Part shown: positions 1 through 64,000 of the stretch, in pieces
How the letters are laid out: every line of letters starts with the position of its first letter
Position numbering within the stretch: the first letter of the stretch is position 1
DNA from: Salinirubellus salinus
GTDB taxonomy: Archaea > Halobacteriota > Halobacteria > Halobacteriales > Haloarculaceae
Direction of reading: 5' to 3'
Assembly (NCBI RefSeq): GCF_025231485.1
Contig: NZ_CP104003.1
Span: 1,178,001-1,242,000 of the forward strand
Length of the DNA: 64,000 nucleotides
Made by a program: the position numbers and the translations under genes
Notes under the pieces: model-generated
The model's database searches: none
Told to the model about the DNA's origin: nothing
The model's input: the letters and a program-made list of their open reading frames with translations, nothing else

Positions 1-1040
1 TCGTACTTCTTCGACTGGGTGAACCCCATGTCGCCGGTACACATGTCGAGCACCCGGTACGGGAGTTCCAGACGGTCGAGCACCTCGCAGGCCTCCTCCA
101 GCAACCCTTCGAGTCGGTCGTAACTCTCGCCCGGCCGGACGAAGTTGACGAGTTCGACCTTGTTGAACTGGTGGACACGGACGATGCCGCGCGTCTCGGT
201 GCCGTGTTCGCCGGCCTCGCGCCGGAAGTTCGGCGAGAACGCCTGGTGCTTGAGCGGCAGGTCGTCGTCCAGCAGTATCTCGTCGCGGTACATGTTCGTG
301 ACCGAGACCTCCGCCGTGGGACAGAGCCACAGGTCGTCGTCGTCGTACGGCGCTTCGTTGGTGTCGCCCACGCGGTAGGCGTCGTCGACGAACTTCGGGA
401 ACTGGCCGGTCCCCCGCATCGACGCCGAGTTGACCGGCACCGGCGGGTAGATGTCGCTGTAGCCCTGCTCGCGGTGGACCGCGAGCATGAACTGCACGAG
501 GGCGTGTTCGAGGCGCGCGCCCTCCCCCTTCAGGAAGTAGAAGCCGCCACCGGTCACCTTCGCGCCGCGCTCGAAGTCGAGGATGTCGAGTTCCTCACCC
601 AGGTCGTAGTGCGGGACCACGTCCTCGGGCAGGTCGCGCAGGTCGTCGAACCCCCTCCGGTACCGGGTCTCGTTGTCTGTCTCGTCCTCTCCGACCGGGA
701 CCGACTCGTGGGGGACGTTCGGTATCTCGAGGAGGAGCGCCTCCAACTCGGCCTCCAGCTCCTCGGCGCGCTCCTCGACGCGCTCGATGTCGGCCTTCAG
801 TTCCTGCGACTCGTCGATAGCCTGCTGGGCCTCCTCCTCCTCCCCCTCCTGTTTGAGCTGGCCGATCTGCGAGGAGACCTCGTTGCGCTGGCGGCGCAGG
901 TCGTCACCCTCCGCCTTGAGTTCGCGCCACTCCTCGTCGACGGCGAGGAGGTGGTCGAGGTCCACGTCCGTCACCCCCTTCGCGTCCATCGCCTCGCGCA
1001 CCGTTTCCGGGTTCTCGCGTACGAACTGCCGTGAGAGCAT
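1..1040 (-). CDS. serS: Seryl-tRNA synthetase, 3' end cut by window
   Basis: Charges tRNA-Ser with serine in the cytosol, a class II synthetase. The reading frame is open from the ATG at 1038-1040 down to base 1, giving about 346 residues. The N-terminal third is the charged coiled-coil arm (roughly residues 30-105, rich in Glu, Arg and Gln) that binds the long variable arm of tRNA-Ser. The catalytic core follows, with the class II motif 2 region around FRREAG and the downstream HQFNKVELV stretch. The usual family length is about 455-460 residues, so roughly 110 C-terminal residues including motif 3 lie outside the window. Family assignment is secure. A 287-codon open frame on the opposite strand is only a codon-bias shadow. 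Confidence 0.96.
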   Translation of the reverse strand, partial: MLSRQFVRENPETVREAMDAKGVTDVDLDHLLAVDEEWRELKAEGDDLRRQRNEVSSQIGQLKQEGEEEEAQQAIDESQELKADIERVEERAEELEAELEALLLEIPNVPHESVPVGEDETDNETRYRRGFDDLRDLPEDVVPHYDLGEELDILDFERGAKVTGGGFYFLKGEGARLEHALVQFMLAVHREQGYSDIYPPVPVNSASMRGTGQFPKFVDDAYRVGDTNEAPYDDDDLWLCPTAEVSVTNMYRDEILLDDDLPLKHQAFSPNFRREAGEHGTETRGIVRVHQFNKVELVNFVRPGESYDRLEGLLEEACEVLDRLELPYRVLDMCTGDMGFTQSKKY

Positions 1041-1195
1041 TTTCCGGCGCTACTCTCCTCGCCCGCAAAGGAATGTCGGTCGCGTGTGGCATCGTGCCGT
1101 CCACACCTGAACACCCGGCGTGAACCGGCGTTGACGGCCTGTCGGGCCGCGAGGACACCAGAAACGGGAAGTGTGGGACTGACCTTCGCCCACCA

Positions 1196-2074
1196 ATGAT
1201 AGCCCAGTATCTCGAGCGCCTGTTCACCTGGGAGAGTCTCGAGAACACCGAACGTGGGGTGGAGTTCGAACTCAAGAATCGGCTGACTGACGCGACGTTC
1301 AACGGCATCACCGCGGCACGCCTCGACGGCGAGTCGATCGACCTCTCGGCGGTCTCGCTGGAACTCCCCGAGGGCACGCATCGACCCGTCGAGGAGATAA
1401 CCCGGACCGACCCGCTCGTGTTCGACCTCGCCGACACCGCACAGGTCGTCCTCGACGTCGATCGCCTCCGGCTGGGCACCCACGAACTCGAGGTCGGGAT
1501 GGACGTCGACGGCTTCGGCGCCGTCTCGTTCGACGTGACCGACGACGTGACCGAGGCAGACCTGCTCGACGTGGACCCCGCCGACTACACGGTGGCGGCG
1601 TTGCGCGACCTCGTGGCCGGCGTGACCGAACCCGTGGAACTGGAGCGCCTGCTCGAGCGTGAGCGCGACGGGAAGGACCGCGAGACCGGGACGGCGGCCA
1701 TAGAGTCGCGGCTGGACGCGGTCGAACCGACTGCCCCCGCCGCGCTCGCCGGGACGGACGAGGGCGACCACGGCCGCGAGCGGGACGCCCTCCTCGGTGG
1801 GACGCTCGCGGACCTCGTGACCGGCGTCCTCGAGTCACCGGTGCGGGCCACCGTCTACACGGCCCTGCAGACCTGTGGCGAGGCGAGCGCGGCCGACGTG
1901 GCCGAGCGTACCTTGCTGACGGAGTCGGCGGTCGAGGGGACGCTCGAGGACCTCGTGCTCGACGGCGTCGTCGAGCGAGGGGACGCCGGCTACCGTGCGA
2001 AGCCCCCGCTCTCGGTCCTCCGCTCGCGGAGTCGCGGCGCACTCGGCGTGTTCGGCCTCGGCCTCGGGAACTGA
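1196..2074 (+). CDS. Conserved haloarchaeal protein with C-terminal winged helix
   Basis: Function not recognised. The 292-residue protein begins with a beta-rich N-terminal part (residues 1-120, LERLFTWESLENTERGVEFELKN and following) that resembles no enzyme I can name. A highly charged linker follows. The C-terminal domain (about 200-275) reads like a winged helix: ATVYTALQTCGEASAADVAERT then LTESAVEGTLEDLVLDGVVERG, meaning a repeat of helices followed by a wing. It could be a DNA-binding regulator or a domain used for protein contacts. It stands alone between serS (divergent) and an MBL hydrolase. The first ATG is used because homologous-looking sequence starts there. Confidence 0.75.
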   Translation: MIAQYLERLFTWESLENTERGVEFELKNRLTDATFNGITAARLDGESIDLSAVSLELPEGTHRPVEEITRTDPLVFDLADTAQVVLDVDRLRLGTHELEVGMDVDGFGAVSFDVTDDVTEADLLDVDPADYTVAALRDLVAGVTEPVELERLLERERDGKDRETGTAAIESRLDAVEPTAPAALAGTDEGDHGRERDALLGGTLADLVTGVLESPVRATVYTALQTCGEASAADVAERTLLTESAVEGTLEDLVLDGVVERGDAGYRAKPPLSVLRSRSRGALGVFGLGLGN

Positions 2075-2134
2075 GCGGCGACACGGGAACCGCCCGGGCG
2101 TGGGTTTTTCTCTCCCCGCCGACGACCGAGGGGT

Positions 2135-3043
2135 ATGGCGACTGGAGACGTCCGCGAGGTCGGGCACGGCACCACCGACCTCTACTACGTCGACACGGGG
2201 ATGTTCGACATCGAGGAGTACACCTCGGTCTACCTGGTCGACGCCGAGCGCCCCGCGGTGATAGACACGGGCATCGGGACCGACACGGACCTGCTACTCG
2301 ACGCGCTCGCGTCGGTCGGCGTCGCTCCCGAGGACCTCGAGGTCGTCCTCCCGACCCACGTCCACCTCGACCACGCGGGTGGGGCGGGCCACCTCGCCGA
2401 GGCGTGTCCGAACGCGGACGTGGTCGTCCACGAGAACGGCGCGCGCCACCTCGTCGACCCCTCGCGGCTCTGGGAGGGGACGAGACACGCCGTCGGCGAC
2501 CAGATCCGCCACTACGCCGAGCCGGCGCCGGTCCCGGCCGACCGTGTCGTCCAGGTCCGTGACGGGTCGGCCGTCGACCTCGGCGACCGCGAACTCCGGG
2601 TCCACGACGCACCCGGCCACGCGCCGCACCAGGCGGTCGTCGAGGACCCGTCGAACGACTGCGTGTTCACGGCCGACGCGGCCGGCATCTACGTCCCCGC
2701 GCACGACGAGGTGTACCCGACGACGCCGCCGCCGAACTTCGACTTCGAGCAGGCGCTCGCGGACACCCGGATGCTCTCGCGGCTCGACCCCGACGTGCTC
2801 TGTTACTCCCACTTCGGCCCCGTGCGGACCGCGGACCGACTGGCTGAACACCTCGACGTGCTGATCGAGTGGGTCGAGGGCGTGGCGGCGGCACGCGAGG
2901 AACTCGGCGACGACGAGGCCGTCGTCGACCGGATGGTCGCCGCGACGGACCTCACGGACGCGTGGGGAGCCGACCGCGGCGGGGCGGTCGCCGAGATGGA
3001 CACGCGGGGCGTGCTGCGCTACCTCGACACGCGGGAGACGTAG
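2135..3043 (+). CDS. MBL-fold metallohydrolase
   Basis: Metallo-beta-lactamase-fold hydrolase, probably a zinc enzyme of glyoxalase II type acting on a thioester or similar bond; the substrate is unknown. The protein has 302 residues. The metal motif HVHLDHAGG lies around residues 74-82, the second histidine region HAPGHAPHQ around 155-163, and a later SHFGPV near 230 supplies the last His. The opening GTTDLYYVDTGMFD and the IDTGIG motif are typical of the short-chain MBL proteins common in haloarchaea. The ATG at 2135 is about 30 bp downstream of a T-rich stretch (gtttttct), consistent with a leaderless message. There is no operon partner. Confidence 0.9.
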   Translation: MATGDVREVGHGTTDLYYVDTGMFDIEEYTSVYLVDAERPAVIDTGIGTDTDLLLDALASVGVAPEDLEVVLPTHVHLDHAGGAGHLAEACPNADVVVHENGARHLVDPSRLWEGTRHAVGDQIRHYAEPAPVPADRVVQVRDGSAVDLGDRELRVHDAPGHAPHQAVVEDPSNDCVFTADAAGIYVPAHDEVYPTTPPPNFDFEQALADTRMLSRLDPDVLCYSHFGPVRTADRLAEHLDVLIEWVEGVAAAREELGDDEAVVDRMVAATDLTDAWGADRGGAVAEMDTRGVLRYLDTRET

Positions 3044-3090
3044 CCACAGAGGTGCCACGGTGGTGGATTCGACCGGGAGGGTATCGGACG

Positions 3091-3098
3091 GTTTTATG
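3091..3098 (+). promoter_or_regulatory. TATA-like element for the antiporter gene
   Basis: The sequence gttttatg sits 39-46 bp before the antiporter ATG at 3137. Transcription expected about 25 bp downstream would begin near 3121, giving a short leader that contains a Shine-Dalgarno-like ggaggtg at 3125-3131. The position also fits a leaderless start at the ATG at 3123, which opens a six-codon reading frame. Confidence 0.5.
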
Positions 3099-3136
3099 TC
3101 CCGGCCGTCGAACGCCCGGTCGATGGAGGTGTCTCA

Positions 3137-5113
3137 ATGGTAGCCGCCGGTAACGAGTTCCTGATACCTATCGTGGCGGCTATCATCGGTCTCGGAGTAG
3201 GGGCGCAGATACTCTCAGACCGCTTCGAGATACCGAGTATCATCTTCCTCATCGGCGCGGGAATGGCACTGGGGCCGGAAGGGCTGGGTGTCGTCACACG
3301 GAACTCGTTCGGCAGCGCCCTGCCGGCCATCGTCGGGCTCTCGGTGGCCATCATCGTCTTCGAGGGCGCGTTCCACCTCCGGCTCGACAAGCTCAGGGAG
3401 GCACCCAGCGAGACGACCAGACTGGTCACGCTCGGCGCGGCGGTGGCCCTGCTCGGGACGGCGGCCGCGGTCCGGTTCTTCCTCGGCGCCGAGTGGGTGT
3501 TCGCCTTCCTCATCGGTGCGCTGCTCGTCGCCACGGGGCCGACGGTCATCACGCCCATCCTCGAGGTGGTCCCGGTCCGTGACCGCGTCGAGGCGGCGAT
3601 GGAGACGGAGGGTATCGTGAACGACGTCACCGCGGCCATCATCGCGGTCGTCATCTTCGAGATACTGACGGTGAGCGAGGCCGGCCCGACCGGGTTCCTC
3701 CGGCTGTTCGTCGAGCGTCTCGGCATCGGGATGCTCGTCGGGGTCGTCGTCGCCCTCGTCGTGTGGTACCTGCTGCGGTACGTGGACCTCTCGCCGGGGA
3801 ACGCACCCCAGAACGCGCGGCTCCTCGTGCTGGCCGGTGCGCTCGTGGCCTACGGTGCCGCCGACTTCGTGGCCGCCGAGGCCGGCGTGGCGGCCGTCGC
3901 CGTCGCCGGCATGATACTCGGCAACCTCGACGTCCCCTACGAGGAGGACATCTCGGCGTTCAAGGGAGACATCACCCTGCTGGTACTCTCGTTCGTGTTC
4001 ATCGCGCTCGCGGCGCTCATCGAGTTCGACGCCCTCCTCGCGCTCGGGGTTGGCGGCGTCGCTGTCGTCGTCGCCGTCGCGCTGGTCATCCGGCCGGCGC
4101 TCGTCTTCCTGTCGACGGTCGGTGACCGGTTCACCCGCGCCGAGAAACTGTTCATGAGCTTCGTCGGGCCACGCGGTATCATCCCGGCGTCGGTCGCGAC
4201 GCTGTTCGCCGTCGAACTCCAGAACGAGGCGGCGGCACTCCAGGCGGAGGCGGCGGAGGTGGCCGGGGGGTCGGCCACCGCACAGACGGTCTGTACGGCA
4301 CCGACGGGGGAGGCAGCGGCGATCTGTGCGCAGGCGGCCGAGCTGACCGCCGGCTCCGAGCTGCTCGTGGGCACAGTCTTCCTCGTCATCTTGGCCACGG
4401 TCGTGTTCGAGGGCGGCCTGGCACGGAAGATCGCGGAGTTCCTCGACGTCATACCAATGCGTGTACTCGTCATCGGAGGCGGGCAGGTGGGTCGCGAACT
4501 CGCCGACCGTCTCGAAGACCGTGGAGAGAACGTCGTCATCATCGAGGTGGACGAGGAGATGGTCGAGGTGACCCGCAACGAGGGGCACACCGTCCACATC
4601 GGCGACGGCACCGACACCGACGTGCTGCAGTCGGCCGGTGCCGGCAACGCCTCCATCCTCGTCGCCGCCACCGGTGACGACGACGTGAACCTCCTCGTGG
4701 CACAGCTCGCGAACTCAAAGTTCGACATCGAGACGGTCATCGCTCGGGCGAACAACCCGGACAACGTCGAGGCGTTCGAGGACCTGGGGGTCCGGACCAT
4801 CTCCTCGGCCCTGGCCACCGCGCAGGCCATGGACAACGCCATCGAGCGGCCGGCGCTCGCCCGCTGGACGGGTGAACTCGGCCGCTCCGGCGACGTCCAG
4901 GAGGTCGAGGTGACCAGCGAGGAACTGGTCGGGCGCACGGTCCGGGAGATCGGGCCGGAACTCCCGTCGTCGGTCCTCATCGCGCTGGTCGCCCGCGGCG
5001 ACGACGTGAAGGTCCCCGACGCGGAGTTCACCCTGCAGGAGGGCGACCGCATCACCCTCATCGGCGACCGCGAGGGCGTCCGCAGCGCGATGAAGTTCTG
5101 TAACCCGGAGTGA
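3137..5113 (+). CDS. CPA-type cation/proton antiporter with C-terminal RCK (TrkA-N/TrkA-C) domains
   Basis: Membrane antiporter that should exchange Na+ or K+ for protons, gated by cytosolic nucleotide or ligand binding. The first ~430 residues carry about a dozen hydrophobic helices with the transport motifs ATGPTVITPIL and EGIVNDVTAAI, the latter an Asn-Asp pair as in electroneutral CPA1 exchangers. Residues ~441-560 are a Rossmann TrkA-N domain starting MRVLVIGGGQVGRELADRL, and ~570-655 are TrkA-C (VEVTSEELVGRTVREIGPELP). An insertion near residues 370-400, before the last helix, contains two cysteines (about 385 and 396) and probably lies outside the membrane. The start at 3137 has a Shine-Dalgarno-like ggaggtg six bases upstream, unusual in this window. 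Ion specificity cannot be read from the sequence. Confidence 0.93.
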   Translation: MVAAGNEFLIPIVAAIIGLGVGAQILSDRFEIPSIIFLIGAGMALGPEGLGVVTRNSFGSALPAIVGLSVAIIVFEGAFHLRLDKLREAPSETTRLVTLGAAVALLGTAAAVRFFLGAEWVFAFLIGALLVATGPTVITPILEVVPVRDRVEAAMETEGIVNDVTAAIIAVVIFEILTVSEAGPTGFLRLFVERLGIGMLVGVVVALVVWYLLRYVDLSPGNAPQNARLLVLAGALVAYGAADFVAAEAGVAAVAVAGMILGNLDVPYEEDISAFKGDITLLVLSFVFIALAALIEFDALLALGVGGVAVVVAVALVIRPALVFLSTVGDRFTRAEKLFMSFVGPRGIIPASVATLFAVELQNEAAALQAEAAEVAGGSATAQTVCTAPTGEAAAICAQAAELTAGSELLVGTVFLVILATVVFEGGLARKIAEFLDVIPMRVLVIGGGQVGRELADRLEDRGENVVIIEVDEEMVEVTRNEGHTVHIGDGTDTDVLQSAGAGNASILVAATGDDDVNLLVAQLANSKFDIETVIARANNPDNVEAFEDLGVRTISSALATAQAMDNAIERPALARWTGELGRSGDVQEVEVTSEELVGRTVREIGPELPSSVLIALVARGDDVKVPDAEFTLQEGDRITLIGDREGVRSAMKFCNPE

Positions 5114-5160
5114 GCGGAACCACGTGACGGCGGCGGGGGGCCTCGCGTGCGTGGCAATCA

Positions 5161-5168
5161 GTTTATGT
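5161..5168 (+). promoter_or_regulatory. TATA-like element for the AOR gene
   Basis: The sequence gtttatgt lies 24-31 bp before the ATG at 5192, the spacing expected for a leaderless haloarchaeal transcript. It decides the start: the in-frame upstream GTG at 5147 would lie on the other side of the promoter. Confidence 0.6.
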
Positions 5169-5191
5169 CGGGGGCATCCCACCCTGGTATC

Positions 5192-6889
5192 ATGCTCCAC
5201 ACCGAGGGCCCACTGCTGAGTATCGACGTCGGGACCCGCGAGACGGCCGAGGAGGACGTCTCCGACGTCCTCGAATCGTTCATCGGTGGTCGCGGCGTCG
5301 GGACGAAGTTGGCGCACGACCGTATCCCGTTCGACGCCGACCCGTTCGGCCCGGAGAACCGCCTCTTCTTCGCCACCGGCCCGCTACAGGCCTCGCGGAT
5401 GTCGTTCACCGGCCGGATGAGTGCGACGGCGCTCTCACCGCTCACGAACGGCCTGCTCTCCTCGAACGCCGGCGGCTTCATGTCCCGACCGTTCGCGGCC
5501 ACCGGGTACTCCGTGGTCGAGGTGACCGGCGCGAGCGACGAACTCGTCGGCGTCCACGTCACCGACGAGGGCGTCGAGTTCGTCGAGTGCCCGGAACTCG
5601 AACAGCGTGGGGTCGACGACACCATCGAGTACCTGCAGGACGAACACGACATCGACGACACGCAGGCGGCCATCGTCGGGCCGGCGGGCGAGAACCGGGT
5701 CCGGTTCGCCAGCATCATCACGAGCGAGCACCGGGCGTTCGGCCGTGGTGGGCTGGGTGCGGTCCTCGGCGCGAAGAACGTCAAGTACCTGACCTTCGAC
5801 GGGGACTCGGCACCGGAGATCGATATCGACGCCGAGGTGTCCTCGACGGTCCACAAGGAGGCCGCCGAGTCCGGCAGTCCGATGAAGGACGCCGGCACGG
5901 TGTCGGTCTCCTCCTACGCCAACGCGGTCGGGGCGCTCCCGACCAAGTACTTCTCGGAACTCTCGTACGACAAGGTGGACGACATCGGCGGCCCGGCGGT
6001 CGTCGAGCACAAGTACAAGAAGGCGACCTGCTCGCAGTGTGCGTTCGCGTGCAAACTCCCGACGAAGGACGAGGAGAGCGGCTTCACCACCGAGGGCCCG
6101 GAGTACGAGACGGTGATGTCGTTCGGGTCGAACCTGCTGGAGGACGACTTCGTCGCCCTGATGAAGTCCAACGACATGTGTGACGACCTCGGGATGGACA
6201 CCATCTCCTGTGGCGACGTCATCGGCGCGTACATCGCCAGCGAGGACGAGGGCTGGGGCGACTCCGAGCTGGTCCACGAACTCGTCGAGAAGATCGCCTA
6301 CCGCGAGGGCATCGGCGACACGCTCGCCGAGGGCGTCGCGCGCTGTCACGAGGAGCTGGGCGTCGAGAACTGGTCGATGAAGGGGATGGAGTTCTCGGCA
6401 CACGACGGCCGCACCCTCAACGGGCAGGGCCTCGCGTTCGCCACCTCGAACCGCGGCGCGGACCACATGTACGCCGAGATGTACCAGCTCGAGTACCCGC
6501 TCGTGGCGCCGAAGAAGGCCCTCGACAAGGAGGGGGTCGCCGGGAAGGCAGACCGCCTCGTCGAGCAGGAGAACAAGAACGCCGTCCACGACGCCGGTGT
6601 CCTCTGCAAGTTCTCCACCTCGAACATGAGCGAGGAGCGCTACGAGGCGCTGCTGGACGCCGACTGGGAGGACCTGCTCGCGGTCGGCGGGCGCATCGTC
6701 GAACTGGAGCGGCACTTCAACAACGCGCGGGGGATGGACCGCGCCGACGACGAGGCGCTCCCGTACGACCTGGAGGGACTCGCCGATGAGCTGTCGAACT
6801 ACTACGAACTCCGTGGCTGGAACGACGACGGCACCGTGCCCGACGCCCGCGTGGGCGGGGGGTCCGACGCGGCCCCGGCCGACGACTGA
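5192..6889 (+). CDS. aor: Aldehyde ferredoxin oxidoreductase (tungsten/molybdopterin)
   Basis: Oxidises aldehydes to carboxylic acids with ferredoxin as acceptor, using a bis-pyranopterin tungsten or molybdenum site and one 4Fe-4S cluster; cytosolic. The protein has 565 residues from the ATG at 5192. The N-terminal domain (to about 210) has family features such as FIGGRGVGTKLAHD and FTGRMSATALSPLTNGL. Cluster ligands are visible as CxxCxxxC at residues 280, 283 and 287, with the fourth Cys at 472 (GVLCKF). This matches the known AOR arrangement. The aldehyde substrate is not predictable. It stands alone behind its own promoter; moaC at the right end of the window belongs to the same cofactor pathway but is far away. 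Confidence 0.93.
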   Translation: MLHTEGPLLSIDVGTRETAEEDVSDVLESFIGGRGVGTKLAHDRIPFDADPFGPENRLFFATGPLQASRMSFTGRMSATALSPLTNGLLSSNAGGFMSRPFAATGYSVVEVTGASDELVGVHVTDEGVEFVECPELEQRGVDDTIEYLQDEHDIDDTQAAIVGPAGENRVRFASIITSEHRAFGRGGLGAVLGAKNVKYLTFDGDSAPEIDIDAEVSSTVHKEAAESGSPMKDAGTVSVSSYANAVGALPTKYFSELSYDKVDDIGGPAVVEHKYKKATCSQCAFACKLPTKDEESGFTTEGPEYETVMSFGSNLLEDDFVALMKSNDMCDDLGMDTISCGDVIGAYIASEDEGWGDSELVHELVEKIAYREGIGDTLAEGVARCHEELGVENWSMKGMEFSAHDGRTLNGQGLAFATSNRGADHMYAEMYQLEYPLVAPKKALDKEGVAGKADRLVEQENKNAVHDAGVLCKFSTSNMSEERYEALLDADWEDLLAVGGRIVELERHFNNARGMDRADDEALPYDLEGLADELSNYYELRGWNDDGTVPDARVGGGSDAAPADD

Positions 6890-6935
6890 GCGGCCAACGT
6901 GGCCCGTCCGCTCGCGCACTCGCTCTCTCGCCGCC

Positions 6936-7400
6936 TCACTCGGCGCGCTCCGACCCGTCGAGGCCCGCCTCCGACCGGTCGACGCCGGTCGTCCACGGCG
7001 TCTCGTCGTCACCGCCGCCCGTCTTGTAGACGCCGCGCGCCTCCGCGATGTGGGTGTCCGTCTCGTCCGTGACGACGACGTCGACGGTGGCGACGCTGTT
7101 GCCGTTCCGGACCACGTCCGCCTCGGCGTGGAGCTCCTCGCCGGTCGCCGGGGTGAGGTAGTCTATCCGCATGTCGATCGTCGGCGTGATTCGTCCGTTG
7201 GCGGAGACGGCCGCGGCACCGCCGACGGTGTCGGCCAGCGAGTACGCCACGCCACCGTGGGCGATCATCCCCTGTGGGTTCGAGGAGTGCCAGTCCTCGA
7301 GGGACAGGTGGCCGCGCGCGTGGCCGTCCGCCGCTTCGGCGATCTCGATGCCGAGTTCGCGGGCGAACGGTATCCACTCGAACACCTCTGTCGGGTCCAT
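6936..7400 (-). CDS. PaaI-type hotdog thioesterase
   Basis: Probably hydrolyses acyl-CoA or aryl-CoA thioesters. The 154-residue protein shows the hotdog-fold signature of the PaaI/YbgC-like group: NPQGMIAHGGVAYSLADTVGGAAA around residues 41-64, where the HGG turn and the following Asp form the active site, then ITPTIDMRIDYLTPA. The first 135 residues make the complete domain and the remaining tail is acidic. Start is the ATG at 7398-7400; an upstream extension in frame is GC-rich and lacks similarity. The gene converges with the AOR gene. Substrate unknown. Confidence 0.88.
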   Translation of the reverse strand: MDPTEVFEWIPFARELGIEIAEAADGHARGHLSLEDWHSSNPQGMIAHGGVAYSLADTVGGAAAVSANGRITPTIDMRIDYLTPATGEELHAEADVVRNGNSVATVDVVVTDETDTHIAEARGVYKTGGGDDETPWTTGVDRSEAGLDGSERAE

Positions 7401-7453
7401 GTGCGGCGTAGAGCAGGGGGTGAGAAATGTACTGCGGCCGCGGCCCGGAGACG

Positions 7454-7996
7454 CTACTCCGAGACGGGGGCGACGACGCGCTTCTGCTCGTCCGCGAGGA
7501 GTCCCTCGATGCGGTCGAGGACGTCGACGAGGTCGCCGTCCACGCGGGCCGGTGCGACGAACGCCAGGCGTCCGTCGTGGAACTCGGAGAGACAGAGCGT
7601 AGGGAACCGCACGCGGGTGTACTGCTGGTCGGTGAACCGGCACTCGACCTGCTCCTGCTCGAAGTACGGGGCGACGCTGGCGTCGACCTCGCTCGCCCAG
7701 TCCCGGATGTCGGCGACGCGACTCGCCATCTCCCGACCGACGGGTGTCGACGCGGCCGCCGACGTCGGCGTGAACGTCTCCCCCGTGACGAACACGTCGT
7801 ACTCGTGGAGGGTACCTTGTTCGACGGCACGGTCGAGGCCCTCGACGGCGCGGTCGAGGAGCGGCTGTGCGTCCTCAGATATCGAGCGCACCCCGAGCTC
7901 GACGGTCAAATGGGGCTCGTCGGCGGGGCGTCCTTCGGCGACACTCTTGCTGGCGGCGGGGCCGAACTGGGGAGATGGAGTGGGGCTGGTCGGCAT
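7454..7996 (-). CDS. Haloarchaeal HTH-family protein (HTH_63-like)
   Basis: Small regulator-like protein of 180 residues, belonging as far as I can tell to a haloarchaea-specific family often labelled HTH domain protein. Typical features are LTVELGVRSI, the stretch RAVEQGTLHEYDVFVTGETFTP, GREMASRVADIRDWA and a C-terminal VRFPTLCLSEFHDGRLAFVAP. No metal or catalytic motif is visible. A TATA-like gataacg (8026-8032, read on the minus strand) lies 30-36 bp upstream of the ATG at 7996. It follows the BtrH-like gene on the same strand with about 95 bp between them, so it may be expressed alone. Target unknown. Confidence 0.72.
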   Translation of the reverse strand: MPTSPTPSPQFGPAASKSVAEGRPADEPHLTVELGVRSISEDAQPLLDRAVEGLDRAVEQGTLHEYDVFVTGETFTPTSAAASTPVGREMASRVADIRDWASEVDASVAPYFEQEQVECRFTDQQYTRVRFPTLCLSEFHDGRLAFVAPARVDGDLVDVLDRIEGLLADEQKRVVAPVSE

Positions 7997-8091
7997 GCGA
8001 ATCTCGTTCGATGGATGACCACTCTGCGTTATCAACCTGAGGTAGCCTCCGGTTATCGGGGTAGGGTCGGCAATCTCCACAGACGGGAGTT

Positions 8092-9144
8092 TCAGGGCCG
8101 TTGAAGGGTACTCAGGGTCTCCCGGTAGAAGCGTTCTTCTCTGTCCGCGAGCGATGAGAGCAGGTTGCTCGACTTGGAGAGGTAGCCCGGCAGGTCGAAC
8201 ACCTCCGGGGTCTCGCTGGCCTCCGAGAGCAGGTCGGCGACCCGGTGCCACACCCCCTCGATGTCGTACATCTCGTCCGCGAACCCGACGAGGCCCACCT
8301 CGGCGCCCACCTCGTCCAGGAACCCGGTGTAGAGCGTGCGGAAACAGGCCCCGCCGGTCCCCCGTCGTTCGATGTTCTGGTAGGCGAACCGGACGGTCCA
8401 GTGCGGGTCAGCGAGCGCCGTCCAGTCGGCGATGTCCTGTGCGAGCGCGCGGATGCCGGGCACCCCGTGGGCTCCCCACTCCGGGACCGACCGCGTGGCG
8501 TCCTCGGGGTCCAGCATGTAGGTGGCCGTCTCGCGGATGGCGTCGTGGGCTGCCGCGTCCCGGTCGACCGTCGGGTCGCCTTCCACGAAGAGGTACCGGT
8601 TCGAGAGCGGGATGGCCGCCTTCGACGACATCGCCGCCGCCAGCGAGGAGAGGGGGAGGCGCTGGACGTCCTCGAACTCCGAATCCGCACAGTAGACGAT
8701 TCCTCGTCCCGCGTCCGGGTCGGCGTTCGTCACCTCCCGGCCCGGCACCGTCTCGTCGTAGCCCACGAGCAACAGCGAGTGGGGTGCGAAGTGCGTGTCC
8801 GTGTCGTAGTAGTCGAGGTGGTAGATGTCGGTGAACACCATCACCGGGTCGCCGCCGTCGAGCGCGGCCTTCATCGCGGCCCACGTCTCGGCCCAGTCGG
8901 CCCCCTCGGTGTGCGTGTGGGGGATGCCGAGGTTCTCGAAGAACGCGGCTTCGAGCCAGAGTGGCCGGCCGAAGAAGGTGCGTTCGGGCGGGTCCTCGGT
9001 GGCGAAGAAGGTGAACCCCAGTCCCGAGGCCAACCCGAAGCAGGTGGGTTCGTCGTGGCCCCAGCCGTAGAAGTTCGAGAGGTTCCGGAGCGAGGTGGAC
9101 CCGCAGTGCTCGCCCGGGGCGTGGTCGTACGCGGAGAGTCGCAT
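8092..9144 (-). CDS. BtrH-like protein (BtrH N-terminal domain plus DUF4872-type C-terminus)
   Basis: The 350-residue protein starts [19 protein letters not shown], the hallmark of the BtrH N-terminal domain, a papain/C39-like fold. In butirosin biosynthesis BtrH moves an acyl group from an acyl carrier protein to an aminoglycoside. Candidate catalytic residues are Cys14 and His122 ([13 protein letters not shown]), with Asp130 nearby. Residues ~175-350 correspond to the helical C-terminal domain commonly found behind it (about 180 residues ending in [11 protein letters not shown]). No acyl carrier protein, aminoglycoside gene or peptide synthetase is nearby, so the acyl donor and acceptor here are unknown. 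It lies between an HTH protein and a thiolase on the same strand. Confidence 0.82.
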
Positions 9145-9198
9145 ACTCGAGGGTGGGCGGCAGGTGCGAAAGAAGGTTCGGTGTCGGGGGTCGCTCCG

Positions 9199-10338
9199 TC
9201 AGTTCGGGAGCGTGAACTCGATGGCCGCACCCTGCCCGAAGCCGACACACTCCGTGGCGAGGCCACGCTGCGCGTCGCGCTTGATCATCTCGTGGATGAG
9301 CGTCACGGGCAGGCGAGCACCGGTCGCACCCAGCGGGTGGCCCAGGGCGATGGCGCCGCCGTTCACGTTGTAGATGTCGTCGTCGAAGCCGAGTTCCTGC
9401 TGGCAGTAGAGACACTGCGAGGCGAACGCCTCGTTGAGTTCGACGAGGTCGTAGTCGTCCGCGGTGGTGCCCGAGCGCTCGAACAGTTCCTCACACGCCG
9501 GGATGGGACCGATGCCCATGACCTCGGGCTCGACGCCGGCGACGGCGTTGTTGCCGACCTCCGCGAGGACGTCGAGGTCGTGCTCCTCGGCGAACCCGCG
9601 CGAGGTGAGCATCAGCGCGGCCGCGCCGTCCGTGATCTGCGAGGCGTTGCCGGGCGTGACGGTGCCGTCGGCCTTGAAGACGGTCGGGAGGCCGGCGAGC
9701 TTCTCCGCGGTCGTGCCGGGGCGGATGCCCTGGTCCTCGGTGACGACCTCCTCGCCGTTGTCGACGGGGACGATCTCGTCGTCGAAGCGGCCCTCCTCGG
9801 TGGCAGCGGCGGCGCGCTGCTGCGAGCGGGCGGCGAACTCGTCCTGTGCCTCGCGCGAGACGTCGTAGCGCTCGGCGACCTCCTCGGCGGTCATCCCCAT
9901 CTGGAGCGCCGCGAGGTTGTAGTCCTCGTTCATCCGGGGGTGCATCTCCGTGTTGGCGCCCATCTTCACGCGGGACATGTTCTCGACGCCGCCCGCGATG
10001 AGGCAGTCACGCTGGCCCGCACGGATGGCGTCGGCGGCCGAGATGACGGCCTGTGCCGACGAGGCACACCAGCGGTTGATGGTCGTCGCCGGAACCGACT
10101 CACCGAGGTCCGACAGCAGCGAGATGATGCGGGCCATGTTGTTGCCCTGCTCGCTGCGCTGCTGCGCACAGCCCCACATCAGGTCGTCCACGTCCTCGCT
10201 GTCGACACCCGTCTCCGCCAGGATGTCGTCGATGACGGCCGCCGAGAGGTCCTCGCTCCGCACGTCCGCGAACACGCCGTCCTCCTTGCCGAAGGGCGTC
10301 CGCTTCGCCGAGACCACGACTGGGTCGTTGTCGCTCAT
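9199..10338 (-). CDS. Acetyl-CoA C-acyltransferase (thiolase)
   Basis: Degradative-type thiolase that cleaves 3-ketoacyl-CoA or condenses two acyl-CoAs. The 379-residue protein has the nucleophile Cys91 in [11 protein letters not shown], the His motif [20 protein letters not shown] near the C-terminus and the acid/base Cys in [12 protein letters not shown]. The last motif is usually CxGGGQG, here CVGFGQG, a small deviation that keeps the Cys. There is no OB-fold/DUF35 partner next to it, which argues for a bacterial-type FadA/AtoB thiolase rather than the archaeal HMG-CoA-synthase-associated one. Its own TATA-like gtttatc (10364-10370, minus strand) sits 26-32 bp before the ATG. Confidence 0.93.
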
Positions 10339-10363
10339 ACACCGGAGCGTCGGACTCCCCCAT

Positions 10364-10370
10364 GATAAAC
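10364..10370 (-). promoter_or_regulatory. TATA-like element for the thiolase gene
   Basis: Read on the minus strand this is gtttatc, 26-32 bp upstream of the thiolase ATG at 10338, fitting a leaderless transcript. Confidence 0.5.
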
Positions 10371-10440
10371 ACTGCAGAATCAGGCGAGTGTGCCGCCCCC
10401 GTTCACCGGGCGCGGAGCCGTCGTCCGGTGGCGTCGGCTG

Positions 10441-10743
10441 TCAGTTGCCGACCGTCTCGAGCGCCGTCGCCTCGTAGACGCCGCCGATGTCCGTCTCGCG
10501 GACCGTCGCGGTCACCTCGCTCCCCTCGGCGGCCGCGTCGTCGCTCACGAGCGTGATGGCCTCGATGGGCCGACGGGTGAGGAACGACGTCACCCGCTCG
10601 AACCACGAGGGAGAACCACCCTTCCGGCAGACGAGGACGTATCGCGACTCCGCCAGCGTCCGCAGTTCGGCGTCCAGTTCGTACTCGTCGAGTTCCGCGG
10701 GGTCGACCACGTGGACGACCTCGCCGCGGAGCGTCTCGGCCAT
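10441..10743 (-). CDS. Conserved haloarchaeal protein of unknown function
   Basis: A 100-residue protein without recognised motif. It begins MAETLRGEVVHVVDPAELDEYELDAELRTLAESRYVLV and ends in a beta-rich segment (EVTATVRETDIGGVYEATALETVG), suggesting a compact mixed alpha/beta or small barrel fold. The ATG at 10743 is preferred over an upstream frame extension of 23 residues whose composition is unlike the protein. It is divergent from the aminotransferase gene, with about 115 bp between the starts. I believe it belongs to one of the haloarchaeal DUF families, but cannot name it with certainty. Confidence 0.6.
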   Translation of the reverse strand: MAETLRGEVVHVVDPAELDEYELDAELRTLAESRYVLVCRKGGSPSWFERVTSFLTRRPIEAITLVSDDAAAEGSEVTATVRETDIGGVYEATALETVGN

Positions 10744-10857
10744 GTGGACGCGACGCCCCGAGCGCGGATGTGTCTTTCCGGTCGACCGTGTCACCGACCC
10801 TGTCGCGACCACAAGTACCTTGCCGGACCCCCGCCGTCACTCACGTACTCAGCTACC

Positions 10858-11967
10858 ATGGAGAAATCGGAGTACACGGACGACTACCCGGAGAAGCGGC
10901 TCTACCTCCCCGGCCCGACGGAGGTGCGCGAGGACGTCATCGAGGCGATGGCCCAGCCGATGTTCGGTCACCGGATGGACCGGATGACCGACCTCTACAC
11001 GACCATCGTCGAGGACACCAAGGAGTTCCTCGGGACCACGAACGACGTCGTCGTGCTCTCGGCGTCGGGGACGGAGTTCTGGGAGGCCACGACGCTCAAC
11101 CTCGTCGACGAGCACATGGCCGTCGGCACGTGCGGCAGTTTCAGCGAACGGCAGGCCAACGTCGCCGAACGGCTCGGCAAGGACGTCGACCGGCTGGCGT
11201 ACGACTGGGGCGAGGCGGTCAAGCCCGAGGACGTTCGCGAGTTCCTGGAGGAGAGCGAGAAGACCTACGACGCGTTCGGCACCGTGATGAACGAGACGTC
11301 GACCGGCGTCCGCAACCCCATCGAAGAGATCGGCGAGGTGCTGCAGGACTTCCCGGACACCTACTTCGTCGTCGACGCCATCTCCTGTCTCGGCGGCGAC
11401 GAGATAGACATCGAGGCCGCGGGCATCGACGCCATCTTCACGTCCACGCAGAAGGCGTTCGCCATGCCGCCGGGCCTCGCCGTCTGCGCGGTGAGCGACG
11501 ACGCCTACGAGCGCGAACTCGAGAAGGACAGCGCCTCGTGGTACGGCGGGTTCCAGCGCACCATCGACTACTACGAGCGCAAGGGACAGACCCACTCCAC
11601 GCCGGCCATCCCCATCATGCTCGCCTACCGCAAGCAGATGAAGCACATGCTGGAGGAGGGCCACACGGCCCGCGACCAGCGCCACCGGGAGATGGCCGAG
11701 TACACCCGCGAGTGGGCACGCGAGCACTTCGACGTGTTCCCCGAGGCAGGCTACGAGTCACAGACGGTGACCTGCGTCGAGAACACGCGTGGCATCGACG
11801 TGGCCGCCACGATAGACGAGGTCAGCGAGAAGTACGACTTCGTGTTCTCGAACGGCTACGGCTCGCAGCTCGGCGAGAAGACGTTCCGCATCGGGCACAT
11901 GGGTGAGCACGACCTCGAGAGTATCGAGGAACTCACGGACGCCATCGAGGACGTCGCCGGGTTGTAA
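10858..11967 (+). CDS. Class V aminotransferase, alanine-glyoxylate / serine-pyruvate type
   Basis: PLP enzyme of fold type I that moves an amino group between an amino acid and glyoxylate or pyruvate. The 369-residue protein opens with the family's YLPGPTEVREDV segment. SASGTEFWEATTLNLV binds the cofactor phosphate, and the Schiff-base lysine is Lys199 in FTSTQKAFAMPPGLAV. The Asp preceding it (VVDAISCLGG, Asp173) contacts the PLP ring nitrogen. Start is the ATG at 10858, preceded by tctcagctacc; the longer open frame upstream is non-coding in composition. It could also serve as a phosphoserine or aspartate aminotransferase paralogue, but the segment order best fits the AGXT/SPT group. Confidence 0.88.
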   Translation: MEKSEYTDDYPEKRLYLPGPTEVREDVIEAMAQPMFGHRMDRMTDLYTTIVEDTKEFLGTTNDVVVLSASGTEFWEATTLNLVDEHMAVGTCGSFSERQANVAERLGKDVDRLAYDWGEAVKPEDVREFLEESEKTYDAFGTVMNETSTGVRNPIEEIGEVLQDFPDTYFVVDAISCLGGDEIDIEAAGIDAIFTSTQKAFAMPPGLAVCAVSDDAYERELEKDSASWYGGFQRTIDYYERKGQTHSTPAIPIMLAYRKQMKHMLEEGHTARDQRHREMAEYTREWAREHFDVFPEAGYESQTVTCVENTRGIDVAATIDEVSEKYDFVFSNGYGSQLGEKTFRIGHMGEHDLESIEELTDAIEDVAGL

Positions 11968-11986
11968 CCGCTGTCAGCTATCCCCG

Positions 11987-12355
11987 TCAGCACGGCGCGA
12001 CCGTATCGCCTCGGACTCGGTCGGTCCCGGCCCCCGACACTCGGTAGGTCGCCTCCGAGTACGTGTCACCGACTAACTCCCCATCTTCCGTCTCCTCCAC
12101 GACGTAGTAGGGGACTCTGACATCGACGAGGATCCCACCCACTTCGGCCCCGACCACGGACGACTCGGGAGCGACGACCGGGGCAACGCCGATACCGTAG
12201 TCGCTGAGGCAGTGGGCACTGGCCAACTGCGCGTCGAGATAGGCTTCCTCCGCGGCGAATGCGCGATTCTCGCTCGCCTCTACGGCGGAAAAGCCCACGC
12301 CGAGAAGCAGGAGCGAGAGGACCAGGCCGACTGCCAGTTCTCGTCTGGAGGGCAT
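11987..12355 (-). CDS. Small membrane-anchored or exported protein, unknown function
   Basis: A 122-residue protein with a single N-terminal hydrophobic helix (about residues 8-27, LAVGLVLSLLLLGVGFSAV) after three basic residues, so it is probably a signal anchor. The rest is predicted extracellular, acidic and beta-rich (VVGAEVGGILVDVRVPYYVVEETEDGE). There are two cysteines, at about 49 and at the very C-terminus (TVAPC), which could form a disulphide. No family recognised. It converges with the aminotransferase gene 20 bp away. Base composition looks slightly lower in GC than the neighbours, which may mean a recently acquired or fast-evolving gene. Confidence 0.62.
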   Translation of the reverse strand: MPSRRELAVGLVLSLLLLGVGFSAVEASENRAFAAEEAYLDAQLASAHCLSDYGIGVAPVVAPESSVVGAEVGGILVDVRVPYYVVEETEDGELVGDTYSEATYRVSGAGTDRVRGDTVAPC

Positions 12356-12431
12356 CTAACAGGGAGTACCGAAAACGGCGGTGAATACTTCGGGTCGCTG
12401 TGCTGTCGCGGTGACCACCAGCACACTCACC

Positions 12432-12468
12432 CGCTGCGAGGGCCGAAGGCCCGAGCAGCGCCTTTTTC
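12432..12468 (+). terminator. Long hairpin followed by T5
   Basis: The arms cgctgc and gcagcg enclose a second stem gggcc-gaa-ggccc, with a ga/ga internal mismatch between them. On the plus strand the hairpin is followed directly by cctttttc, the form of an intrinsic terminator. There is no plus-strand gene immediately upstream, so its natural transcript is unclear. Confidence 0.45.
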
Positions 12469-12488
12469 ATCGACGTTTTTGCGCGAGC

Positions 12489-12507
12489 GGTCGGCCGAAG
12501 GCCGACC
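12489..12507. repeat. Perfect 8-bp inverted repeat with gaa loop
   Basis: The stem ggtcggcc / ggccgacc encloses a gaa loop, 18 bp beyond the stop codon of the oxidoreductase beta subunit gene. It shares the ggccgaaggcc core with the neighbouring hairpin. It may stop or stabilise the 3' end of the korAB message. Confidence 0.5.
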
Positions 12508-12525
12508 CGAGCGGAAAATGGTCGT

Positions 12526-13389
12526 TTAGTAGAACTCTCTGACCAGGTCCATCATGTCCTCGGGCGGCTCGTCGCCGATGTCGTTCATCGGCCCCTCGAT
12601 GCCCTCGCGCTGCTCGAAGCCGACGGAGGAGTCGTCCTGGTAGATGACGCCCTGGTACTCCTTGTCGCGGTCCATGATCTTGTCCTTCGCGGCGTCGTAG
12701 TCGCTCGGGTCGTGGTCCTCCTCGCCGAGGTCCACGAGCGAGTCGCGGAAGTAGTCGTACGTGTCGACGTCGTTGAACGTGACACACGGCGAGAACACGT
12801 TGACGAAGCCGAAGCCGTCGTGCTCGATGGCCTTCTGGACGATCTCCGCGTGACGCTGCGCGTCGGAGGAGAACGACTGGGCGATGAACGTGCCGCCGGC
12901 GGCGAGCGCGAGCGCGAGCGGGTTGACCGGCTGCTGGTTCGTCCCGTCCGGGCTCGTCGAGGTCTCGAAGTCCTCGCGGCTGGTCGGCGAGAACTGCCCC
13001 TTCGTCAGCCCGTAGATGCGGTTGTCCATGACGACGTAGGTCATGTCGACGTTCCGGCGGACGGCGTGGACGAAGTGGCCAGCACCGATGGAGTAGCCGT
13101 CGCCGTCACCGCCGGCGACCATCACTTCCAGTTCGGGGTTGGCCATCTTCACGCCCGTGCCGACCGGGAGCGCGCGACCGTGGACGCCGTGGAGCGCGTA
13201 GCTGTGCATGTACGTCCCGATCTTGCCAGAGCAACCGATACCCGCGACGACGAACGTGTTGTCGGGGTCGTTGCCCGTCTCGGCGAGGGCCTTCATCATG
13301 CCGTTCATCGTCCCGAAGTCGCCACAACCGGGACACCACGTGGGCTGTGCGTCGGACTTGAAATCCGTGAATCGAACGTTTGAGCTCAT
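12526..13389 (-). CDS. korB: 2-oxoacid:ferredoxin oxidoreductase beta subunit (2-oxoglutarate type likely)
   Basis: TPP- and Fe-S-binding subunit of the enzyme that decarboxylates a 2-oxoacid to its acyl-CoA and reduces ferredoxin. The 287-residue protein has the TPP motif GGDGDGYSIGAGHF and the partner MDNRIYGLTKGQ. Cysteines that can hold its 4Fe-4S cluster are Cys19, Cys22 (TWCPGCGDF), Cys53 (GIGCSGK) and one near residue 198 (FSPCVTF). The ATG overlaps the alpha-subunit stop by four bases (ATGA), so the two are translationally coupled. Substrate (2-oxoglutarate versus pyruvate) rests on the resemblance of the alpha subunit's N-terminus to haloarchaeal KorA, recalled rather than computed. 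Confidence 0.92.
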   Translation of the reverse strand: MSSNVRFTDFKSDAQPTWCPGCGDFGTMNGMMKALAETGNDPDNTFVVAGIGCSGKIGTYMHSYALHGVHGRALPVGTGVKMANPELEVMVAGGDGDGYSIGAGHFVHAVRRNVDMTYVVMDNRIYGLTKGQFSPTSREDFETSTSPDGTNQQPVNPLALALAAGGTFIAQSFSSDAQRHAEIVQKAIEHDGFGFVNVFSPCVTFNDVDTYDYFRDSLVDLGEEDHDPSDYDAAKDKIMDRDKEYQGVIYQDDSSVGFEQREGIEGPMNDIGDEPPEDMMDLVREFY

Positions 13390-15158
13390 TCTGCTTCCAC
13401 CTCCTCGGCCGCCGCCTGACCGAGTTCTTCCTTGATTCGCTGTGCGAGTTCGTCCGCCTTGAACCGCACGCCTGTGTACTTGTTGATACGTTTCACGCGC
13501 TGGAGCGTGTCGTGCTCGAGCACGTCCGCCCACTGACCGGTGGCGTTACACTCGACGACGATGACGTCGTCGGCCTGCTCGAACGCCTCGTTCAGGTCCG
13601 CCCGCGGGAAGATGTAGGGCGTCGAGAGGAACCGGATGGAGATGTCGTCCTCCTCGAGGAAGTCCATCGCCTCGCGGATGGCGCCCTCGTTCGAACCCCA
13701 CGAGACGACGAGCGTGTCGGCGTCCGGGTCGCCGAACTCACGCGGCGACCAGTCCTCGCGCTCCCGGGCGGTCTGGACCTTGCGCTCGCGTTTCTCGACC
13801 TGTTCGACGCGGACCTCCGTGTCCTCGGTCCGACGACCGAGTTCGTCGTGTTCGAGGCCGGTCGTCATGTGGGCGCCGCCCTCGACGCCGGGGAAGGTGC
13901 GTGGCGAGATGCCGTCCTCGGTCGCGGCGTGCGGGGTGAACTGACCCTGGTCGTTGGTGTTGTCCTCGATGCCCCCGGCGTCGACGACGTTGCCGCGGTC
14001 GATCTCGACCTCGCTCATGTCGAACGTGTCGGGCGAGAACGTCTGCTCGGAGACGGCGAGCGCGAGGTCCGAGACCAGATAGACCGGGGTCTGGTACTTC
14101 TCGGCCATGTTGAACGCCTCGACGGTCTTCCAGAAGCACTCCGAGACCGTCGTGGGGGCGATGACGAACCGCGGTATCTCGCCGTGGCCACCGTAGAGCG
14201 TCATGTTCAGGTCGCCCTGTTCCTGCTTCGTCGGCATCCCCGTGGAGGGGCCGGAGCGCATCACGTCACAGATGACCAGCGGCGTCTCCGTCTGGGCGAT
14301 GAGGCCGAACGTCTCGCTCATCAGGTCGATACCCGGCCCGGAGGTGGCGGTCATCGAACGGGCGCCGGCGCGCGCGGCACCGAGCGCCATGTTGATGGCC
14401 GAGAGTTCGTCCTCGGCCTGGACGACCTTCCCACCGTAGCGGTCGATGCGGCCGACGAGGTACTGCATCACGTCCGTCGCGGGCGTGATGGGGTACCCGG
14501 CGTAGAACCGACAGCCGGCGGCGAGCGCGCCCATCCCGATGGCCTCGTCGCCGTTGAGGAGGACGTAGTCCTCGTCGGTCGTCTCCATGTTGTAGTCCGT
14601 GTCGAGGTCGTACTCCTCGCGGACGTACTCGGCGCCGAGTCGGGCGGCCTTCTTGTTCGTGTCGACGATGGAACTCCCCTTGTCGCCGAAGCGCTTCTGG
14701 AGCGCCTCGTCGAGGTTCTCGATGGGGAAGTCGCCGACCTCACACGCCGCGCCGAGCGCGACGATGTTGCGGACGATGGCGCCGCCGGCCTCCTCGGCCA
14801 GCCCCTTCAGGGGCACGTCGAGGCCGATCATCCCCTCGGGGGCCTCGAAGTCGCTCATCATCGTGCGCTCGCCGTCGTAGATGATGACCGACCCTTCGTG
14901 GAGTTCGTCCATGTTCTCGTCGACGGTGCGCTGGGTCAGGGCGATGAGGATGTCGAGCCGGTCGACGACACTCTCCACCCGGTCCACGGACGTGCGAATC
15001 TTGTAGGCGGTGTACCCACCTCGAATGCGGGACGCGAAGTCCTTCGAGGTGAAGACGTGACGCCCGGCCCGCGAGAGCGCCTGGGCGAATATCTTCCCGG
15101 TGGAGTCGATGCCGTCGCCGGCTTCGCCACCGATGGCCCAGTTCAGGTCCTCTGGCAT
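13386..15158 (-). CDS. korA: 2-oxoacid:ferredoxin oxidoreductase alpha subunit (gamma-alpha fusion)
   Basis: Large subunit of the same oxidoreductase, 590 residues. Residues ~1-190 are the gamma-type domain (AIGGEAGDGIDSTGKIFAQA), fused to the alpha (pyrimidine-binding) domain starting near NGDEAIGMGALAAGCRFY, which includes YPITPATDVMQYLV and TSGPGIDLMSE. The C-terminal ~120 residues form the domain II/III region. This two-subunit haloarchaeal architecture lacks separate delta ferredoxin subunits. Start is the ATG at 15158; 21 residues of upstream open frame are not conserved-looking. It forms a two-gene operon with the beta subunit. A divergent flavin reductase gene 166 bp away could recycle the reduced ferredoxin. 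Confidence 0.92.
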   Translation of the reverse strand: MPEDLNWAIGGEAGDGIDSTGKIFAQALSRAGRHVFTSKDFASRIRGGYTAYKIRTSVDRVESVVDRLDILIALTQRTVDENMDELHEGSVIIYDGERTMMSDFEAPEGMIGLDVPLKGLAEEAGGAIVRNIVALGAACEVGDFPIENLDEALQKRFGDKGSSIVDTNKKAARLGAEYVREEYDLDTDYNMETTDEDYVLLNGDEAIGMGALAAGCRFYAGYPITPATDVMQYLVGRIDRYGGKVVQAEDELSAINMALGAARAGARSMTATSGPGIDLMSETFGLIAQTETPLVICDVMRSGPSTGMPTKQEQGDLNMTLYGGHGEIPRFVIAPTTVSECFWKTVEAFNMAEKYQTPVYLVSDLALAVSEQTFSPDTFDMSEVEIDRGNVVDAGGIEDNTNDQGQFTPHAATEDGISPRTFPGVEGGAHMTTGLEHDELGRRTEDTEVRVEQVEKRERKVQTAREREDWSPREFGDPDADTLVVSWGSNEGAIREAMDFLEEDDISIRFLSTPYIFPRADLNEAFEQADDVIVVECNATGQWADVLEHDTLQRVKRINKYTGVRFKADELAQRIKEELGQAAAEEVEAE

Positions 15159-15324
15159 ACTGCTTCGGCGTTCCTCGCGCCGCACGTTAAGCCTTCTGAA
15201 TATTGCCACCACAACCGGCAACGGGGACCGCGTTTACCCACCGTCCGGGCGGTCTCACGCGAGGTGTCGGACGGTCCCGTGACCGAAACGAAACACCGTT
15301 GGGCAGGGGCCGTCCAGACCACGT

Positions 15325-15978
15325 ATGGACCAGACTGCCGTTCGAGTGGCCGCGGTGCGTGACTGTGGCCCCGACGCCGTCGCCATCGAGTTCGAGACGC
15401 CGGCGGGGTTCGACGCCCGCCCCGGCCAGTTCGTGAAACTGACCGCCACCCTCGAGGGCGAGGACGTCTCCCGGTTCTACACCATCTCCTCGCCGGACGT
15501 CGACGACACCTTCGAGACCACCGTCGGGTACGACCCCGACGAGGGCGGCCCGTTCAGCGAGTACCTGCTGGCCATCGAGGCCGGCGACGAGGTGACGCTG
15601 GCCGGCCCGTTCGGCAACGACTACTACGAGGACGAACCCCGCGTCGTCGTCCTCGCCGGCGGCCCCGGCATCGGCCCGGCGGTCGGCATCGCCGAGCGCG
15701 CCATCGCCGACGGGGGCGAGGCAGCTGTGGTCTACGTCGACGACCAGCCGCTCCACGAGGACCGACTCGCCACGCTCGCCGAGCACGGTGCGACGGTGGA
15801 GACGTACGGGCAGGACGACGAGGATGCGTTCGGCACGGCCGTCCAGGACGTGCTCACCGGGGGCGAGGGCGAGCAGGTGTTCGTCTACGGCTTCGCCGAC
15901 TTCCTCGAGCGTGCCGAGGCCGCCATCGAGGCCGCGGGTGGGGAGTACGACGAGGCGAAGGCCGAGAACTTCGGCTGA
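15325..15978 (+). CDS. FAD-dependent oxidoreductase of the ferredoxin-NADP+ reductase family
   Basis: Transfers electrons between FAD and NAD(P)H, with a protein or small acceptor partner. The 217-residue protein has the FAD-binding motif RFYTISSP (about residues 50-57, the RxY[TS] signature). The second FAD segment is GDEVTLAGPFGN, and the NAD(P) motif is VVLAGGPGIGPAVGIAERA. There is no 2Fe-2S domain; the chain ends in YDEAKAENFG, without the terminal aromatic that stacks on the flavin in plant-type FNR. It is divergent from korAB, and a role in ferredoxin:NAD(P)H exchange is inference from that position. It could equally serve a flavohaemoglobin-like or dioxygenase partner. Confidence 0.85.
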   Translation: MDQTAVRVAAVRDCGPDAVAIEFETPAGFDARPGQFVKLTATLEGEDVSRFYTISSPDVDDTFETTVGYDPDEGGPFSEYLLAIEAGDEVTLAGPFGNDYYEDEPRVVVLAGGPGIGPAVGIAERAIADGGEAAVVYVDDQPLHEDRLATLAEHGATVETYGQDDEDAFGTAVQDVLTGGEGEQVFVYGFADFLERAEAAIEAAGGEYDEAKAENFG

Positions 15979-16000
15979 ACGGCACCTGCCGCGGGCGACG

Positions 16001-17527
16001 TCACTCTGCGGCGACCCCTACATCCGGCCATTCCGAGAAACACCCGTCGAAGAACGTCTCACGCTGCCGGGCGAGGTACTCCCGCTGGGCCGCGTGTATC
16101 GCCTCGGTGATGGACGCTCCCGCCTCGAGTCGGGCCGCGACCTGTGACCGCTTCCACGCCGCCGGCGTTCGCCGTCGTCGCGCCCGGTCACGCAACGGCT
16201 CGACCCACTCGGCCGCTCGGTCCTCGGAGAGCCCACACTCGACGAGGCCGGCGGTGGCCGTCTCGAGGAGGTCGTCGAGACACTCGGCGACGTCGGTCGT
16301 CGTCTCCCCCTCGGCGGTGATGTAGGTGACGTCGCCGTCCATGCCCTCCCGTGCGGCCGCGTAGAAGTTCTCTCTCGCCTGTTCCCACGGGAGGTCGGCG
16401 ACCGGGTGGTCGGTCGACGGGAAGCCGGTCATCGCGCCCGCGAAGGCGGCGAGGAACGCCGTGGTGTCGCGGAGCGTCGGCTGCCCGGGGAGCGGACGGA
16501 ACTCGATACGGGCGTTCGCGGCGGCCTTCGACGACCCGTCGAAGACGGGTCGGACCCACCGCCAGAAACTCCCGTGTTTGTGGCGGAAGTGGACGAACTC
16601 GTCGTCGAACCGTTCACCAGCCGTGATGGCGGCCGGCACGAGCACGCGGTCCTCGACGATACGGTCGACCGCGTCGCGTGGCCGGTCGACGTCGGCCGGG
16701 AACCGCACCTTCGCGGGGCCGTCGGACGGGTTCATCATGTCCTCGTACACGGGGATGCGGTTCTCCATCCAGCCGTCCTGGAGCACGGTCCGCGGGTCCG
16801 GGTCGTCGTACAGGTCCGGCGGGAACAACGGAGAGTTCACCCCGAGTGCCAGCATCGGCCCGGCGATGCGGAGGGCGTAGCCGAAGTACCGGGGGAGGTC
16901 GGCCGCCCGCTGGAGCTGGAAGTGCGGTTGGATGGACGTGGTGAGGCTCACGGGGCCCGGGTTGTCGGCCTCGAGGGTCACCCCGGGGACGTCGATGTGC
17001 CCACCGATCCTCCGCGCGCTGCTGGCGAACCCGTGGTACCGGACCGCGTTGCTCACGTTGATGGCCAGGACGAGTCCCTCCTCGTGGGTCGCCTCCAGCA
17101 GGTACGACCGGGTCGAGTGGTCGGTCGGGCCGATGGTCCACATCCCGTCGCTCACGAGCCTGATGCCGTGGTCGGCGGTCCACTCCTCGGTCGCCGTGAG
17201 CTTCGCCTCCAGCTCCTTCGCCATCGCGTCGAGGCCGGCCTCGTTGCACGGCTGGACGCTACTCGTGAGTTCGGTGTTGTGGAGCCCCAGTTCCTTCTCG
17301 AACCCCAGGAACTGCAGCAGCGACCGGTGGACGCGCCGGATGCTGCCGTCCGTCTCGTCCACGGCGTAGAACTCGTACTCGAGGCCGACGGTCGTCTGTG
17401 GGTTGTCGAAGGTCCCCGCCTCGAGGTGTTCGATCACGAAGTCTCCCTCGGCTCGCACCTGTGCCTCGAACTCGTCGAACGATATCTCACGGGACGCCAT
17501 CAGCCGGTCAACCGGATTGTCAGTCAT
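16001..17527 (-). CDS. GCS2-type glutamate-cysteine ligase-like / carboxylate-amine ligase
   Basis: ATP-grasp-like ligase of the GCS2 family that would join a carboxylate, classically glutamate, to an amine such as cysteine. Gamma-glutamylcysteine is the main thiol of haloarchaea. The 508-residue protein starts MTDNPVDRLMASREIS and has TVGLEYEFYAVDE (family metal/glutamate-binding Glu residues), the central RIGGHIDVPGVTL and FRPLPGQPTLRDTTAFLAAFAGA. It is longer than bacterial YbdK-type ligases (~370 residues), with an additional C-terminal helical segment. The ATG at 17527 is preferred to a TTG two codons upstream. The true substrate is uncertain; a different haloarchaeal protein has been reported as the main GshA. 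Confidence 0.82.
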   Translation of the reverse strand: MTDNPVDRLMASREISFDEFEAQVRAEGDFVIEHLEAGTFDNPQTTVGLEYEFYAVDETDGSIRRVHRSLLQFLGFEKELGLHNTELTSSVQPCNEAGLDAMAKELEAKLTATEEWTADHGIRLVSDGMWTIGPTDHSTRSYLLEATHEEGLVLAINVSNAVRYHGFASSARRIGGHIDVPGVTLEADNPGPVSLTTSIQPHFQLQRAADLPRYFGYALRIAGPMLALGVNSPLFPPDLYDDPDPRTVLQDGWMENRIPVYEDMMNPSDGPAKVRFPADVDRPRDAVDRIVEDRVLVPAAITAGERFDDEFVHFRHKHGSFWRWVRPVFDGSSKAAANARIEFRPLPGQPTLRDTTAFLAAFAGAMTGFPSTDHPVADLPWEQARENFYAAAREGMDGDVTYITAEGETTTDVAECLDDLLETATAGLVECGLSEDRAAEWVEPLRDRARRRRTPAAWKRSQVAARLEAGASITEAIHAAQREYLARQRETFFDGCFSEWPDVGVAAE

Positions 17528-17594
17528 TGACAAGGTTGATGGCCGTTCGAGCTAATAACTCATCCCCCCGGTCTCGACCCCGACAGCGGCTCGC

Positions 17595-18677
17595 TCACTC
17601 GTCGTCGCGGGCTGTCGGCGTCCCGCTCAGGTTGCCCGCGTCGTCGAACCGCTTCGCCCGGAGGAAACGTGCCCGGTAGCGGTTGGCCGGGTCCTTCACG
17701 TCGGCCTCGCGTATCTGTTCGGTCTCGCCGTCGGCGACGGCTTCGACGATCCGTTCGACCTGTTCCTTCTCGCTCGGGGTGAGGTCGAACTCGTAGGTCC
17801 GCGTGGATTCACCCTCGAGCCGGGTCCACTTGCGGGCCGCGGTGACGACGAGCGAACAGGGTTCCCGGCAGGGGAACTCGCCGTCGCCCCCGTCGACGTC
17901 GAGGGGCGTGTCCTCGTCGTACTGCCACTCCCGGCGCTTGAGACACTGCGAGTCGTCACAGCAGGCCTCGGCGACCCAGTTCACGTGTTCGTACCCCTCG
18001 TTGCGGTCCCACGTCTTGACCACGCCGTAGATGCCGGACTGCCGCTGCATCGTCGGGTGCCAGTGCGAGATGTCGAGGTCACCCTGCCGTTCGAGGTACC
18101 AGTTCTCGACCGTGGCGGGGTAGATCTGCTCGACGGTCGCGGTCAGGTCGTTCGGCGCGAGGTCCACGAACGCCCACCCCGTCGGGAGCGAGGGAGCCGT
18201 CTTGAGCGGGCGGTACCGGCCACGGTCGTCGTACTTCACCAGCGAGCGAGCGTCGAGCGGGTCCGTGTAGGTGTCGAGGTCGGCGACCGGTTCGTCCACG
18301 TCCGCCTCGTGGCGCACCTCGTAGGTCCGGTCGCCGTCCTCAAGCGTGACCGACACGCGGAGTTGCCCCCAGGCGCGGGCGACCCCCTCGCGGAGCGCCT
18401 CGTATCGCTCGGGCACGGCGTGGTCGTCCGCTCCCTCCACCCACCGGAGGAAGGCGGTGCGAGCCTCGCTCCGCGGACGCGAGAACGTGTACCAGTTGTC
18501 GACGTGCTCGGGGTGGTCGCGGGCGGCGGCCGCGAGTCCGTCCGCGTCGAGTCCCGTACGCTCGTCCGCCGCGACGGCGAACTCGTAGCCGGCGTCCGTC
18601 TCGGCGACCCGGAGACCGTCGTACTCGATGCCGTCGGCCGCGGCCTCGCGGAGGGCCGCGAGCGTCGTCTCGTCCAT
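17595..18677 (-). CDS. DR2241-like 4Fe-4S protein
   Basis: The 360-residue protein resembles the DR2241 family, cytosolic proteins with a stabilising domain and a small 4Fe-4S domain. Candidate ligands are Cys239, Cys240, Cys245 (ACCDDSQCL) and Cys270, Cys274 (PCREPC). The middle contains YPATVENWYLERQGDLDISHW, which is typical. In haloarchaea the family is found near CbiX chelatases, and a TPR protein and CbiX follow here on the same strand. This suggests a role in sirohydrochlorin, haem or cobalamin metabolism, although the biochemical function is not known to me. The ATG at 18677 is the only one before the conserved N-terminus; the longer open frame upstream is Arg-rich shadow. Confidence 0.82.
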   Translation of the reverse strand: MDETTLAALREAAADGIEYDGLRVAETDAGYEFAVAADERTGLDADGLAAAARDHPEHVDNWYTFSRPRSEARTAFLRWVEGADDHAVPERYEALREGVARAWGQLRVSVTLEDGDRTYEVRHEADVDEPVADLDTYTDPLDARSLVKYDDRGRYRPLKTAPSLPTGWAFVDLAPNDLTATVEQIYPATVENWYLERQGDLDISHWHPTMQRQSGIYGVVKTWDRNEGYEHVNWVAEACCDDSQCLKRREWQYDEDTPLDVDGGDGEFPCREPCSLVVTAARKWTRLEGESTRTYEFDLTPSEKEQVERIVEAVADGETEQIREADVKDPANRYRARFLRAKRFDDAGNLSGTPTARDDE

Positions 18678-18736
18678 ACCGGACCGACTCGGCGCGCGCC
18701 GATAAACCCGGGCGCTTCGGCAGGCCGTGCCCCCTG

Positions 18737-19543
18737 TCAGGCGCCCAGACGCTCCGAGTCGCGGCCGGCCGCCTCCGTGGTCGGTGCCTCGCGCTCGGGC
18801 GCCGACGGGTCGCTCGTCGGCACCTCGAACAGGTCCGCCGGCACTGGCTCGCGTAGCCCGGCGAGCCCCTCCCGTGCCCGCTCGAGTTCGGCGTCCACGT
18901 CGGCCCGTCGCAGGCCGAGCGCCCGTGCTCGCTCCAGCGCCTCCACGGCGAACTCCCACAGCCCCCGCTCGTCGTAGTAGAACCCGAGGTCGTACCACGC
19001 CTCCGGGAGTCGCGGGTCGAGTTCGACCGCGCGCTCGGCGTGGGCGAGCGGCCGCGACGAATCGCCGGACTCCCACAGCGCGTACGCGAGGTTCAGTTCG
19101 GCGACGGCGGCGAGGTCCGGGAACCGGCTCTCACTCTCGTCGCGACCCCCACCGTCGATGCGCAGCGCCTCGCGTGCGGCCCCGGCGGCCTCGTCGTACT
19201 CCCCGAGCTGCGCGTGGGCGACCCCCCGATTCGTCCACGCCTCCATCGCCTCGCGGGAGTCCTCGGTGGCGAACCACGCGACCCGGCCGAAGGTGTCCGC
19301 GGCCTGTTCGTACTCCTCGATGGCGAGGTACGACAGGCCCACGTCGAGGAGCGCCTCGAGGTCGACCGCATCGGGGCGGTAGTGCGCCGGGTCCAGCAGG
19401 TCGGCCAGCGCGTGGGCGTCGGTCGGGTCGACCTGGAACGGGTCGTCCACGCCGACCTCGAACGAGAAGCCGGTGTAGGGGTCACCGAAGCCACTGCCCT
19501 CGGAGAATCGGTGGCGGCGTCGCTCGGGGCCGTCGTGGGTCAT
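18737..19543 (-). CDS. Tetratricopeptide-repeat protein
   Basis: A 268-residue protein with three to four TPR units between about residues 65 and 215: LLDVGLSYLAIEEYEQAADTFGR, AWTNRGVAHAQLGEYDEAAGAA, ELNLAYALWESGDSSRPLAHAE and AWYDLGFYYDERGLWEFAVEALERA. The N-terminal 60 residues are acidic and include FEVGVDDPFQVDPTDAHALADLLDP, and the C-terminal tail is unstructured. TPR domains bind other proteins; here the partners may be the Fe-S protein downstream (59 bp away) and the CbiX chelatase upstream. No enzymatic motif and no signal peptide. Confidence 0.87.
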   Translation of the reverse strand: MTHDGPERRRHRFSEGSGFGDPYTGFSFEVGVDDPFQVDPTDAHALADLLDPAHYRPDAVDLEALLDVGLSYLAIEEYEQAADTFGRVAWFATEDSREAMEAWTNRGVAHAQLGEYDEAAGAAREALRIDGGGRDESESRFPDLAAVAELNLAYALWESGDSSRPLAHAERAVELDPRLPEAWYDLGFYYDERGLWEFAVEALERARALGLRRADVDAELERAREGLAGLREPVPADLFEVPTSDPSAPEREAPTTEAAGRDSERLGA

Positions 19544-19628
19544 GGGTTCAGGAGGCGCCCGGGTGAGAAGACGGTAGCGGTGAGGGGCCGGGACTCAGTC
19601 GTCGCCGATTGTCAGGACGGCGACCACC

Positions 19629-20510
19629 TCAGTCGTCGCTCGGCGTCGCCACGCGGGTCCGCTCGCGGACCCGTTCGATGGCGTCACCCACCTCCGCGCC
19701 GGCGTCGGCCGCGCGTTCGAGGACCACGTCGGCCATCAGGTCCTCCGTGCCGACCGCACCCGCGTACCAGATGCGGACGCCCTCGACCTCGGCGGGTACG
19801 TCGTAGCCCGTCCGGTAGTCGTCGGTGAGCCCCATGTCCTCGGGGATGTCCTCCTGCGTGTGGAAGCCGTCGGCGACGAACAGCGGGACGACGACCACGT
19901 CGGGCGTGGAGAACAGGTCGGCCACGTCGTCGACCTCCGGGTCCTCGTCCATGAACACGGCCATCACCTCGTCGAACCGGTCACGCTCGGCGATGCGGTC
20001 GGCGTGGTACTGGATGGCCTTCGCGCTGTTCTCGTTGCGCTCGGTGCCGTGGCCGACGACGGCGAGGCCGAATCCCTCGCCGACGTCCGGGTCGCCGGTG
20101 ACGGTCTCGGCCCGACGGACGACGACGTCGGTCATCGCGTCGTGGGTCCCGACCGGCCCGCAGTAGTGGACCCGCTGGCCGGTGTCGGCCGCCCGGAGCG
20201 TGGTGTGCGTGGCCGAGGTGCCGTCCGACCCCCACTGCTCGACGTCCCACGCCTCCAGCCGGAGTTCACGGGGGATGACCTGCTCCGTGAAGTACCCCTC
20301 CGAGATGAACAGCGGCACCACGTACACCTCCTCGCTCTCGACGGTCCGGAGCACCTCCCGGAACGACGGCTCCTCCTTCCAGAACGCCGTCTTCACCTCG
20401 TCGAACACGCCCGTCTCGCGGATGGTGTCGGCGTGTCGGTAGGTCGGCGTCGACGACTCCGGGTTCAGGTGCGACCCGTGGGCCACGACGACGAGTGCCT
20501 GCGAACTCAT
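19629..20510 (-). CDS. cbiX: Sirohydrochlorin cobaltochelatase CbiX, long form
   Basis: Inserts Co2+ (or Fe2+/Ni2+) into sirohydrochlorin, the branch point to cobalamin or sirohaem and haem. The 293-residue protein is the tandem-domain form. Domain 1 starts ALVVVAHGSHLNPESS with the metal/catalytic His11, and domain 2 starts GLAVVGHGTERNENS (about residue 150) with an equivalent His. Small archaeal CbiXS has a single domain of about 130 residues. The C-terminus ends in an acidic-basic tail (IERVRERTRVATPSDD). Start ATG at 20510. It is the upstream gene of the CbiX-TPR-DR2241 set, with gaps of 85 and 59 bp, which is compatible with one operon. Confidence 0.93.
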   Translation of the reverse strand: MSSQALVVVAHGSHLNPESSTPTYRHADTIRETGVFDEVKTAFWKEEPSFREVLRTVESEEVYVVPLFISEGYFTEQVIPRELRLEAWDVEQWGSDGTSATHTTLRAADTGQRVHYCGPVGTHDAMTDVVVRRAETVTGDPDVGEGFGLAVVGHGTERNENSAKAIQYHADRIAERDRFDEVMAVFMDEDPEVDDVADLFSTPDVVVVPLFVADGFHTQEDIPEDMGLTDDYRTGYDVPAEVEGVRIWYAGAVGTEDLMADVVLERAADAGAEVGDAIERVRERTRVATPSDD

Positions 20511-20617
20511 GGGTGAACGCACGGCCGTCGCGCTATTATGACCTTCGGGCGCCGCCGCTGGTCGGTGGGCCACGGCCCGACCACAGGACTAAGCCACGTG
20601 TCACCGAACCACGGAAC

Positions 20618-21610
20618 ATGCCGGACGACGCCGAACTCGACCCGCAGGCGGCGACGATGCTGGAGGCCATCGAGGCCATCGGGCTGCCGCCGAGTTACGC
20701 CACCTCGCCCGCGACGGCCCGCCAGCGACTCGAGGACTTCTTCGGCGGCGGCGACCCGGAGCCGGTGGCCGCCACGACGGACTACGAGATACCGGGTCCG
20801 GCGGGGGGTATCCCGGTTCGCCAGTACAGCCCCGGTGGCGCAGGCCCGCACCCGCTGGTGGTGTTCTACCACGGGGGCGGCTGGACCGCCGGGAGCCTCG
20901 ACACCCACGACAACGTCTGTCGGGGGCTGGTGAATCGCGCCGACTGCGTCGTCCTCTCGGTCGACTACCGACTCGCGCCGGAACACCCGTTCCCGGCCGC
21001 CTTCGAGGACTGTTACGCCGCCGCGGAGTGGGCCGCCGAGTACGCCGACACCGTGGACTGCGACCCCGAACGCATCGCCGTCGCCGGTGACTCCGCCGGC
21101 GGGAACCTCGCCGCGGCCGTCTCGCTCCGTGCCCGCGACGAACGGCGCGGCGTCGGCTTCCGCGACGAGTCGGGCGACGCACCGGAGATCGTCCACCAGG
21201 CGCTGATATACCCGGCGGTGAACTCGCCGGCCGGCCCCACGTTCGGGAGTTACGAGGAGAACGCCGCGGGCTACTTCCTCGAACGCGCGTCGGTGGAGTA
21301 CTACTACGGTAACTACGTGGCCGACCCGGCCGACGCGCGGAATGCCTACCTCGCCCCGCTCCTGGCGGACGACCTCTCGGACCTGCCGCCCGCCTCGGTG
21401 CTGACGGCCGGGTTCGACCCGCTCCGCGACGAGGGGCGAGCCTACGTCGAGCGGCTCCGGGACGCCGACGTCGCGGTGACCCACGAGGAGTTCGCCGGGC
21501 AGATCCACGCCTTCGTCAGCATGACGGACGAACTCGACGCGGCCGCGGACGGCCTCGACTTCGTGGGCGAGGAGTTGCGCGCCGCGTTCGGCACGGGACC
21601 TACCGAGTGA
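20618..21610 (+). CDS. Alpha/beta hydrolase, hormone-sensitive-lipase (HSL) type esterase
   Basis: Carboxylesterase of family IV. The 330-residue protein shows every hallmark: the oxyanion-hole motif HGGGW (VVFYHGGGWTAGSLDTHDNV), the nucleophile elbow GDSAGG, the catalytic Asp in SVLTAGFDPLRDEG and the catalytic His in FAGQIHAFVSM. The sequence YRLAPEHPFPAAFEDC between them is diagnostic of the family. The N-terminal ~60 residues form the cap. It is cytosolic with no signal peptide. ATG at 20618 is chosen because the 41-residue upstream extension includes the divergent promoter region. Natural substrate unknown, probably a short acyl ester. Confidence 0.94.
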   Translation: MPDDAELDPQAATMLEAIEAIGLPPSYATSPATARQRLEDFFGGGDPEPVAATTDYEIPGPAGGIPVRQYSPGGAGPHPLVVFYHGGGWTAGSLDTHDNVCRGLVNRADCVVLSVDYRLAPEHPFPAAFEDCYAAAEWAAEYADTVDCDPERIAVAGDSAGGNLAAAVSLRARDERRGVGFRDESGDAPEIVHQALIYPAVNSPAGPTFGSYEENAAGYFLERASVEYYYGNYVADPADARNAYLAPLLADDLSDLPPASVLTAGFDPLRDEGRAYVERLRDADVAVTHEEFAGQIHAFVSMTDELDAAADGLDFVGEELRAAFGTGPTE

Positions 21611-21704
21611 GGTGTGGGTCGCGGGGCGGCGTCCGACCCCCCGGACACGACTACGGCGAGCGAATCTCCCCAAGAGGTATCTACCTGTGCGACGAGCGTC
21701 AGAC

Positions 21705-21884
21705 ATGGACTGTCCTCGGTGTGGCGGGAGGCTCGAACGCTACTCCCTCGGGGAGCGCGAGACGGACGCCTGTTCGGAGTGCGGGTTCCTCGACGTGCCC
21801 GCGGACCACCGCTACCAGTTGCCGGACCGGGAGTCGTGGGACGAGGCGATGAAGCGGCACGCGGACGCAGACGGCGAGCGGTAG
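21705..21884 (+). CDS. Small zinc-ribbon protein
   Basis: A 59-residue protein with two CxxC pairs (MDCPRCGGRLERYSLG and ACSECGFLDV) spaced as in a zinc ribbon, followed by an acidic helix (SWDEAMKRHADADGER). The start ATG at 21705 lies directly before the first Cys pair; a longer open frame upstream is out of character. Such mini zinc ribbons are frequent in haloarchaea and usually bind partner proteins or nucleic acid. Function unknown. It stands 94 bp from the convergent salactin gene. Confidence 0.8.
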   Translation: MDCPRCGGRLERYSLGERETDACSECGFLDVPADHRYQLPDRESWDEAMKRHADADGER

Positions 21885-21978
21885 GGGGCCGCGTAGTTCT
21901 TGGGCAGCTCGGGCGACGAGCCGTGCCACCGCTCGGCACGCAACGGTGGAAGAAGTGTGGTGGTCGGTCGACGGTCGC

Positions 21979-23028
21979 TCAGTCGTCGCTCTCGGCTTCC
22001 GCTTCGCCGGCTTCGGCCCCCGCTTCGGCCTCCGCGCCGTCGTCGTAGCCGCCGTCCTCGGTTCGGGCGGCCACCAGCGCACCGCTGGCGACGGAGTACA
22101 TCGGCGCACGGGCCCGGCGCACGTCGCTGATGCTGAACGGGACGTTGGACTCGTTCAGGCGGTCCTGGAACAGTTTCTCGAACCCCTTCGGGGACGAGGT
22201 GCCGCCGGTGACGACGACGGGGACGTCGAGCCCTTCCTCGACGTCCTCCTCGTTGACCTCCGCGATGATGTTCTCGATGACGTAGTCGAGCAGGTTGTCG
22301 TAGTAGATGCTGAGCGCACCCTCGACGCCGCCGACGTCCGTCTTGAAGTCGAGGCGGAAGTCGTCCTCCTTGATGGAGGTGACCTTGTCGACCTTCTGGC
22401 CCGTCGCGCGGGCGGTCTGCTCGTCGATCCAGTCCCCACCGCGGGCGATGGAGAACGTCATGACCGGCACCGCGTAGTACGAGAGACAGACGTTGGTCAT
22501 CCCCGCGCCGAACGAGACGCCAAGCCCCGTGAAGTCGTGGTCGGCCAGCTCCGAGTAGATGACCGCCATCCCCTCGTTGATGGGTTCCGGGTCGTACCCC
22601 ATGTCACCGAGCAGGCTCTCCAGCGTCTTCTGGTGGTAGAGCGTGTTCAGGTCCGAGTCGATGGGGTCCGCCGGCGTCGAGAAGAACAACCGCTCGCGCG
22701 GGTGCTCGGGCTCGCCGGCCACCTGTTCGAGGATGAGCTTGATCATCGGGATGGCGCTCTTCTCGTCCGAGGAGAGGATCCCGTGGCTCATCGGCCGCCG
22801 CGTCTCCTGCTTGAAGATGTTGGCGAAGTTGAGTGCGTCGTCACCGACGACGTACACCGAGTCGTCCTTGCGGATGTGGAGTACCTGACTGCGCGAGAGC
22901 ATCTGCTCCGCCATGTCCGAGTACTCGATCTCCACGAAGGAGTTGCGTTGCTGTGTGAACACCGTGTCCGAGCCGTCCTGTCGTGCCGAGACGATGTTCA
23001 TCGTCCCGACGTCGATTCCCCGAGCCAT
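21979..23028 (-). CDS. Salactin-type actin homologue
   Basis: Filament-forming ATPase of the actin/MreB/Hsp70 superfamily. The 349-residue protein begins [19 protein letters not shown], the phosphate-1 loop; the second phosphate loop is [17 protein letters not shown] and the adenosine motif is [19 protein letters not shown]. The sequence fits the haloarchaeal family named salactin, described in Halobacterium as a dynamically unstable filament. The last ~25 residues form a very acidic Ala/Glu/Gly tail. ATG at 23028 is set by a TATA-like ggttatta 27-34 bp upstream. It is transcribed in the same direction as the membrane protein and dph2 upstream, each apparently with its own promoter. Confidence 0.9.
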
Positions 23029-23054
23029 TGCGAATCGTGGGTTCGCGTCAGACG

Positions 23055-23062
23055 TAATAACC
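23055..23062 (-). promoter_or_regulatory. TATA-like element for the salactin gene
   Basis: Read on the minus strand this is ggttatta, 27-34 bp upstream of the ATG at 23028, consistent with a leaderless message. The following 40 bp (to about 23105) are the most AT-rich stretch of this neighbourhood. Confidence 0.55.
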
Positions 23063-23154
23063 TTGTTGTCGGTATCTAAAATTAATCGCAATACTGCTCA
23101 GTATCTAGTCGTAGCTGTCCGATGCCCACCGTACCCCTCCGGACGGACGCCGAG

Positions 23155-24042
23155 TCAGCGGTCGAGCAGTCCCCGAACCCGGTCACGGAGCCGTTCGAGC
23201 GGGCCGCGCTCGGCGCGAGCCTGTTCGGCGGCCTCGCGCTTTCGCTTGAGGTCCGCGAGTTTCGCCGTGGCGTCGTCCGTGCTCCCGCCGCGGTCGGTCC
23301 GGTCCACGTCGCCCTTCATCCCCTTGAGACCGGCCACGGCGTCCTCGACGCCGTTGCCCGAGGACCGGACCGTCGTGGCCTGCACCTCGCCGAAGTTGGA
23401 CGACTGGATCCCCTCCTCGTCGGTGGCGAACGTCAGTCGTTGCTCGCGGGTCTCCGGGACGCCACCCCACGTCAGGTCGGAGGCGGCGGTGGCCTCGTCG
23501 ATGTCGGCCCGGACCTGCTCGTCGGTCACCTCCGGTCCGGTCTCCGCGGCCGCGGCGTCGCCGCCCGGCCCGCCGCTGGCCCGTTCGACGTGGTAGCTGA
23601 CCAGTGCCGTCCCCGACGCCGCGACGACGCTCACGAGGCCGACGGCGTAGATGGCCACGCCGATGCCAGAGTAGTCTGGCCCCACATCGAGGTTCCAGTC
23701 GTGGGGGTACGCCCAGACGAACAGGCCGATGGCCCCGAGCGTGACGAGGGTGCCGGCCGCGCCGACGTAGAGCGCCCGCCGGTCGACCGGCAGGAGGACC
23801 ACCACGCCGAGGAGCAGTGTCGGCAGCCCGAACGCCCCGACGGCGAAGGCAACCTCCTTCATCCAGAACGCCTCGCCGGCGACCAGTGCCCCCTCTGCGA
23901 GGAACAGGAGCAGTCCACCGAGCCCCATCGCGAGGCCGGCGAAGAACGCGCCGAAGCCCGCGTAGATGTCGACGGCGCGGTCGGGTTCGCCCACGTATTC
24001 AGTGTACCAGGCCACGACCGGGTCGGGGGCGTCGGCAGCCAT
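23155..24042 (-). CDS. Four-helix membrane protein with cytosolic charged tail (haloarchaeal DUF family)
   Basis: A 295-residue haloarchaeal membrane protein, probably one of the families labelled DUF7139. Hydrophobic helices are visible at about residues 28-48 (FGAFFAGLAMGLGGLLLFLA), 63-83 (VAFAVGAFGLPTLLLGVVVLL), 90-112 and 128-150. After them comes a ~140-residue polar region ending in a basic-acidic coiled coil (KLADLKRKREAAEQARAERGPLERLRDRVRGLL). No transporter motif. It lies between salactin and dph2 on the same strand, 126 and 168 bp away. A link to the actin filament at the membrane is conceivable, but position is the only evidence. Confidence 0.75.
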   Translation of the reverse strand: MAADAPDPVVAWYTEYVGEPDRAVDIYAGFGAFFAGLAMGLGGLLLFLAEGALVAGEAFWMKEVAFAVGAFGLPTLLLGVVVLLPVDRRALYVGAAGTLVTLGAIGLFVWAYPHDWNLDVGPDYSGIGVAIYAVGLVSVVAASGTALVSYHVERASGGPGGDAAAAETGPEVTDEQVRADIDEATAASDLTWGGVPETREQRLTFATDEEGIQSSNFGEVQATTVRSSGNGVEDAVAGLKGMKGDVDRTDRGGSTDDATAKLADLKRKREAAEQARAERGPLERLRDRVRGLLDR

Positions 24043-24108
24043 TGCACGGAGATTCGATTCGGCCCTGATAACTATTCGGGACGTTCTCACGTCGAAACAA
24101 GGGAGTAT

Positions 24109-24128
24109 CACCCTGTATAATTTGGGTG
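24109..24128. promoter_or_regulatory. Palindrome caccc/gggtg framing a TATA-like core
   Basis: The arms caccc (24109-24113) and gggtg (24124-24128) enclose tgtataattt, an AT-rich core that reads as a TATA element in either direction. It sits about 70-85 bp upstream of the membrane protein gene at 24042 and beyond the 3' end of dph2. The arrangement is that of a repressor site over a promoter. Confidence 0.4.
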
Positions 24129-24210
24129 TCGGGGGGAGCGCTCCGGAGAGATGGGGAGTGAGAGAGAGCGTGTCCGACCGCTCGAGGGGGCGAGGGCAGG
24201 GGAGCGGCGC

Positions 24211-25263
24211 TTACCAGGTGCCGTGGAACGTGTCGAACGAGAGCGAGTCAAGCGGTCGCTCACCGATGGCGATCTCGTACTCGCCCGGCGTGAGCATCGG
24301 CTGCTTGAACTGCGGACCGTCGTCGGTCGTGATGCGTGGACACCCGGTGTTGACGTATGCGTCCATCCCGAAGTTCGTCAGCCGGTCCGGTGTGACCTCG
24401 TCCATCGTGATGAGGTAGGCGTTCTCGTTGTTCTGCACGATCTCCTGAGCCACGTCCCAGCGACCCTGCCCGATCTTCGTGCAGAAGACGACGCCGAACG
24501 TCTCGGCGTCCATCGCGCGGTGGACCGCGCCGTACCGCTGTTTCAGGAACTTCTCGGTGTCCGCCACGGTGACGACGTTGTTCACCGGGTCGGCGATCAC
24601 CACCTTCTTCTCGGGGTGCTCCATCGCGAGGCCGAGCGGGTGGAACTTCCCACCGCCCACGTAGAGCACCTGGTCGGCGTCGACATCGGCGCTCGCGTAG
24701 TTACAGCCAAGCACCTGCCCCTCGTGGGTGAGGCGCTCGTCGCCACGGCGCGTGTGGACCGTGTAGCCCCGCTCCTCCAGCCACGCTCGCATCTCGTCGA
24801 ACTTGTTCATGTGCTGGGCCGTCGTCACGAGGCCCACGTCCGGGTCCTCGTCCGGGTCGGCGAGTTCGGCCAGCGACTCCTCCATGATGGGTTCGACCTC
24901 GACGTTCGAGAACAGCGGGACGTAGAGTATCTTCTCCGACTCCTTCATCGGCGAGTGGCCGAAGTGGACGAACACGTCCGTCCGGCGCATCATGTACGTG
25001 TCGAGGTCGCAGGCGCCGTAACACGGCTGCCCCGAGATCATCACCTGCACGTCCTCCGGGAGGAGTTCGCGCAGGTCGTCGGCCACCGCCGGGCCGCGGC
25101 GTTTCAGCCCCTCCGGGAACTGGAGACCGACCGTGCTCGCGTCGCGTTCCTCCACCGCCTCGACGATACGGTCGAGTTCGTAGTCCCACGTCCGGTCGTG
25201 CTTCAGCGCCATCCCGGTCTTCGTGAGGTCGCCCTCGGTCCGGGCGTCGGCGTCCTGGCTCAT
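24211..25263 (-). CDS. dph2: Diphthamide biosynthesis enzyme Dph2
   Basis: Non-canonical radical SAM enzyme that moves a 3-amino-3-carboxypropyl group from S-adenosylmethionine to the target histidine of elongation factor 2, the first step of diphthamide synthesis. The 350-residue protein has the three cluster cysteines, one per domain: Cys85 in QPCYGACD, Cys187 in VLGCNYA and a Cys near 308 in VNTGCPR. Their spacing (about 102 and 121) is close to the archaeal Dph2 of known structure. GLQFPEGLKRRGP is the conserved N-terminal motif. ATG at 25263 follows a TATA-like ttttacgcg on the minus strand. Archaeal Dph2 works as a homodimer, so no partner gene is needed. Confidence 0.95.
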   Translation of the reverse strand: MSQDADARTEGDLTKTGMALKHDRTWDYELDRIVEAVEERDASTVGLQFPEGLKRRGPAVADDLRELLPEDVQVMISGQPCYGACDLDTYMMRRTDVFVHFGHSPMKESEKILYVPLFSNVEVEPIMEESLAELADPDEDPDVGLVTTAQHMNKFDEMRAWLEERGYTVHTRRGDERLTHEGQVLGCNYASADVDADQVLYVGGGKFHPLGLAMEHPEKKVVIADPVNNVVTVADTEKFLKQRYGAVHRAMDAETFGVVFCTKIGQGRWDVAQEIVQNNENAYLITMDEVTPDRLTNFGMDAYVNTGCPRITTDDGPQFKQPMLTPGEYEIAIGERPLDSLSFDTFHGTW

Positions 25264-25569
25264 TACCCGTGATATCGACTCGGCGCGTAAAACCTGCGTG
25301 GTACGACCCGTGTCCCTGAACCGGGGCGCACGGCCCCGTCCACGCGACCGTGGTGACCACGTGGCGGATGACGATACCGCGGGTCGGCGACCCACGAGGT
25401 ACGACACTGGTCCCGATATCCCTCGTGCTCCCCGTCGTGTCGGTGGTGCTCTGCGCGGTCGGGTCGCCCGCGTGCTCCGCGGCCGACCGTGCGAGAGCAC
25501 GAGTGCAGTCGCTACCCGGTCGCCGCCGCCTTCGGCAAGCCTAAAGGCGACCGCACCCAAGGCGTGGAT
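25264..25569. other. 306-bp spacer between dph2 and the YlbF-type gene
   Basis: Divergent intergenic region. Its left end holds the dph2 promoter (TATA-like element at about 25285-25292) and its right end the promoter region of the YlbF-type gene. A 64-codon open frame at 25350-25544 has codon use unlike the neighbours and no family resemblance, so I do not call it a gene. I see no RNA gene or repeat in it. Confidence 0.5.
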
Positions 25570-25974
25570 ATGAGCACCGAGACCACGTCGGACGACGCCG
25601 AACCGGACGCGGCCGTTCGCGCGACGACGCTCGCCAGCGACCTCGGGGACGCCATCTCGGAACTGGACTCCTACCAGCGGTTCGCGGAGAAGAAGGCCGC
25701 CGTCGAGGGGAACGAGGAGGCCCAGGAGAAGATCCGCGAGTTCGAGCAGATCCGCGAGGAGTTCATGCTCGCCCGCCAGACCGGCGACGCGACCAACGAG
25801 GACCTCCGGCGGCTCCAGGAGACCCAGCAGGAACTGAACGAGATGCCCATCATGAGCGAGTACCAGCAGGCCAAGAGCCAGCTCGAACTCGAACTGCAGG
25901 AGCTGAACCAGATGATCTCCGCGCCGCTGGCCGTCGACTTCGGTGAGAAGGCGGGCGGCTGTTGTCAAGACTAG
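25570..25974 (+). CDS. YlbF/YmcA-family protein
   Basis: Mostly helical protein of 134 residues. The middle (ISELDSYQRFAEKKAAVEGNEEAQEKIREFEQIREEFMLARQTG) matches the YlbF/YmcA fold. In Bacillus members of this family form a complex that modulates RNase Y and competence or sporulation; in archaea their role is unknown. The C-terminus ends GEKAGGCCQD, a double Cys that could bind an Fe-S cluster or metal, as in the Bacillus complex where Cys residues at similar places ligate clusters. ATG at 25570 is preferred; the 27-residue upstream frame is out of character. A strong hairpin follows 30 bp after the stop. Confidence 0.83.
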   Translation: MSTETTSDDAEPDAAVRATTLASDLGDAISELDSYQRFAEKKAAVEGNEEAQEKIREFEQIREEFMLARQTGDATNEDLRRLQETQQELNEMPIMSEYQQAKSQLELELQELNQMISAPLAVDFGEKAGGCCQD

Positions 25975-26003
25975 CCACCTCTTCTTACTCCTCGGGCCTC
26001 CTC

Positions 26004-26022
26004 GCGCTCGCTCCGCGAGCGC
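26004..26022. terminator. Perfect 8-bp stem hairpin after the YlbF-type gene
   Basis: The stem gcgctcgc / gcgagcgc has a three-base loop (tcc) and starts 30 bp after the stop codon of the YlbF-type gene. There is no T-tract behind it, so it may be a processing or stability element rather than a classical terminator. Confidence 0.45.
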
Positions 26023-26094
26023 TGCGGGAGCCGCTCGTCGCAACGACGCGGAGACCAACTGCGCCACTCGCGCCGCCGGCGCTCGTTGCGGTGA

Positions 26095-26111
26095 GCGGAC
26101 CGCGGGTCCGC
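26095..26111. repeat. 7-bp inverted repeat in the YlbF/GNAT spacer
   Basis: The stem gcggacc / ggtccgc encloses the loop gcg. It is part of a 256-bp spacer that is rich in small hairpins and holds no convincing gene. Confidence 0.4.
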
Positions 26112-26143
26112 GAACCTCGGTAGACGAGCCGAGCGAGTCTGCC

Positions 26144-26174
26144 GGCGGGTGGGTGACGGAGCCGCGACCGCACC
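26144..26174. repeat. Dispersed intergenic element, copy 1
   Basis: The element reads ggcgggtggg, then seven variable bases, then gccgcgaccgcacc. An identical pair of blocks with the same seven-base spacing occurs at 43316-43346, also between genes. It lies about 57 bp upstream of the GNAT gene start. Confidence 0.6.
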
Positions 26175-26230
26175 GCCACCACGCCGCACGCTACCCCAAC
26201 GCCTTTCTCCGGGCCGTCGTCCGATTCCAC

Positions 26231-26707
26231 ATGCGAATCCGCCGCCTCTCCGAGACCGACCTCTCGGCGTTCGTCGACGAACTCTACCTCCCGTTCGCCC
26301 GTGAGATGGCCGCACTGGACGACTACAACGCCCTCGCCGACGAGGAGCGTGTCCGCGAGTCGAACGTCGCGTATCGGCGCGACCAGCTCTCGAAGCGCGA
26401 CACCCGCATCTGGGTGGCCGAGACCGAGGACGGGACGCTCGCGGGGTACGCCTGCGCGTCGGTGACGGAGGCGCCGCCCATCTTCGCCCGTGGCGCGACC
26501 CTCTCCGTCTCGGAACTGTACGTCGTCCCCGAGCACCGCAGCGCGGGGGTGGCAGACGACCTGCTGGACCGGGCGAGTGCGTGGGGCGACGAGCGCGACT
26601 GCGAGCGCCTCGGACTGTCGGTGAACGCCGAGAACGAGCGGGCGCGGGCGTTCTACGAACGCCACGGGCTGACGGTCCGACGCCTGAAACTGGACCGGCC
26701 ACTCTGA
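26231..26707 (+). CDS. GNAT-family N-acetyltransferase
   Basis: Acetyl-CoA-dependent acetyltransferase of 158 residues. The central strand and acetyl-CoA loop are visible as ATLSVSELYVVPEHRSAGVADDLLDRA (motif A, R/Q-x-x-G-x-A/G in the form HRSAGVA), then RLGLSVNAENERARAFYERHGL, the motif B segment seen in small-molecule and RimI-like GNATs. The N-terminus MRIRRLSETDLSAFVDELYLPF is also typical. Start ATG at 26231; the longer open frame covers the noncoding spacer. Substrate unknown. Confidence 0.9.
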   Translation: MRIRRLSETDLSAFVDELYLPFAREMAALDDYNALADEERVRESNVAYRRDQLSKRDTRIWVAETEDGTLAGYACASVTEAPPIFARGATLSVSELYVVPEHRSAGVADDLLDRASAWGDERDCERLGLSVNAENERARAFYERHGLTVRRLKLDRPL

Positions 26708-26755
26708 CGCCACCCGGGGCGCGTCACTTTTGTCTGTCCGGTGGCTGGGCGGGGT

Positions 26756-27514
26756 ATGGACGAGCGGGAACTCCGGTTCGCGGCGGACGCGATTCGCGAC
26801 GCGGGGACAGTGGTGGCGTTGACGGGCGCCGGTGTCTCCACCGCCTCGGGCATCCCCGACTTCCGGAGCGAGGGCGGCATCTGGGACCGGTACGACCCGA
26901 TGGACTTCCACGTCTCGCGCTTCGAGGCCGACCCCGAGGGATTCTGGACCGAGCGGGTCGCGATGGTCGAGGAGGTGTACGGCGCCGACGTCGAGCCGAA
27001 CCCGGCCCACGAGGCGCTCGCGGGCCTCGAACGTGACGGCCACCTCGACGCGCTCATCACGCAGAACGTCGACGGCCTCCACCAGCGCGCCGGCCACGAG
27101 GAGGTCGTCGAGATACACGGCAACGGCGACCGCGTCGTCTGTCGTGACTGTCGGAGTCGATACGACGCCACGCCGTTCTACGACACCGTCCGAGAGTCCG
27201 GCGAGACGCCGCGCTGTCCGGAGTGCGACGGCGTCCTCAAACCCGACGTGGTGCTGTTCGGTGAGTCACTCCCCGAGCACGCCGTCTTCCAGTCGCACTC
27301 GCTGGCCGAGCGCGCCGACCTGTTCCTCGTCGTCGGGTCGTCGCTGACCGTCGAACCCGCCGCGTCGCTCCCCCGGCGCGCGGCCGACACCGGCGCCACG
27401 CTCGCGGTCGTCAACCTCGAGGACACCGGCCTGACCGGTCGAGCGGCCTACGACTTCCGGGCCGACGTGACCGACGTCCTGCCACGACTGCACGGACGAG
27501 TGGTCGAGGACTGA
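26756..27514 (+). CDS. Sir2-family NAD-dependent protein deacylase
   Basis: Removes acetyl or other acyl groups from protein lysines, consuming NAD. The 252-residue protein contains the NAD motif TGAGVSTASGIPDFRS (residues 23-38), QNVDGLHQRAG (103-113), the catalytic His121 in EIHGNG, the zinc cysteines Cys129, Cys132, Cys154 and Cys157, and GSSLTVEPAASLP. Start at the ATG at 26756; a GTG five codons upstream is less likely. It follows the acetyltransferase gene on the same strand by 48 bp, which suggests, but does not prove, that the two act on related lysine substrates. Confidence 0.95.
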   Translation: MDERELRFAADAIRDAGTVVALTGAGVSTASGIPDFRSEGGIWDRYDPMDFHVSRFEADPEGFWTERVAMVEEVYGADVEPNPAHEALAGLERDGHLDALITQNVDGLHQRAGHEEVVEIHGNGDRVVCRDCRSRYDATPFYDTVRESGETPRCPECDGVLKPDVVLFGESLPEHAVFQSHSLAERADLFLVVGSSLTVEPAASLPRRAADTGATLAVVNLEDTGLTGRAAYDFRADVTDVLPRLHGRVVED

Positions 27515-27574
27515 CGGCGGCCAAACCGCCACCCCGTAACGCTCTTGACGGGTGGGCGTGAGTCACCGTCTGCC

Positions 27575-27979
27575 ATGGTCGACTACAAGGTCGTACATCT
27601 GGACGACGTGCCGGTGACGGACCTCTCCGAGATCGAAGCGGTGCCCCCGAACCTCGACATCAGACCGGTCGGCGACTCGCTCGGGCTCTCGAAGATGCGC
27701 TGTACCGTCTGGTACTTCGAGCCCGGCGAGGAGATACAGTACCACGCCCACAGCGAACAGGAGGAGCTCTACTTCGTCCTCGAAGGGGAGTTCTCGCTCA
27801 AGCTCGGGAAGTCGGGCGAGGAGGAGTACGTCGAGGCCGACGAGGGGACCTTCTGGGTCGCCGAGCCGAAGGTCGGACACGGCCACCGCTACGTCGGCGA
27901 CGACCGTGGCGTCGTCCTCTCGGTCGGCGCGCCGCCGGTCGAGGACCCCGGTCTCGACCCGCACTCGCTGGACGAGTAG
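27575..27979 (+). CDS. Cupin-domain protein
   Basis: Single-domain cupin of 134 residues. Cupin motif 1 appears as YFEPGEEIQYHAHSEQEELYFVLEGEFSL (metal ligands His-x-His and Glu) and motif 2 as EGTFWVAEPKVGHGHRYVG with the last His. The protein therefore should bind one metal ion in a beta-barrel. The function within the cupin superfamily (isomerase, dioxygenase or sensing) cannot be decided. Start ATG at 27575. It converges with the thioredoxin-fold gene that follows, with one base between the two stop codons. Confidence 0.9.
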   Translation: MVDYKVVHLDDVPVTDLSEIEAVPPNLDIRPVGDSLGLSKMRCTVWYFEPGEEIQYHAHSEQEELYFVLEGEFSLKLGKSGEEEYVEADEGTFWVAEPKVGHGHRYVGDDRGVVLSVGAPPVEDPGLDPHSLDE

Positions 27980-28258
27980 TCAGAACGACGGCTCGGCGGT
28001 CCCCGGTTCGACGTCCTCCCCGCCGTAGGTGGCCCGGAGGTGTTCCATGATGCGAGCCGACTGGTGCATCGTGACCCCGAGTTCGTCGTCGACGAGGACC
28101 GGAACCTGCCGCTGTCCGGACACCTTCTTCACCTCGTTGCGCTTCGAGTGGAGTCCCTCGACCCAGACCGAGTCGTACTCCAGTCCGTGGTCGTCCAGTT
28201 CGTCGACGACGAACTCGCAGAACGGACAGCCCTCAAGTCGGTAGAGCGTGAGCGTCAT
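27980..28258 (-). CDS. Glutaredoxin-like / GST N-terminal domain protein
   Basis: A 92-residue thioredoxin-fold protein beginning MTLTLYRLEGCPFCEFVV, with a CPFC redox pair (Cys11, Cys14) directly after the first strand, then the cis-Pro motif VPVLVDDELGVTMHQSARIMEHL. The last part matches the GSH-binding region of GST N-terminal domains. As haloarchaea use gamma-glutamylcysteine, it may reduce mixed disulphides with that thiol. There is no C-terminal GST helical domain. The divergent neighbour is a redoxin-fold protein lacking cysteine, which makes a functional pair plausible. Confidence 0.88.
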   Translation of the reverse strand: MTLTLYRLEGCPFCEFVVDELDDHGLEYDSVWVEGLHSKRNEVKKVSGQRQVPVLVDDELGVTMHQSARIMEHLRATYGGEDVEPGTAEPSF

Positions 28259-28359
28259 GGGCTGGATTGGGGTGGCTGCGGCATAAGGGTTCACCGTGGC
28301 GCCCCTGAGCCGCCACCGCGACCCGACACCTTTTGGGGACCACACCCGACCACCGAGCC

Positions 28360-28836
28360 ATGATACCGCAGGTCGGTGACGACGCCCCCGAGTTCCGAGC
28401 GCTGCACTGCGACGGCGAGGCGTTCCGCCCCCGCGCGCTCGCCGACTCCCTCGGCGAGCGCGGTGGCGTCCTGATATTCGGTGGTTTCGTCTTCAGCGCC
28501 ATCGCGCTCAACTGGTGGACCCGCTACGAGAAGTACGGCTGGCACGAGTTCGACGAGGTGCCGGTCTACGGCGTCTACCGCGACGGGCCCTACGCCGTCA
28601 ACGAGTTCCTGCGCCAGCGGTCGGTCCCGTTCGAGTTCTTCGCCGACGTGGACGGCGAGGTGGCCGAGGCGTTCGACCTGCTCGTCGAGCGCGACGGGAT
28701 GGCCGGTGTCCACACCGCCCGACGCGCCGTGTTCGTCCTCGACGCGGACGGCACGGTGGTCGACGCGTGGGACACCGACGAGTGGATCCACCCCGTCCCG
28801 ACCCGCGAGTTGCAGGAGAGCATCGAGTCGCTCTGA
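28360..28836 (+). CDS. Redoxin (AhpC/TSA-like) domain protein without the peroxidatic cysteine
   Basis: A 158-residue thioredoxin-fold protein starting MIPQVGDDAPEFRALHCDGEAF, the N-terminus of peroxiredoxins (VGDxAPxF). In true peroxiredoxins the next segment holds the peroxidatic Cys in a (P)xxxxC motif after a strand such as LxFxxFxFSxVCT; here it is GGFVFSAIALNWWTRYEKYG, without Cys. The only Cys in the protein is residue 17. The rest (AVFVLDADGTVVDAW) is intact. So it should lack peroxidase activity and could be a binding or assembly protein. It is divergent from the CPFC protein. Start chosen at the ATG at 28360, nine codons inside the open frame. Confidence 0.85.
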   Translation: MIPQVGDDAPEFRALHCDGEAFRPRALADSLGERGGVLIFGGFVFSAIALNWWTRYEKYGWHEFDEVPVYGVYRDGPYAVNEFLRQRSVPFEFFADVDGEVAEAFDLLVERDGMAGVHTARRAVFVLDADGTVVDAWDTDEWIHPVPTRELQESIESL

Positions 28837-28837
28837 C

Positions 28838-29116
28838 TCACCGGAGGCGCTCCCACAGCGGGCGTGTCAACCGCGTCACCCGGACCGAGCGCTCGCCGTT
28901 CTCGTAGGTCGAGAGCGGTGGCGCTCGGTCCCCGTACCGTGCGGTCTCGATGCGCTGGCGGTCACCCTCGAAGCCGAGCGAGGTGGCCGGGGCGTACGTC
29001 ACCACGTCGAGCACCGCGGTCGCGTCCCAGTCGGTCGCCTCGCACGCGTCCCGAATCGGCCCCGAGAGCGGCCTGCCGGGGCGTTCGAGCCGAACGGTCC
29101 CACGGCCCTCGGCCAT
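28838..29116 (-). CDS. Conserved haloarchaeal protein of unknown function
   Basis: A 92-residue protein beginning MAEGRGTVRLERPGRPLSGPIRDACEATDWDATAVLDVVTYAP. It has no recognised motif, no signal and no membrane helix. The Arg-rich, strand-forming composition suggests a small alpha/beta fold. It converges with the redoxin-like gene; its stop lies two bases beyond that gene's stop. It follows the acyl-CoA dehydrogenase gene on the same strand with seven bases between stop and start, so it is probably the last gene of that operon. Confidence 0.6.
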   Translation of the reverse strand: MAEGRGTVRLERPGRPLSGPIRDACEATDWDATAVLDVVTYAPATSLGFEGDRQRIETARYGDRAPPLSTYENGERSVRVTRLTRPLWERLR

Positions 29117-29123
29117 CGCCAGC

Positions 29124-30350
29124 TCAGAAGACGCCGAGCTGCTTGGCGATGGTGTTCAGCTGGATCTCGTCGGTCCCCTCCACGATGCGGAGGACGCGGG
29201 CCATCTCGAGGTCGGCCATGTAGGGGTTGTCCTCGCTGAGGCCGTTGCCCCCGTGGACCTGCACGGTGTCGTCGGCGATCTCCCAGAGCGTGTTCGTACA
29301 GAGGTACTTCACGATGGACGACTCCATGATGGCCTGCTCGCCCTGGTCCATCTCCCACGCGAGGCGGAGTCCGGCGGCGTTCGCGGCGTACTGCTTCGCC
29401 TTCCCCTCCGCGATCTTGTGCGAGACGCCCTGGAACTTCCCGATGGGGCGGCCGAACGCCTCGCGGTCGTTGGCGTACTGGGCCGCTCGGTCGAGCAGGA
29501 ACTCGGCGTGGCCCATCGCGCGGGCACCGATCTCCAGCCGGCCCAGCGAGAGGAACTCCATCGCGTCGTAGAACGCGCCGTCCTCGGTGCCGAGCAGGCG
29601 GTCCTCGGGGACCCGCACGTCGTCGAGGTGCACCTCCGCCTGCGAGCCCTCGAAGCCGACGGCGTTGTTCATCGAGCCGATCTCGTACTCGTCGGCCTCG
29701 ACGATGAAACACGAGATGCCGCCGTACCGGCCCATCTCCTCCTGTGGCGAGGTACGCGCGAAGATCTGGAGGAAGTCGGCGTAGGGGGCGTTCGTGATCC
29801 ACTGTTTCGTCCCGTTCAGGACCCACTCGTCGCCGTCCTTCTCGGCCGTCGTGGACATGTTCGGCGAGTCCGACCCGACGCCGGGTTCGGTCTGGCCGAA
29901 GCCGGTCGACTGCTGCCCGCGGACGACGGGGTAGAGGTACTCCTCGCGCTGGTCTCCCTCGGCCTGCGCGAGCAGGGGTTTCGGGCCCTCCGGCCCTGCG
30001 AGCACGTGCTCGGTGAGGCCGGGACCGTTCGTCGCGACGTGCTTGATGGCCCGGTACCACGTCACGTTCGAGACGCCCTCGCCACCGTCCTCCTCGGAGA
30101 GGTTCATCGCGTAGAAGCCGGCCTCGGCCGACCGTCGTCGGACCTCTTGGATGGCCTCGCGGACCTCGGGGACGTAGCGGCCGTCGTCCTCGTGTCGCTT
30201 GCGCTTGTTCGTGTACGTGTCACCGAGGTCGTCCTCGATGGGCTGGACCTCCTGGTCGACGAAGTCGTCTAGACTCTGGAGGATGAGTCGCGTCTCCTCG
30301 TCCGTGTCGAAACTGACGCCGCCCTGCGGGGCGGCCTCCTGTGTCGCCAT
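29124..30350 (-). CDS. Acyl-CoA dehydrogenase
   Basis: FAD enzyme that introduces the 2,3 double bond into acyl-CoA, the first step of beta-oxidation. The 408-residue protein has the flavin-binding GFGQTEPGVGSD, the WVLNGTKQWITNA strand, the C-terminal helical domain (DREAFGRPIGKFQGVSHKIAEG) and the catalytic Glu in RIVEGTDEIQLN. This is the position used by short- and medium-chain members. Start ATG at 30350. It lies in a region with acyl-CoA ligase, CoA transferase, thiolase and SDR genes, which suggests a fatty- or branched-chain acid pathway. Chain-length preference cannot be read. Confidence 0.93.
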   Translation of the reverse strand: MATQEAAPQGGVSFDTDEETRLILQSLDDFVDQEVQPIEDDLGDTYTNKRKRHEDDGRYVPEVREAIQEVRRRSAEAGFYAMNLSEEDGGEGVSNVTWYRAIKHVATNGPGLTEHVLAGPEGPKPLLAQAEGDQREEYLYPVVRGQQSTGFGQTEPGVGSDSPNMSTTAEKDGDEWVLNGTKQWITNAPYADFLQIFARTSPQEEMGRYGGISCFIVEADEYEIGSMNNAVGFEGSQAEVHLDDVRVPEDRLLGTEDGAFYDAMEFLSLGRLEIGARAMGHAEFLLDRAAQYANDREAFGRPIGKFQGVSHKIAEGKAKQYAANAAGLRLAWEMDQGEQAIMESSIVKYLCTNTLWEIADDTVQVHGGNGLSEDNPYMADLEMARVLRIVEGTDEIQLNTIAKQLGVF

Positions 30351-30501
30351 GACAGCACATCTGTCTACGCCTCCTTGAACCCTGTGAGTCACCCACTCAC
30401 GCCCGTTTACGGGAGTTGATTCGTGCCGCATCGGGGCGTGGAGACTCGTCCCGCGCGCCCGCCGGCGGCACCGTCGGCGGACGGCTCTCGGTAGCCGACC
30501 G

Positions 30502-30933
30502 TCAGCGGACGACCGTCACCGGGACGGGCGCACGGCGGACGATGGTCTCCGCGACGCTCCCGAGGAGGACCCGTTCGATACCACTGCGCCCGTGGCTGCC
30601 GATGTAGACGTGGTCGACGTCGTGCTCGTCGATGTAGTCGAGGATACTCCGGGTGTCCTCCCCGACGACGGTGGCGGTGGCGACGTCCCGGTCGTGTTCG
30701 GCCGCGATGTCGTGGGCCTCGTCGAGCAACTTCTCGGCGTGGGCCTCGGCGGCCTCGTACCAGTCCTCCCAGGCGTTCGCCGTCCCGAATCCACCGGGGC
30801 CGAGATCGCTCGAGCGGAAGTCGACGACGTGGAGCACCGTCACCTCGGCGTCCGGGAGGTCGGTCAGCGCCCGCTCCAGTGCGTGTCGAGACCCCTCCGA
30901 GTAGTCCATCGGGACCAGGACGTGCGTGCTCAT
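30502..30933 (-). CDS. Universal stress protein (UspA family)
   Basis: A 143-residue single-domain universal stress protein. ATP-binding residues are visible: HVLVPMDYSEGS at the N-terminus with the loop Asp, and the C-terminal GSHGRSGIERVLLGSVAETIVRRAPVPVTVV, which fits the G-x2-G-x9-G[ST] nucleotide motif. It probably binds ATP and acts as a stress-responsive regulator. The ATG at 30933 gives the full domain. Located between acyl-CoA dehydrogenase and acyl-CoA ligase genes, but with its own flanking spacers (151 and 54 bp). Confidence 0.95.
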   Translation of the reverse strand: MSTHVLVPMDYSEGSRHALERALTDLPDAEVTVLHVVDFRSSDLGPGGFGTANAWEDWYEAAEAHAEKLLDEAHDIAAEHDRDVATATVVGEDTRSILDYIDEHDVDHVYIGSHGRSGIERVLLGSVAETIVRRAPVPVTVVR

Positions 30934-30987
30934 GACGAATGGATGAACGGAGAGCGTCTTGGACCTGTCGGCTGTGTACGCCCGGCG

Positions 30988-32628
30988 TCAGGACTCCTCG
31001 CCCGGACCGAGCGTCAGGTCGGCGTAGGACTCCCGCAGCGAGAGCTTGTCGAACTTCCCCGTCGAGGTCCGAGGGATGGACTCGACGAACTCGTAGCGGT
31101 CGGGGAGCCACCACGAGGGGAACCGTTCGCCGAGGTGCTCCCGCAGGTCGTCGACCGACGCCTCGTGGCCCTCGCGCAGGACCACGCAGGCCATCGGCCG
31201 CTCCTGCCACTTCTCGTGGTCGACGCCGATGACCGTCGCCTCCGCCACCGCCTCGTGGGCCATCAGTTCGTTCTCCAGGTCGACGCTCGATATCCACTCC
31301 CCGCCGGACTTGATGACGTCCTTTGTCCGGTCGACGATGTCGACGTACCCCTGTTCGTCCATCGTGGCGATGTCGCCCGTCCGGAGCCAGCGGCCCCCGG
31401 CCTCGTCGGTGGCGAACGACTCCCGGTTGGCGTCCGGTCGGTGGTGGTACTCGTCGACGACCCACGGACCGCGGACCTGTAGTTCGCCGTAGGCCTCGCC
31501 GTCGCGGTCGACCGGGTCGCCGTCGTCGTCGAGGATGCGCGTCTCGATGCCGGGGACCGGCATCCCCGCTTTCGACTGGTAGGCGTAGCGCGTCTCCGGG
31601 TCGGCGTCCGCCAGTTCCTTCCGGAGCACCGAGAGCGTCCCGAGCGGACTCGTCTCGGTCATCCCCCAGCCCTGCAGGATGGGCGCGTCGAACTCCTCGT
31701 CGTACCGGCGGATGAGCGACTCGGGCGGGGCGCTCCCGCCGACTGTGAGCCGGTCCACGTTCGAGATGTCCGTCCCCGGGTGCTCGTCGAGGTAGTTCGC
31801 CATCTCCAGCCAGATGGTGGGCACCGCGGCGGACATCGTCACCGTCTCGCCGTCGATGAGTTCAGCCACGGACGCTGGGTCGGTGTGGACCCCCGGCAGG
31901 ACCTGTTTCGCGCCCACGAACGTCGCCGCGTACGGGATGCCCCAGCCGTTGGCGTGGAACATCGGCACCACCGGGAGGACGGTGTCGGCCTCGCTCACCG
32001 CGTTCGAGTCCACGTGGCCCGACATCATGCTGTGGAGGTAGACCCCACGGTGCGAGTACGCGACGCCCTTCGGCTTGCCCGTCGTCCCCGAGGTGTAGCA
32101 CATCCCGCACTCGTCGTCCTCGGAGATCTCGGGGAAGGTGTAGTCCGTGGACTGCTCGGCCAGCAGGTCCTCGTAGGCGACGACCGAGTCGAGGGTGGTA
32201 TCCGGCACAGCGTCGGCGAGGACGACGTACTGCTCGACGGTCTCCAGCGCGTCGGCGTTGCGCTCGACCACGTCGAGGAACGCGGGCGCCACGAACAGCA
32301 CCCGGTCCTCGGCGTCGTTCACGATGTACCGGAAGTGCTCGTCGGGGAGCCGCGGGTTGCACATGTGCGTCGAGCGGCCGGTACAGGGTGGTCCGAAGTA
32401 GAGTTCGAGGTGCCGGTAGTCGTTCGGCGCGACGGTCGCGACCCGATCTCCACGGTCGACCCCGAGGTCGTCGAGCGCGCCCGCGAGGCGTCGGACCCGG
32501 TCGTCGAGGTCGGCGTACGTGTAGCGGTGGAGGTCCCCGCCCGGCGTCTTGGTCACCACCTCTCGGTCCGGGAAGAGGTCCACGGCCCGCGCGAGCAGTC
32601 GGTCGAGCGTCAACTGGACGTCCATCAT
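30988..32628 (-). CDS. AMP-dependent acyl-CoA synthetase (long-chain fatty acid CoA ligase type)
   Basis: Activates a fatty or other carboxylic acid through an acyl-adenylate and then the CoA thioester. The protein has 546 residues from ATG 32628. The P-loop is YTSGTTGKPKGVAYSHRG; then come GWGMTETSPLGT, RWLRTGDIATMDEQGYVDIVDR, GGEWISSVDLENEL and the catalytic lysine in RTSTGKFDKLSL. All adenylation motifs are intact. Two starts are possible: 32658 (ten residues longer) and 32628; the AT-rich aaactatc about 30 bp before 32628 supports the latter. It would feed the neighbouring acyl-CoA dehydrogenase. Substrate range unknown. Confidence 0.93.
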   Translation of the reverse strand: MMDVQLTLDRLLARAVDLFPDREVVTKTPGGDLHRYTYADLDDRVRRLAGALDDLGVDRGDRVATVAPNDYRHLELYFGPPCTGRSTHMCNPRLPDEHFRYIVNDAEDRVLFVAPAFLDVVERNADALETVEQYVVLADAVPDTTLDSVVAYEDLLAEQSTDYTFPEISEDDECGMCYTSGTTGKPKGVAYSHRGVYLHSMMSGHVDSNAVSEADTVLPVVPMFHANGWGIPYAATFVGAKQVLPGVHTDPASVAELIDGETVTMSAAVPTIWLEMANYLDEHPGTDISNVDRLTVGGSAPPESLIRRYDEEFDAPILQGWGMTETSPLGTLSVLRKELADADPETRYAYQSKAGMPVPGIETRILDDDGDPVDRDGEAYGELQVRGPWVVDEYHHRPDANRESFATDEAGGRWLRTGDIATMDEQGYVDIVDRTKDVIKSGGEWISSVDLENELMAHEAVAEATVIGVDHEKWQERPMACVVLREGHEASVDDLREHLGERFPSWWLPDRYEFVESIPRTSTGKFDKLSLRESYADLTLGPGEES

Positions 32629-32874
32629 GGCAACCGGACGGTTGTCACGCGCTGCCATGATAGTTTCCCCCGTCCGAGCGACGGCCGGAACCCCATCCGG
32701 GGAGCCTCACACGGACGGCCGTGGGCGTGGGCGGACTCGGCCGTCATGCGGGACGGCGCCCCCGAGATACGGCGGGTGGGCCTACGTTGAGTCGGCGCGC
32801 GGGACGATACCGCGGACCGCGTGACGACCTGCCGCATCGCCCACTTTCAAGTCCCGCCACTGAAACCCCGAGGT

Positions 32875-34047
32875 ATGCAACTGGACGACGTGCGCGTGCT
32901 GGACCTGACCCGACTCCTGCCGGGGCCGTACGCGACCCAACTACTGGCCGACGCGGGTGCGGACGTGGTGAAGGTGGAGGACACCAGCGCGGGCGACTAC
33001 GCCCGACACATGCCGCCCTACACCGACGAGGGCGTGGGTGCCGTGTTCGACGCCGTCAACCGGGGGAAGCGCTCGGTCTGTCTCGACCTCAAGGCCGAAT
33101 CGGCGCGCGAGGCGTTCTACGAACTCGTCGCGGACGCCGACGTGGTCATCGAGCAGTTCCGGCCGGGCGTCGTCGACCGGCTCGGCGTCGACTACGACAC
33201 CCTGCGCGAGCACAACCCCGACCTCGTCTACTGCTCGCTGTCGGGCTACGGGCAGAACGGGCCGCTCGCGGACAAGGCGGGTCACGACCTGAACTACGTC
33301 GGCCTCGCGGGGATGCTGGACCTCTCTCGCGAGGGCGAGGCCGCGAAGCCGTCGCCACTCGGCTACCAGGTGGGCGACATGGCCGGCGGCCTGTTCGCCG
33401 CGTTCGCCGTCGTCTCGGCCCTCCTCTCGCGCGAACTCGGCGGGAGCGGCGGCGAGTACCTCGACTGCTCGCTGACCGACCCCGTCCTCTCGTTCTCGCA
33501 GACGGCCGCTGCGGAGGTGTTCGCCGGCGGCGACCCGCGCCCCGGCGAGACGCCGCTCACGGGTGGCTACCCGTGGTACGACGTCTACGAGTGCGCCGAC
33601 GGCGGCTACGTCACCATCGGGGCGCTCGAACCGCAGTTCTGGCAGGGCTTCTGCGAGGCCGTCGACCGCGAGGACCTCGTCGGCTACCACATGACCGACG
33701 ACGAGGCCGAACTCGCGGCGCTCCGCGAGGAACTGGAGAGCCTGTTCGCCGAGCGGACCCGCGACGAGTGGGTCGATGCGCTCGTCGACGAGGAGGCGGC
33801 GGTCGACGGCGTCTACACCCCGCGAGAGACGTTCTCGCACCCGCAGGTCGAGGCCCGCGGCATCGTCGAGCGTCCCGACGACGCCCCGCCACGCGTCGGG
33901 TTCCCCGCCCGCGGGAGCGACATCGACCACGAGACACCCGCCGACCCCGCTCCCGGTCAGGGCGCCCACACCGACGAGGTGTTCCGCGAGGCGGGCCTGT
34001 CCGACGAGCGCATCGCGGCGCTCCGCGAGGACGAGGTGGCCCGATGA
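32875..34047 (+). CDS. CaiB/BaiF (class III) CoA transferase or 2-methylacyl-CoA racemase
   Basis: Class III CoA transferase fold enzyme, 390 residues. It has MQLDDVRVLDLTRLLPGPYATQLLADAGADVVKVE at the N-terminus, NRGKRSVCLDLK, and KAGHDLNYVGLAG with Asp138, the residue that forms the acyl-anhydride in transferases or acts as base in racemases. The HDxNY form of the motif is common in the alpha-methylacyl-CoA racemase group, so either activity is possible. Start ATG at 32875. Its stop overlaps the start of the downstream LLM oxidoreductase (ATGA at 34044-34047), which indicates tight translational coupling and related substrates. Confidence 0.9.
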   Translation: MQLDDVRVLDLTRLLPGPYATQLLADAGADVVKVEDTSAGDYARHMPPYTDEGVGAVFDAVNRGKRSVCLDLKAESAREAFYELVADADVVIEQFRPGVVDRLGVDYDTLREHNPDLVYCSLSGYGQNGPLADKAGHDLNYVGLAGMLDLSREGEAAKPSPLGYQVGDMAGGLFAAFAVVSALLSRELGGSGGEYLDCSLTDPVLSFSQTAAAEVFAGGDPRPGETPLTGGYPWYDVYECADGGYVTIGALEPQFWQGFCEAVDREDLVGYHMTDDEAELAALREELESLFAERTRDEWVDALVDEEAAVDGVYTPRETFSHPQVEARGIVERPDDAPPRVGFPARGSDIDHETPADPAPGQGAHTDEVFREAGLSDERIAALREDEVAR

Positions 34048-35063
34048 GCGACGAGACGGACGGGGACGGGTTCGGACGTGCGCTCCTCCTCCCGCAGCTC
34101 GGGAGCGACCCGACCGAGACGGCGGTCCGTGCCGAGGAACTGGGCTACGAGTCGGTGTGGCTCGGCGAACTCTGGATGCAGGCCTCGCCCGTCAAACTGA
34201 CCGAGATCGCCGTGGAGACGGAGCGGGTGACGCTCGGCAGCGCCATCCTCAACGTGTTCTCCCGGACGCCGGCCGTGCTGGCGATGACGGCAGCGACGCT
34301 CGACCGCGTCTCCGACGGTCGGTTCGTCCTCGGCGTGGGGACCTCCACGAGGAAGGCCGTCGAGGACCTCCACGGCGTCGCGTGGGACGACCCCAACCCC
34401 GTCAGGCGCGCCCACGAGAGCATCGAGGTGACGAAGGCGTACCTCGGGACGAGCGGCCGCGTGACCTACGACGGCGAGGTGTTCGAAGTGACGGACTTCC
34501 CGGCGCTCGGCGCGGACGTCCCCGTCTACCACGCCGCGCTCGGGGCGGCGAACCGGCGGGTCGTCGGTCGGCTCTGTGACGGCTGGATACCGCACAACGT
34601 CCCCTTCCCCGACCTCCCCGAGTCGTTCGAGTACGTCGCCGAGCACGCCCGCGAGGCCGGCCGGAACCCGGACGACATCGTCGTGGCACCGTACGTCCCG
34701 AGCGCCGTCGCCGACGACCCGGCCGACGCGCGCGACGAGATCAGAGGGCACGTCGCCTACTACGTGGGCAACGGCGAGGGATACGAGCGGGCCGTCGCCC
34801 AGCGGTTCCCCGACGAGGCCGACGAGGTGGCCGCGCGCTGGCGCGGGGACGGCGTCGAGCGTGACCGTGACGCCGCGGCGGCCGCCGTCACCGACGAGAT
34901 GGTCGAGGCGCTCGGGGTCGCCGGCACGCCGGACCAGGCCCGCGAGCAGTTCGCGGCCATCGAGTCGATGGACGTCATCGACCGGCCGATGGTGTCGGTC
35001 CCGCAGAACGCCTCGCCCGCGCTCGCCGAGCGGACGATGGAGGCGCTGGCACCCGGTTCGTAG
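34044..35063 (+). CDS. LLM-class oxidoreductase, probably F420-dependent
   Basis: Luciferase-like TIM barrel, 339 residues. Features of the F420 branch include AEELGYESVWLGE near the N-terminus, TERVTLGSAILNVFSRTPAVLAMTAATLDRVSDGRFVLGVGTST (the substrate/cofactor face) and a C-terminal helix set ending VSVPQNASPALAERTMEAL. Related enzymes oxidise or reduce secondary alcohols, imines or enoyl groups with coenzyme F420, which haloarchaea make. It is coupled by a four-base overlap to the CoA transferase gene. A paralogue lies at 39651-40664. F420 rather than FMN is inferred from lineage and family resemblance. Confidence 0.87.
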   Translation: MSDETDGDGFGRALLLPQLGSDPTETAVRAEELGYESVWLGELWMQASPVKLTEIAVETERVTLGSAILNVFSRTPAVLAMTAATLDRVSDGRFVLGVGTSTRKAVEDLHGVAWDDPNPVRRAHESIEVTKAYLGTSGRVTYDGEVFEVTDFPALGADVPVYHAALGAANRRVVGRLCDGWIPHNVPFPDLPESFEYVAEHAREAGRNPDDIVVAPYVPSAVADDPADARDEIRGHVAYYVGNGEGYERAVAQRFPDEADEVAARWRGDGVERDRDAAAAAVTDEMVEALGVAGTPDQAREQFAAIESMDVIDRPMVSVPQNASPALAERTMEALAPGS

Positions 35064-35065
35064 GG

Positions 35066-35986
35066 TCAGTCGCCCGGCTGTGGCGTTCGGGCCCCGCGCA
35101 CGAGGTCGGCGACCGCGCGGCGCTTCAGCAGGAGGAAGCCGACGAAGACGACGGCGAACCCGACGACCGTGAGCAGGTCGATGGACTCCTGCAGGAGGAA
35201 GACGCCCGCGAGGGTGGCAACCACGGGGACGAGGTACGCGACGAGCGAGGTCTCCAGCGCGCCCCGGACCTCGAGCAGGGTGTAGTAGATGAAGAAGGCG
35301 AGCGCGGTGGCGAAGACGCCGAGGTAGGCGACGGCGGCCCACGCCAGCGGGACGCCGGGGAGCGCGAGCGGTTCACCCACCGCGAGACTCACCCCGTGCA
35401 GGACGACGGCCCCGACGGCCATCGACCACCCCGAGAGCGCCGCCCGGTCGAGCGTCGGGGCCGCCCGCTGGACCAGCACGCCACCGAGTGCGACGCTCAC
35501 CACCTGCGCGAGGATGAGGAGTTTGCCCGCCGTGGCCCCGCCGAGGAGGTTGGTCGGGTCGGGACGGACGACGAGTGTGACGCCGACGAACCCGAGCAGG
35601 ATGCCGACCGCACCGACCGCCGAGATGCGCTCCTCCGGCAGGATGGCGAGCGCCCACAGCGTCGTGGCGATGGGGACGAGACTCTGCATCACCGCAGCGA
35701 CCCCGGAGGCGACGGTCTGCTGGCCGACGAACAGGAGCGCGTTGCCCGCGACGAGGAACACCCCGCCAGCGACGACGGCGACGAGGTCGTCGCGGGCCGA
35801 GGGGCGCCACTCCGTCGTCCGGGTGACGGCGAGCGCGACCAGCAGGACGGCCGCGACGTCGTAGCGGAACGCCGCGAACAGCACCGGCTCGAGCGTCTCG
35901 AGACCGACGCTGATGGCGGGGAACGAGAGGCCCCAGAGCGTCGCGAGGAGGGCGAACAGGCCAACGGCGGCGTACCGCTGTTTCAC
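35066..35986 (-). CDS. EamA/DMT-family transporter
   Basis: Membrane permease of the drug/metabolite transporter superfamily, 306 residues with ten predicted helices arranged as two EamA repeats. The first includes LFALLATLWGLSFPAISVGLETLEPVLFAAFRY and the second starts near residue 150 (LLILAQVVSVALGGVLVQRAAPTLD). The start is a GTG at 35986 (GTG AAA CAG), as no ATG precedes the first helix. The C-terminus is short and basic (LLKRRAVADLVRG). Substrate (amino acid, metabolite or nucleotide sugar) unknown. It is convergent with the LLM gene, two bases from its stop. Confidence 0.9.
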   Translation of the reverse strand: MKQRYAAVGLFALLATLWGLSFPAISVGLETLEPVLFAAFRYDVAAVLLVALAVTRTTEWRPSARDDLVAVVAGGVFLVAGNALLFVGQQTVASGVAAVMQSLVPIATTLWALAILPEERISAVGAVGILLGFVGVTLVVRPDPTNLLGGATAGKLLILAQVVSVALGGVLVQRAAPTLDRAALSGWSMAVGAVVLHGVSLAVGEPLALPGVPLAWAAVAYLGVFATALAFFIYYTLLEVRGALETSLVAYLVPVVATLAGVFLLQESIDLLTVVGFAVVFVGFLLLKRRAVADLVRGARTPQPGD

Positions 35987-36036
35987 GGGTGGAGGTCGGC
36001 CCCTCGTCGTTTATCCCTCCCGGTTCGTCCGTCGAT

Positions 36037-36819
36037 TCAGAAACTGAACAGGTCGATGCCGCCGGTGACGCCGACGACCTGTCCCGTGATGTAGGAGGCC
36101 TGCTCCGAGCAGAGGAACGCGATGAGGTTCGAGACGTCCGCCTCCGTGCCGAGCTTCCGCATCGGCGTCGCCTTGGCGATACGGGCGAAGTGCTCGTCCA
36201 TCTGTTCGAGCTGGTCGATGGGCATGTCCGCGAGTGCCCCGACGACGATGCTCGGTGCGATGACGTTCGAGGTGATGCCGCTCTGGGCGCCTTCCAGCGC
36301 GAGGGTCTTGCCGAAGCCGATGAGCGCGGCCTTCGTCGCCGAGTAGGAGGCCTGTCCGAAGCCACCCTGCCAGCCGGCCATCGAGGACATGTTGACGATG
36401 CGGCCCCACTCGCGCTCTTTCATCCGCGGGAACACCTCCTTCGTGATGTTGTAGGTGCCCGTGAGGTTGATGTCCATGTCCCGGTCCCAGATCTCGTCGT
36501 CGAAGTTCTCGAGGCGGTCGCGCGCGTCGACCATCCCGGCGTTGTTGACGAGGATGTCGATGCCACCCGTCTCCTCCTCGAGGGCGGCGACCGTGTCGCT
36601 CACCTGCTCGCGGTCCGTGAGGTCACACTCGACGGCGTGGGCGGTGCCGGCGTAGTCGCCGTCGTTTATTTCGTCGGCCACGTTCTCGGCGGCCTCGTGA
36701 TTGACGTCGAGGACGACGACCTCCGTGCCCTCCTGTGCCAGTACGCGGCAGTCCTCGCTCCCGATTCGGCCGGCGCCACCGGTGACGATGGCGGTCTTGT
36801 CTGCGAGTCCGAAGTCCAT
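36037..36819 (-). CDS. SDR-family oxidoreductase (FabG/acetoacetyl-CoA reductase-like)
   Basis: Classical short-chain dehydrogenase, 260 residues. NAD(P)-binding TGGAGRIGS occupies residues 13-21, NNAG is at 92-95, and the catalytic triad Ser145/146, Tyr159 and Lys163 (YSATK) is complete. LDVNHEAAENV after strand 2 starts with Asp, which usually favours NAD over NADP. The C-terminal ITGQVVGVTGGIDLFSF is typical of the FabG group. In this context it may oxidise a 3-hydroxyacyl-CoA intermediate of beta-oxidation. Start ATG at 36819. Confidence 0.92.
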   Translation of the reverse strand: MDFGLADKTAIVTGGAGRIGSEDCRVLAQEGTEVVVLDVNHEAAENVADEINDGDYAGTAHAVECDLTDREQVSDTVAALEEETGGIDILVNNAGMVDARDRLENFDDEIWDRDMDINLTGTYNITKEVFPRMKEREWGRIVNMSSMAGWQGGFGQASYSATKAALIGFGKTLALEGAQSGITSNVIAPSIVVGALADMPIDQLEQMDEHFARIAKATPMRKLGTEADVSNLIAFLCSEQASYITGQVVGVTGGIDLFSF

Positions 36820-36910
36820 TACGGGCGACCAATCTGCAGCCTCTGCGATAAGAGTTCGGCCACAGATGCGAGGCGGGACCACACCGCACGGCGCTGCGGT
36901 CGGGTGGTGC

Positions 36911-37609
36911 CTACCGCTCGACGCCGACGATTTCGAGCAACGCCAGCAGGTCGTCTATCTCGTGCGCGGCCGCCGGTCCCCTGGCACCGTCGCCGTAGGC
37001 CACCGGCGTCAGGCCCGCCTCGGCGGCCCCCTCGACGTCGTGGCGGTACCGGTCCCCGATCATCAGCGTGCGGTCCGGGTCGACGCCGTTCGCGCGGGCC
37101 TTCCCGATGGCGTCCTCGAACATCCGCTGGTCGGGCTTGGTGTAGCCGACGTCCTCGCTCGTCGTGACGGCGTCGAACGCGTCCGCGACCCCGAAGGTGG
37201 AGAGCATCGAGTCGGCCTCGCGGGTGTCGATGTCCGAGACGATGCCGAGGTGGACGCCGGCCTCGTCGAGCGCCCGGATGGTCTCGACGGCGTTCGGCTC
37301 CGGTCGCATCGACGCCTCGCTCGTCCGGCGGAAGGTGCGCATCCACGCCTCCTCGTCCGGAGGGTCCTCGAAGAGGGCGTCCGTCGCCTTCCGGTAGCCC
37401 TCGAGGGCCGTGACGTACTCGGTGCCGTCGCGCGACCTGAAGTGGTCGCCGAGCGCCGACTTCCACGTCTCCAGCGCCGCCTCCGGGTCGAGGTCGTACG
37501 CCGCGGCCAGTTCCCCGACGAACGCGGCGTACCCCTCCCGGATGGACTTCAGTTCGACGATGACGCCGCCGATGTCCCAGCAGACGGCGTCGTACTCGTA
37601 CTCGGTCAC
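36911..37609 (-). CDS. HAD-superfamily hydrolase
   Basis: Haloacid dehalogenase-fold phosphatase or dehalogenase-like enzyme, 232 residues. Motif I is CWDIGGVIVEL, with the nucleophile Asp12; the usual second acid Asp is replaced by Gly14, as in a subset of HAD proteins of the DxGG type. Motif II is GIVSDIDT, motif III the Lys in GYTKPDQRMFEDAI, motif IV GDRYRHDVEGAAEAGL. A helical cap is inserted between motifs I and II. It starts at GTG 37609. Substrate unknown; could be phosphoglycolate-like or a broad sugar phosphate phosphatase. Confidence 0.88.
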   Translation of the reverse strand: MTEYEYDAVCWDIGGVIVELKSIREGYAAFVGELAAAYDLDPEAALETWKSALGDHFRSRDGTEYVTALEGYRKATDALFEDPPDEEAWMRTFRRTSEASMRPEPNAVETIRALDEAGVHLGIVSDIDTREADSMLSTFGVADAFDAVTTSEDVGYTKPDQRMFEDAIGKARANGVDPDRTLMIGDRYRHDVEGAAEAGLTPVAYGDGARGPAAAHEIDDLLALLEIVGVER

Positions 37610-37684
37610 AGGTGGAGTGTCGTGGGGCGGGCCAAGAGGGTATCGGCTGCAGCGCCGGACGGGACGACGCGACAGGCGGGCCGC

Positions 37685-38677
37685 TCAGGCCGGGTCGTAG
37701 TAGCGCACGCCGTCCTCGACGGTGACGGTGGCGCGGCCCACCCGTTCGAGGTGGGCGAGCGCGCTGAACGCCTCGGGCAGGATGTAGCGCACCGGCCGCT
37801 CCCCGGCGATGGAGACGGCGACACCGGGGACGGTACGGACGCCGTCGGCGAGCGCGTCGGCGACCCCCTCCAGTCGACGGTCCAGGCTCCCGCGGTCACG
37901 CTCGAGGACCCGCTGGAACTCGTCGTGGACGGCGCCGTGGCCGGGGTAGACGCGGTCGACATCGAGGTCGGCGAGTCGGTCGAGGGCGTCGTAGAAGGCC
38001 TCGAACGCCTCGAACACCCCGTCGTCGAGGCCGTCGTGGATGGCGACGCCGCGGAACGGCTCCATCGCCATGTCGCCGGCGAGGAGCGCGTTCTCGCCGC
38101 CGAGTTCGAGTTCGTAGCAGAGGAGGTCGGCCTGGTGACCGGGCGCGTGGACCGCGCGCAGGTCGTGCTCGCCGAGGGTGAACCGCTCGCCGTCGGTGAC
38201 CCAGTGGTCCACCCGGTCGGCGGGCAGGAGGTGGCTGTCGCGGCGGAGCGACTTGGTGGCCATCTCGACCGCGTCCGCCAGCTGGTCGCCGGTGAGCCCG
38301 GCGCTCCGGGCGTTCTCGCGGACTCGATCGCCGAGCGTGTCGACGTCCCGGCCGAACCGCTCCTCGACGCCGGCAGGCGCGTGCACGGTGGGGTCTGCGG
38401 CCTCGAGGACGGTGGGGACCTGACCGACGTGGTCGACGTGCGGGTGCGTGACGAGGAGGTGTTCGACGTCGGCCGGTTCGAGCCCCACGGCGGCCAGTCC
38501 GTCGCGGAGGGTGCCCTCCCGGTCGTGGTCGCTCTCGTCGTCGGTGGGCATCCCCGCGTCGACGAGCACGGGTTCCGACCCGCCGAGGACGTAGCAGGCG
38601 ACGTGGCCCGGCGGCCAGTCGACCTCGAACTCGATGCGGTGGGCGCCTGCGACGCTCTGCGTCCGACTCTCACTCAT
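37685..38677 (-). CDS. MBL-fold metallohydrolase, paralogue 1
   Basis: Zinc-dependent hydrolase of 330 residues with the metal motif LLVTHPHVDHVGQ (about residue 75), HAPGHQADLL (about 178) and VYPGHGAVHDEF (about 248). The opening AHRIEFEVDWPPGHVACYVLGG and the ending RATVTVEDGVRYYDPA are nearly shared with the gene at 48217-49161. The two are clear paralogues differing mostly in the insert between the first and second His motifs. Both are in the acyl-CoA neighbourhood, so a thioesterase role is plausible. The C-terminal ~60 residues resemble a winged helix (LPEAFSALAHLERVGRA). Start ATG at 38677. Confidence 0.88.
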   Translation of the reverse strand: MSESRTQSVAGAHRIEFEVDWPPGHVACYVLGGSEPVLVDAGMPTDDESDHDREGTLRDGLAAVGLEPADVEHLLVTHPHVDHVGQVPTVLEAADPTVHAPAGVEERFGRDVDTLGDRVRENARSAGLTGDQLADAVEMATKSLRRDSHLLPADRVDHWVTDGERFTLGEHDLRAVHAPGHQADLLCYELELGGENALLAGDMAMEPFRGVAIHDGLDDGVFEAFEAFYDALDRLADLDVDRVYPGHGAVHDEFQRVLERDRGSLDRRLEGVADALADGVRTVPGVAVSIAGERPVRYILPEAFSALAHLERVGRATVTVEDGVRYYDPA

Positions 38678-38781
38678 CCGTTGGAAGGAGCCACGCCCCG
38701 GGTATAACGCTTGGTTTTCGCGCAGAGACCGGTCCCCCGACCCGGTTTTGGCATGAAGGGGGCGGTCCAAGACGGACGTAC

Positions 38782-38790
38782 CTTTATTTA
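38782..38790 (+). promoter_or_regulatory. TATA-like element upstream of the SDR/LLM pair
   Basis: The sequence ctttattta is a strong TATA candidate for rightward transcription. Initiation is expected around 38812-38818, leaving a ~45-nt leader before the SDR gene that contains an in-frame-independent 14-codon ORF (38824-38868). Confidence 0.55.
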
Positions 38791-38861
38791 CAGTAGGTGT
38801 CTATCGCCGGGGCGTAGTTAACGATGGAAACGACAGCCACACACACGCACGGTGAGCGGGC

Positions 38862-39647
38862 ATGGTAGACGTGAGCGACACCTTCTCGGTCGAGGGCAAG
38901 TCGGTCGTCATCACGGGGTCCTCGCAGGGTATCGGCCGGGTGACCGCCGAACAGTTCGCCCAGCAGGGCGCGAACGTCGTGGTCTCCTCGCGATCGCAGG
39001 AGAAGATCGACGAGGTCGTCGCCGGCATCGAGGAGGCCGACGCGCCGGGGCGGGCCATCGCCGTCGAGTGCGACGTGCGGGAACGCGAGAGCGTCGAGAA
39101 CCTCGTCGACACGACCGTCGAGGAGTTCGGCCGCATCGACTCGATGGTGAACAACGCGGGCGCGTCGTTCATGGCGGGCTTCGACGACATCTCGGAGAAC
39201 GGCTGGAAGACCATCGTCGACATCAACCTCCACGGCACCTTCCACGGCGCGCAGGTCGCGGGCCAGCAGATGCAGGAGCAGGGCGACGGCGGGACCATCG
39301 TCAACTTCGCGAGCGTCGCGGGGACGATGGGTTCGCGCTACATGAGCCACTACGGGGCGGCGAAGGCGGCCGTGGTGAACCTCACGGCGTCGCTGTCGGC
39401 GGAGTACGCGAACCAAGACATCCGCGTGAACTGCATCGCGCCCGGGCTGGTCGGGACGCCCGGCGTCGCCTCGCAGATGGGCATCGACCCCTCCGACGTG
39501 GACCGCAGGGACGTGGCGAAGGAGATGGGGCTGCCCGAGGAGATCGCCGACATGGTCCAGTTCCTCGCGAGCGAGGCCTCGTCGTACATCGTCGGAGAGA
39601 CCATCACGGCACAGGGAGTCCCGCCACTCGAGGACTCCGACCTCTGA
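38862..39647 (+). CDS. SDR-family oxidoreductase
   Basis: Classical short-chain dehydrogenase, 261 residues. The cofactor motif TGSSQGIG occupies residues 18-25, NNAG is at 97-100 and the catalytic residues are Ser151, Tyr164 and Lys168. VSSRSQEKIDEV after strand 2, with Arg, favours NADP. The C-terminus (YIVGETITAQGVPPLEDSDL) is standard. The next gene, a second LLM oxidoreductase, starts three bases after the stop, so they form an operon. Likely to act on a hydroxyacyl-CoA or keto substrate in the same pathway as the partner. The message has a leader with a GGTGA Shine-Dalgarno-like site (38851-38855). Confidence 0.92.
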   Translation: MVDVSDTFSVEGKSVVITGSSQGIGRVTAEQFAQQGANVVVSSRSQEKIDEVVAGIEEADAPGRAIAVECDVRERESVENLVDTTVEEFGRIDSMVNNAGASFMAGFDDISENGWKTIVDINLHGTFHGAQVAGQQMQEQGDGGTIVNFASVAGTMGSRYMSHYGAAKAAVVNLTASLSAEYANQDIRVNCIAPGLVGTPGVASQMGIDPSDVDRRDVAKEMGLPEEIADMVQFLASEASSYIVGETITAQGVPPLEDSDL

Positions 39648-39650
39648 CCC

Positions 39651-40664
39651 ATGACCGACCGTGACGTCTTCCTGCCGGTCGCCGCACAGCCGAGCGTGGA
39701 CGCGCTCGTCGAACAGGCCCAGCGAGCCGAAGAACTCGGGTACGACCGGGCGTGGCTCCCCGAGTCCTGGGGCCGGAACGCCGCCGTCACCCTGACGGCC
39801 GTCGCCGAGAACACCGAGGAGATCGGCATCGGCACGTCCATCATGCCGGTCTACTCGCGTTCGCCCGCCCTCGTCGGGATGACGGCCGCCTCGCTGCAGG
39901 AGGTGAGCGACGGCCGGTTCCGCCTCGGCGTCGGTCCCTCCGGACCCATCGTCATCGAGAACTGGCACGGGATGGAGTTCGGGAACCCACTCAAGCGGAC
40001 CCGCGAGACCATCGACATCGTGAAGCAGGTGCTCACCGGCGAGGAGGTGACCTACGACGGCGAGTACTTCGAACTGGACGGGTTCCGTCTGCGGCAGGAG
40101 GCCCCCGACCCCGCACCGCGCATCGACGCGGCCGCGATGGGGCCGAAGGCCGTCGAACTCGCCGGACGGTTCGCCGACGGGTGGCACGCGCTGATGCTCA
40201 CGCGCGACGGGCTGGACGAGCGCTTCGATGACCTGCACCGCGGGGCCGAGATGGCCGGCAAGGACCCCGAGGACGTGCGGACGACGCTCTCACTCACCTG
40301 CTGTGCGCTCGAGGACGGCACGGAGGCGCGCGAACTCGTCCGACAGCACGTGGCGTTCTACATCGGCGGGATGGGCACCTACTACCGCGACAACCTCGCA
40401 CGACAGGGCCACGAGGAGGTGGCACACACCGTCTACGACGAGTGGAACGGTGGTGACCGCGAGGAGGCGCTGGCGGCCATCGACGACGACCTGCTCGACT
40501 CCATCGCGGTCGGAGGGACGCCCGACGAGGCCCGGGACCTGCTCGCCGAGTTCGCCGACCTCGACCACGTCGACAGCCTCTCCATCTCGTTCCCGCGGGG
40601 AGCGAGCGTGGCGCAGATACTGGAGACGATGGAGGCGCTCGCGCCGTCGGCGACCGCCGAGTGA
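39651..40664 (+). CDS. LLM-class F420-dependent oxidoreductase, second paralogue
   Basis: Luciferase-like barrel protein of 337 residues, paralogous to the LLM gene at 34044. It opens MTDRDVFLPVAAQPSVDALVEQAQRAEELGYDRAWLPESWG, then has IGIGTSIMPVYSRSPALVGMTAASLQEVSDGRFRLGVGPSGP, the loop that shapes the substrate pocket in F420-dependent alcohol dehydrogenases and reductases. I believe it belongs to the haloarchaeal group with the TIGR04024-like label. Spacing of three bases from the SDR gene indicates coupled expression. Direction (reduction versus oxidation) and substrate are unknown. Confidence 0.88.
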   Translation: MTDRDVFLPVAAQPSVDALVEQAQRAEELGYDRAWLPESWGRNAAVTLTAVAENTEEIGIGTSIMPVYSRSPALVGMTAASLQEVSDGRFRLGVGPSGPIVIENWHGMEFGNPLKRTRETIDIVKQVLTGEEVTYDGEYFELDGFRLRQEAPDPAPRIDAAAMGPKAVELAGRFADGWHALMLTRDGLDERFDDLHRGAEMAGKDPEDVRTTLSLTCCALEDGTEARELVRQHVAFYIGGMGTYYRDNLARQGHEEVAHTVYDEWNGGDREEALAAIDDDLLDSIAVGGTPDEARDLLAEFADLDHVDSLSISFPRGASVAQILETMEALAPSATAE

Positions 40665-40719
40665 GGACGGCGATACTCTCGATTTCGAGACCTTGAGGGA
40701 CTCTCGCGGCCACTCAGGC

Positions 40720-40726
40720 TTTATAC
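40720..40726 (+). promoter_or_regulatory. TATA element for the response regulator
   Basis: The sequence tttatac lies 23-29 bp before the ATG at 40749 and supports a leaderless start for the response regulator. Confidence 0.6.
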
Positions 40727-40748
40727 CGTACCACGCCTCTGCTGTCGT

Positions 40749-41492
40749 ATGACGAAGTTCGGCCCCATCAGGGTGCTGGTGGTCGACGACGACCCGGACG
40801 TCGCCGGCGTCATCGCCGAGTACCTCACTCGCGAGTCCGACCGGTTCGAGGTGGAGACGGTCACCGACCCCGCAGCGGCGGTGACGACGGCCCGAGATGC
40901 CCGGCCGGACTGCGTGGTGAGCGACTACGACATGCCGGGGATGGACGGGCTGGAACTGATGGAGCAACTCCGTAACTGGGCTCCCGAACTCCCGTTCATC
41001 CTGTTCACCGGCAAGGACACGGAGACGGTGGGGCCGCTCGCGCTGGAGCGTGGCGTGAGCCGCTACCTGGAGAAGGGCCGAGGCGGGACGGCCCACTTCG
41101 CCCTGCTGGCGAGCGACATCACCAGTACGGTGGAGACGGTGGAGACGTCGACTCGGCTCCGGCGGCAGGTCGAGGCGACGGACTCGGCGCCGGAGGGCAT
41201 CTGTATCGTCGACGGCGACGGCGAGATCGAGTACGTGAACGACCAGTTCCTCGAGATGCACGGTTACGACCGGGAGACGCTCGTGGGCCGGTCCTGGGAG
41301 ATCCTCCACCCCGACGAGGAGGTGGCGCGGGTCTACCGTGAGGTGCTCCCGACGCTGGCCGCGGCCGGGCACTGGATCGGGGAGGCCACCGGCAAGACCA
41401 GCGCCGGCGAGACGTTCGAACAGACCGAGTCCATCCACGACCTGCCGAGCGGTGGGTTCGTCATCTTCGCCACTCACGGCCAGATGGCGTAG
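40749..41492 (+). CDS. Response regulator with PAS domain (REC-PAS), no kinase domain
   Basis: Two-component receiver joined to a sensor-type domain. Residues 1-120 are a REC domain with acidic pair Asp13/Asp14, phospho-acceptor Asp59 (VVSDYDMPGMDGLEL) and the Lys of ILFTGKDTET. Residues ~140-247 are a PAS domain (EGICIVDGDGEIEYVNDQFLEMHGYDRETLVGRSWEILHPDEE). The chain then ends: there is no histidine kinase, DNA-binding or other output domain, so the output must be by protein contact or dimerisation. Haloarchaeal REC-PAS proteins often continue into a kinase; at 247 residues this one stops at the PAS end. No partner kinase is adjacent. Confidence 0.92.
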   Translation: MTKFGPIRVLVVDDDPDVAGVIAEYLTRESDRFEVETVTDPAAAVTTARDARPDCVVSDYDMPGMDGLELMEQLRNWAPELPFILFTGKDTETVGPLALERGVSRYLEKGRGGTAHFALLASDITSTVETVETSTRLRRQVEATDSAPEGICIVDGDGEIEYVNDQFLEMHGYDRETLVGRSWEILHPDEEVARVYREVLPTLAAAGHWIGEATGKTSAGETFEQTESIHDLPSGGFVIFATHGQMA

Positions 41493-41521
41493 GGCCCGGG
41501 ATGTCGAGCGACGGGGGGAAG

Positions 41522-41527
41522 TATAAG
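41522..41527 (+). promoter_or_regulatory. TATA element for the TPP-dependent decarboxylase
   Basis: The sequence tataag sits 24-29 bp before the ATG at 41551, the spacing of a leaderless gene. Confidence 0.6.
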
Positions 41528-41550
41528 CCGTAGCCGTCGGTGCATCGGCT

Positions 41551-43242
41551 ATGAGCGAGCAGGAGTACACCGGCGCGGAGTTGTTCGTCGACGCACTCGA
41601 GGAGTACGGCGTCACCCACGTCTTCGGGAACCCCGGCACGACCGAACTCCCGGTGATGGACGCGCTCTCCCGGAGCGACCTGGAGTACGTCCTCGGGTTG
41701 CAGGAGGACATCGCGGTCGGGGCGGCGGCGGGCTACGCCCAGACCCGCCGCTACCACGCGAACCACGACGAGAGCGTCCAGCCGGTCGGCGTGGTGAACC
41801 TCCACGTCACCCCCGGCCTCGCCCACGGCGTCGGGAACATCTACGGCGCGATGATGTCCGGCGCGCCGCTGGTCGTCACCGCCGGCAACCACGAACTCGA
41901 CTTCCGCCACGAGGAGCCCATCCTGACCGGCGACCTCGAGGCGATGGTCGACCAGTTCTGCAAGTACTCGGCGGAGGTCACGAGTGTCGACGCGCTCCCG
42001 ATGATACTCCGGCGTGCGTTCCGGACCGCGCTCACGCCCCCGACCGGGCCAGTGTTCCTCGCCCTCCCTGTGGACGTGATGCTGGAGGCGACGGGTGCGG
42101 ACCCCGAACCGCTCGGCCCCATCCCGGACGCCGGCGCCGGCGACCCGGACCAGATAGACGCCGCCGCGGACTACCTCGTCGAAGCGGACCAGCCGGTTCT
42201 CGTCCTCGGCGACCAGGTGGCCCGTGCCGACGCCGTCGACGCCGCCGTCGAACTCGCGGAGGCGACGGGGGCCCGGGTGCACGGTGAGATACTCTCCTCG
42301 GAGGTGAACTTCCCCACCGACCACGAGCAGTGGATCTCCTTCATCGGGGTCAGCGAGGGTATCGCGTCGATGCTGATGAACACGGACACGCTGGCGTTCG
42401 TCGGCACGTCCACGAACACCACTCTGCTCCGCCACGAGAACCCCATCGTCCCCGAGGACGCCACGCAGGTCCACGTCTCGAACGACGCGTGGGAGGTGGC
42501 CAAGAACACCCCCGCAGACGCCGCCGTCGTCGGTGACCCCGGCCGGGTGATGTCGGCCATCGCCGAACGGGTCCGCGAGCGGCTCGACGAGGAGGAACGT
42601 GAGTCGCGCCTCCAGTACGTCGAGACGATGAAGGGGTCGCTCCAGTCGACGATGCAACAGATGGGCGAGGACGAGAAACCCGAGGGCGAGACCCGCGCCT
42701 CGAAGGCCGAACTGGTCGACGCGATGACCGAGGTGGCCCCGGAGGCGGTAATCGTCGACGAGGGCGTCACGGCGAAGTTCGCGCTCCAGACCCGGTTCCC
42801 GCTCGCGCCCGAACACTGGGTTGCGAACAAGGGTGGCGGCCTCGGCTACGGCCTCCCCGCGGCCGTCGGCGCGGCCATCGCCGAGGCCGAGACCGACGCA
42901 CCGCGAACGGTCGTCGGCTACGTCGGCGACGGGTCGTACCTCTACTACCCCAACTCGATGTACACCGCCGCGCGCCACGACCTCGACATGGTCGTCGTCG
43001 TCCCGGACAACCGCAACTACCGCATCCTGAAGAACAACACCGTCGACCTGATGGGCGGCACCCACGAGGACTACGAGTTCGTCGGGATGGACTTCGAGCC
43101 GGCGGTGAACATCCCGAAGAACGCCGAGAGCCACGGCGCGCGCGGTCGGCTCGTGGAGACGCCTGACGAGATCGTCCCCGCACTGGAAGAGGCACTGGCG
43201 GAGGACGGCCCGGAGGTGCTGGACGTGTTGATACACGACTAA
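41551..43242 (+). CDS. TPP-dependent 2-oxoacid decarboxylase, benzoylformate decarboxylase-like
   Basis: Thiamine pyrophosphate enzyme of 563 residues. The closest family I recognise is benzoylformate decarboxylase: FGNPGTTELP corresponds to its FGNPGSNELP, the Glu that activates TPP is Glu52 (LGLQEDIAVGAAAGYA), His85 (VNLHVTPG) matches the catalytic His70, and His258 (PTDHEQW) the catalytic His281. The catalytic Ser26 is Thr30 here. The TPP motif is VGDGSYLYYPNSMYTA with DNRNYRILKN downstream. It should decarboxylate an aromatic or branched 2-oxoacid to an aldehyde, but the aldehyde product and any lyase activity are unproven. A strong hairpin follows the stop. Confidence 0.87.
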   Translation: MSEQEYTGAELFVDALEEYGVTHVFGNPGTTELPVMDALSRSDLEYVLGLQEDIAVGAAAGYAQTRRYHANHDESVQPVGVVNLHVTPGLAHGVGNIYGAMMSGAPLVVTAGNHELDFRHEEPILTGDLEAMVDQFCKYSAEVTSVDALPMILRRAFRTALTPPTGPVFLALPVDVMLEATGADPEPLGPIPDAGAGDPDQIDAAADYLVEADQPVLVLGDQVARADAVDAAVELAEATGARVHGEILSSEVNFPTDHEQWISFIGVSEGIASMLMNTDTLAFVGTSTNTTLLRHENPIVPEDATQVHVSNDAWEVAKNTPADAAVVGDPGRVMSAIAERVRERLDEEERESRLQYVETMKGSLQSTMQQMGEDEKPEGETRASKAELVDAMTEVAPEAVIVDEGVTAKFALQTRFPLAPEHWVANKGGGLGYGLPAAVGAAIAEAETDAPRTVVGYVGDGSYLYYPNSMYTAARHDLDMVVVVPDNRNYRILKNNTVDLMGGTHEDYEFVGMDFEPAVNIPKNAESHGARGRLVETPDEIVPALEEALAEDGPEVLDVLIHD

Positions 43243-43255
43243 ACTATTGCCGTCG

Positions 43256-43278
43256 GGTTCGCGCCTCCGGCGCGAACC
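43256..43278. terminator. Perfect 10-bp hairpin after the TPP enzyme
   Basis: The stem ggttcgcgcc / ggcgcgaacc has the three-base loop tcc, 13 bp after the stop codon. It is the strongest hairpin seen in the window, without a T-run, so probably an RNA end or stability element. Confidence 0.5.
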
Positions 43279-43315
43279 ACTCCAGTAAGACGTTAGATCC
43301 ACAAGCGCCTCGCTC

Positions 43316-43346
43316 GGCGGGTGGGAGAGGGGGCCGCGACCGCACC
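43316..43346. repeat. Dispersed intergenic element, copy 2
   Basis: Blocks ggcgggtggg and gccgcgaccgcacc are separated by seven bases, exactly as in the copy at 26144-26174; the spacer bases differ. It lies between the TPP enzyme and the small membrane protein gene. Confidence 0.6.
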
Positions 43347-43381
43347 AGACGGCCGCGCGCCGCCGGGTTCTCGTGCGGGGC

Positions 43382-43657
43382 TCAGTCCCGCGCGTACAGC
43401 GAGTAGGCGATGACCCCGAACCCGGTGGCCGTCAGCGCCGACTCGACGACGAGTGCCGTCTGGGTGTCGAAGGCCGAGACGAGGTCGACCACGCCCGCGA
43501 GCAGACTCCCGAGGGTGACGATGGCGAACCCGAGCGCGAGCAATCCGAGCGGTCGCGCGTGGGTCCGTCGGTACGCACGGAACGCGAAGAACGTCACCAG
43601 CCCACCGAACAGGAGTGTCGTCGTCTTCAGCGCTGTGACGACGAGCGGGTGGACCAT
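43382..43657 (-). CDS. Three-helix membrane protein paired with HTH regulator (DUF7521-like)
   Basis: A 91-residue membrane protein from ATG 43657, with three hydrophobic helices: about residues 5-25 (VVTALKTTTLLFGGLVTFFAF), a cytosolic loop RAYRRTHARP, then 35-57 (LGLLALGFAIVTLGSLLAGVVDL) and 66-88. Its ATG overlaps the stop of the upstream HTH gene by one base (TGATG), so the two are translated as a unit. This pairing of a helix-turn-helix protein with a small membrane protein is typical of haloarchaea (label DUF7521, from memory). It may sense the membrane state and control the HTH partner. An extra nine-residue upstream open frame is rejected. Confidence 0.78.
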   Translation of the reverse strand: MVHPLVVTALKTTTLLFGGLVTFFAFRAYRRTHARPLGLLALGFAIVTLGSLLAGVVDLVSAFDTQTALVVESALTATGFGVIAYSLYARD

Positions 43658-44028
43658 CAGGTCTCCTCCCGGACCTGACTCCACAGGTCCGCCAGTCGCT
43701 CACTCGGCTCCTCCTGTGCCCGTTCGACCTCGGCGCGGAACCGCTCGAACCCGCCGTGGGCGATGCGGATGGCGTCGAAGTCCGTCCGGTACGTGGTGGT
43801 GTGTTTGCCGTCGGTACGGAGCATGGTCTGTTCGTCGACCAGACCGGCCTCGGAGAGGCGGTCGAGTTTGCGGTAGACGGTTGAGTTGGGGATGCCGGTC
43901 AGGTCCGCGAGTTCCTGTGCCGAGCGGTGCTGGTCCGCCGCGAGGAGCAACTGCCGCGACCCCTCGTCGTCGAGCACCGAGAGCACCAGGTCGACGTCTG
44001 CGGTCCCGTCGGAGGCGCTAGATGACAT
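43657..44028 (-). CDS. Winged-helix transcriptional regulator
   Basis: A 123-residue regulator with an N-terminal winged helix: DVDLVLSVLDDEGSRQLLLAADQHRSAQELADLTGIPNSTVYRKLDRLSEAGLVDEQTMLRTDGKHTTTYRT. The recognition helix is around NSTVYRKLDRL and the wing around the HTTTYRT strand pair. The C-terminal 40 residues form a charged helix, probably the dimer or partner interface. It resembles the ArsR/HTH_20 group used in archaea. It is the first gene of a two-gene operon with the three-helix membrane protein. It has no metal-binding Cys. Confidence 0.87.
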   Translation of the reverse strand: MSSSASDGTADVDLVLSVLDDEGSRQLLLAADQHRSAQELADLTGIPNSTVYRKLDRLSEAGLVDEQTMLRTDGKHTTTYRTDFDAIRIAHGGFERFRAEVERAQEEPSERLADLWSQVREET

Positions 44029-44101
44029 AGTGCGGAGCGATTTCGGGCGGCAGTTCGGCAGGCCGACGTAAAAACAGGCCGGTCGAACGGGGCCGGGACG
44101 C

Positions 44102-45529
44102 TCAGTCGTCGTCCGGTGTCAGGCGGACCCGGCCACCCTCCTCGATGGTCTCCGGGAACACCTTCCCGGGGTTGAGGATGTCCTTGGGGTCAAACGCCCG
44201 CTTGACCCGTCGCATCATCTCGACGCCGGCCGCGCCGTGTTCGAGTTCGAGGTACTGGCGCTTGCCCATCCCGATGCCGTGTTCGCCCGTCGCGGTGCCG
44301 CCGAGTTCGATGGCTCGCTTCACGACGGCGTCGTACACCTCCTCGCCGGCCGCGAGCATCGCCTCGTCGTCCGGGTCGACCATCACGGAGTAGTGGACGT
44401 TGCCGTCGCCGGCGTGCCCGAACGTCGGGACGAGGATGTCGTGTTCGGCACCGAGCTCCTTCGCGTAGCGGATTATCTCCGGGTACTTCGAGATGGGGAC
44501 GGTGATGTCGCCGGGGTGGAGCGGCTTCAGGTCCGGGTCGTAGCTCTGGAGCGCGAACGCCAGTTCCGAGCGCGCCCGCCAGAGCTCCCCCATCGACTCC
44601 TCGTCGGCCATCTCGAACCGCTCGACGTCGTGGCTCTCGAAGATGGACTCGCAGAATGCGATCTCCTCCTCGATGCCGTGGTTCGCGTGGAACTCGAGGA
44701 AGATCATCGGGGCGTCCGGGAGGCCGGTGTCGAGGTAGGCGTTCGCCATCTCCGCGGCCACGTCGTCGACGAGTTCGATCTTCGCGACGTCCACCCCGGA
44801 GCGGACCGCGTCGAACACCGCGTTCGTGGCGTCGACAAGCGTCGAGAAGACGGCTCGCCCCCCGCGGATCTGCTCGGGCAGGCCCTCCAGCCGGAGCGTG
44901 GCCCGCGTGACGACGCCGAGGGTCCCCTCGCTCCCCACGAGGAGGTCCTTGAGGTTGTAGCCCGCGCTGGTCTTGACGGCCTTCGACCCGCAGGTCAGCA
45001 CCTCGCCCTCGGCGGTGACGACCTCGAGTTCGAGCACCCAGTCGGCCACCTCGCCGTACTTCACCGTCTTCTGCCCGGAGGCGTCGTTGACGATCATCCC
45101 GCCGATGGTCGAGAGGTTCGCGGAGGAGGGCATCGGCGGGAAGAACATCCCGTGGGAGGCGACCGTCTCGTCTATCACGTTACCCATCACGCCCGGTTCG
45201 ACGTCGATCTGGAAGTCGTCCGGCCGAACCTCGAGCACGTCGTTCATCCGCGTGAGGTCCATCGAGATCCCCGCGAACTTCGGGACGGCGTTACCCTCGA
45301 GCGAGGTGCCGGCGGCGTAGGGCGTGACGGGAACCTCGCGTTCGTTGGCGGCCGCGAGGACCGTCGCCACGTCGTCGGTCGATTCGGGCCAGACGACGGC
45401 GTCGGGCGTGACGCCGGTGCCGGCCTCCTGTGCACCCCAGTCGGCCGCGTGGCTCTCCCGGTCCGCGTCCCCGAACGACACCTGCGCCGCGGCGAGCAGG
45501 TCCTCGAGGAACGAACAGTCGTACGACAT
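44102..45529 (-). CDS. FAD-binding oxidase of the GlcD/D-lactate dehydrogenase family
   Basis: FAD-linked 2-hydroxyacid dehydrogenase (glycolate oxidase D subunit or D-lactate dehydrogenase type), 475 residues. The FAD-binding domain of the p-cresol methylhydroxylase fold shows VTPYAAGTSLEGNAVP, EPGVMGNVIDETV, FFPPMPSSANLSTIGGMIVNDASG and GSEGTLGVVTRATLRL. The C-terminal substrate domain has PTFGHAGDGNVHYSVMVD, GGTATGEHGIGMGKRQYL and PKDILNPGKVFP. All standard motifs are intact; the Fe-S partner GlcF is not adjacent. A TATA-like ggtttatgc on the minus strand (45554-45562) lies 25-33 bp upstream of the ATG. Donor substrate may be D-lactate, glycolate or D-2-hydroxyglutarate. Confidence 0.92.
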   Translation of the reverse strand: MSYDCSFLEDLLAAAQVSFGDADRESHAADWGAQEAGTGVTPDAVVWPESTDDVATVLAAANEREVPVTPYAAGTSLEGNAVPKFAGISMDLTRMNDVLEVRPDDFQIDVEPGVMGNVIDETVASHGMFFPPMPSSANLSTIGGMIVNDASGQKTVKYGEVADWVLELEVVTAEGEVLTCGSKAVKTSAGYNLKDLLVGSEGTLGVVTRATLRLEGLPEQIRGGRAVFSTLVDATNAVFDAVRSGVDVAKIELVDDVAAEMANAYLDTGLPDAPMIFLEFHANHGIEEEIAFCESIFESHDVERFEMADEESMGELWRARSELAFALQSYDPDLKPLHPGDITVPISKYPEIIRYAKELGAEHDILVPTFGHAGDGNVHYSVMVDPDDEAMLAAGEEVYDAVVKRAIELGGTATGEHGIGMGKRQYLELEHGAAGVEMMRRVKRAFDPKDILNPGKVFPETIEEGGRVRLTPDDD

Positions 45530-45777
45530 GGGTGTAGGGCAAGGCCCGCTCGGCATAAACCTATCCGCGTCGCTAGACGGCTCCGGGACGGCCCGGTCGA
45601 CGGTTCGCCGCCGAGACGGTCCTCGTGAGTGCTGGCCCGTCCGGTAGGGGCCGTCTACGTCCGCCACGTCAGGTTCCTCTCGCCCCGTCGAATCCGGCAT
45701 CGGGAGTGTCGACCAGCCGAGATAAACCACCGTATATGACAAATAACCAAACATTTGCACCCCCATCATCCCGTGGG

Positions 45778-46686
45778 ATGCGAGGGAACGACTCGGGCGA
45801 ACGGTTCCGTTCGCCACGACGCGACGTACTGCGCGCGGTGGGTGCCGGCGGGGCGCTGGCGGCGGTCGGTGGCGTCCGACTGGCGCAGGAGGACGACGAG
45901 ACCGGCGACGGCACGGACGAGGGGACGGAGACCGATGGCACCCCGGACCCGGAGCGTGCCGGGACCGTCCACGACGTGCTCATGCTGGTGGGGCCGTCGA
46001 CGAACGAGGCGCGACCCGCGGACTTCTACTACGAGCCGACGGGCCTCCAGGTCCAGCCCGGGGACGTGGTGCGGCTGGTGGCGGCGACACCGGACCACAA
46101 CCTCACGTCGTACCACCCAGCGTTCGGGATGCAGCGGCGGATGCCGGTCGGCGTGGGACCCGTGGCGACGCCCATCCTCGGCTGGCGCCCCGACAGCATC
46201 GCCGGAGACGCCGTGGAGCCACCGGGTGGCCCGGAGGGCGAGCCGACACCCACGGCCACGGGCACGTCCACGCCGGACGGCACGGCGACCCCCGGCGCAG
46301 ACGGCGATGGCGCTGGGGGACCGTCCGAGCCGGTCCCCGACACGTACCTCGTCGAGTTCGTCGAGCCGGGCGTCTACGACTTCCTGTGCTCGCCACACGA
46401 GACGTTCGGGATGGCGATGCGCGTGGTCGTCGGCGACGTCACCGAGGCACCGTTCGAGACGAGCGACCCGACGGCACTCCCGGAACCGAGGGCCGGTCCC
46501 GTGGGGCTGGCTCGCGGCGTCCTGACGGATCCGGAACTCGAACCCGCCGCTATCGTGGCGGCGGGGCGCGTGTCGTTCGCCGACCTCGCGGTGAACAGCG
46601 GGGGAGACGGGGAGAACGGTGGGACGGAGGCCCCGTCGCCGGGCGCGGAGACGGAAACCGAGACGGGAACGGAGAGCGGGGGCTGA
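45778..46686 (+). CDS. Exported type I copper protein (cupredoxin/halocyanin-like) with Tat signal
   Basis: A 302-residue secreted electron carrier. The Tat signal is RSPRRDVLRAVGAGGALAAVGG with the twin arginines at 14 and 15 and no lipobox. The mature domain is plastocyanin-like with copper ligands His107 (PDHNLTSYH), Cys204 and His207 (FLCSPHETFGM) and Met212. A low-complexity insert of ~45 residues (Pro/Gly/Thr/Glu, 148-188) separates His107 from the Cys, which is unusual. The C-terminus is a Glu/Thr/Gly tail. ATG 45778 is preferred to one 14 codons upstream because the intervening bases are AT-rich (tatatgacaaat), a likely promoter. It faces a GlcD-type gene divergently. Confidence 0.86.
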   Translation: MRGNDSGERFRSPRRDVLRAVGAGGALAAVGGVRLAQEDDETGDGTDEGTETDGTPDPERAGTVHDVLMLVGPSTNEARPADFYYEPTGLQVQPGDVVRLVAATPDHNLTSYHPAFGMQRRMPVGVGPVATPILGWRPDSIAGDAVEPPGGPEGEPTPTATGTSTPDGTATPGADGDGAGGPSEPVPDTYLVEFVEPGVYDFLCSPHETFGMAMRVVVGDVTEAPFETSDPTALPEPRAGPVGLARGVLTDPELEPAAIVAAGRVSFADLAVNSGGDGENGGTEAPSPGAETETETGTESGG

Positions 46687-46717
46687 CACGGGCCGTCCCC
46701 GCACCCACACCGTGTTG

Positions 46718-47098
46718 TCAGGCGTACTCCCGAAGGACGCCCTTTATCGCCGCCGCGAGTTCCTCGAACCGGGTCCGAGCGAGCGAGTCCGTCGTGACGA
46801 ACACGCCGTGGTTGCCCACGATGACCCGCGTCAGGTAGCCGTGGTCGAACACCCGGATGGTGAAACGGTAGTCGCCCAGCTCGCTCGCCCCGTAGTCCCA
46901 CTGCGACCGGAACCCGAGCCGTTCGGTCTCGGCGAACCCGGTCAGGTCCGCTTCGGGGTCGAGGTCGGACCGGAGATACAGCTGGTCCACCGTCTCTTCC
47001 GTGAAGTGTGTCAAGCTCCGGAGTTCGTCACCGACCACCGTCCGGGCCGTCCGGACCAGTTCCTCTCGTACCTCTTCTCGGAGTGCAGTCGTCGCCAT
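46718..47098 (-). CDS. Conserved haloarchaeal protein of unknown function (DUF7522-like)
   Basis: A 126-residue protein beginning MATTALREEVREELVRTARTVVGDELRSLTHFTEETVDQLYLRSDLDPEAD. The N-terminal half is helical and the centre reads YGASELGDYRFTIRVFDHGYLTRVIVGNHGVFVTTDSLARTRFEEL, a beta-hairpin region. I recall this as the small family known as DUF7522 but cannot verify it. No motif for metal or cofactor. ATG 47098 is chosen over a 16-residue longer reading. It is divergent from the quinone oxidoreductase gene, with 137 bp between the starts. Confidence 0.65.
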   Translation of the reverse strand: MATTALREEVREELVRTARTVVGDELRSLTHFTEETVDQLYLRSDLDPEADLTGFAETERLGFRSQWDYGASELGDYRFTIRVFDHGYLTRVIVGNHGVFVTTDSLARTRFEELAAAIKGVLREYA

Positions 47099-47235
47099 GG
47101 TACCACATGGCACCTTTCGCGTATGAACCGTGCCAGTCGTTCTCACCCGGTGGGACCCTCACGAACCCGTGAGTGACCGAGGGCGACCCGCCTGTAAGCG
47201 TGGGTTTTTCAGTCCCGCACGAGACGTGCCGCCGT

Positions 47236-48207
47236 ATGAAAGCCGTACGCGTCACGGAGTTCAGCGACAGCACGGACGCCATGGAGGTCGTGGACGTCGA
47301 GAAGCCCGAACCCGGACCGGGCGAGGTCCGCATCGAGGTGGAGGCGGCGGGCATCAACTTCGCCGACATCATGCAGCGCCGTGGGCACTACACCGGCGGG
47401 CCGGAGCCGCCGTACGTCGCCGGCCTCGAGGTCGCGGGCGTCGTCGACGCCGTCGGCGAGGGCGTCGGTCGCTCCGAGGGCCAGCGCGTCGTCTCGATGG
47501 TCGGCATCGGCGGCTACGCCGAGTACGCGATCGGCGACGCGACGACGCTGCTCGACGTGCCGGAGGGGATGAGCTTCGAGGAGGCCGCCGGCTTCCCCGT
47601 CCAGTTCCTCACCGCGCACAACTGTCTCCACGAGTGGGGCGGCCTCGAGGAGGGCGAGGACGTCCTGATCCACGCCGCCGCCGGCGGGGTCGGCACCGCC
47701 GCCGTCCAGATCGCCAGCGAGGCCGGCGCCCGCGTGTTCGGCACCGCCAGCTCTCAGGAGAAGCTCGACAAGGCCGTCGAGCTGGGTTGTGACGTCCCCA
47801 TCAACTACGTGGAGGAGGACTTCGTCGAGCGGGTGAACGCGGAGACCGACTACGGCCTCGACCTCGTCCTCGACGGCATCGGGGGGGACACCACCGAGCG
47901 CTCGCTGGACGCCCTGAAGGAGTTCGGCCGGATGGTCTCCTTCGGTGCGGCCGCGGGTCGGCCGGGCCGCCCGCCGACGGACAAGCTACTGTTCGGGAAC
48001 AAGTCCGTCATCGGCTACCACCTCGGGAAGGCCGCTCAACGAAAGCCGATGAAGGTGATGAGCGCGGCGCAGGAGCTCTCGGAGATGCTCGCCGAGGGGA
48101 CCCTCGAGGTGCAGGTCGGCCACACGTTCGACCTCGGGGCGGCCGCCGAGGCCCACGAGTTCATCGAGGACCGGCAGTCGAAGGGGAAGGTCGTCCTCGT
48201 CCCGTAA
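47236..48207 (+). CDS. NADPH:quinone oxidoreductase (zinc-independent MDR family)
   Basis: Medium-chain dehydrogenase/reductase of the quinone oxidoreductase group, 323 residues. The N-terminal GroES-like domain has VEAAGINFADIMQRRGHY and PYVAGLEVAGVVDAVGEGV. The NADPH domain has VLIHAAAGGVGTAAVQIASEAGARVFGTASSQEKLD, in which the AxxGGVG loop is standard. There is no catalytic zinc Cys and no structural zinc loop, unlike alcohol dehydrogenases. ATG at 47236 is preceded by a T-run (gtttttca) about 30 bp upstream. It could reduce quinones, enoyl-CoA or alkenals. Confidence 0.92.
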   Translation: MKAVRVTEFSDSTDAMEVVDVEKPEPGPGEVRIEVEAAGINFADIMQRRGHYTGGPEPPYVAGLEVAGVVDAVGEGVGRSEGQRVVSMVGIGGYAEYAIGDATTLLDVPEGMSFEEAAGFPVQFLTAHNCLHEWGGLEEGEDVLIHAAAGGVGTAAVQIASEAGARVFGTASSQEKLDKAVELGCDVPINYVEEDFVERVNAETDYGLDLVLDGIGGDTTERSLDALKEFGRMVSFGAAAGRPGRPPTDKLLFGNKSVIGYHLGKAAQRKPMKVMSAAQELSEMLAEGTLEVQVGHTFDLGAAAEAHEFIEDRQSKGKVVLVP

Positions 48208-48216
48208 CCCGGCCGC

Positions 48217-49161
48217 CTACTCGGCCGGTTCGTAGTACCGCACCCCGTCCTCGACCCGGAACACCGCCCGCCCGCGGTCGGTCAGGTGGCCCAGTGCCCC
48301 CACGGTCTCGAACAGCGTGTAGTCGAACCGCGCCTCGGTTCGGGTCTCCTCGACGTCCAGACACGTCGCCGGTGCCAACTCCGCGAGCGTATCGCTCACC
48401 TCGTTCACGAGGTCGTCGAGGTCCGCGACGGACTGCGCCACCACGCCCTCGAAGTCGTCGAAGACGGGGCCGTGTCCCGGATAGACGGTCTCGAACTCGC
48501 GGCCACGGAGTCGGCGGTAGCCCTCGTAGAACTCCGAGATGGCGTCGAAGACGCCGTCGTCGAGGCCGACGTTGAGCGCCGCGGCGCGGAACGGTTCGAT
48601 GACCTGGTCGCCGGCGAACAACCACTTCTCGGCGGCGAAACAGGCGTGGTCGCGCTGGTGGCCGGGCGTGTGGACCACCTCGAACTCCCACTCACCCGCC
48701 TCGAACACCTGGCCGGGTTCGAGCGCGACGTCGACGCAGGCCGGCGGGAAGCACTCGCGGTTGCGCTCCACCGAGTCGACGGCCTGCTCGACGTACTTCG
48801 AGACGTCGTCGTCGCTCAGGCCCGCCGCACGTGCGTTGCGCTCGACCCGTTCGGAGAGCCGCGCGGTGTCCATGCGGAGCCGTTCCTGCACGGAGCGCGG
48901 CGTGTAGACCGTCGGGTCGGCCGTCTCGACGATGCGCTCGACGAGGCCGTCGTGGTCGGTGTGCGGGTGCGTGACGAGCAGGTGGTCGAGGTCCTCGACC
49001 GCGAGGTCGGCCTCGGCGAGGCCGTCGGTCAGTTCACCCCAGCCGTGGTCACCGGGCGCGCCGGCGTCGACGAGGACCGTCTCCTCGCCGGCCAGCAGGT
49101 ACGCGGCGACGTGCCAGGGGGGCCAGTCCGTCTCGAACTCGATGCGGTGTATCTCGGTCAT
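48217..49161 (-). CDS. MBL-fold metallohydrolase, paralogue 2
   Basis: Paralogue of the hydrolase at 37685-38677, 314 residues. The metal motifs are LLVTHPHTDHDGL (about 62-73), HTPGHQRDHACF and VYPGHGPVFDDF. The N-terminus HRIEFETDWPPWHVAAYLLAG and C-terminus RAVFRVEDGVRYYEPAE are strikingly like paralogue 1. The internal segment, including NARAAGLSDDDVSKYVEQAVDSVERNRECFPP, also aligns. The ending LGHLTDRGRAVFRVEDGVRYY looks like a winged-helix appendage. It is convergent with the quinone oxidoreductase gene, nine bases apart. Substrate not known. Confidence 0.88.
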   Translation of the reverse strand: MTEIHRIEFETDWPPWHVAAYLLAGEETVLVDAGAPGDHGWGELTDGLAEADLAVEDLDHLLVTHPHTDHDGLVERIVETADPTVYTPRSVQERLRMDTARLSERVERNARAAGLSDDDVSKYVEQAVDSVERNRECFPPACVDVALEPGQVFEAGEWEFEVVHTPGHQRDHACFAAEKWLFAGDQVIEPFRAAALNVGLDDGVFDAISEFYEGYRRLRGREFETVYPGHGPVFDDFEGVVAQSVADLDDLVNEVSDTLAELAPATCLDVEETRTEARFDYTLFETVGALGHLTDRGRAVFRVEDGVRYYEPAE

Positions 49162-49178
49162 GGTTCGTGGTGCGGTGG

Positions 49179-50459
49179 CTATCGCAGGAGGGTCGCGTTG
49201 ACGAGCAGGAGACAGGCGACGGCGACGGCGGCACAGGCGAGGTAGGTGGTCTCGTAGCCGACGGCGGTGACCGCGGGGAACGCCACGAGCGGTCCGACGG
49301 AGAGCCCCACGTCACCGAACACGTTGTAGACCCCGCCGAACTTCCCCTCGGTCCCGGCGGGCGAGCGGTCGCCGAGCGCCGCCAGGAGCACCGGGCCGGC
49401 CCCGCCGACGCCAGCGCCGACCAGCAGGACACCGCCGAACATCCCGACGAGGCTGGGGACGGAGGCGAGGGTGGCGAAGCCGGCGCCGAGGACGCCGAAC
49501 GCGGGGAGCGTGGCGAGTTCGCGCCGGTCCAGTCGGTCGGAGACGCGGCCGGCGACGACGGTCGCCGCCGAGGACGCGAGGACACCGGCACCCATCACGA
49601 GGCCGGTGACGCCCGCCGCCCCCAGGGCGTCGAACTCGAGGCCGAGGACGGCCGCGTACTTCACCGCCGTCGTCAGGAGGACGCCCCCGAACAGGAGGCG
49701 GATGGCGCCGTTCGCGACGCCGATGGGGAGGACGCCCGGGACGGACCGGACGAGCGCGGGCAGCCGTCGGAGCGGCGTCCGGCCGGTGCCGGAGGGTGTC
49801 ACGTCGGGGAGGACGAACAGACCGACGACGCCGGCGGACATCGCGAGCGTCCCGGCCGTGAGGAAGGCCGTCTGGATGTCGAAGAGGTCCGCGAGGACCC
49901 CACCCATCACGAGTCCCGTCGGGAACCCGAGCGACTGCCCGGCACGCATGTAGCCCGTCCACCGACCCCGGTCCTCGCGCTCCGTGACGTGCGTGATGAC
50001 GGCGAACGCCCCGACGAAGACGAACGCACTCCCGATACCCCAGAACGCCCGTGCGAGGACGAACACCAGCCCGGGTGCGGAGACGCTCCCGACGACGGGG
50101 TAGGCCCCGAGGCCGATGGGGGGCGTCTGGAGCCCGACGACGTACCCGAAGGGGGCGAGTCCCTGCACGAACAGTCCCGCGATCATCGGCTTGCGGGCGC
50201 CGACGCTGTCGATGACGCCCCCGGCGGGCGTGTTCATCAGGAGGCGTGCGATGCGGTTCGCGGCGAGGATGACGCCGAGCATCACTGCCGAGATACCGAG
50301 CACGCGGTCCAGCAGCGGGAGGGTCGGGAACGCGACACCGGTGGCGACGCCACCGAGGAAGACGCCCGCCGTCACCGCGATGGCGACGGTCCGGACGTCG
50401 TAGCCGGCGTCGCCGCTGGCCGTCCCGTCCTCCGTCGTGCCCTCGCCGTGGCCTCCCAT
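49179..50459 (-). CDS. MFS transporter
   Basis: Major facilitator superfamily permease, 426 residues with 12 predicted helices. The first helix is VRTVAIAVTAGVFLGGVATGVAF and the loop between helices 2 and 3 has NRIARLLMNTPAGGVIDSVGARK, the MFS signature. Later segments include LVMGGVLADLF and VAGRVSDRLDRREL (second-half signature). The acidic 15-residue N-terminus is cytosolic. Substrate could be a drug, sugar or organic acid; none can be assigned. It follows the second MBL gene with a 17-bp gap on the same strand. Start ATG 50459. Confidence 0.92.
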   Translation of the reverse strand: MGGHGEGTTEDGTASGDAGYDVRTVAIAVTAGVFLGGVATGVAFPTLPLLDRVLGISAVMLGVILAANRIARLLMNTPAGGVIDSVGARKPMIAGLFVQGLAPFGYVVGLQTPPIGLGAYPVVGSVSAPGLVFVLARAFWGIGSAFVFVGAFAVITHVTEREDRGRWTGYMRAGQSLGFPTGLVMGGVLADLFDIQTAFLTAGTLAMSAGVVGLFVLPDVTPSGTGRTPLRRLPALVRSVPGVLPIGVANGAIRLLFGGVLLTTAVKYAAVLGLEFDALGAAGVTGLVMGAGVLASSAATVVAGRVSDRLDRRELATLPAFGVLGAGFATLASVPSLVGMFGGVLLVGAGVGGAGPVLLAALGDRSPAGTEGKFGGVYNVFGDVGLSVGPLVAFPAVTAVGYETTYLACAAVAVACLLLVNATLLR

Positions 50460-50523
50460 CCGTGCCGGAGCGTCGGCGCCTCCCGTTTTTACCGTGTCGG
50501 AGCACGGCGAACCTCGCCGCGAC

Positions 50524-51210
50524 CTACCCGTCGAGCCACGGCAGGACGATGCCGTCGCGTCGGCCGTCGAGGACCGCGAACCGTTCGCCGCGCCGGTGTT
50601 CGAGCCACCGGAGCAGGCGCTCGGCCCACGCGAGCTTCCGGGCCTTCGCCGGGTCGACGGTCAGGTCGTCGAAGTCCCAGCCGGGGAAGACGAGGCGCTC
50701 GGCGCCGAACTGGTCGGCGAGGAACGCACCCCGGTCGCCGTCGGTGAAACCGCCGAAGTTCTCGACCGGACCACGAGGTTCGGCCTGCGTCGTCCCCAAC
50801 GTGTGTGCGAGGTCGAACGTCGGGACGACCGCCCGAACGGCCTCGCGGTTGTCGCCGTGAGCGTGGGCCGCCACGGGGACCCCCTCGTCGGTGAGTCGGC
50901 GGGCAGTCTCGGGGTTCTTGTCGAGGTCGGTCACCATCACGTCCACCGAGAGGCCGGCGTCGAGACAGGCGTCGGCGGCGACGCTGGCGGCCACGACGCT
51001 GTCGGCTTCGCGGACGGCGTCGAGTTCGTCGTCGAGCGTCGGCGCCCCGCCGGCGACGGCCACCGTCTCACCGGTGAAGTCGAGCCGCGAGTGGTCGAAC
51101 GGGCGGACGATGGCCGCGAGTTCGTCGCGGGCCGCCTCGTCGCCGCCGGCGTCGTACCCGAAGTCGTCGAGGATGGCGTCGTAGGCCGGGCGCCAGGTGG
51201 AGAAGCGCAT
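50524..51210 (-). CDS. mptE: 6-hydroxymethylpterin pyrophosphokinase, MptE type
   Basis: Archaeal enzyme that pyrophosphorylates 6-hydroxymethyl-7,8-dihydropterin for folate or methanopterin synthesis, unrelated to bacterial FolK. The 228-residue protein shows the family's VAGGAPTLDDEL, VMVTDLDKNPETARRL, VAAHAHGDNREAV, GGFTDGDRGAFLADQF and the C-terminal KARKLAWAERLLRWLE. The conserved Asp and His residues of these stretches bind Mg-ATP and pterin. Start ATG 51210. A dihydropteroate synthase gene lies upstream on the same strand, 148 bp away, so the two catalyse consecutive steps. A TATA-like cttatacc lies about 90 bp upstream, suggesting a long leader. Confidence 0.92.
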   Translation of the reverse strand: MRFSTWRPAYDAILDDFGYDAGGDEAARDELAAIVRPFDHSRLDFTGETVAVAGGAPTLDDELDAVREADSVVAASVAADACLDAGLSVDVMVTDLDKNPETARRLTDEGVPVAAHAHGDNREAVRAVVPTFDLAHTLGTTQAEPRGPVENFGGFTDGDRGAFLADQFGAERLVFPGWDFDDLTVDPAKARKLAWAERLLRWLEHRRGERFAVLDGRRDGIVLPWLDG

Positions 51211-51358
51211 CGCTAGAGGGCTTGAAACGGGCCGGAAGGCCACCAAGTACCCCTACCCGGTGTGTCCTTCCGGCTTCCAGCCGACGGTTGTCCCGGATTC
51301 GGTATAAGTTTTCCCGTCACGAAGGCCGTAACCGTCCGACGAACGGCAGACGCGGAGG

Positions 51359-52501
51359 TCACAGCGCCGACCGGACGGCGAGGAGTGCGTCGCGGAGGCT
51401 GGCCGAGCCGTGGTCACGGGTCACCTCGTCGGCGGCCGCCTCGAGCGCCGCGGGCGTGCCGTAGAGCAGGCCCCCGCTCCCGTCCGCCGCGGGGGCGAAC
51501 CCGGCGGCCGGGCCGAGGACCGGGCCGAGCACCTCGTCGTCGCCGGCTTCGAGCCCCGTCAACTCGAACGTACGGACGACGGCCCGGTCGGCGTGGGCGC
51601 CGTCGGCACCGAGTCGGTCGAGGTGACGCCCCACCTCGCGCGGCGTCGTCACGTCGAGTTCCTCGACACCGGCCTCGCCGTCCGCGAACCGGCCGGGCGT
51701 GAACGCGTCGCCGACGATAGCGGCGTCACGCGTCTCGGCCACGTCGTGGGTCCGGACGACGTGGGCGCCGCGCTCGATGGCCATCGCCGTCGCCGCCAGG
51801 GAGACGGGCAGCGCCCCCTCGGTGTCGCGGCCGGCGAGGTCACGGAGGAAGTTCTTGCGGTTGATGGAGACGAGGATGGGCCGACCGTAGCCCCGGAACT
51901 CCCGGAGGCGGCGGAACGTCTCGCGGTCGTCCTCCAACGTCTTCGCCTCGGACCAGCCACCGAACGCGGGGTCCACGATGGTCTTGTCCGTGAGACCGTT
52001 CAGCGCGAGGGCGTCGTAGATATCGTCGGGCTTCTCGACGGCGCCGGGCCGTTCGAGGTCCGGCGGCGAGGCCATCTTCGCGACCGCCACGTCTCGCTCC
52101 TCGCACACCCGCGGCATCTCCGGGTCCGCGAACCCGCAGATGTCGTTGACCATGTCGAAGCCGTTGTCGAGGGCGGCCTCGGCGACCTCGTGGTAGCGGG
52201 TCTCGATGGAGAAGACGGCGTCTCCCGAGACGGACTCGATGGTGTCGATGGCTGTCTGGAGGCGGTCGAGCTCTCCCTCGGCCGAGAGCACCTCGAACTT
52301 CTTGTTCGCCGACTCCAGCCCCACGTCGACGATGTCGGCCCCCTCGCCGACGAGCCGCTCGTCGACGTACTCGGCGGCCTCGCCGTGGTCGTCGAAGACG
52401 CTCGGCTTGTACGGTGACTCCTTCGAGACGTTGAGGACGCCCATGATGCGGGTGGGGTAGTCGTCCCCGATTCCCAGACCGGCGGCGTCGACGTTGCGCA
52501 T
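51359..52501 (-). CDS. folP: Dihydropteroate synthase, atypical with C-terminal extension
   Basis: Joins a pterin pyrophosphate and p-aminobenzoate in folate synthesis. The 380-residue protein has a TIM barrel with motifs that are recognisable yet deviant: IMGVLNVSKESPYKP (usually ILNVTPDSFSDGG), ADIVDVGLESANKKFE (usually GGESTRPG), NDICGF, VDPAFGGWSEAKT (usually DPGIGFGK) and VVRTHDVAETRDA (usually RVHDV). These divergences fall on the pterin and pABA sites. About 110 residues at the C-terminus (from ~270) are an added domain of unknown role, unlike classical FolP. In the local context with MptE it is a strong candidate for the haloarchaeal folate enzyme. Confidence 0.82.
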   Translation of the reverse strand: MRNVDAAGLGIGDDYPTRIMGVLNVSKESPYKPSVFDDHGEAAEYVDERLVGEGADIVDVGLESANKKFEVLSAEGELDRLQTAIDTIESVSGDAVFSIETRYHEVAEAALDNGFDMVNDICGFADPEMPRVCEERDVAVAKMASPPDLERPGAVEKPDDIYDALALNGLTDKTIVDPAFGGWSEAKTLEDDRETFRRLREFRGYGRPILVSINRKNFLRDLAGRDTEGALPVSLAATAMAIERGAHVVRTHDVAETRDAAIVGDAFTPGRFADGEAGVEELDVTTPREVGRHLDRLGADGAHADRAVVRTFELTGLEAGDDEVLGPVLGPAAGFAPAADGSGGLLYGTPAALEAAADEVTRDHGSASLRDALLAVRSAL

Positions 52502-52567
52502 ACCTAGAGGACGGCCATGAGCCGGAAGAACGTGCGGGTCCCGGCAGGGGGAACAGGTCGCGCCGGC

Positions 52568-53869
52568 TCAGTCGGCTCGGCCGTCCGTCCCCGCGGTCCC
52601 GGCCGGCGACGGCACCGGCGTGTCGTCGTCGAGACGGAGCCGGTAGGTGCACGGGAGCACGACGACGAGCGGCAGGGCGACGAGCAGGGCCGACTCGAAC
52701 AGGCCGGTCGACTCGAGGACGGTCGCACCCACGATCGGCCCCACCGTCCCTCCGAGCATCCCGAGCGAGAGCAGGACGCCGGACATCGTCCCCGCGCGGG
52801 CCGGACCGATGTCCCGGAGGTGGCCCGGCAGGAGGTAGATCATCGCCAGCATCCCGCCGCCGAAGTAGCCGGCGACGACCATCCCCGCGAGGAAGGTCGG
52901 GAGCGACCCGGCCAGTCCGGTGAGGACGATGCCGCTCGCCAGCCCCGTCGCGGAGAGGTAGAACACGCCAGACTGCCCGATCCGGCCGGCGAGCAGGGGG
53001 AGCGAGAGCGCGCCGAACGTGGCCACGAACAGCGGCGTCCCGAGGAACACCTCGCTCACGGCGAACGGCTGGGCATCGGCGTACTCGGGCAGCACGCCGA
53101 GCGAGCCGAGGATGGCCCAGAACGCGACGGCGGTGAGCGCCACCGCCGGCAGGGTCGAACGGGCACCGAACACCCCCTTCAGCGCGTCGCGGGCCGACTC
53201 GCCCTCGTGGAGCAGGGTGGCCATCTCGTCGTGGGCGTACTCGGGCGTCTCGTGGCGCGACGGCGACCGCACGAGCAGGAGCCACGCGACGCCCAGCCCG
53301 GCGGTCAGCACGCCGTAGGCGAGGAACACCCGCTCCCACGAGCCGAGCGCGACGAGGAGCGCCCCGGCAGAGAGCGACCCCGCCAGCCCCGACCCGACGG
53401 TGTTGCCCGCGATGGTCACGCCCTGCGCGAGGCCGAGCTCCTCGGCGGCGAACCACTCCGTGACGATCTTGACGAGGTTCGGGTTGACCAGCGACATCCC
53501 GACCCCCGCGAGGACGCTCGTGGCGAGGAGGCCGACGAGGTCGGGGAAGAGGCCGCGCGCCGCCGTGGCGACGCCCGTCAGGACCGCACCGACCCCGACG
53601 ACGTAGCGGAGCGCGAAGCGGTCGCCGAGCAGGCCGCCCGGGAGCTGGAACAGCAGGAGCGTGAAGTTGATGGCCGCGAACACGAGGACGACCGTGCTGG
53701 CCGTGGTCCCCACGTCGTTGGCTAGGACGGCCTTCAGGGGCGGGATGGCCTGCCAGACGAGGCCGATAGCCGTCCCGTGGACGAGGAACACCATCGCCAG
53801 CACCAGCCACCGGTAGCCGTCCGGCGTCGTCCCGCCGGGCCCTGCCGTCCGGGCGGCTGGCTGCGCCAT
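52568..53869 (-). CDS. MFS transporter
   Basis: Major facilitator permease of 433 residues, 12 helices. Start: MAQPAARTAGPGGTTPDGYRWLVLAMVFLVHGTAIGLVWQAIPPL. The first-half signature is around LPGGLLGDRFALRYVVG, and the second half has a long loop (YAHDEMATLLHEGESARDALKGV) between helices 6 and 7, then VATFGALSLPLLAGRIG. It resembles nitrate/oxalate-type or general organic-acid transporters. The ATG at 53869 is preferred to a GTG six codons upstream. It lies upstream of folP on the same strand, but 66 bp apart and with no sign of functional coupling. Substrate unknown. Confidence 0.92.
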   Translation of the reverse strand: MAQPAARTAGPGGTTPDGYRWLVLAMVFLVHGTAIGLVWQAIPPLKAVLANDVGTTASTVVLVFAAINFTLLLFQLPGGLLGDRFALRYVVGVGAVLTGVATAARGLFPDLVGLLATSVLAGVGMSLVNPNLVKIVTEWFAAEELGLAQGVTIAGNTVGSGLAGSLSAGALLVALGSWERVFLAYGVLTAGLGVAWLLLVRSPSRHETPEYAHDEMATLLHEGESARDALKGVFGARSTLPAVALTAVAFWAILGSLGVLPEYADAQPFAVSEVFLGTPLFVATFGALSLPLLAGRIGQSGVFYLSATGLASGIVLTGLAGSLPTFLAGMVVAGYFGGGMLAMIYLLPGHLRDIGPARAGTMSGVLLSLGMLGGTVGPIVGATVLESTGLFESALLVALPLVVVLPCTYRLRLDDDTPVPSPAGTAGTDGRAD

Positions 53870-53979
53870 ACTGCGTGAGGTTGACACACGGACCTAAGCG
53901 TTCTGCCGGGAGCTACCGGGGAACGAGACGGGAGGAGGTGTCAGCCGGGGGTCGGTCGGTACGTCCGGGCGAGTGCCGC

Positions 53980-54384
53980 TCAGAACGCGTCCGGGACGAC
54001 GTCGATGTCGGCGTGGGTGCCCTCGTGGACGGCGGCGTGGACGTGGCAGATCTCCTCGCCGAGTTCGATCAGTGCCTCGACCTGTTCGTCGTCGAGTTCG
54101 TCCTCGACGTGGACGGTGAACGCGACGGAGCCGTCGACGATGTCGTCGTCCTCGTCGAGGTCCGCGCTGGCCTCGGTCTCGATGCGGCCGAGGTCGAGGT
54201 CGTGTTCGCGGGCGGCGCCGGCGCGGAACGCGAAGGTGTAACAGGAGGCGTAGTCAGCCAGCAGTACCTCGGTCGGCATCGGTCCCTCGGCACCGGTGGC
54301 GTCGATGCTGAGTTCGAAGTCGCCGACGCGGCTGGAGGCGTAGTACTTCTCCTCGTTGACCGTGTGAGATTCGATGTCTGCCAT
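53980..54384 (-). CDS. OsmC-family protein
   Basis: Peroxidase-fold protein of 134 residues. The two family cysteines appear in DYASCYTFAFRAGAA and LGEEICHVHAAVHEG; in OsmC/Ohr the pair reduces organic hydroperoxides using a thiol. The first sits in the conserved helix and the second near the end, consistent with that mechanism. Thr, Glu and Asp residues give a strongly acidic surface. TATA-like ccttttttat on the minus strand lies 27-36 bp upstream of the ATG, so the message is probably leaderless. The gene stands alone. Confidence 0.9.
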   Translation of the reverse strand: MADIESHTVNEEKYYASSRVGDFELSIDATGAEGPMPTEVLLADYASCYTFAFRAGAAREHDLDLGRIETEASADLDEDDDIVDGSVAFTVHVEDELDDEQVEALIELGEEICHVHAAVHEGTHADIDVVPDAF

Positions 54385-54410
54385 TGCAGGCGTACCGTCT
54401 CGCGCCACGA

Positions 54411-54420
54411 TAAAAAAGGT
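54411..54420 (-). promoter_or_regulatory. TATA-like element for the OsmC gene
   Basis: On the minus strand the sequence is accttttttа-like (T6 run followed by at), 27-36 bp before the ATG at 54384. It is the clearest AT-rich promoter core in this stretch. Confidence 0.5.
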
Positions 54421-54461
54421 AGCAGGGTCGGTGACGGACGTCGGTCCGCGACGGTCGCCGG

Positions 54462-55199
54462 TCAGTACGCGTCGCCGTCGAGCGTGTACGACTCGTCGCC
54501 CTCGAGGACGACGACCTCGGCGTCGCTCCCGGTGGCCTTCGTCTCCCTGACGAAGTCGTCCGTGTCCACCTCGATGGGTGGGAACGTGTCGTAGTGCATC
54601 GGGAACGCGACGTCCACGTCCAGCCAGTCGACGGCGATGGCGGCCTGCACCGGACCCATCGTGAAGTGGTCGCCGATGGGCAGCGCGGCGGCGTCGGGCT
54701 CGAGGTACGGCCCGATGACCTCGCGCATCTCGACCATCAGGCTGGTGTCACCGGCGTGGTAGAACGTCGTGGCGTCGGGGTCGGACTCCTGCGTGGGCTT
54801 CTTGTCCGAGACGACGAACCCACCCGGCGGGCCGCCGGAGAACTCGTAGCCCGTCATGATGCCGTTGGTGTGGTCGGCCCGGACCATCGTGACGAAGGCG
54901 TCGCCACACTCGACGGTGCCGCCGTAGTTCATCCCGCCGGCCGGGATGGTGTTCTCGAACCCCATGTTCTCGGTGACGTACCCGGAGAGCTCGGGGGTGG
55001 TGACGAGCGTCGCGTCCGAGAACTCGCCGGCGTGAGCGATGTGGTCCTCGTGGCCGTGGGTCAGGAGGACGTAGTCCACCGGCCCCACGTCCGAGGGCTC
55101 CACGCTCGTGTGGGGGTTGCCGAAGAACGGGTCGATGAGCAGCGTCGTGTCGCCGACTTCCACGTGCCAGGTGGAGTGGCCGTGCCAGGTCAGTTCCAT
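54462..55199 (-). CDS. UPF0173 metal-dependent hydrolase (MBL fold)
   Basis: A 245-residue metallo-beta-lactamase-fold protein of the UPF0173 group. It starts [27 protein letters not shown], has the metal motif [16 protein letters not shown] (about 46-61), [23 protein letters not shown] and the late [13 protein letters not shown]. The group has a conserved His/Asp set for two metal ions, but the physiological substrate is unknown. ATG 55199; the 15 extra residues upstream are not conserved-looking. A TATA-like ctaagtt lies about 27-33 bp upstream. Confidence 0.92.
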
Positions 55200-55330
55200 G
55201 AGCGTTCGGCGCTTCGACACGACGGAACTTAGCCGTTGTCGCACAGGAAGTCAGGTGTGACAGTTCCGGAGCCGACGGTGTCGTACCCGTCCGACGTGCT
55301 TACGTATCGGGGGTGAGACGGCAGGCGTAG

Positions 55331-55606
55331 ATGGAGGCGGCCCTCTGGTACGTGTTGACGGGGACGCGCGGAGGGAAGAACCGTGCGCGCATCCTCCGGG
55401 CGCTCGACGAGCGACCGCGAAACGCGAACCAGCTGGCCGAGGACCTCGACCTCGACTACAAGACCATCCGCCACCACTTGGACGTCCTCGCCGAGAACGA
55501 CGTCGTCCGTGATTCCGGGGACGACTACGGCGCCGTCTACCTCCCGACCCAGCGGGTCAGACAGCACTGGGACACCGTCGAGCAGATACTCGAGAACGCG
55601 CTCTGA
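55331..55606 (+). CDS. Winged-helix regulator
   Basis: A 91-residue one-domain regulator: ALWYVLTGTRGGKNRARILRALDERPRNANQLAEDLDLDYKTIRHHLDVLAENDVVRDSGDDYGAVYLPTQRVRQHW. It has the helix-turn-helix with recognition helix YKTIRHHLDVLAEN and a wing, then a C-terminal helix for dimerisation. It has the ArsR/HTH_20 architecture of archaeal repressors. ATG at 55331 has a TATA-like gcttacgta 25-33 bp upstream. The next gene, 67 bp downstream, encodes a three-helix membrane protein, as in the pair at 43.4-44.0 kb. Confidence 0.88.
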   Translation: MEAALWYVLTGTRGGKNRARILRALDERPRNANQLAEDLDLDYKTIRHHLDVLAENDVVRDSGDDYGAVYLPTQRVRQHWDTVEQILENAL

Positions 55607-55640
55607 GGCGACGGACGAGTATGGGGGAATTTGGGAAAGC

Positions 55641-55648
55641 GTATATGA
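55641..55648 (+). promoter_or_regulatory. TATA element for the three-helix membrane protein gene
   Basis: The sequence gtatatga lies 26-33 bp before the ATG at 55674, so this gene can be transcribed independently of the HTH gene before it. Confidence 0.55.
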
Positions 55649-55673
55649 CCGATACGACTCAACTCCGTAACGA

Positions 55674-55988
55674 ATGAGTTCGGTCCTCGTCGACGCCGTG
55701 CGGGTCCTGACGCTACTCAACGCCGCCGTCCTCCTCGGGCTGGCGTACGTCTGGGGACGCAACTGGCTCGACCTGCGCTCGAAACACTCGCTGGGGCTCC
55801 TCCTGTTCGCCGTCCTCCTCCTCGGCGAGAACCTACTCGGGGCGTACCTGTTCGTGCTCGACCCGACCATCTCTGCGTGGGTCGCCGACCCCGACCTCGT
55901 CCCGCCACCCGCACAGGTCGCGATGGCCGCCTTCCGGGCGCTCGAGTTCGGCGCCCTCGCGTTCCTCACCTGGATAACCTGGGACTGA
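55674..55988 (+). CDS. Three-helix membrane protein
   Basis: A 104-residue membrane protein with three hydrophobic segments: residues ~5-26 (LVDAVRVLTLLNAAVLLGLAYV), 40-62 (SLGLLLFAVLLLGENLLGAYLFV) and 82-102, with a basic loop (GRNWLDLRSKHS) after the first helix. Topology and spacing resemble the membrane protein next to the HTH gene at 43.66 kb. It follows a winged-helix gene, so it may sense a membrane signal in the same way. Function unknown. It probably has its own promoter. Confidence 0.8.
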   Translation: MSSVLVDAVRVLTLLNAAVLLGLAYVWGRNWLDLRSKHSLGLLLFAVLLLGENLLGAYLFVLDPTISAWVADPDLVPPPAQVAMAAFRALEFGALAFLTWITWD

Positions 55989-56145
55989 CCACCGCCCCGC
56001 TCGACTCGTCCCTCTCGCTCCCCTGTCGCACTCGCCGACCAGCCGAGGCTCACCTCTCGTTACGGGCCGGTGTCGGGATGAAGTTGGGTGGGAGCGGGGC
56101 GGCAGTTCGGAGAATCGGTTTGTGCCGAGTCTCGAACCGAGCCGT

Positions 56146-56841
56146 GTGCACAGGACACTGACCGTCGCACTCTTCGCACTCCTCTTGGCGTTCGCGCCGA
56201 TGGCGGACGTGGCAGGTGCCACGACCCCGACGCCGGCCGAGACGGCCGTCGACTCCGTAGCCGTCGCCGACGCGGCGACGACGGAGACCGCCTCGCTCGC
56301 CCACCCGGCGAACGTCACCATCACGAACCAGTCCCCCGGCGGGACCACCGTCGTCGACGAGGTGTACGTAGCAGACGGCGGCTTCGTCATCGTCCGCGAC
56401 GCGACGCTCGAGGAGGGCGGCGAGGACGTCCTCGCCAGCGTGCGTGGCTCGACCCCGTACCTGACCGCGGGCGTCCACGAGAACGTCACCGTGACGCTCC
56501 CCCAACCCATCGACGACGACTCCACGCTCGTCGCGATGCCCCACCGGGACACCGACGGCGACCGCGTCTACGACTTCGTCGCCTCGAACGGGCAGGCCGA
56601 CGGCCCCTACGTGAACGCCCCCGCCGACTCGACGGCGGGTTCCATCGTGGTCGCCGCCGCCGAGGTCACCGTCGAACTGGGCGACACGGAGGTGGACAGT
56701 CCGACGGCCACCGAGACGATGGCCGACGAAGACCCGGACCCGTCGACGCCCGACGGCTCCAGCGGTGACGGTGCCGGCTTCGGCCTCGTGGCCGCGCTGC
56801 TCGCCGTCGTCGCGCTGGCGCTGCTGGCCCGACGGTACTGA
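56146..56841 (+). CDS. Surface-anchored DUF7282-like protein with PGF-CTERM-like tail
   Basis: Exported protein of 231 residues. It has an N-terminal signal peptide (HRTLTVALFALLLAFAPMADVAGA), then a domain of ~120 residues resembling the haloarchaeal DUF7282 type: VTITNQSPGGTTVVDEVYVADGGFVIVRD, then GVHENVTVTLPQPI. An acidic Thr/Asp/Pro linker precedes a C-terminal hydrophobic helix and basic end (GAGFGLVAALLAVVALALLARRY). This tail has the form of a PGF-CTERM signal processed by archaeosortase A, though the first residues are GAGFG rather than PGFG. Start is ambiguous between GTG codons at 56122 and 56146; the latter gives a compact signal peptide. Confidence 0.78.
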   Translation: MHRTLTVALFALLLAFAPMADVAGATTPTPAETAVDSVAVADAATTETASLAHPANVTITNQSPGGTTVVDEVYVADGGFVIVRDATLEEGGEDVLASVRGSTPYLTAGVHENVTVTLPQPIDDDSTLVAMPHRDTDGDRVYDFVASNGQADGPYVNAPADSTAGSIVVAAAEVTVELGDTEVDSPTATETMADEDPDPSTPDGSSGDGAGFGLVAALLAVVALALLARRY

Positions 56842-56948
56842 GTCGACAGCACCACAGCGGTTAAGTAGCCCCATCCGAGATTCATCTCGATGACCCACCT
56901 CTTGGCGTGGTGAGCAGTGTCACACTAGAACGGCGTCGAGACGCCCCT

Positions 56949-56968
56949 CACGGTTGTTCACGGTCGTT
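56949..56968. promoter_or_regulatory. Tandem 10-bp repeat upstream of the tfb promoter
   Basis: The sequences cacggttgtt and cacggtcgtt follow each other directly, differing at one base. The pair ends 26 bp before the tfb TATA element and is spaced by one helical turn, as expected of a side-by-side regulator binding site. Confidence 0.45.
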
Positions 56969-56988
56969 CGGGAGAGGCACCCCCCGGC

Positions 56989-57002
56989 GAAACGTTTAAA
57001 TA
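56989..57002 (+). promoter_or_regulatory. BRE/TATA promoter of tfb
   Basis: A purine-rich BRE-like stretch (gaaacg) is followed by tttaaata (56995-57002). It should give a transcript starting near 57027 and a leader of about 60 nt before the tfb ATG at 57089. The leader has no clear Shine-Dalgarno site. Confidence 0.65.
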
Positions 57003-57088
57003 CTTTACGCACTTACAACTGGTAAGGAGCTCTCCCCGGATTCTTTCGGTCAACGCGACCTCGCAGGGACGGCTCTCTCACACCCACC

Positions 57089-58072
57089 ATGAGCGACACC
57101 ACGATACGAACGTACACCGAGGAAGGGGTATCGGAGACCGAGACGGAGCGGCCCACCGTCGACGAGTCCGAACAGGAGCACCTCTGTCCGGAGTGTGGCG
57201 GCCGACTGGCCAGCGACACCGAGCACGGCGAGACGGTCTGCACCGAGTGTGGACTGGTCGTCGAGGAGGACGAGATCGACCGCGGCCCCGAGTGGCGGGC
57301 GTTCAACCCCGGCGAGAAGGACCAGAAGTCCCGCGTCGGCGCCCCGACCACGAACATGATGCACGACAAGGGGCTGTCGACGAACATCGGCTGGCAGGAC
57401 AAGGACGCCTACGGCAACTCCCTGAACTCCCGCCAGCGCCAGAAGATGCAGCGGCTCCGCACCTGGAACGAGCGGTTCCGCACCCGCGACTCCAAGGAGC
57501 GCAACCTCAAGCAGGCGCTCGGCGAAATCGACCGGATGTCGAGCGCGCTGGGGCTCCCGGAGAACGTCCGCGAGACCGCGTCGGTCATCTACCGGCGTGC
57601 GCTCGCCGACGACCTCCTGCCGGGGCGCTCCATCGAGGGAGTCGCCACGGCAGCGGTGTACGCCGCCGCCCGGCAGGCCGGCGTCCCCCGCTCGCTCGAC
57701 GAGGTGGAGATGGTCTCCCGCGTCGACAAGATGGAGCTCACGCGCACGTACCGGTACGTCATCCGGGAGCTCGGGCTGGAGGTCAAGCCCGCGGACCCGG
57801 AGAGCTACATCCCTCGGTTCGCCAGCGACCTCGAACTCACCGAGGAGGCAGAGCGCCGCGCCCGCGACCTCGTCCGGTCGGCCCGCGAGGCGGGCATCCT
57901 CTCGGGCAAGTCGCCGGTCGGCATCGCCGCCGCCGCCATCTACGCGGCCGCCCTGCTCACCAACCAGAAGGTGACCCAGAGCCAGGTCAGCGACGTGGCC
58001 AACATCAGCGAGGTCACCATCCGCAACCGGTACAAGGAGCTGCTCGAGGCGGCTGACGTCCCGACGGCGTAG
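57089..58072 (+). CDS. tfb: Transcription initiation factor TFB
   Basis: Archaeal TFIIB homologue that joins TBP-DNA and recruits RNA polymerase. The 327-residue protein has an N-terminal zinc ribbon (Cys33, Cys36, Cys51, Cys54 in CPECGG and CTECG), a B-finger/linker with GPEWRAFNPGEKDQKSRVGAP, and two cyclin repeats (about 125-220 and 225-320), ending with TNQKVTQSQVSDVANISEVTIRNRYKELLEAADVP, the recognition helix-turn-helix that contacts the BRE. Haloarchaea encode several TFB paralogues with different roles; which one this is cannot be told from the window. It has its own strong promoter, with a possible upstream site. Confidence 0.97.
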   Translation: MSDTTIRTYTEEGVSETETERPTVDESEQEHLCPECGGRLASDTEHGETVCTECGLVVEEDEIDRGPEWRAFNPGEKDQKSRVGAPTTNMMHDKGLSTNIGWQDKDAYGNSLNSRQRQKMQRLRTWNERFRTRDSKERNLKQALGEIDRMSSALGLPENVRETASVIYRRALADDLLPGRSIEGVATAAVYAAARQAGVPRSLDEVEMVSRVDKMELTRTYRYVIRELGLEVKPADPESYIPRFASDLELTEEAERRARDLVRSAREAGILSGKSPVGIAAAAIYAAALLTNQKVTQSQVSDVANISEVTIRNRYKELLEAADVPTA

Positions 58073-58131
58073 GCCCGCCACGGGTGTGAGTGTGCCAACC
58101 TTTTTCACCCTCTCGTGCGTCCCCGGAACCC

Positions 58132-58308
58132 ATGGAGGAGACGTACGTCAGATTACTGTGTCCGGAGTGCGGTAAACACTGGGAGAAGTCCCCGAGCGAC
58201 CTCCCGGACCCAGCCCGTACGTTCCACTGTCCGGGCTGTCACGCCTCCAGACGGCTCTCGGAGTTCGCCCGGACCGAACACGACCTGCGGACGATGAAGG
58301 AGTTCTAG
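58132..58308 (+). CDS. Small zinc-binding protein (DUF7836-like)
   Basis: A 58-residue protein MEETYVRLLCPECGKHWEKSPSDLPDPARTFHCPGCHASRRLSEFARTEHDLRTMKEF. Two CxxC pairs form a zinc ribbon with an acidic/basic tail. Its stop codon overlaps that of the convergent aIF2-beta gene inside CTAG (58305-58308), so the genes share the last four bases. ATG at 58132 is chosen; the longer reading from 58090 includes the upstream promoter T-run. It may bind nucleic acid, but no function is established. Confidence 0.75.
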   Translation: MEETYVRLLCPECGKHWEKSPSDLPDPARTFHCPGCHASRRLSEFARTEHDLRTMKEF

Positions 58309-58709
58309 TTCCCGGTCGCCGACCGGGCACCACAGGCGCTGCACTGGCGTACCTCGGTGCCGTGTTCCTTCTCGAGCGTGGTGTCGGGCAGTCCGCACTC
58401 CGGGCAGAGCACGTACGCCTCGGCGTACTCCTGGAGCGCCGTCCCGAGCCGAGCGGCGCGGAACTCGCCGGTCAGCCGCAGGCGGCCCCTGTCGTCGATG
58501 GACGCGCTGGTCCCGAGTTCGGTCTGGACGTAGCGCATCACGTGGTCGCGGTCCCGGTCGAGTCGGTCCACCACGGCCGGGAAGTTCTCGAAGACCGTGA
58601 CGTTCCCCTCCTGTCGCACGTCCGGGTCCGGGAGCTGGAACCGCTCGCCGCTCCCCGCGACGTCGGGCGTGTTCTCCATGGCCCGTTCGAGGCTGTCGTC
58701 GTAGTCCAT
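58305..58709 (-). CDS. Translation initiation factor aIF2 subunit beta
   Basis: Beta subunit of the trimeric factor aIF2, which carries initiator tRNA to the ribosome with GTP bound to the gamma subunit. The 134-residue protein opens MDYDDSLERAMENTPDV, has the alpha-beta domain (VFENFPAVVDRLDRDRDHVMRYVQTELGTSASIDDRGRLRLTGEF) and a C-terminal zinc ribbon with Cys102, Cys105, Cys123 and Cys126. Length is normal for the family. It converges with a small zinc protein, sharing the palindromic stop region CTAG. No neighbour encodes aIF2-alpha or gamma. Confidence 0.95.
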   Translation of the reverse strand: MDYDDSLERAMENTPDVAGSGERFQLPDPDVRQEGNVTVFENFPAVVDRLDRDRDHVMRYVQTELGTSASIDDRGRLRLTGEFRAARLGTALQEYAEAYVLCPECGLPDTTLEKEHGTEVRQCSACGARSATGN

Positions 58710-58830
58710 GGTCGGCGGTCCGGTCCCGGTCCACTAAAACCCTTCCGGGGGTGACAGTCTCGAACGCCGAGAATCGTGGTAACGGCCCTCACAGGCCCCC
58801 TCGCGCCGCCCCCTGTTAACGTGGCTCAGA

Positions 58831-58841
58831 GTAATACTATA
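58831..58841 (+). promoter_or_regulatory. TATA element for the UPF0058 gene
   Basis: The sequence taatactata lies 29-39 bp before the ATG at 58870 and fits a leaderless start. Confidence 0.55.
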
Positions 58842-58869
58842 AGCGAGGGACCGTTACGGGAGTTCGACT

Positions 58870-59109
58870 ATGAAGAAGCAGGAGCTCATCCATCTTCACG
58901 GCCTGCTTGCGGAGGTACACGGCCACTACGAGAAGTCGATTGGAACGGAACTGGAACACGACGAGTACGAGGCGCTCGGGGTCCGCCCGACATCGATCCA
59001 CAAGTCGAAGACCGACCACAAGGCGGCTGTTTTTGCACTCGCAGACGGCCTGACTAGCGAGATGCAGGCAGCGGAGACCGAGCGGAAGGTCCCCGCCTCC
59101 GCCGACTGA
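58870..59109 (+). CDS. UPF0058-family protein
   Basis: A 79-residue protein of the archaeal UPF0058 family: MKKQELIHLHGLLAEVHGHYEKSIGTELEHDEYEALGVRPTSIHKSKTDHKAAVFALADGL. It has four to five histidines (H9, H17, H19, H29 region) that suggest metal binding and a small helical fold. Function is not established. It has its own promoter and is followed by a convergent DUF555 gene. Length is normal for the family. Confidence 0.88.
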   Translation: MKKQELIHLHGLLAEVHGHYEKSIGTELEHDEYEALGVRPTSIHKSKTDHKAAVFALADGLTSEMQAAETERKVPASAD

Positions 59110-59156
59110 ACGAACGACCACGACGGTTCTGCGGCTCGCTACCCGACCAGCCCCCG

Positions 59157-59672
59157 CTATCGGTCCTCGAGCAGTTCCTCGAACTCCGGCAGGACACCCT
59201 CGTCTCCGTCACCGTCTGTCGACTCCTCGCCCGCGCGTTCGTCCGCATCGACGGCCGCGCCCGTGTCCGCACCCGTTCCGGACTCTCCCTGCTCCGTGGG
59301 GGATTGCGGTTCCGGCGGCTCGTCGTCGGTCTCCTCGTCGACCGGCGAGACCTCCAGCACCTTGAGCGGGATGTCGTCGAGTCGCTGGCCGACCTCCTTG
59401 CGCGTGATGCGCGAGGCGTGACGCTCACCCTCGACGTTGAAGACGGTCATCTCGAGCTCCAGCGCGACCAGCGCCTCGTCCGCGGCGACGAACGCGGGGG
59501 GCAGCGACTCGTCACAGTCCGGGCACGCCCGGGTGCCCATCTCGATCTCCACGTAGTTCAGGTCCGGGTTGAGCATCTCGCCGGTCTTCGAGATGGCGAT
59601 GCGGACCGCCTCGTCCGTGTTCCCGACGTCGTAGACCGGAACCGCCGCCTCGACGACCACTCGACAATCCAT
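59157..59672 (-). CDS. DUF555 / UPF0212-family protein
   Basis: A 171-residue archaeal protein of the DUF555 family. Typical features are MDCRVVVEAAVPVYDVGNTDEAVRIAISKTGEMLNPDLNYVEIEMG, the Cys pair CPDCDES and VALVALELEMTVFNVEGERHASRITRKEVG. The CxxC may bind zinc or form a thiol pair with the N-terminal Cys3. The last ~60 residues are acidic and disordered. ATG at 59672. Function unknown although the family is broadly conserved in archaea. It is divergent from the DNA glycosylase gene, with a 98-bp gap. Confidence 0.88.
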   Translation of the reverse strand: MDCRVVVEAAVPVYDVGNTDEAVRIAISKTGEMLNPDLNYVEIEMGTRACPDCDESLPPAFVAADEALVALELEMTVFNVEGERHASRITRKEVGQRLDDIPLKVLEVSPVDEETDDEPPEPQSPTEQGESGTGADTGAAVDADERAGEESTDGDGDEGVLPEFEELLEDR

Positions 59673-59770
59673 ATTGTGAACATATGGCACGCCAGCGACA
59701 AGAGTGTTCGGCCGGCGCACGCCGACGCGGAGACGAAAGGTGAAAGCGCACCCCACCCGGAGGTCGGGGT

Positions 59771-60688
59771 ATGCACGAGGGGCACGTCCCCGGCGCGGAG
59801 ATTCCGGGGGGGTTCGACCTGCAAGCGACCGTCGAGAGCGGCCAGACGTACCTCTGGGACCGCGCGGACGACGCGATGTACGAGGACGGACTCGCGTGGG
59901 GTGGTGACCACTGGTACCACACCGTCCTGCCGGCGACGGAGACGGCGACGAACGAACCGGAACTCCTGCGCACTCGCTGGGACGGTGAACGACTCCACTG
60001 GACCTCGACGACGCCCGAGGCGCCCGACCACCTCGAACGGCTCCTCCGACTGGACGACGACCTCGACGCCATCGTCGAGGCGACGCCGAGACTCCCGCTC
60101 CTCGACCGGGCGTTCGAGCGCTACCGCGGGATGCGTCTCGTGCGCGACCCCTCCTTCGGCTCGCTGATATCGTTCATCTGCTCGGCCCAGATGCGGGTCG
60201 AACGCATCCACGGGATGCAGATGCGCCTCGCACGCGAGTACGGGGACCGCGTGACCGTCGACGGCCGGACCTACCACGCCTTCCCGACGCCCGAACAGCT
60301 GGCCGCCGCCACCGAAGCGGACCTCCGCGACCTGTCGCTCGGCTACCGCGCGCCGTACGTGAAACGCACCGCCGAGATGGTGGCCGACGGCGAGGCCCAC
60401 CCGGACGAGGCCATCGGCCTCCCCTACGAGGAGGCCCGCGAGTCCCTCACGCGGTTCGTCGGCGTCGGGGACAAGGTGGCCGACTGCGTCCTGCTGTTCG
60501 CACTCGACTTCCTCGAGGCCGTCCCCCTCGACACGTGGATCCAGACCGCCATCGCGGAGTACTACCCGGACTGCGAGAAGGGGAACTACGCGGCCACCTC
60601 GCGGGCCATCCGGGACCGCTTCGGCGGCGAGTACGCCGGCTACGCGCAGACCTACGTCTTCTTCTACCTCCGGACGGGAGGTGAGTGA
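59771..60688 (+). CDS. OGG1-like 8-oxoguanine DNA glycosylase (HhH-GPD)
   Basis: Base-excision repair enzyme, 305 residues. The HhH-GPD motif is GVGDKVADCVLLFALDFLEAVPLDTWI, with catalytic Lys235 and Asp254, 19 residues apart as in human OGG1. The SFICSAQMRVERIHGMQMRL helix matches the human region SFICSSNNNIARITGM but carries Gln140 and Met141 in place of the two asparagines that contact the estranged cytosine. GYRAPYVKRTA is the conserved positive segment. The N-terminal domain (to about 120) binds the backbone. It should remove 8-oxoguanine, with possible altered preference. The next gene starts two bases after its stop. Confidence 0.92.
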   Translation: MHEGHVPGAEIPGGFDLQATVESGQTYLWDRADDAMYEDGLAWGGDHWYHTVLPATETATNEPELLRTRWDGERLHWTSTTPEAPDHLERLLRLDDDLDAIVEATPRLPLLDRAFERYRGMRLVRDPSFGSLISFICSAQMRVERIHGMQMRLAREYGDRVTVDGRTYHAFPTPEQLAAATEADLRDLSLGYRAPYVKRTAEMVADGEAHPDEAIGLPYEEARESLTRFVGVGDKVADCVLLFALDFLEAVPLDTWIQTAIAEYYPDCEKGNYAATSRAIRDRFGGEYAGYAQTYVFFYLRTGGE

Positions 60689-60690
60689 CG

Positions 60691-60849
60691 ATGGACCGAA
60701 CCGTCCTCGTCGACGGCGGCCTCGCCGCCGCGTTCGTCGCACTGGCCGCCTACTTCTACACGCTGGACGACCCGCTCATCGCCGGGGTCTGGGTGGTCGT
60801 CGCCGCGGCGTTCGCGGCTCGCGCGGCCGGTCTCCTCCCGCAGATGTGA
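60691..60849 (+). CDS. Small two-helix membrane protein
   Basis: A 52-residue protein starting at ATG 60691, two bases after the glycosylase stop. MDRTVLVDGGLAAAFVALAAYFYTLDDPLIAGVWVVVAAAFAARAAGLLPQM has two hydrophobic helices joined by a short acidic turn (TLDDPLI). Codon use is like the neighbours, and the close spacing to the upstream gene supports a real, co-translated gene. Function unknown; two-helix hairpins of this size often occur as accessory subunits. It converges with the RNA-ligase-like gene 12 bp away. Confidence 0.65.
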   Translation: MDRTVLVDGGLAAAFVALAAYFYTLDDPLIAGVWVVVAAAFAARAAGLLPQM

Positions 60850-60861
60850 CCCGAACCAGCG

Positions 60862-61665
60862 TCACCCCTGCCAGCGCCGGACGCGCTCGGCGGCCGCCGA
60901 GCGGAACGCTCGCCGGTCGGCCTCGTCGACCACGGCGGGTGTCTCGCGGAACACCGCGTCCAGCACCCGGTCGAACAGCGCCTCGAACCCCGGGTCGTCA
61001 CCCTGGAGCACCGACGCGACGCGGACGATACGCGCCTCGGTGACGTACTCGGCGACCAGCGTCTCCGGGTCACGCCGGTCCGTCGCCACCGGTGCCTCCG
61101 GGTCGAACTCGGGGTGGTACCGGACGGCGCGGGTCCCGTTCTTGTCCCGGACGAGGATACCGGCCGGCGGGCCGTCGTACCACGCCGATGCGGGCGTGTC
61201 GTACCGGTCCGGGTAGAAGTGTCGCGCGGGGAGTTCTCGCTCGAACGCGTGTGGCGTCGCGAGGCCGAGCCGGTCGTAGACGCGCACCGCGGCGTCCGGC
61301 GAGAGCCACCGGTCCACGGCCGCGTCGTGGACCTCGACGCCCACCACGGCCGGCAGACGCTCCCAGTCGTACGGCAGGTGCCGGTGGACGGTAGCGTCGC
61401 AGACGAAGGTGTAGGCAGTCGGGTCGTCGGCCGCCTCGAATAACGCGCCGAGGTCGAACCCCTCCCGCACCGCTCGGACCGACGCCCGGTAGCGCGGCGG
61501 GGCGTCGCCGTCGAAGCGCCGGTGTCCGTCGGCGAAGACGAGTCGGCCGTCCTCGACGGCGAACCGGAGCGGGTCGGCGTCCAGCAGTTCCACGATCCAG
61601 ACGTTGCCCGTGAACGCCTCGCGGCCCACCTCCTCCAGCGTCGGCAGCGTGGGAACTGGCTCCAC
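60862..61665 (-). CDS. RNA-ligase-like protein with lost catalytic residues
   Basis: A 267-residue protein that aligns by eye with haloarchaeal ATP-dependent RNA ligases. The N-terminus VWIVELLDADPLRFAVEDGRLVFADGHRRF matches their LWxxEKxDGxxxRF motif I, the middle TVHRHLPYDWERLPAVVGVEVHD matches motif III and PASAWYDGPPAGILVRDKNGTRAVRYHPEF matches motifs IV and V. All key residues are changed: the motif I Lys is Leu27, the motif III Gly-Glu is Cys89-Asp90, the motif IV Glu is Ala168 and the motif V Lys is Val180. It therefore should not form a nucleotidyl-lysine. The start is a GTG at 61665, with a TATA-like ggtacat about 27 bp upstream. Divergent neighbour is acylphosphatase. Confidence 0.75.
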   Translation of the reverse strand: MEPVPTLPTLEEVGREAFTGNVWIVELLDADPLRFAVEDGRLVFADGHRRFDGDAPPRYRASVRAVREGFDLGALFEAADDPTAYTFVCDATVHRHLPYDWERLPAVVGVEVHDAAVDRWLSPDAAVRVYDRLGLATPHAFERELPARHFYPDRYDTPASAWYDGPPAGILVRDKNGTRAVRYHPEFDPEAPVATDRRDPETLVAEYVTEARIVRVASVLQGDDPGFEALFDRVLDAVFRETPAVVDEADRRAFRSAAAERVRRWQG

Positions 61666-61750
61666 TGCCGCTGCTGGGACGGCCGGAGGGATGTACCTTC
61701 GGGCGCGCCCACCCGCCGGCTTTTGACGCTGGCGGCCCACACAGCCACCC

Positions 61751-62041
61751 ATGAGCGAGGACGCGAGCGACCGGCGGCGGGTCCACGCCTTCGTCAGCGG
61801 GCGCGTACAGGGTGTCACCTACCGGGCGAGCACGCGTGAGGCGGCCCGCGAACGCGGCGTCGACGGCTGGGTCCGTAACCTCGAGGACGGGCGCGTGGAG
61901 GCCGTGTTCGAGGGCGACCCCGAGGCCGTCGAGTCGATGGTCGCGTGGTGTCACGACGGTCCGAGGCGCGCACGGGTAGCCGACGTGGGGACGGAGGACG
62001 AGCCACCGGAAGGGCTCACCGGGTTCGAGATCAGGTACTGA
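61751..62041 (+). CDS. acyP: Acylphosphatase
   Basis: Small enzyme hydrolysing acyl phosphates such as 1,3-bisphosphoglycerate or acetyl phosphate. The 96-residue protein contains the signature GRVQGVTYRASTREAARERGVDGWVRNLEDGRVEAVFEG. Catalytic Arg25 and Asn43 are present. Length is usual for the family. A TATA-like ggcttttgac lies 25-33 bp upstream of the ATG, so leaderless transcription is likely. The gene stands between the divergent RNA-ligase-like gene and nnr on the same strand, 70 bp away. Confidence 0.96.
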   Translation: MSEDASDRRRVHAFVSGRVQGVTYRASTREAARERGVDGWVRNLEDGRVEAVFEGDPEAVESMVAWCHDGPRRARVADVGTEDEPPEGLTGFEIRY

Positions 62042-62111
62042 AGCGGGGTCGGCGGAAGCACCGCCCTCGCCCGCCCGCAATCTTAACGCCGGGGGCGTCG
62101 AACCCCCGGCC

Positions 62112-63569
62112 ATGATTACGGCAGACGAGATGGCCGTGGTGGACGCCAACGCCGCCGCGCTCGGTGTCCCGCGCAAGCAGTTGATGGAGTCCTCCGGGAA
62201 CGCCGTCGCCCGCGCCGTCCGCGACCACGTCGACCCCGGTGCCACGGTAGCGGTGGTCTGTGGCCGCGGTAACAACGGCGGGGACGCGATGGTCGCCGCC
62301 CGCTTCCTCGACGAGTACGACGTGACCGTCTCGCTGCTGGGCCGGGCCGAGACCATCACCACCCGTATCGCGCGCGAGAACTGGGACGCCCTCCGCGAGG
62401 CCGAGTACGACACCCGCGAGGTGCGTGACTCGGCCGACCTCGACCTCGGGACCCCGGCTCTGGTCGTCGACGCGATGCTCGGGACGGGCGTGACCGGTGA
62501 GCTCCGCGAACCCGAGCGGAGCGCCGCACTCGCGACGAACGACGCCGACGCGCCCGTGCTCTCCGTCGACGTGCCCTCGGGCGTCGACGCCGACACGGGC
62601 GAGGCCGCCGGTCCGGCCGTCGACGCCGACCACGTCGTCACGTTCCACGACGACAAGCCCGGACTCTCGCACCTGGACTGCGAGGTGACCGTCGCCGACA
62701 TCGGCATCCCCGAGGCGGCCGAGCGGTTCGTCGGGAACGGCGATCTCCTGCGCGTGGAACGCGACCCGCACAGCCACAAGGGCGTCAACGGCGAGGTGCT
62801 CGTCGTCGGGGGCGGCCCGTACACCGGTGCGCCGGCGCTCTCGGCGCAGGCGGCGCTGCGGGCGGGTGCGGACCTCGTCCGCGTCGCCTGCCCTGAGGGC
62901 GTCGCCCGCGAGGTCCAGGGGTACAGCGAGAACCTCATCCTGCGGCCGTTCGCCGGCGACCACCTCGTCTCGGGACACGTCCCCCGACTCCTCGCGGCGG
63001 CCGAGGGCCACGACACCGTCGTGTTCGGGCCGGGACTCGGCGACCACGAGGAGACGCTGGCGGCGGTGGAGACGTTCCTCGAGTCGTACGAGGGGACGGC
63101 CGTCGTCGATGCCGACGCGCTGCAGGTCGTCCCCGAGGTGGACACCGAGGCGACGCTGGTCTGTACGCCACACCAGGGCGAACTCCGGAAGATGGGCGGT
63201 GAGACGAGCGACGACTGGCAGGAGCGCGCCGGACTGGTCGAGTCGTTCGCGGCCGACCTCGGGCACTCGCTCCTCGTGAAGGGCGTCTACGACGTGGTGA
63301 GCGACGGCGAGCGGACCCGCGTCTCGCGGACCGGCAACGCGGCGATGACCGTCGGCGGGACCGGCGACGTCCTCGCGGGCGTCACGGCCGCGCTCGCGTC
63401 CGTCCTCCACCCGCACGACGCGGCCTGCGTGGCCGCCTACGCCAACGGCCGCGCCGGTGACCTCGTCGTCGCCGGCGAGGCGGGCGACCCCCCACGCGGG
63501 AACGGCCTGCTGGCGACGGACCTCGTGGACGCGATGCCCGTGGCGCTGGAACCGGAGGGAGTCGAATGA
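62112..63569 (+). CDS. nnr: Bifunctional NAD(P)HX epimerase/dehydratase
   Basis: Repairs hydrated NADH and NADPH: the N-terminal YjeF_N domain epimerises, the C-terminal carbohydrate-kinase-like domain dehydrates S-NAD(P)HX with ADP/ATP. The protein has 485 residues. Domain 1 (1-205) has VCGRGNNGGDAMVAARFL (usually NNGGDG) and VPSGVDADTGE. Domain 2 (from ~220) has HSHKGVNGEVLVVGGGPYTGAPALSA, GPGLG, VVDADALQVV, CTPHQGELRKM and GNAAMTVGGTGDVLAGVTAALA, the family's nucleotide-binding and catalytic Asp motif. TATA-like atcttaacg lies 28-33 bp upstream. It is coupled to moaC through an ATGA overlap. Confidence 0.94.
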   Translation: MITADEMAVVDANAAALGVPRKQLMESSGNAVARAVRDHVDPGATVAVVCGRGNNGGDAMVAARFLDEYDVTVSLLGRAETITTRIARENWDALREAEYDTREVRDSADLDLGTPALVVDAMLGTGVTGELREPERSAALATNDADAPVLSVDVPSGVDADTGEAAGPAVDADHVVTFHDDKPGLSHLDCEVTVADIGIPEAAERFVGNGDLLRVERDPHSHKGVNGEVLVVGGGPYTGAPALSAQAALRAGADLVRVACPEGVAREVQGYSENLILRPFAGDHLVSGHVPRLLAAAEGHDTVVFGPGLGDHEETLAAVETFLESYEGTAVVDADALQVVPEVDTEATLVCTPHQGELRKMGGETSDDWQERAGLVESFAADLGHSLLVKGVYDVVSDGERTRVSRTGNAAMTVGGTGDVLAGVTAALASVLHPHDAACVAAYANGRAGDLVVAGEAGDPPRGNGLLATDLVDAMPVALEPEGVE

Positions 63570-64000
63570 GCGGTGGAGACGAGACGACTGGCGACGACGA
63601 CCTGACCCACGTCGACGAGTCCGGCGACGTGCAGATGGTCGACGTGGGTGCCAAGCCCGACACCGAGCGCCGGGCCGTCGCCGAGGGGACCATCCACCTC
63701 TCGGCGTCGACCGTCGCGGCCATCCGCGAGAACGAGGTGTCGAAGGGCGACGTGCTCGCCACGGCCCGCATCGGCGCGGTGCAGGCGGTCAAACACACGT
63801 GGGAGACCATCCCGATGTGTCACCAGATACCCGTGACGAACGTCGACACCGAGTTCGAGGTGGACGACGAGAGCGTGACGCTCCGCGTGACGGTGGGGAC
63901 GACCGGCAAGACCGGGTGCGAGATGGAGGCGCTGGAGGGCGTGACGACTGGGCTGAACACGGTCTGGGACATGGTGAAGGCGGCCGAGAAGGACGCGGAC
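63566..64000 (+). CDS. moaC: Cyclic pyranopterin monophosphate synthase MoaC, C-terminus outside window
   Basis: Converts the radical SAM product 3',8-cH2GTP to cyclic pyranopterin monophosphate in molybdenum/tungsten cofactor synthesis. The visible 145 residues include MVDVGAKPDTERRAVAEG, the conserved Lys76, MCHQIPVTNV (Cys85, His86; usual motif LCHPLPLTxV) and KTGCEMEALEGVTTGLNTVWDM. Perhaps 15-20 residues are missing at the C-terminus. Start at ATG 63566 overlaps the nnr stop by four bases. The cofactor is needed by the AOR gene at 5.2 kb. The family match is clear. Confidence 0.94.
   Translation, partial: MSGGDETTGDDDLTHVDESGDVQMVDVGAKPDTERRAVAEGTIHLSASTVAAIRENEVSKGDVLATARIGAVQAVKHTWETIPMCHQIPVTNVDTEFEVDDESVTLRVTVGTTGKTGCEMEALEGVTTGLNTVWDMVKAAEKDAD

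Follow-up and report, generated by a model that had tools for sequence, protein, structure and literature searches.

Gene content and organization of the locus

The window, i.e. the complete stretch of 64,000 nucleotides analysed here, carries the following genes:

29124..30350, minus strand: acyl-CoA dehydrogenase (ACAD; Pfam; best PDB match FadE3, 4iv6; ORF scanned against Pfam as 29124 to 30431)
30502..30933, minus strand: universal stress protein, between the ACAD and ligase genes (PF00582)
30988..32658, minus strand: AMP-forming acyl-CoA ligase (ACS; PF00501/PF13193)
32875..34047, plus strand: CaiB-type protein, probable alpha-methylacyl-CoA racemase (CoA_transf_3, PF02515, E 9e-105)
34044..35063, plus strand: LLM1, probable F420-dependent luciferase-like hydride transferase (PF00296, E 1.6e-64)
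35066..35986, minus strand: EamA-family transporter (PF00892)
36037..36819, minus strand: SDR1, short-chain dehydrogenase (PF00106/PF13561)
36911..37609, minus strand: HAD-family hydrolase (PF00702)
37685..38677, minus strand: metallo-beta-lactamase-fold hydrolase (MBL; PF00753)
38862..39647, plus strand: SDR2, short-chain dehydrogenase paired with LLM2 (PF13561)
39651..40664, plus strand: LLM2, luciferase-like oxidoreductase of the TIGR04024 family (NP1902A; 531.9 bits, cut-off 345.4)
41551..43242, plus strand: ThDP enzyme of the benzoylformate-decarboxylase type (Pfam; PDB 4q9d)
44102..45529, minus strand: FAD-linked 2-hydroxyacid dehydrogenase of the D-lactate dehydrogenase type (Pfam; PDB 8jdc)

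The gene coordinates that a sequence-only reading had given for 32875-40664 agree with the ORF positions in the window, and its description of the two gene pairs was accurate. The CaiB-type and LLM1 genes share four bases (34044-34047) that read ATGA, three bases separate SDR2 from LLM2, and the two LLM oxidoreductases are paralogous (39% identity). The ligase and dehydrogenase genes that it placed upstream are both real, but they lie outside 32875-40664 and on the strand opposite to CaiB; the ligase and CaiB genes are divergent and 216 bases apart. The EamA, SDR1, HAD and MBL genes were absent from that reading. Interpretation of the locus as one operon was discarded, because these four minus-strand genes split the pairs and the ligase and dehydrogenase are encoded on the minus strand as well. 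The ligase exceeds the cut-off of the long-chain fatty acid CoA ligase model PRK06187 (582.9 vs 476). No Rfam match and no tRNA were found in the window.

Active-site residues of the CaiB-type protein

The CaiB-type protein is probably an alpha-methylacyl-CoA racemase, judging from its active site. Residues His137, Asp138, Asp168 and Glu252 align with H126, D127, D156 and E241 of MCR, the full racemase signature; passages of PMC10967716 and PMC12246613 describe the roles of the MCR catalytic residues. All four residues are invariant in 39 of 39 CaiB-type relatives and are also retained in two relatives at 41-43% identity. The signature is lost in two paralogues at 32-33% identity, one of them from the same genome, which retain the shared Asp168.

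Overall similarity was dropped as a criterion, as two CoA-transferases outscore MCR: a profile of 35 CaiB-type relatives matches the transferase 10uh with 270 bits, SUGCT with 245 bits and MCR with 233 bits, the last over a shorter stretch. Because whole-protein scores fail to separate racemases from transferases, the residues were used to decide. The racemase activity proposed earlier is thus predicted from the active site, but not discriminated by whole-protein scores. These scores would also suit a class III CoA-transferase that shifts CoA between acids without racemisation, as would the best NCBIfam model, succinyl-CoA:mesaconate CoA-transferase. We regard such an enzyme as unlikely. The protein remains far under the cut-off of that model (225.4 vs 700), and none of the named CoA-transferase equivalogs reached its curated NCBIfam cut-off (formyl-CoA, 161.1 vs 442; CaiB, 95.9 vs 413). 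The transferase-like structures ranked above MCR, 10uh and 4ed9, have Tyr at the position of His126 and no Glu at 241, whereas all 39 relatives retain the four racemase residues. In addition, CoA thioesters would already be supplied by the ligase of the same island.

As a side observation, published work on the mesaconate CoA-transferase of Haloarcula is among the literature matches listed.

Family, fold and cofactor of LLM1 and LLM2

Sequence and predicted fold support the view that the nearest characterised relatives of LLM1 and LLM2 use F420, and LLM1 is probably an F420-dependent luciferase-like hydride transferase. For each protein, all of the top ten NCBIfam models are F420 models. LLM2 is above the cut-off of TIGR04024 (F420_NP1902A), which LLM1 does not reach (224.6 vs 345.4 bits). 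The closest solved relative of both, in sequence and fold, is Mer: profiles built from 31 and 32 relatives match it at 7e-44 and 1e-47, with the best luciferase at 1.8e-16 and 2.2e-17, and Mer is the best Foldseek match of both models (pLDDT 90.2 and 89.6). Among solved proteins, Mer is followed in the sequence matches by an F420-dependent hydroxymycolic acid dehydrogenase. CofE is encoded in the genome. The predicted use of F420 by the LLM proteins is thus supported by their homology and modelled fold, and by the cofE gene of the genome. Since both cofactors occur within the fold family, and a bacterial luciferase ranks fairly high behind the F420 enzymes, the LLM proteins could instead be FMN-dependent monooxygenases. 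This is quite improbable, as F420 enzymes come first among families, profile matches and fold matches, and CofE is encoded.

The kinship to Mer, together with MptE-like and dihydropteroate-synthase-like genes near LLM2 in several genomes, raises the idea that LLM1 or LLM2 is a haloarchaeal F420-dependent methylene-tetrahydrofolate reductase. We consider this extremely improbable, given that a far better Mer homologue (PDB E 2.3e-67) directly adjoins cofE in the same genome. This homologue scores 268 bits with TIGR03555 (Mer), against 135 and 122 for the LLM proteins, neither of which reaches the cut-off of that model. It also retains the equivalents of Glu6 and Asp96, both of which are absent from LLM1 and LLM2. 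A methylene-tetrahydrofolate reductase role specifically for LLM2, suggested by its Mer similarity and pterin neighbours, was rejected in view of the same homologue. As the catalytic Glu of Mer strand 1 is missing from both LLM proteins, their chemistry is not transferable from a solved relative.

Conservation of the gene pairs across haloarchaea

The CaiB-LLM1 tandem was found by tblastn in 17 other loci from several haloarchaeal families, so this adjacency is more than chance and the pair is conserved outside close relatives. Tandem counts are independent of the script gene caller. In an unbiased draw of 145 genomes from the class, CaiB is present in 37, LLM1 in 54 and both in 29, numbers whose co-occurrence statistics ignore kinship. 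The expectation that the genes co-occur across haloarchaea holds in part: the pair spans several families, but the two genes stand in tandem in just 6 of the 29 genomes that carry them. Fractions of loci are biased, since L083-L138 were chosen for LLM1 relatives and L063-L082 for CaiB. Seven of the 18 tandem loci (window included) show an overlap of 1 or 4 bases between the two genes. The tandem is scattered over the LLM1 tree, with at least eight changes, six of them forced by well-supported branches, and the nine LLM1 sequences closest to that of the window have no adjoining CaiB. The CaiB tree was obtained by a quick tree search.

Near CaiB, among 39 CaiB loci, we found ACAD (22), SDR1 (17), MBL (14), HAD (12), EamA (11), ACS (10), the ThDP enzyme (4) and the 2-hydroxyacid dehydrogenase (3); these neighbourhood labels are undercounts in lower-GC loci, where the script gene caller performs poorly (few or no genes in several). 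In Natrialbaceae, LLM1 sits elsewhere, often by nadA/nadB/nadC (quinolinate synthesis) and amidohydrolase genes, and CaiB can keep ACS, ACAD and SDR1 together without it (L064, L071 and L080). The racemase-ligase-dehydrogenase-SDR1 core is therefore the firm unit of the island. Coupling of the probable F420 enzyme LLM1 to this core is real but optional.

For the second pair, SDR2 immediately precedes LLM2 in 15 of 40 LLM2 loci and was not found within 2.5 kb upstream in 21. LLM2 is also more widespread than CaiB (81 vs 37 of the 145 genomes) and often lies near pterin-synthesis genes. Both this distribution and the Natrialbaceae arrangement would fit a core that degrades one substrate, with LLM1 and SDR2-LLM2 performing general or unrelated F420 chemistry and being neighbours by descent. 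We judge this somewhat unlikely: the tandem is present on branches of the LLM1 tree that lie far apart, and drift alone should disrupt the short overlaps.

Proposed catabolic island

Our preferred reading, tentative and slightly short of probable, is a haloarchaeal catabolic island for acids methyl-branched next to the carboxyl group, in which LLM1 uses F420. It builds on gene order and its recurrence, the racemase residues, the kinship of the LLM proteins to F420 enzymes and cofE, all read from the sequence; activity, cofactor, substrate and direction of hydride transfer we infer. The ligase would form the CoA thioester of a 2-methyl-branched acid, and the CaiB-type protein would epimerise the 2-methyl centre, making both stereoisomers usable. 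ACAD would then introduce the 2,3-double bond, and an SDR, probably SDR1, would oxidise the 3-hydroxy intermediate. LLM1 would transfer a hydride with F420; its target would most likely be an intermediate of the same substrate, a carbonyl, alcohol or enoyl compound that it reduces or oxidises. SDR2-LLM2 may form a second, related redox pair, whose substrate could be a different one. The single F420-linked branched-acyl-CoA route proposed by the sequence-only reading stays tentative, given that LLM1 lies elsewhere in Natrialbaceae and SDR2 is often missing upstream of LLM2.

A more specific version is distinctly unlikely: an F420-coupled haloarchaeal route for 2-methyl-branched, possibly archaeal-lipid-derived isoprenoid acids. 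The 2-hydroxyacid dehydrogenase and ThDP decarboxylase would remove one carbon from a 3-methyl acid, the ligase would activate the 2-methyl product, the racemase would make it usable, and LLM1 (with SDR2-LLM2) would move hydride between intermediates and F420. Classical phytanate alpha-oxidation was rejected, as the genome has no PF05721 match for a PhyH-type hydroxylase.

Comparison with known systems

A passage of PMC8305020 describes F420 as being of "enigmatic" importance to the biology of haloarchaea and mentions, to the knowledge of its authors, a single F420-dependent reaction reported in halophilic archaea. The literature searched returned nothing on a haloarchaeal alpha-methylacyl-CoA racemase, only ammonia-oxidiser work for F420 with luciferase-like proteins and haloarchaea, and matches unrelated by title for F420 linked to methylacyl-CoA racemase. 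The recurrent tandem of racemase signature and F420-type LLM protein points to a concrete candidate substrate class, 2-methyl-branched acyl-CoA. If the isoprenoid-acid route were true, it would give F420 its first assigned catabolic role in aerobic haloarchaea, and a substrate derived from archaeal lipids would bear on the recycling of these lipids. The gene neighbourhood hints at a role for F420 in the degradation of branched acids, a testable prediction rather than a demonstrated pathway.

Like MCR of Mycobacterium tuberculosis (PDB 1x74) and human AMACR, the CaiB-type protein belongs by sequence to the class III CoA-transferase family and has the counterparts of H126, D127, D156 and E241. 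It differs in being haloarchaeal and longer (390 residues vs 360 in the MCR chain), in having a predicted activity, and in scoring no higher overall with MCR than with transferases. LLM2 is a member of the TIGR04024/NP_1902A family, while LLM1 forms its own group; PMC8305020 counts NP_1902A as an open annotation issue. Mer (PDB 8qpl, 1z69), an F420-dependent methylene-H4MPT reductase, is about 25% identical to the LLM proteins, which lack its catalytic Glu6 and pterin-contacting Asp96. The mycobacterial hydroxymycolic acid dehydrogenase and phthiodiolone ketoreductase are likewise F420-dependent and LLM-type, and such mycobacterial enzymes act on lipid alcohols or ketones according to a passage of PMC8498797. 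Their identity to the LLM proteins in fold searches is about 19-25%, and their substrates are cell-wall lipids.

Gene layout of the island

The window has a GC content of about 0.69, encodes acidic proteins and finds its nearest relatives in the class Halobacteria, making it haloarchaeal by its matches.

Genes of the island (window positions, strand, product)
29124-30350, minus, acyl-CoA dehydrogenase (ACAD)
30988-32658, minus, acyl-CoA ligase
32875-34047, plus, CaiB-type gene, class III CoA-transferase family
34044-35063, plus, luciferase-like oxidoreductase LLM1
35066-35986, minus, EamA gene
36037-36819, minus, short-chain dehydrogenase SDR1
36911-37609, minus, HAD gene
37685-38677, minus, metallo-beta-lactamase-fold (MBL) gene
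38862-39647, plus, short-chain dehydrogenase SDR2
39651-40664, plus, luciferase-like oxidoreductase LLM2

The sequence-only reading correctly described an ATGA overlap between CaiB and LLM1 (common bases 34044-34047), a three-base spacing between SDR2 and LLM2, and paralogous LLM proteins (39% identical). The ligase and dehydrogenase that it placed upstream are present, but on the minus strand and beyond its interval of 32875-40664. Four minus-strand genes (EamA, SDR1, HAD and MBL) separate the two pairs. The island is followed on its 3' side by genes for a response regulator, a ThDP enzyme (nearest match benzoylformate decarboxylase) and an FAD-linked D-lactate-dehydrogenase-type enzyme. Related MBL-fold genes lie on either side of it (37685-38677 and 48217-49161) and cluster with relatives elsewhere, the cluster spanning 15 loci in all.

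Racemase signature of the CaiB-type protein

A domain search assigns the CaiB-type protein to the class III CoA-transferase family. Aligned with the Mycobacterium tuberculosis racemase MCR (PDB 1x74), it keeps His126, Asp127, Asp156 and Glu241 as His137, Asp138, Asp168 and Glu252; the accessible portions of PMC10967716 and PMC12246613 describe these MCR residues as catalytic. All four are invariant in 39/39 distinct CaiB sequences and present in relatives at 41% and 43% identity. Two paralogues at 32-33% (in cluster L139 of the same genome and in locus L061) have Asp168 and lack both His and Glu, and two transferase-like chains above MCR in the alignment listing carry Tyr for the His and lack the Glu. 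The racemase activity proposed earlier is thus backed by the active-site residues but not by whole-profile scores, in which MCR (233 bits) comes after 10uh (270) and SUGCT (245); judged from sequence, the protein is probably a racemase.

LLM proteins and F420

LLM2 belongs to family TIGR04024 (531.9 bits, cut-off 345.4), and LLM1 (224.6 bits) falls below that cut-off and forms a group of its own. Profiles of 31 LLM1 and 32 LLM2 relatives matched Mer, the F420-dependent methylene-H4MPT reductase, at 7e-44 and 1e-47, followed by other F420 enzymes; their best luciferase matches were 1.8e-16 and 2.2e-17, respectively. Mer was also the top Foldseek match for both AlphaFold models (pLDDT 90.2 and 89.6), and the genome encodes cofE (C1:3328792-3329511). 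Both proteins very probably use F420.

Neither is Mer itself, since a better candidate directly 3' of cofE (C1:3329574-3330524) keeps the equivalents of Mer Glu6 and Asp96, residues whose roles are treated in the accessible part of PMC11094777, and both LLM proteins lack them in the alignment. This gene matches jMer at 2.3e-67; against the Mer model TIGR03555 it reaches 268.5 bits, short of the cut-off of 348.7. Its position behind cofE (L141:8793-10549 = G000:C1:3328792-3330548) fits a suggestion in the accessible text of PMC8305020 that haloarchaeal mer encodes an F420-dependent methylene-THF reductase. Downstream in the window (50524-52501) are MptE-like and pterin-binding (dihydropteroate-synthase-like) genes, a pair also found near LLM2 in many genomes.

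Conservation and neighbourhood

Among 145 genomes drawn from the class, orthologues of LLM1 (≥ 330 bits) occurred in 54, of CaiB (≥ 347 bits) in 37, of both in 29 and of LLM2 in 81. By coordinates, the CaiB-LLM1 tandem was present in 6/29 genomes with both: the window's own, G058, G110, G070, G125 and G010. Besides the window's, 17 fetched loci carry it: the latter five genomes and twelve named records from Halomarina, Halorarius and Haloglomus (Natronomonadaceae), Halorientalis (Haloarculaceae) and unclassified assemblies. The pair is thus found in several haloarchaeal families, beyond close relatives, but is in tandem in only a minority of the genomes with both genes. A four-base overlap, as in the window, is possible in L089, L090 and L099, and a one-base overlap in L088, L094 and L097.

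In a 74-row tree of LLM1, loci with the tandem occur to either side of the midpoint root, and their distribution requires at least eight changes, six forced by well-supported branches; either an old pair was broken repeatedly or the pair formed repeatedly. No CaiB adjoins LLM1 in the nine rows nearest the window's, several of which are on plasmids. Such nearby copies include L086, L091, L084 and L110, on Haladaptatus, Natribaculum and Natrinema plasmids. In Natrialbaceae, LLM1 is often found by nadA, nadB, nadC and amidohydrolase genes, an arrangement stable in many members (e.g. L102, L106, L107, L108, L111) and often joined by an HMG-CoA reductase gene.

Within 10 kb of CaiB, in a set of 39 loci biased by how they were fetched and including one short copy of the window, ACAD occurred in 22, SDR1 in 17, the ligase in 10, LLM1 in 18 and LLM2 in 10; L064, L071 and L080 combine CaiB, ligase, ACAD and SDR1 without LLM1. 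Of 40 LLM2 loci, 15 have SDR2 directly upstream and a further 4 have it no more than 2.5 kb away; the remaining 21 have no SDR2 over that distance.

The same genome holds a second cluster (L139, G000:C1:3936000-3955900), in which a CaiB-type gene lacking the racemase His and Glu diverges from a SnoaL-LLM pair, together with an SDR-LLM pair overlapping by four bases and AtuA, DUF4387, amidohydrolase, aconitase, HpcH/HpaI and PEP-mutase/ICL-type genes.

Proposed function

The simplest account is that ligase, racemase, dehydrogenase and SDR1 would form a module for 2-methyl-branched acids, to which LLM1 may be attached as an F420-type hydride transferase in part of the class; SDR2-LLM2 would be a second redox pair, with a weaker claim to membership. 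The ligase clears the score threshold for a subfamily of long-chain fatty acid ligases, a match that would fit a lipid-like substrate.

Isoprenoid chains of archaeal lipids bear methyl branches at regular spacing, which makes an isoprenoid acid attractive as substrate, and a ThDP decarboxylase with a 2-hydroxyacid dehydrogenase could cut a 3-methyl acid shorter. Both enzymes accompany the island in some genomes (window 41551-45529; L090:10997-12178), the dehydrogenase being FAD-linked there and FMN-dependent in other loci. Counting against this substrate, a family search of this genome gave no PhyH match, and the decarboxylase lies near CaiB in only 4/39 loci and the dehydrogenase in 3/39; we consider it improbable.

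The accessible text of PMC8305020 terms the role of F420 in haloarchaea enigmatic. Every protein of the island falls in a known family, and the literature searched gave no earlier description of a racemase-signature gene recurrently coupled to an F420-type LLM gene.

Follow-up and report, generated by a model that had tools for sequence, protein, structure and literature searches.

Why should a gene of the RNA-ligase family be kept when the residues needed for nucleotidyl transfer have been lost? This question is raised by one gene in a 64,000-nucleotide stretch of the Salinirubellus salinus genome, which was analysed as a whole and is hereafter called the window. The first-pass annotation described the gene product as an RNA-ligase family protein stripped of its nucleotidyl-transfer residues, and held that the gene, with its intact frame and normal codon use, is not simply decaying. 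Homology, tree, selection and synteny upheld both statements.

The features of the locus are collected in Table 1. The reading frame of the gene is intact and frame 0 is the best-scoring frame, so a frameshift or a wrong frame was ruled out. The codon-position GC of the gene (0.79/0.49/0.91) and its codon use resemble those of the neighbours, and no second family copy is present in the 4.38-Mb genome. When searched alone, the window protein gave no match in Pfam, NCBIfam, PADLOC, PHROGs, or the PDB, and the result with PADLOC ruled out membership of a defence system. The structure prediction (AlphaFold) from the window sequence alone had a pLDDT of 39.8, which was too low for the fold to be read.

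Table 1. Positions in the window of the pseudo-RNA-ligase gene, its motif codons and its neighbours
Feature	Position	Strand	Evidence or residue counts
Pseudo-RNA-ligase CDS, 267 aa, GTG start (at 61665), TGA stop (at 60862)	60862..61665	(-)	ORF and codon profile; class-wide homologues
Codon 27 (Leu), motif I nucleophile lysine position	61585..61587	(-)	K 52, non-Lys 101, gap 2 of 155
Codon 47 (Gly), motif Ia-type arginine position	61525..61527	(-)	R: Lys-bearing members 92%, others 23%
Codons 89-90 (Cys-Asp), motif III Gly-Glu position	61396..61401	(-)	GE in ligase-like members
Codon 110 (Val), motif IIIa Phe position	61336..61338	(-)	F: Lys-bearing members 94%, others 14%
Codon 168 (Ala), motif IV Glu position	61162..61164	(-)	Lys-bearing members: E 84%; others: A 89%
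Codon 181 (Val), motif V Lys position	61123..61125	(-)	homologue alignments and residue counts
C-terminal domain region, residues about 201-267, conserved T209, R212, R240	60865..61065	(-)	profile alignment to HGTV-1 ligase
Small ORF of about 52 aa, hydrophobic and probably a membrane protein, separating the pseudo-ligase from the OGG-like gene	60691..60849	(+)	
OGG1-like glycosylase; synteny kept in genera g1, g6, g9, g12	59771..60688	(+)	profile matches and synteny
Neighbour taken from its sequence to be acylphosphatase-like, divergent	61751..62041	(+)	synteny in g9, g12

The relationship to RNA ligases was traced through the homologues of the window protein. Homologues were found in 205 of the 391 genomes of the class (57 of 86 genera) and in 65 of the 146 genomes of the window organism's taxonomic family; the protein family is missing from about half of the haloarchaeal genomes. 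Haloarcula marina and Natronomonas pharaonis are probably among its carriers. Outside the class, weak partial matches were obtained in one genome only among the sampled genomes of the phylum. The motif-intact members matched Pfam RNA_ligase PF09414 (E 2e-21, above Pfam's cut-off) and the PHROG 548 RNA ligase (1.3e-17), and 20 of the 28 sampled family members matched PF09414. A profile made from 15 Lys-bearing members retrieved the window protein at E 1.1e-61. HTUR_RS19290 of Haloterrigena turkmenica is one of the Lys-bearing siblings. Furthermore, a profile made from 75 members with none of the four motif residues aligned over 268 columns to RNA ligases of phages (prob 99.3), and this alignment extended through the C-terminal domain; reversed or column-shuffled versions of the profile gave 0.0-0.2. 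The homology chain and these controls ruled out a chance resemblance. By way of its family members and their profile, the window protein is thus an evolutionary member of PF09414, and the profile alignment agrees with a nucleotidyltransferase fold. Direct PDB sequence searches and viral contig scans provided no lead.

Among the known ligases, HGTV-1 gp217 (Halogranum virus, annotated as an RNA ligase; PF09414/PHROG 548) is collinear with the haloarchaeal family over the whole length, including the C-terminal domain. The motif layout of T4 Rnl2 is alike by eye (W..xEK, motif Ia R, F.GE, FD, EG, and K in the T4 record sequence). The alignment of T4 Rnl2 alone to the 75-member profile was not significant, and the T4 Rnl2 catalytic residues are absent from the window protein. 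The archaeal Rnl3 proteins (Pab1020, TIGR01209/PF18330) are ATP-dependent RNA ligases and share a superfamily with the haloarchaeal proteins. Membership of Rnl3 was ruled out, since the Lys-bearing siblings scored only 12-17 bits against TIGR01209 (cut-off 136.9) and the window protein gave no match. A weak PDB match, 2vug, represents a likeness on the Rnl3 side. The archaeal RNA ligases in PMC4606414 and PMC12153264 are of the Rnl3 type, and the Rnl3-HARP linkage (PMC12153264) belongs to Rnl3, a family other than the haloarchaeal one studied here.

The motif mapping was tested on an alignment of 155 homologues. In this alignment, Leu27, Cys89-Asp90, and Ala168 fell on motifs I, III, and IV, as the first-pass annotation had assigned them. 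The replacement of the motif V Lys by Val also stood, but the homologue alignments placed it at Val181 rather than at position 180. Beyond these residues, the window protein is also without Arg47 (Gly), Phe110 (Val), Gly30 (Ala), and His21 (Asn). The consensus of the Lys-bearing members reads W..xEKVDGAxxRF, FFGEA, AEGVVVRNK, and RAK, and the window protein has WIVELLDADPLRF, FVCDA, PAGILVRDK, and RAV at the same motifs. Judging from the motif layout, we take the Arg47 position to be the motif Ia Arg of T4 Rnl2 and the Phe110 position to be its adenine-stacking motif IIIa Phe.

Of the residues expected of an active ATP-dependent RNA ligase, the motif I Lys is therefore Leu27 in the window protein, the motif III Glu is Asp90, the motif IV Glu is Ala168, and the motif V Lys is Val181; in the adenylate pocket, Gly47 replaces the Arg of motif Ia and Val110 the Phe of motif IIIa. 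The window protein differs in all six from the PF09414/PHROG 548 ligases. Since the nucleophile, the metal/phosphate contacts, and the adenine-stacking position are all lost, adenylation through lysyl-AMP and nucleotide binding by the window protein appear unlikely. Both the motif Ia Arg and the adenine-stacking Phe have been lost and most pocket positions have become hydrophobic, which likewise speaks against the earlier suggestion that nucleotide binding may be kept.

Loss of the motif I Lys recurs across the haloarchaea. It is missing from 100 of the 152 scorable (near-full-length) relatives, and the 101 non-Lys residues at position 27 in the 155 homologues, the window protein included, are Leu (46), Trp (15), Tyr (11), His (9), and others. 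Among the 152 near-full-length rows, all four motif residues are kept in 32 and none in 76, and the rest are intermediate. Some intermediates have kept the Lys together with Ala168, and others have lost the Lys and Glu168 but kept Glu90, which suggests that motif IV was often lost early. As for the number of losses, the 152-row tree, built without the scored motif columns (27, 29, 90, 168, and 181), gave 11 changes of Lys presence, with starred branches forcing 6, or 13 losses if the Lys is never regained (roots placed in the Lys-bearing part). A careful 48-row tree gave 9 changes, at least 4 of them forced, and a single origin of the loss, seen in 0% of its 200 bootstrap trees, was ruled out. 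The trees thus point to about 9-13 independent Lys losses, at least 4-6 of which are forced by well-supported branches. Because the tree root is not established, we infer loss rather than gain of the Lys from the ligase outgroup and from chemistry.

Since the catalytic residues have been lost many times while the gene was kept, a second, non-joining job of the protein is suggested. Our preferred reading, which we hold to be rather probable, is that the window gene encodes a pseudo-RNA-ligase of the PF09414 (Rnl2-like) family that has been retained for a role other than catalysis, probably RNA binding.

The main competitor is a slowly decaying ex-ligase under relaxed selection with no present function, which we consider unlikely. 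The members without the Lys are similar in length to the Lys-bearing ones (279 vs 285 aa). With a simple counting method on independent close pairs, the dN/dS of the no-Lys members had a median of 0.35 (0.18-0.75, 45 pairs), and that of the Lys-bearing members a median of 0.255 (0.08-0.52, 23 pairs); these values describe the groups, the window's own branch having no close relative. The no-Lys members evolve faster (p 0.006), and, judged by these ratios, constraint on them is present but weaker than on the Lys-bearing members. The higher dN/dS would fit decay, as would the patchy presence of the family, the broken copies (G059:C1:78778-79329 with internal stops, the fragment G077:C1:2926960-2927307, and G153:C1:1485278-1486138 in three pieces), and the long branch of the window copy, from which two otherwise near-invariant residues are gone. 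However, every close pair had a dN/dS below 1, so that the no-Lys members as a group combine lost catalytic residues with purifying selection, as expected of pseudoenzymes, and frames are intact in about 100 no-Lys sequences. Moreover, 15 of the 17 positions conserved at >=95% in the no-Lys members are kept in the window protein (hypergeometric P 2e-4) despite its agreement of about 45% with the no-Lys consensus. The locus is also stable across four genera, and the pocket substitutions look patterned rather than random, with Ala at position 168 in 89% and Val/Ile at position 90 in 68% of the no-Lys members.

It is improbable that the protein is a neofunctionalised enzyme using other catalytic residues on the same fold. 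The fold and the polar residues E26, R34, K175, and R240 are kept in nearly all members, as such an enzyme would require, but these four are equally conserved in the Lys-bearing ligases. The residues gained by the no-Lys members (L33, R60, T92, A168, D228, A257, and R261) each reach 67-89%, and none of the gains is a new near-invariant charged residue.

The genomic neighbourhood was compared across the family. The OGG1-like glycosylase that the first-pass annotation placed beside the gene is real (TIGR00588 1.9e-51, under the curated cut-off; PF00730 2.7e-11). In four genera the pseudo-ligase lies near OGG1-like, acyP, DUF555, aIF2-beta, and TFB genes (not all in each), and it lies beside NnrDE/MoaC also in g41, a genus of another family; some of these gene names are putative. 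The OGG adjacency is limited to few genera, and therefore no link to DNA repair follows. Conserved neighbours were genus-level only; with no family-wide partner gene, a partner operon was ruled out.

In some haloarchaea, a family member adjoins the gene of a second ligase-like protein, about 357 aa in length (MKVYPKIPRYDHP..., PF09414 1.4e-5; L040:2364-3437 (+), L050, L064, and L092), which in L040 overlaps the end of the adjacent member. Its full-length copies share 67-78% identity across genera and are patchy, as if mobile. Least probable of all is a non-catalytic subunit or regulator that serves a functional RNA ligase of the same cell. This would accord with the shared substrates suggested by the fold and with the loci L040 and L050, where a Lys-bearing member is followed directly on its downstream side by the second ligase-like gene. 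Pairing with an active Rnl2/Rnl3 sibling is nevertheless unlikely because a search of the organism's own genome for PF09414 and Rnl3 found no other ligase of either kind, nor does it hold a second family copy or the second ligase-like gene; with no intact PF09414 or Rnl3 ligase to act on, the earlier proposal that the protein may regulate RNA repair is only weakly viable.

Under the preferred pseudo-RNA-ligase reading, the family probably descends from an active two-domain ligase that had an additional non-catalytic property, most likely the binding of nicked or structured RNA. The C-terminal domain of Rnl2-type ligases contributes to RNA handling, and RNA would be contacted through this domain and a conserved face of the nucleotidyltransferase domain. 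Sealing may have become dispensable repeatedly in haloarchaea; residues that are mainly non-catalytic, and often hydrophobic, would then have replaced those of the catalytic pocket, and the binding scaffold would have stayed. The fold signature and the C-terminal domain persist, and RNA binding without sealing is therefore favoured; what kind of RNA may be bound, and any regulatory effect, belong to the same conjecture. For the haloarchaeal Rnl2-like proteins in general, we propose, at somewhat less than even chances, that a conserved non-catalytic function (e.g., as a binder of RNA ends or nicked duplexes) outweighs ligation, with parallel conversions through the same pocket substitutions.

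Two gene models of the family, NP_RS13815 (L190:3950-4795) and ABY42_RS17060 (L187:6001-6834), have RefSeq starts downstream of the family's usual start and, as annotated, seem truncated at motif I. ABY42_RS17060, from Haloferax gibbonsii, is a no-Lys gene with Tyr27, Val90, and Ala168. The RefSeq 'RNA ligase family protein' WP_327054131.1 (Halomicrococcus gelatinilyticus, L192:6001-6840) has Ser27, Val90, Ala168, and Ala181. Haloarchaeal annotations of this name thus include very probably non-ligating proteins. Pseudoenzymes are well known among kinases and phosphatases. In the literature that was searched, we found no account of the haloarchaeal family or of any pseudo-RNA-ligase, a silence that is not proof of novelty. 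If true, the reading offered here would provide a natural replicate series of enzyme-to-scaffold transitions: the parallel inactivation of a single-copy ligase across an archaeal class, with the intermediates extant, would open the path from enzyme to scaffold to testing.
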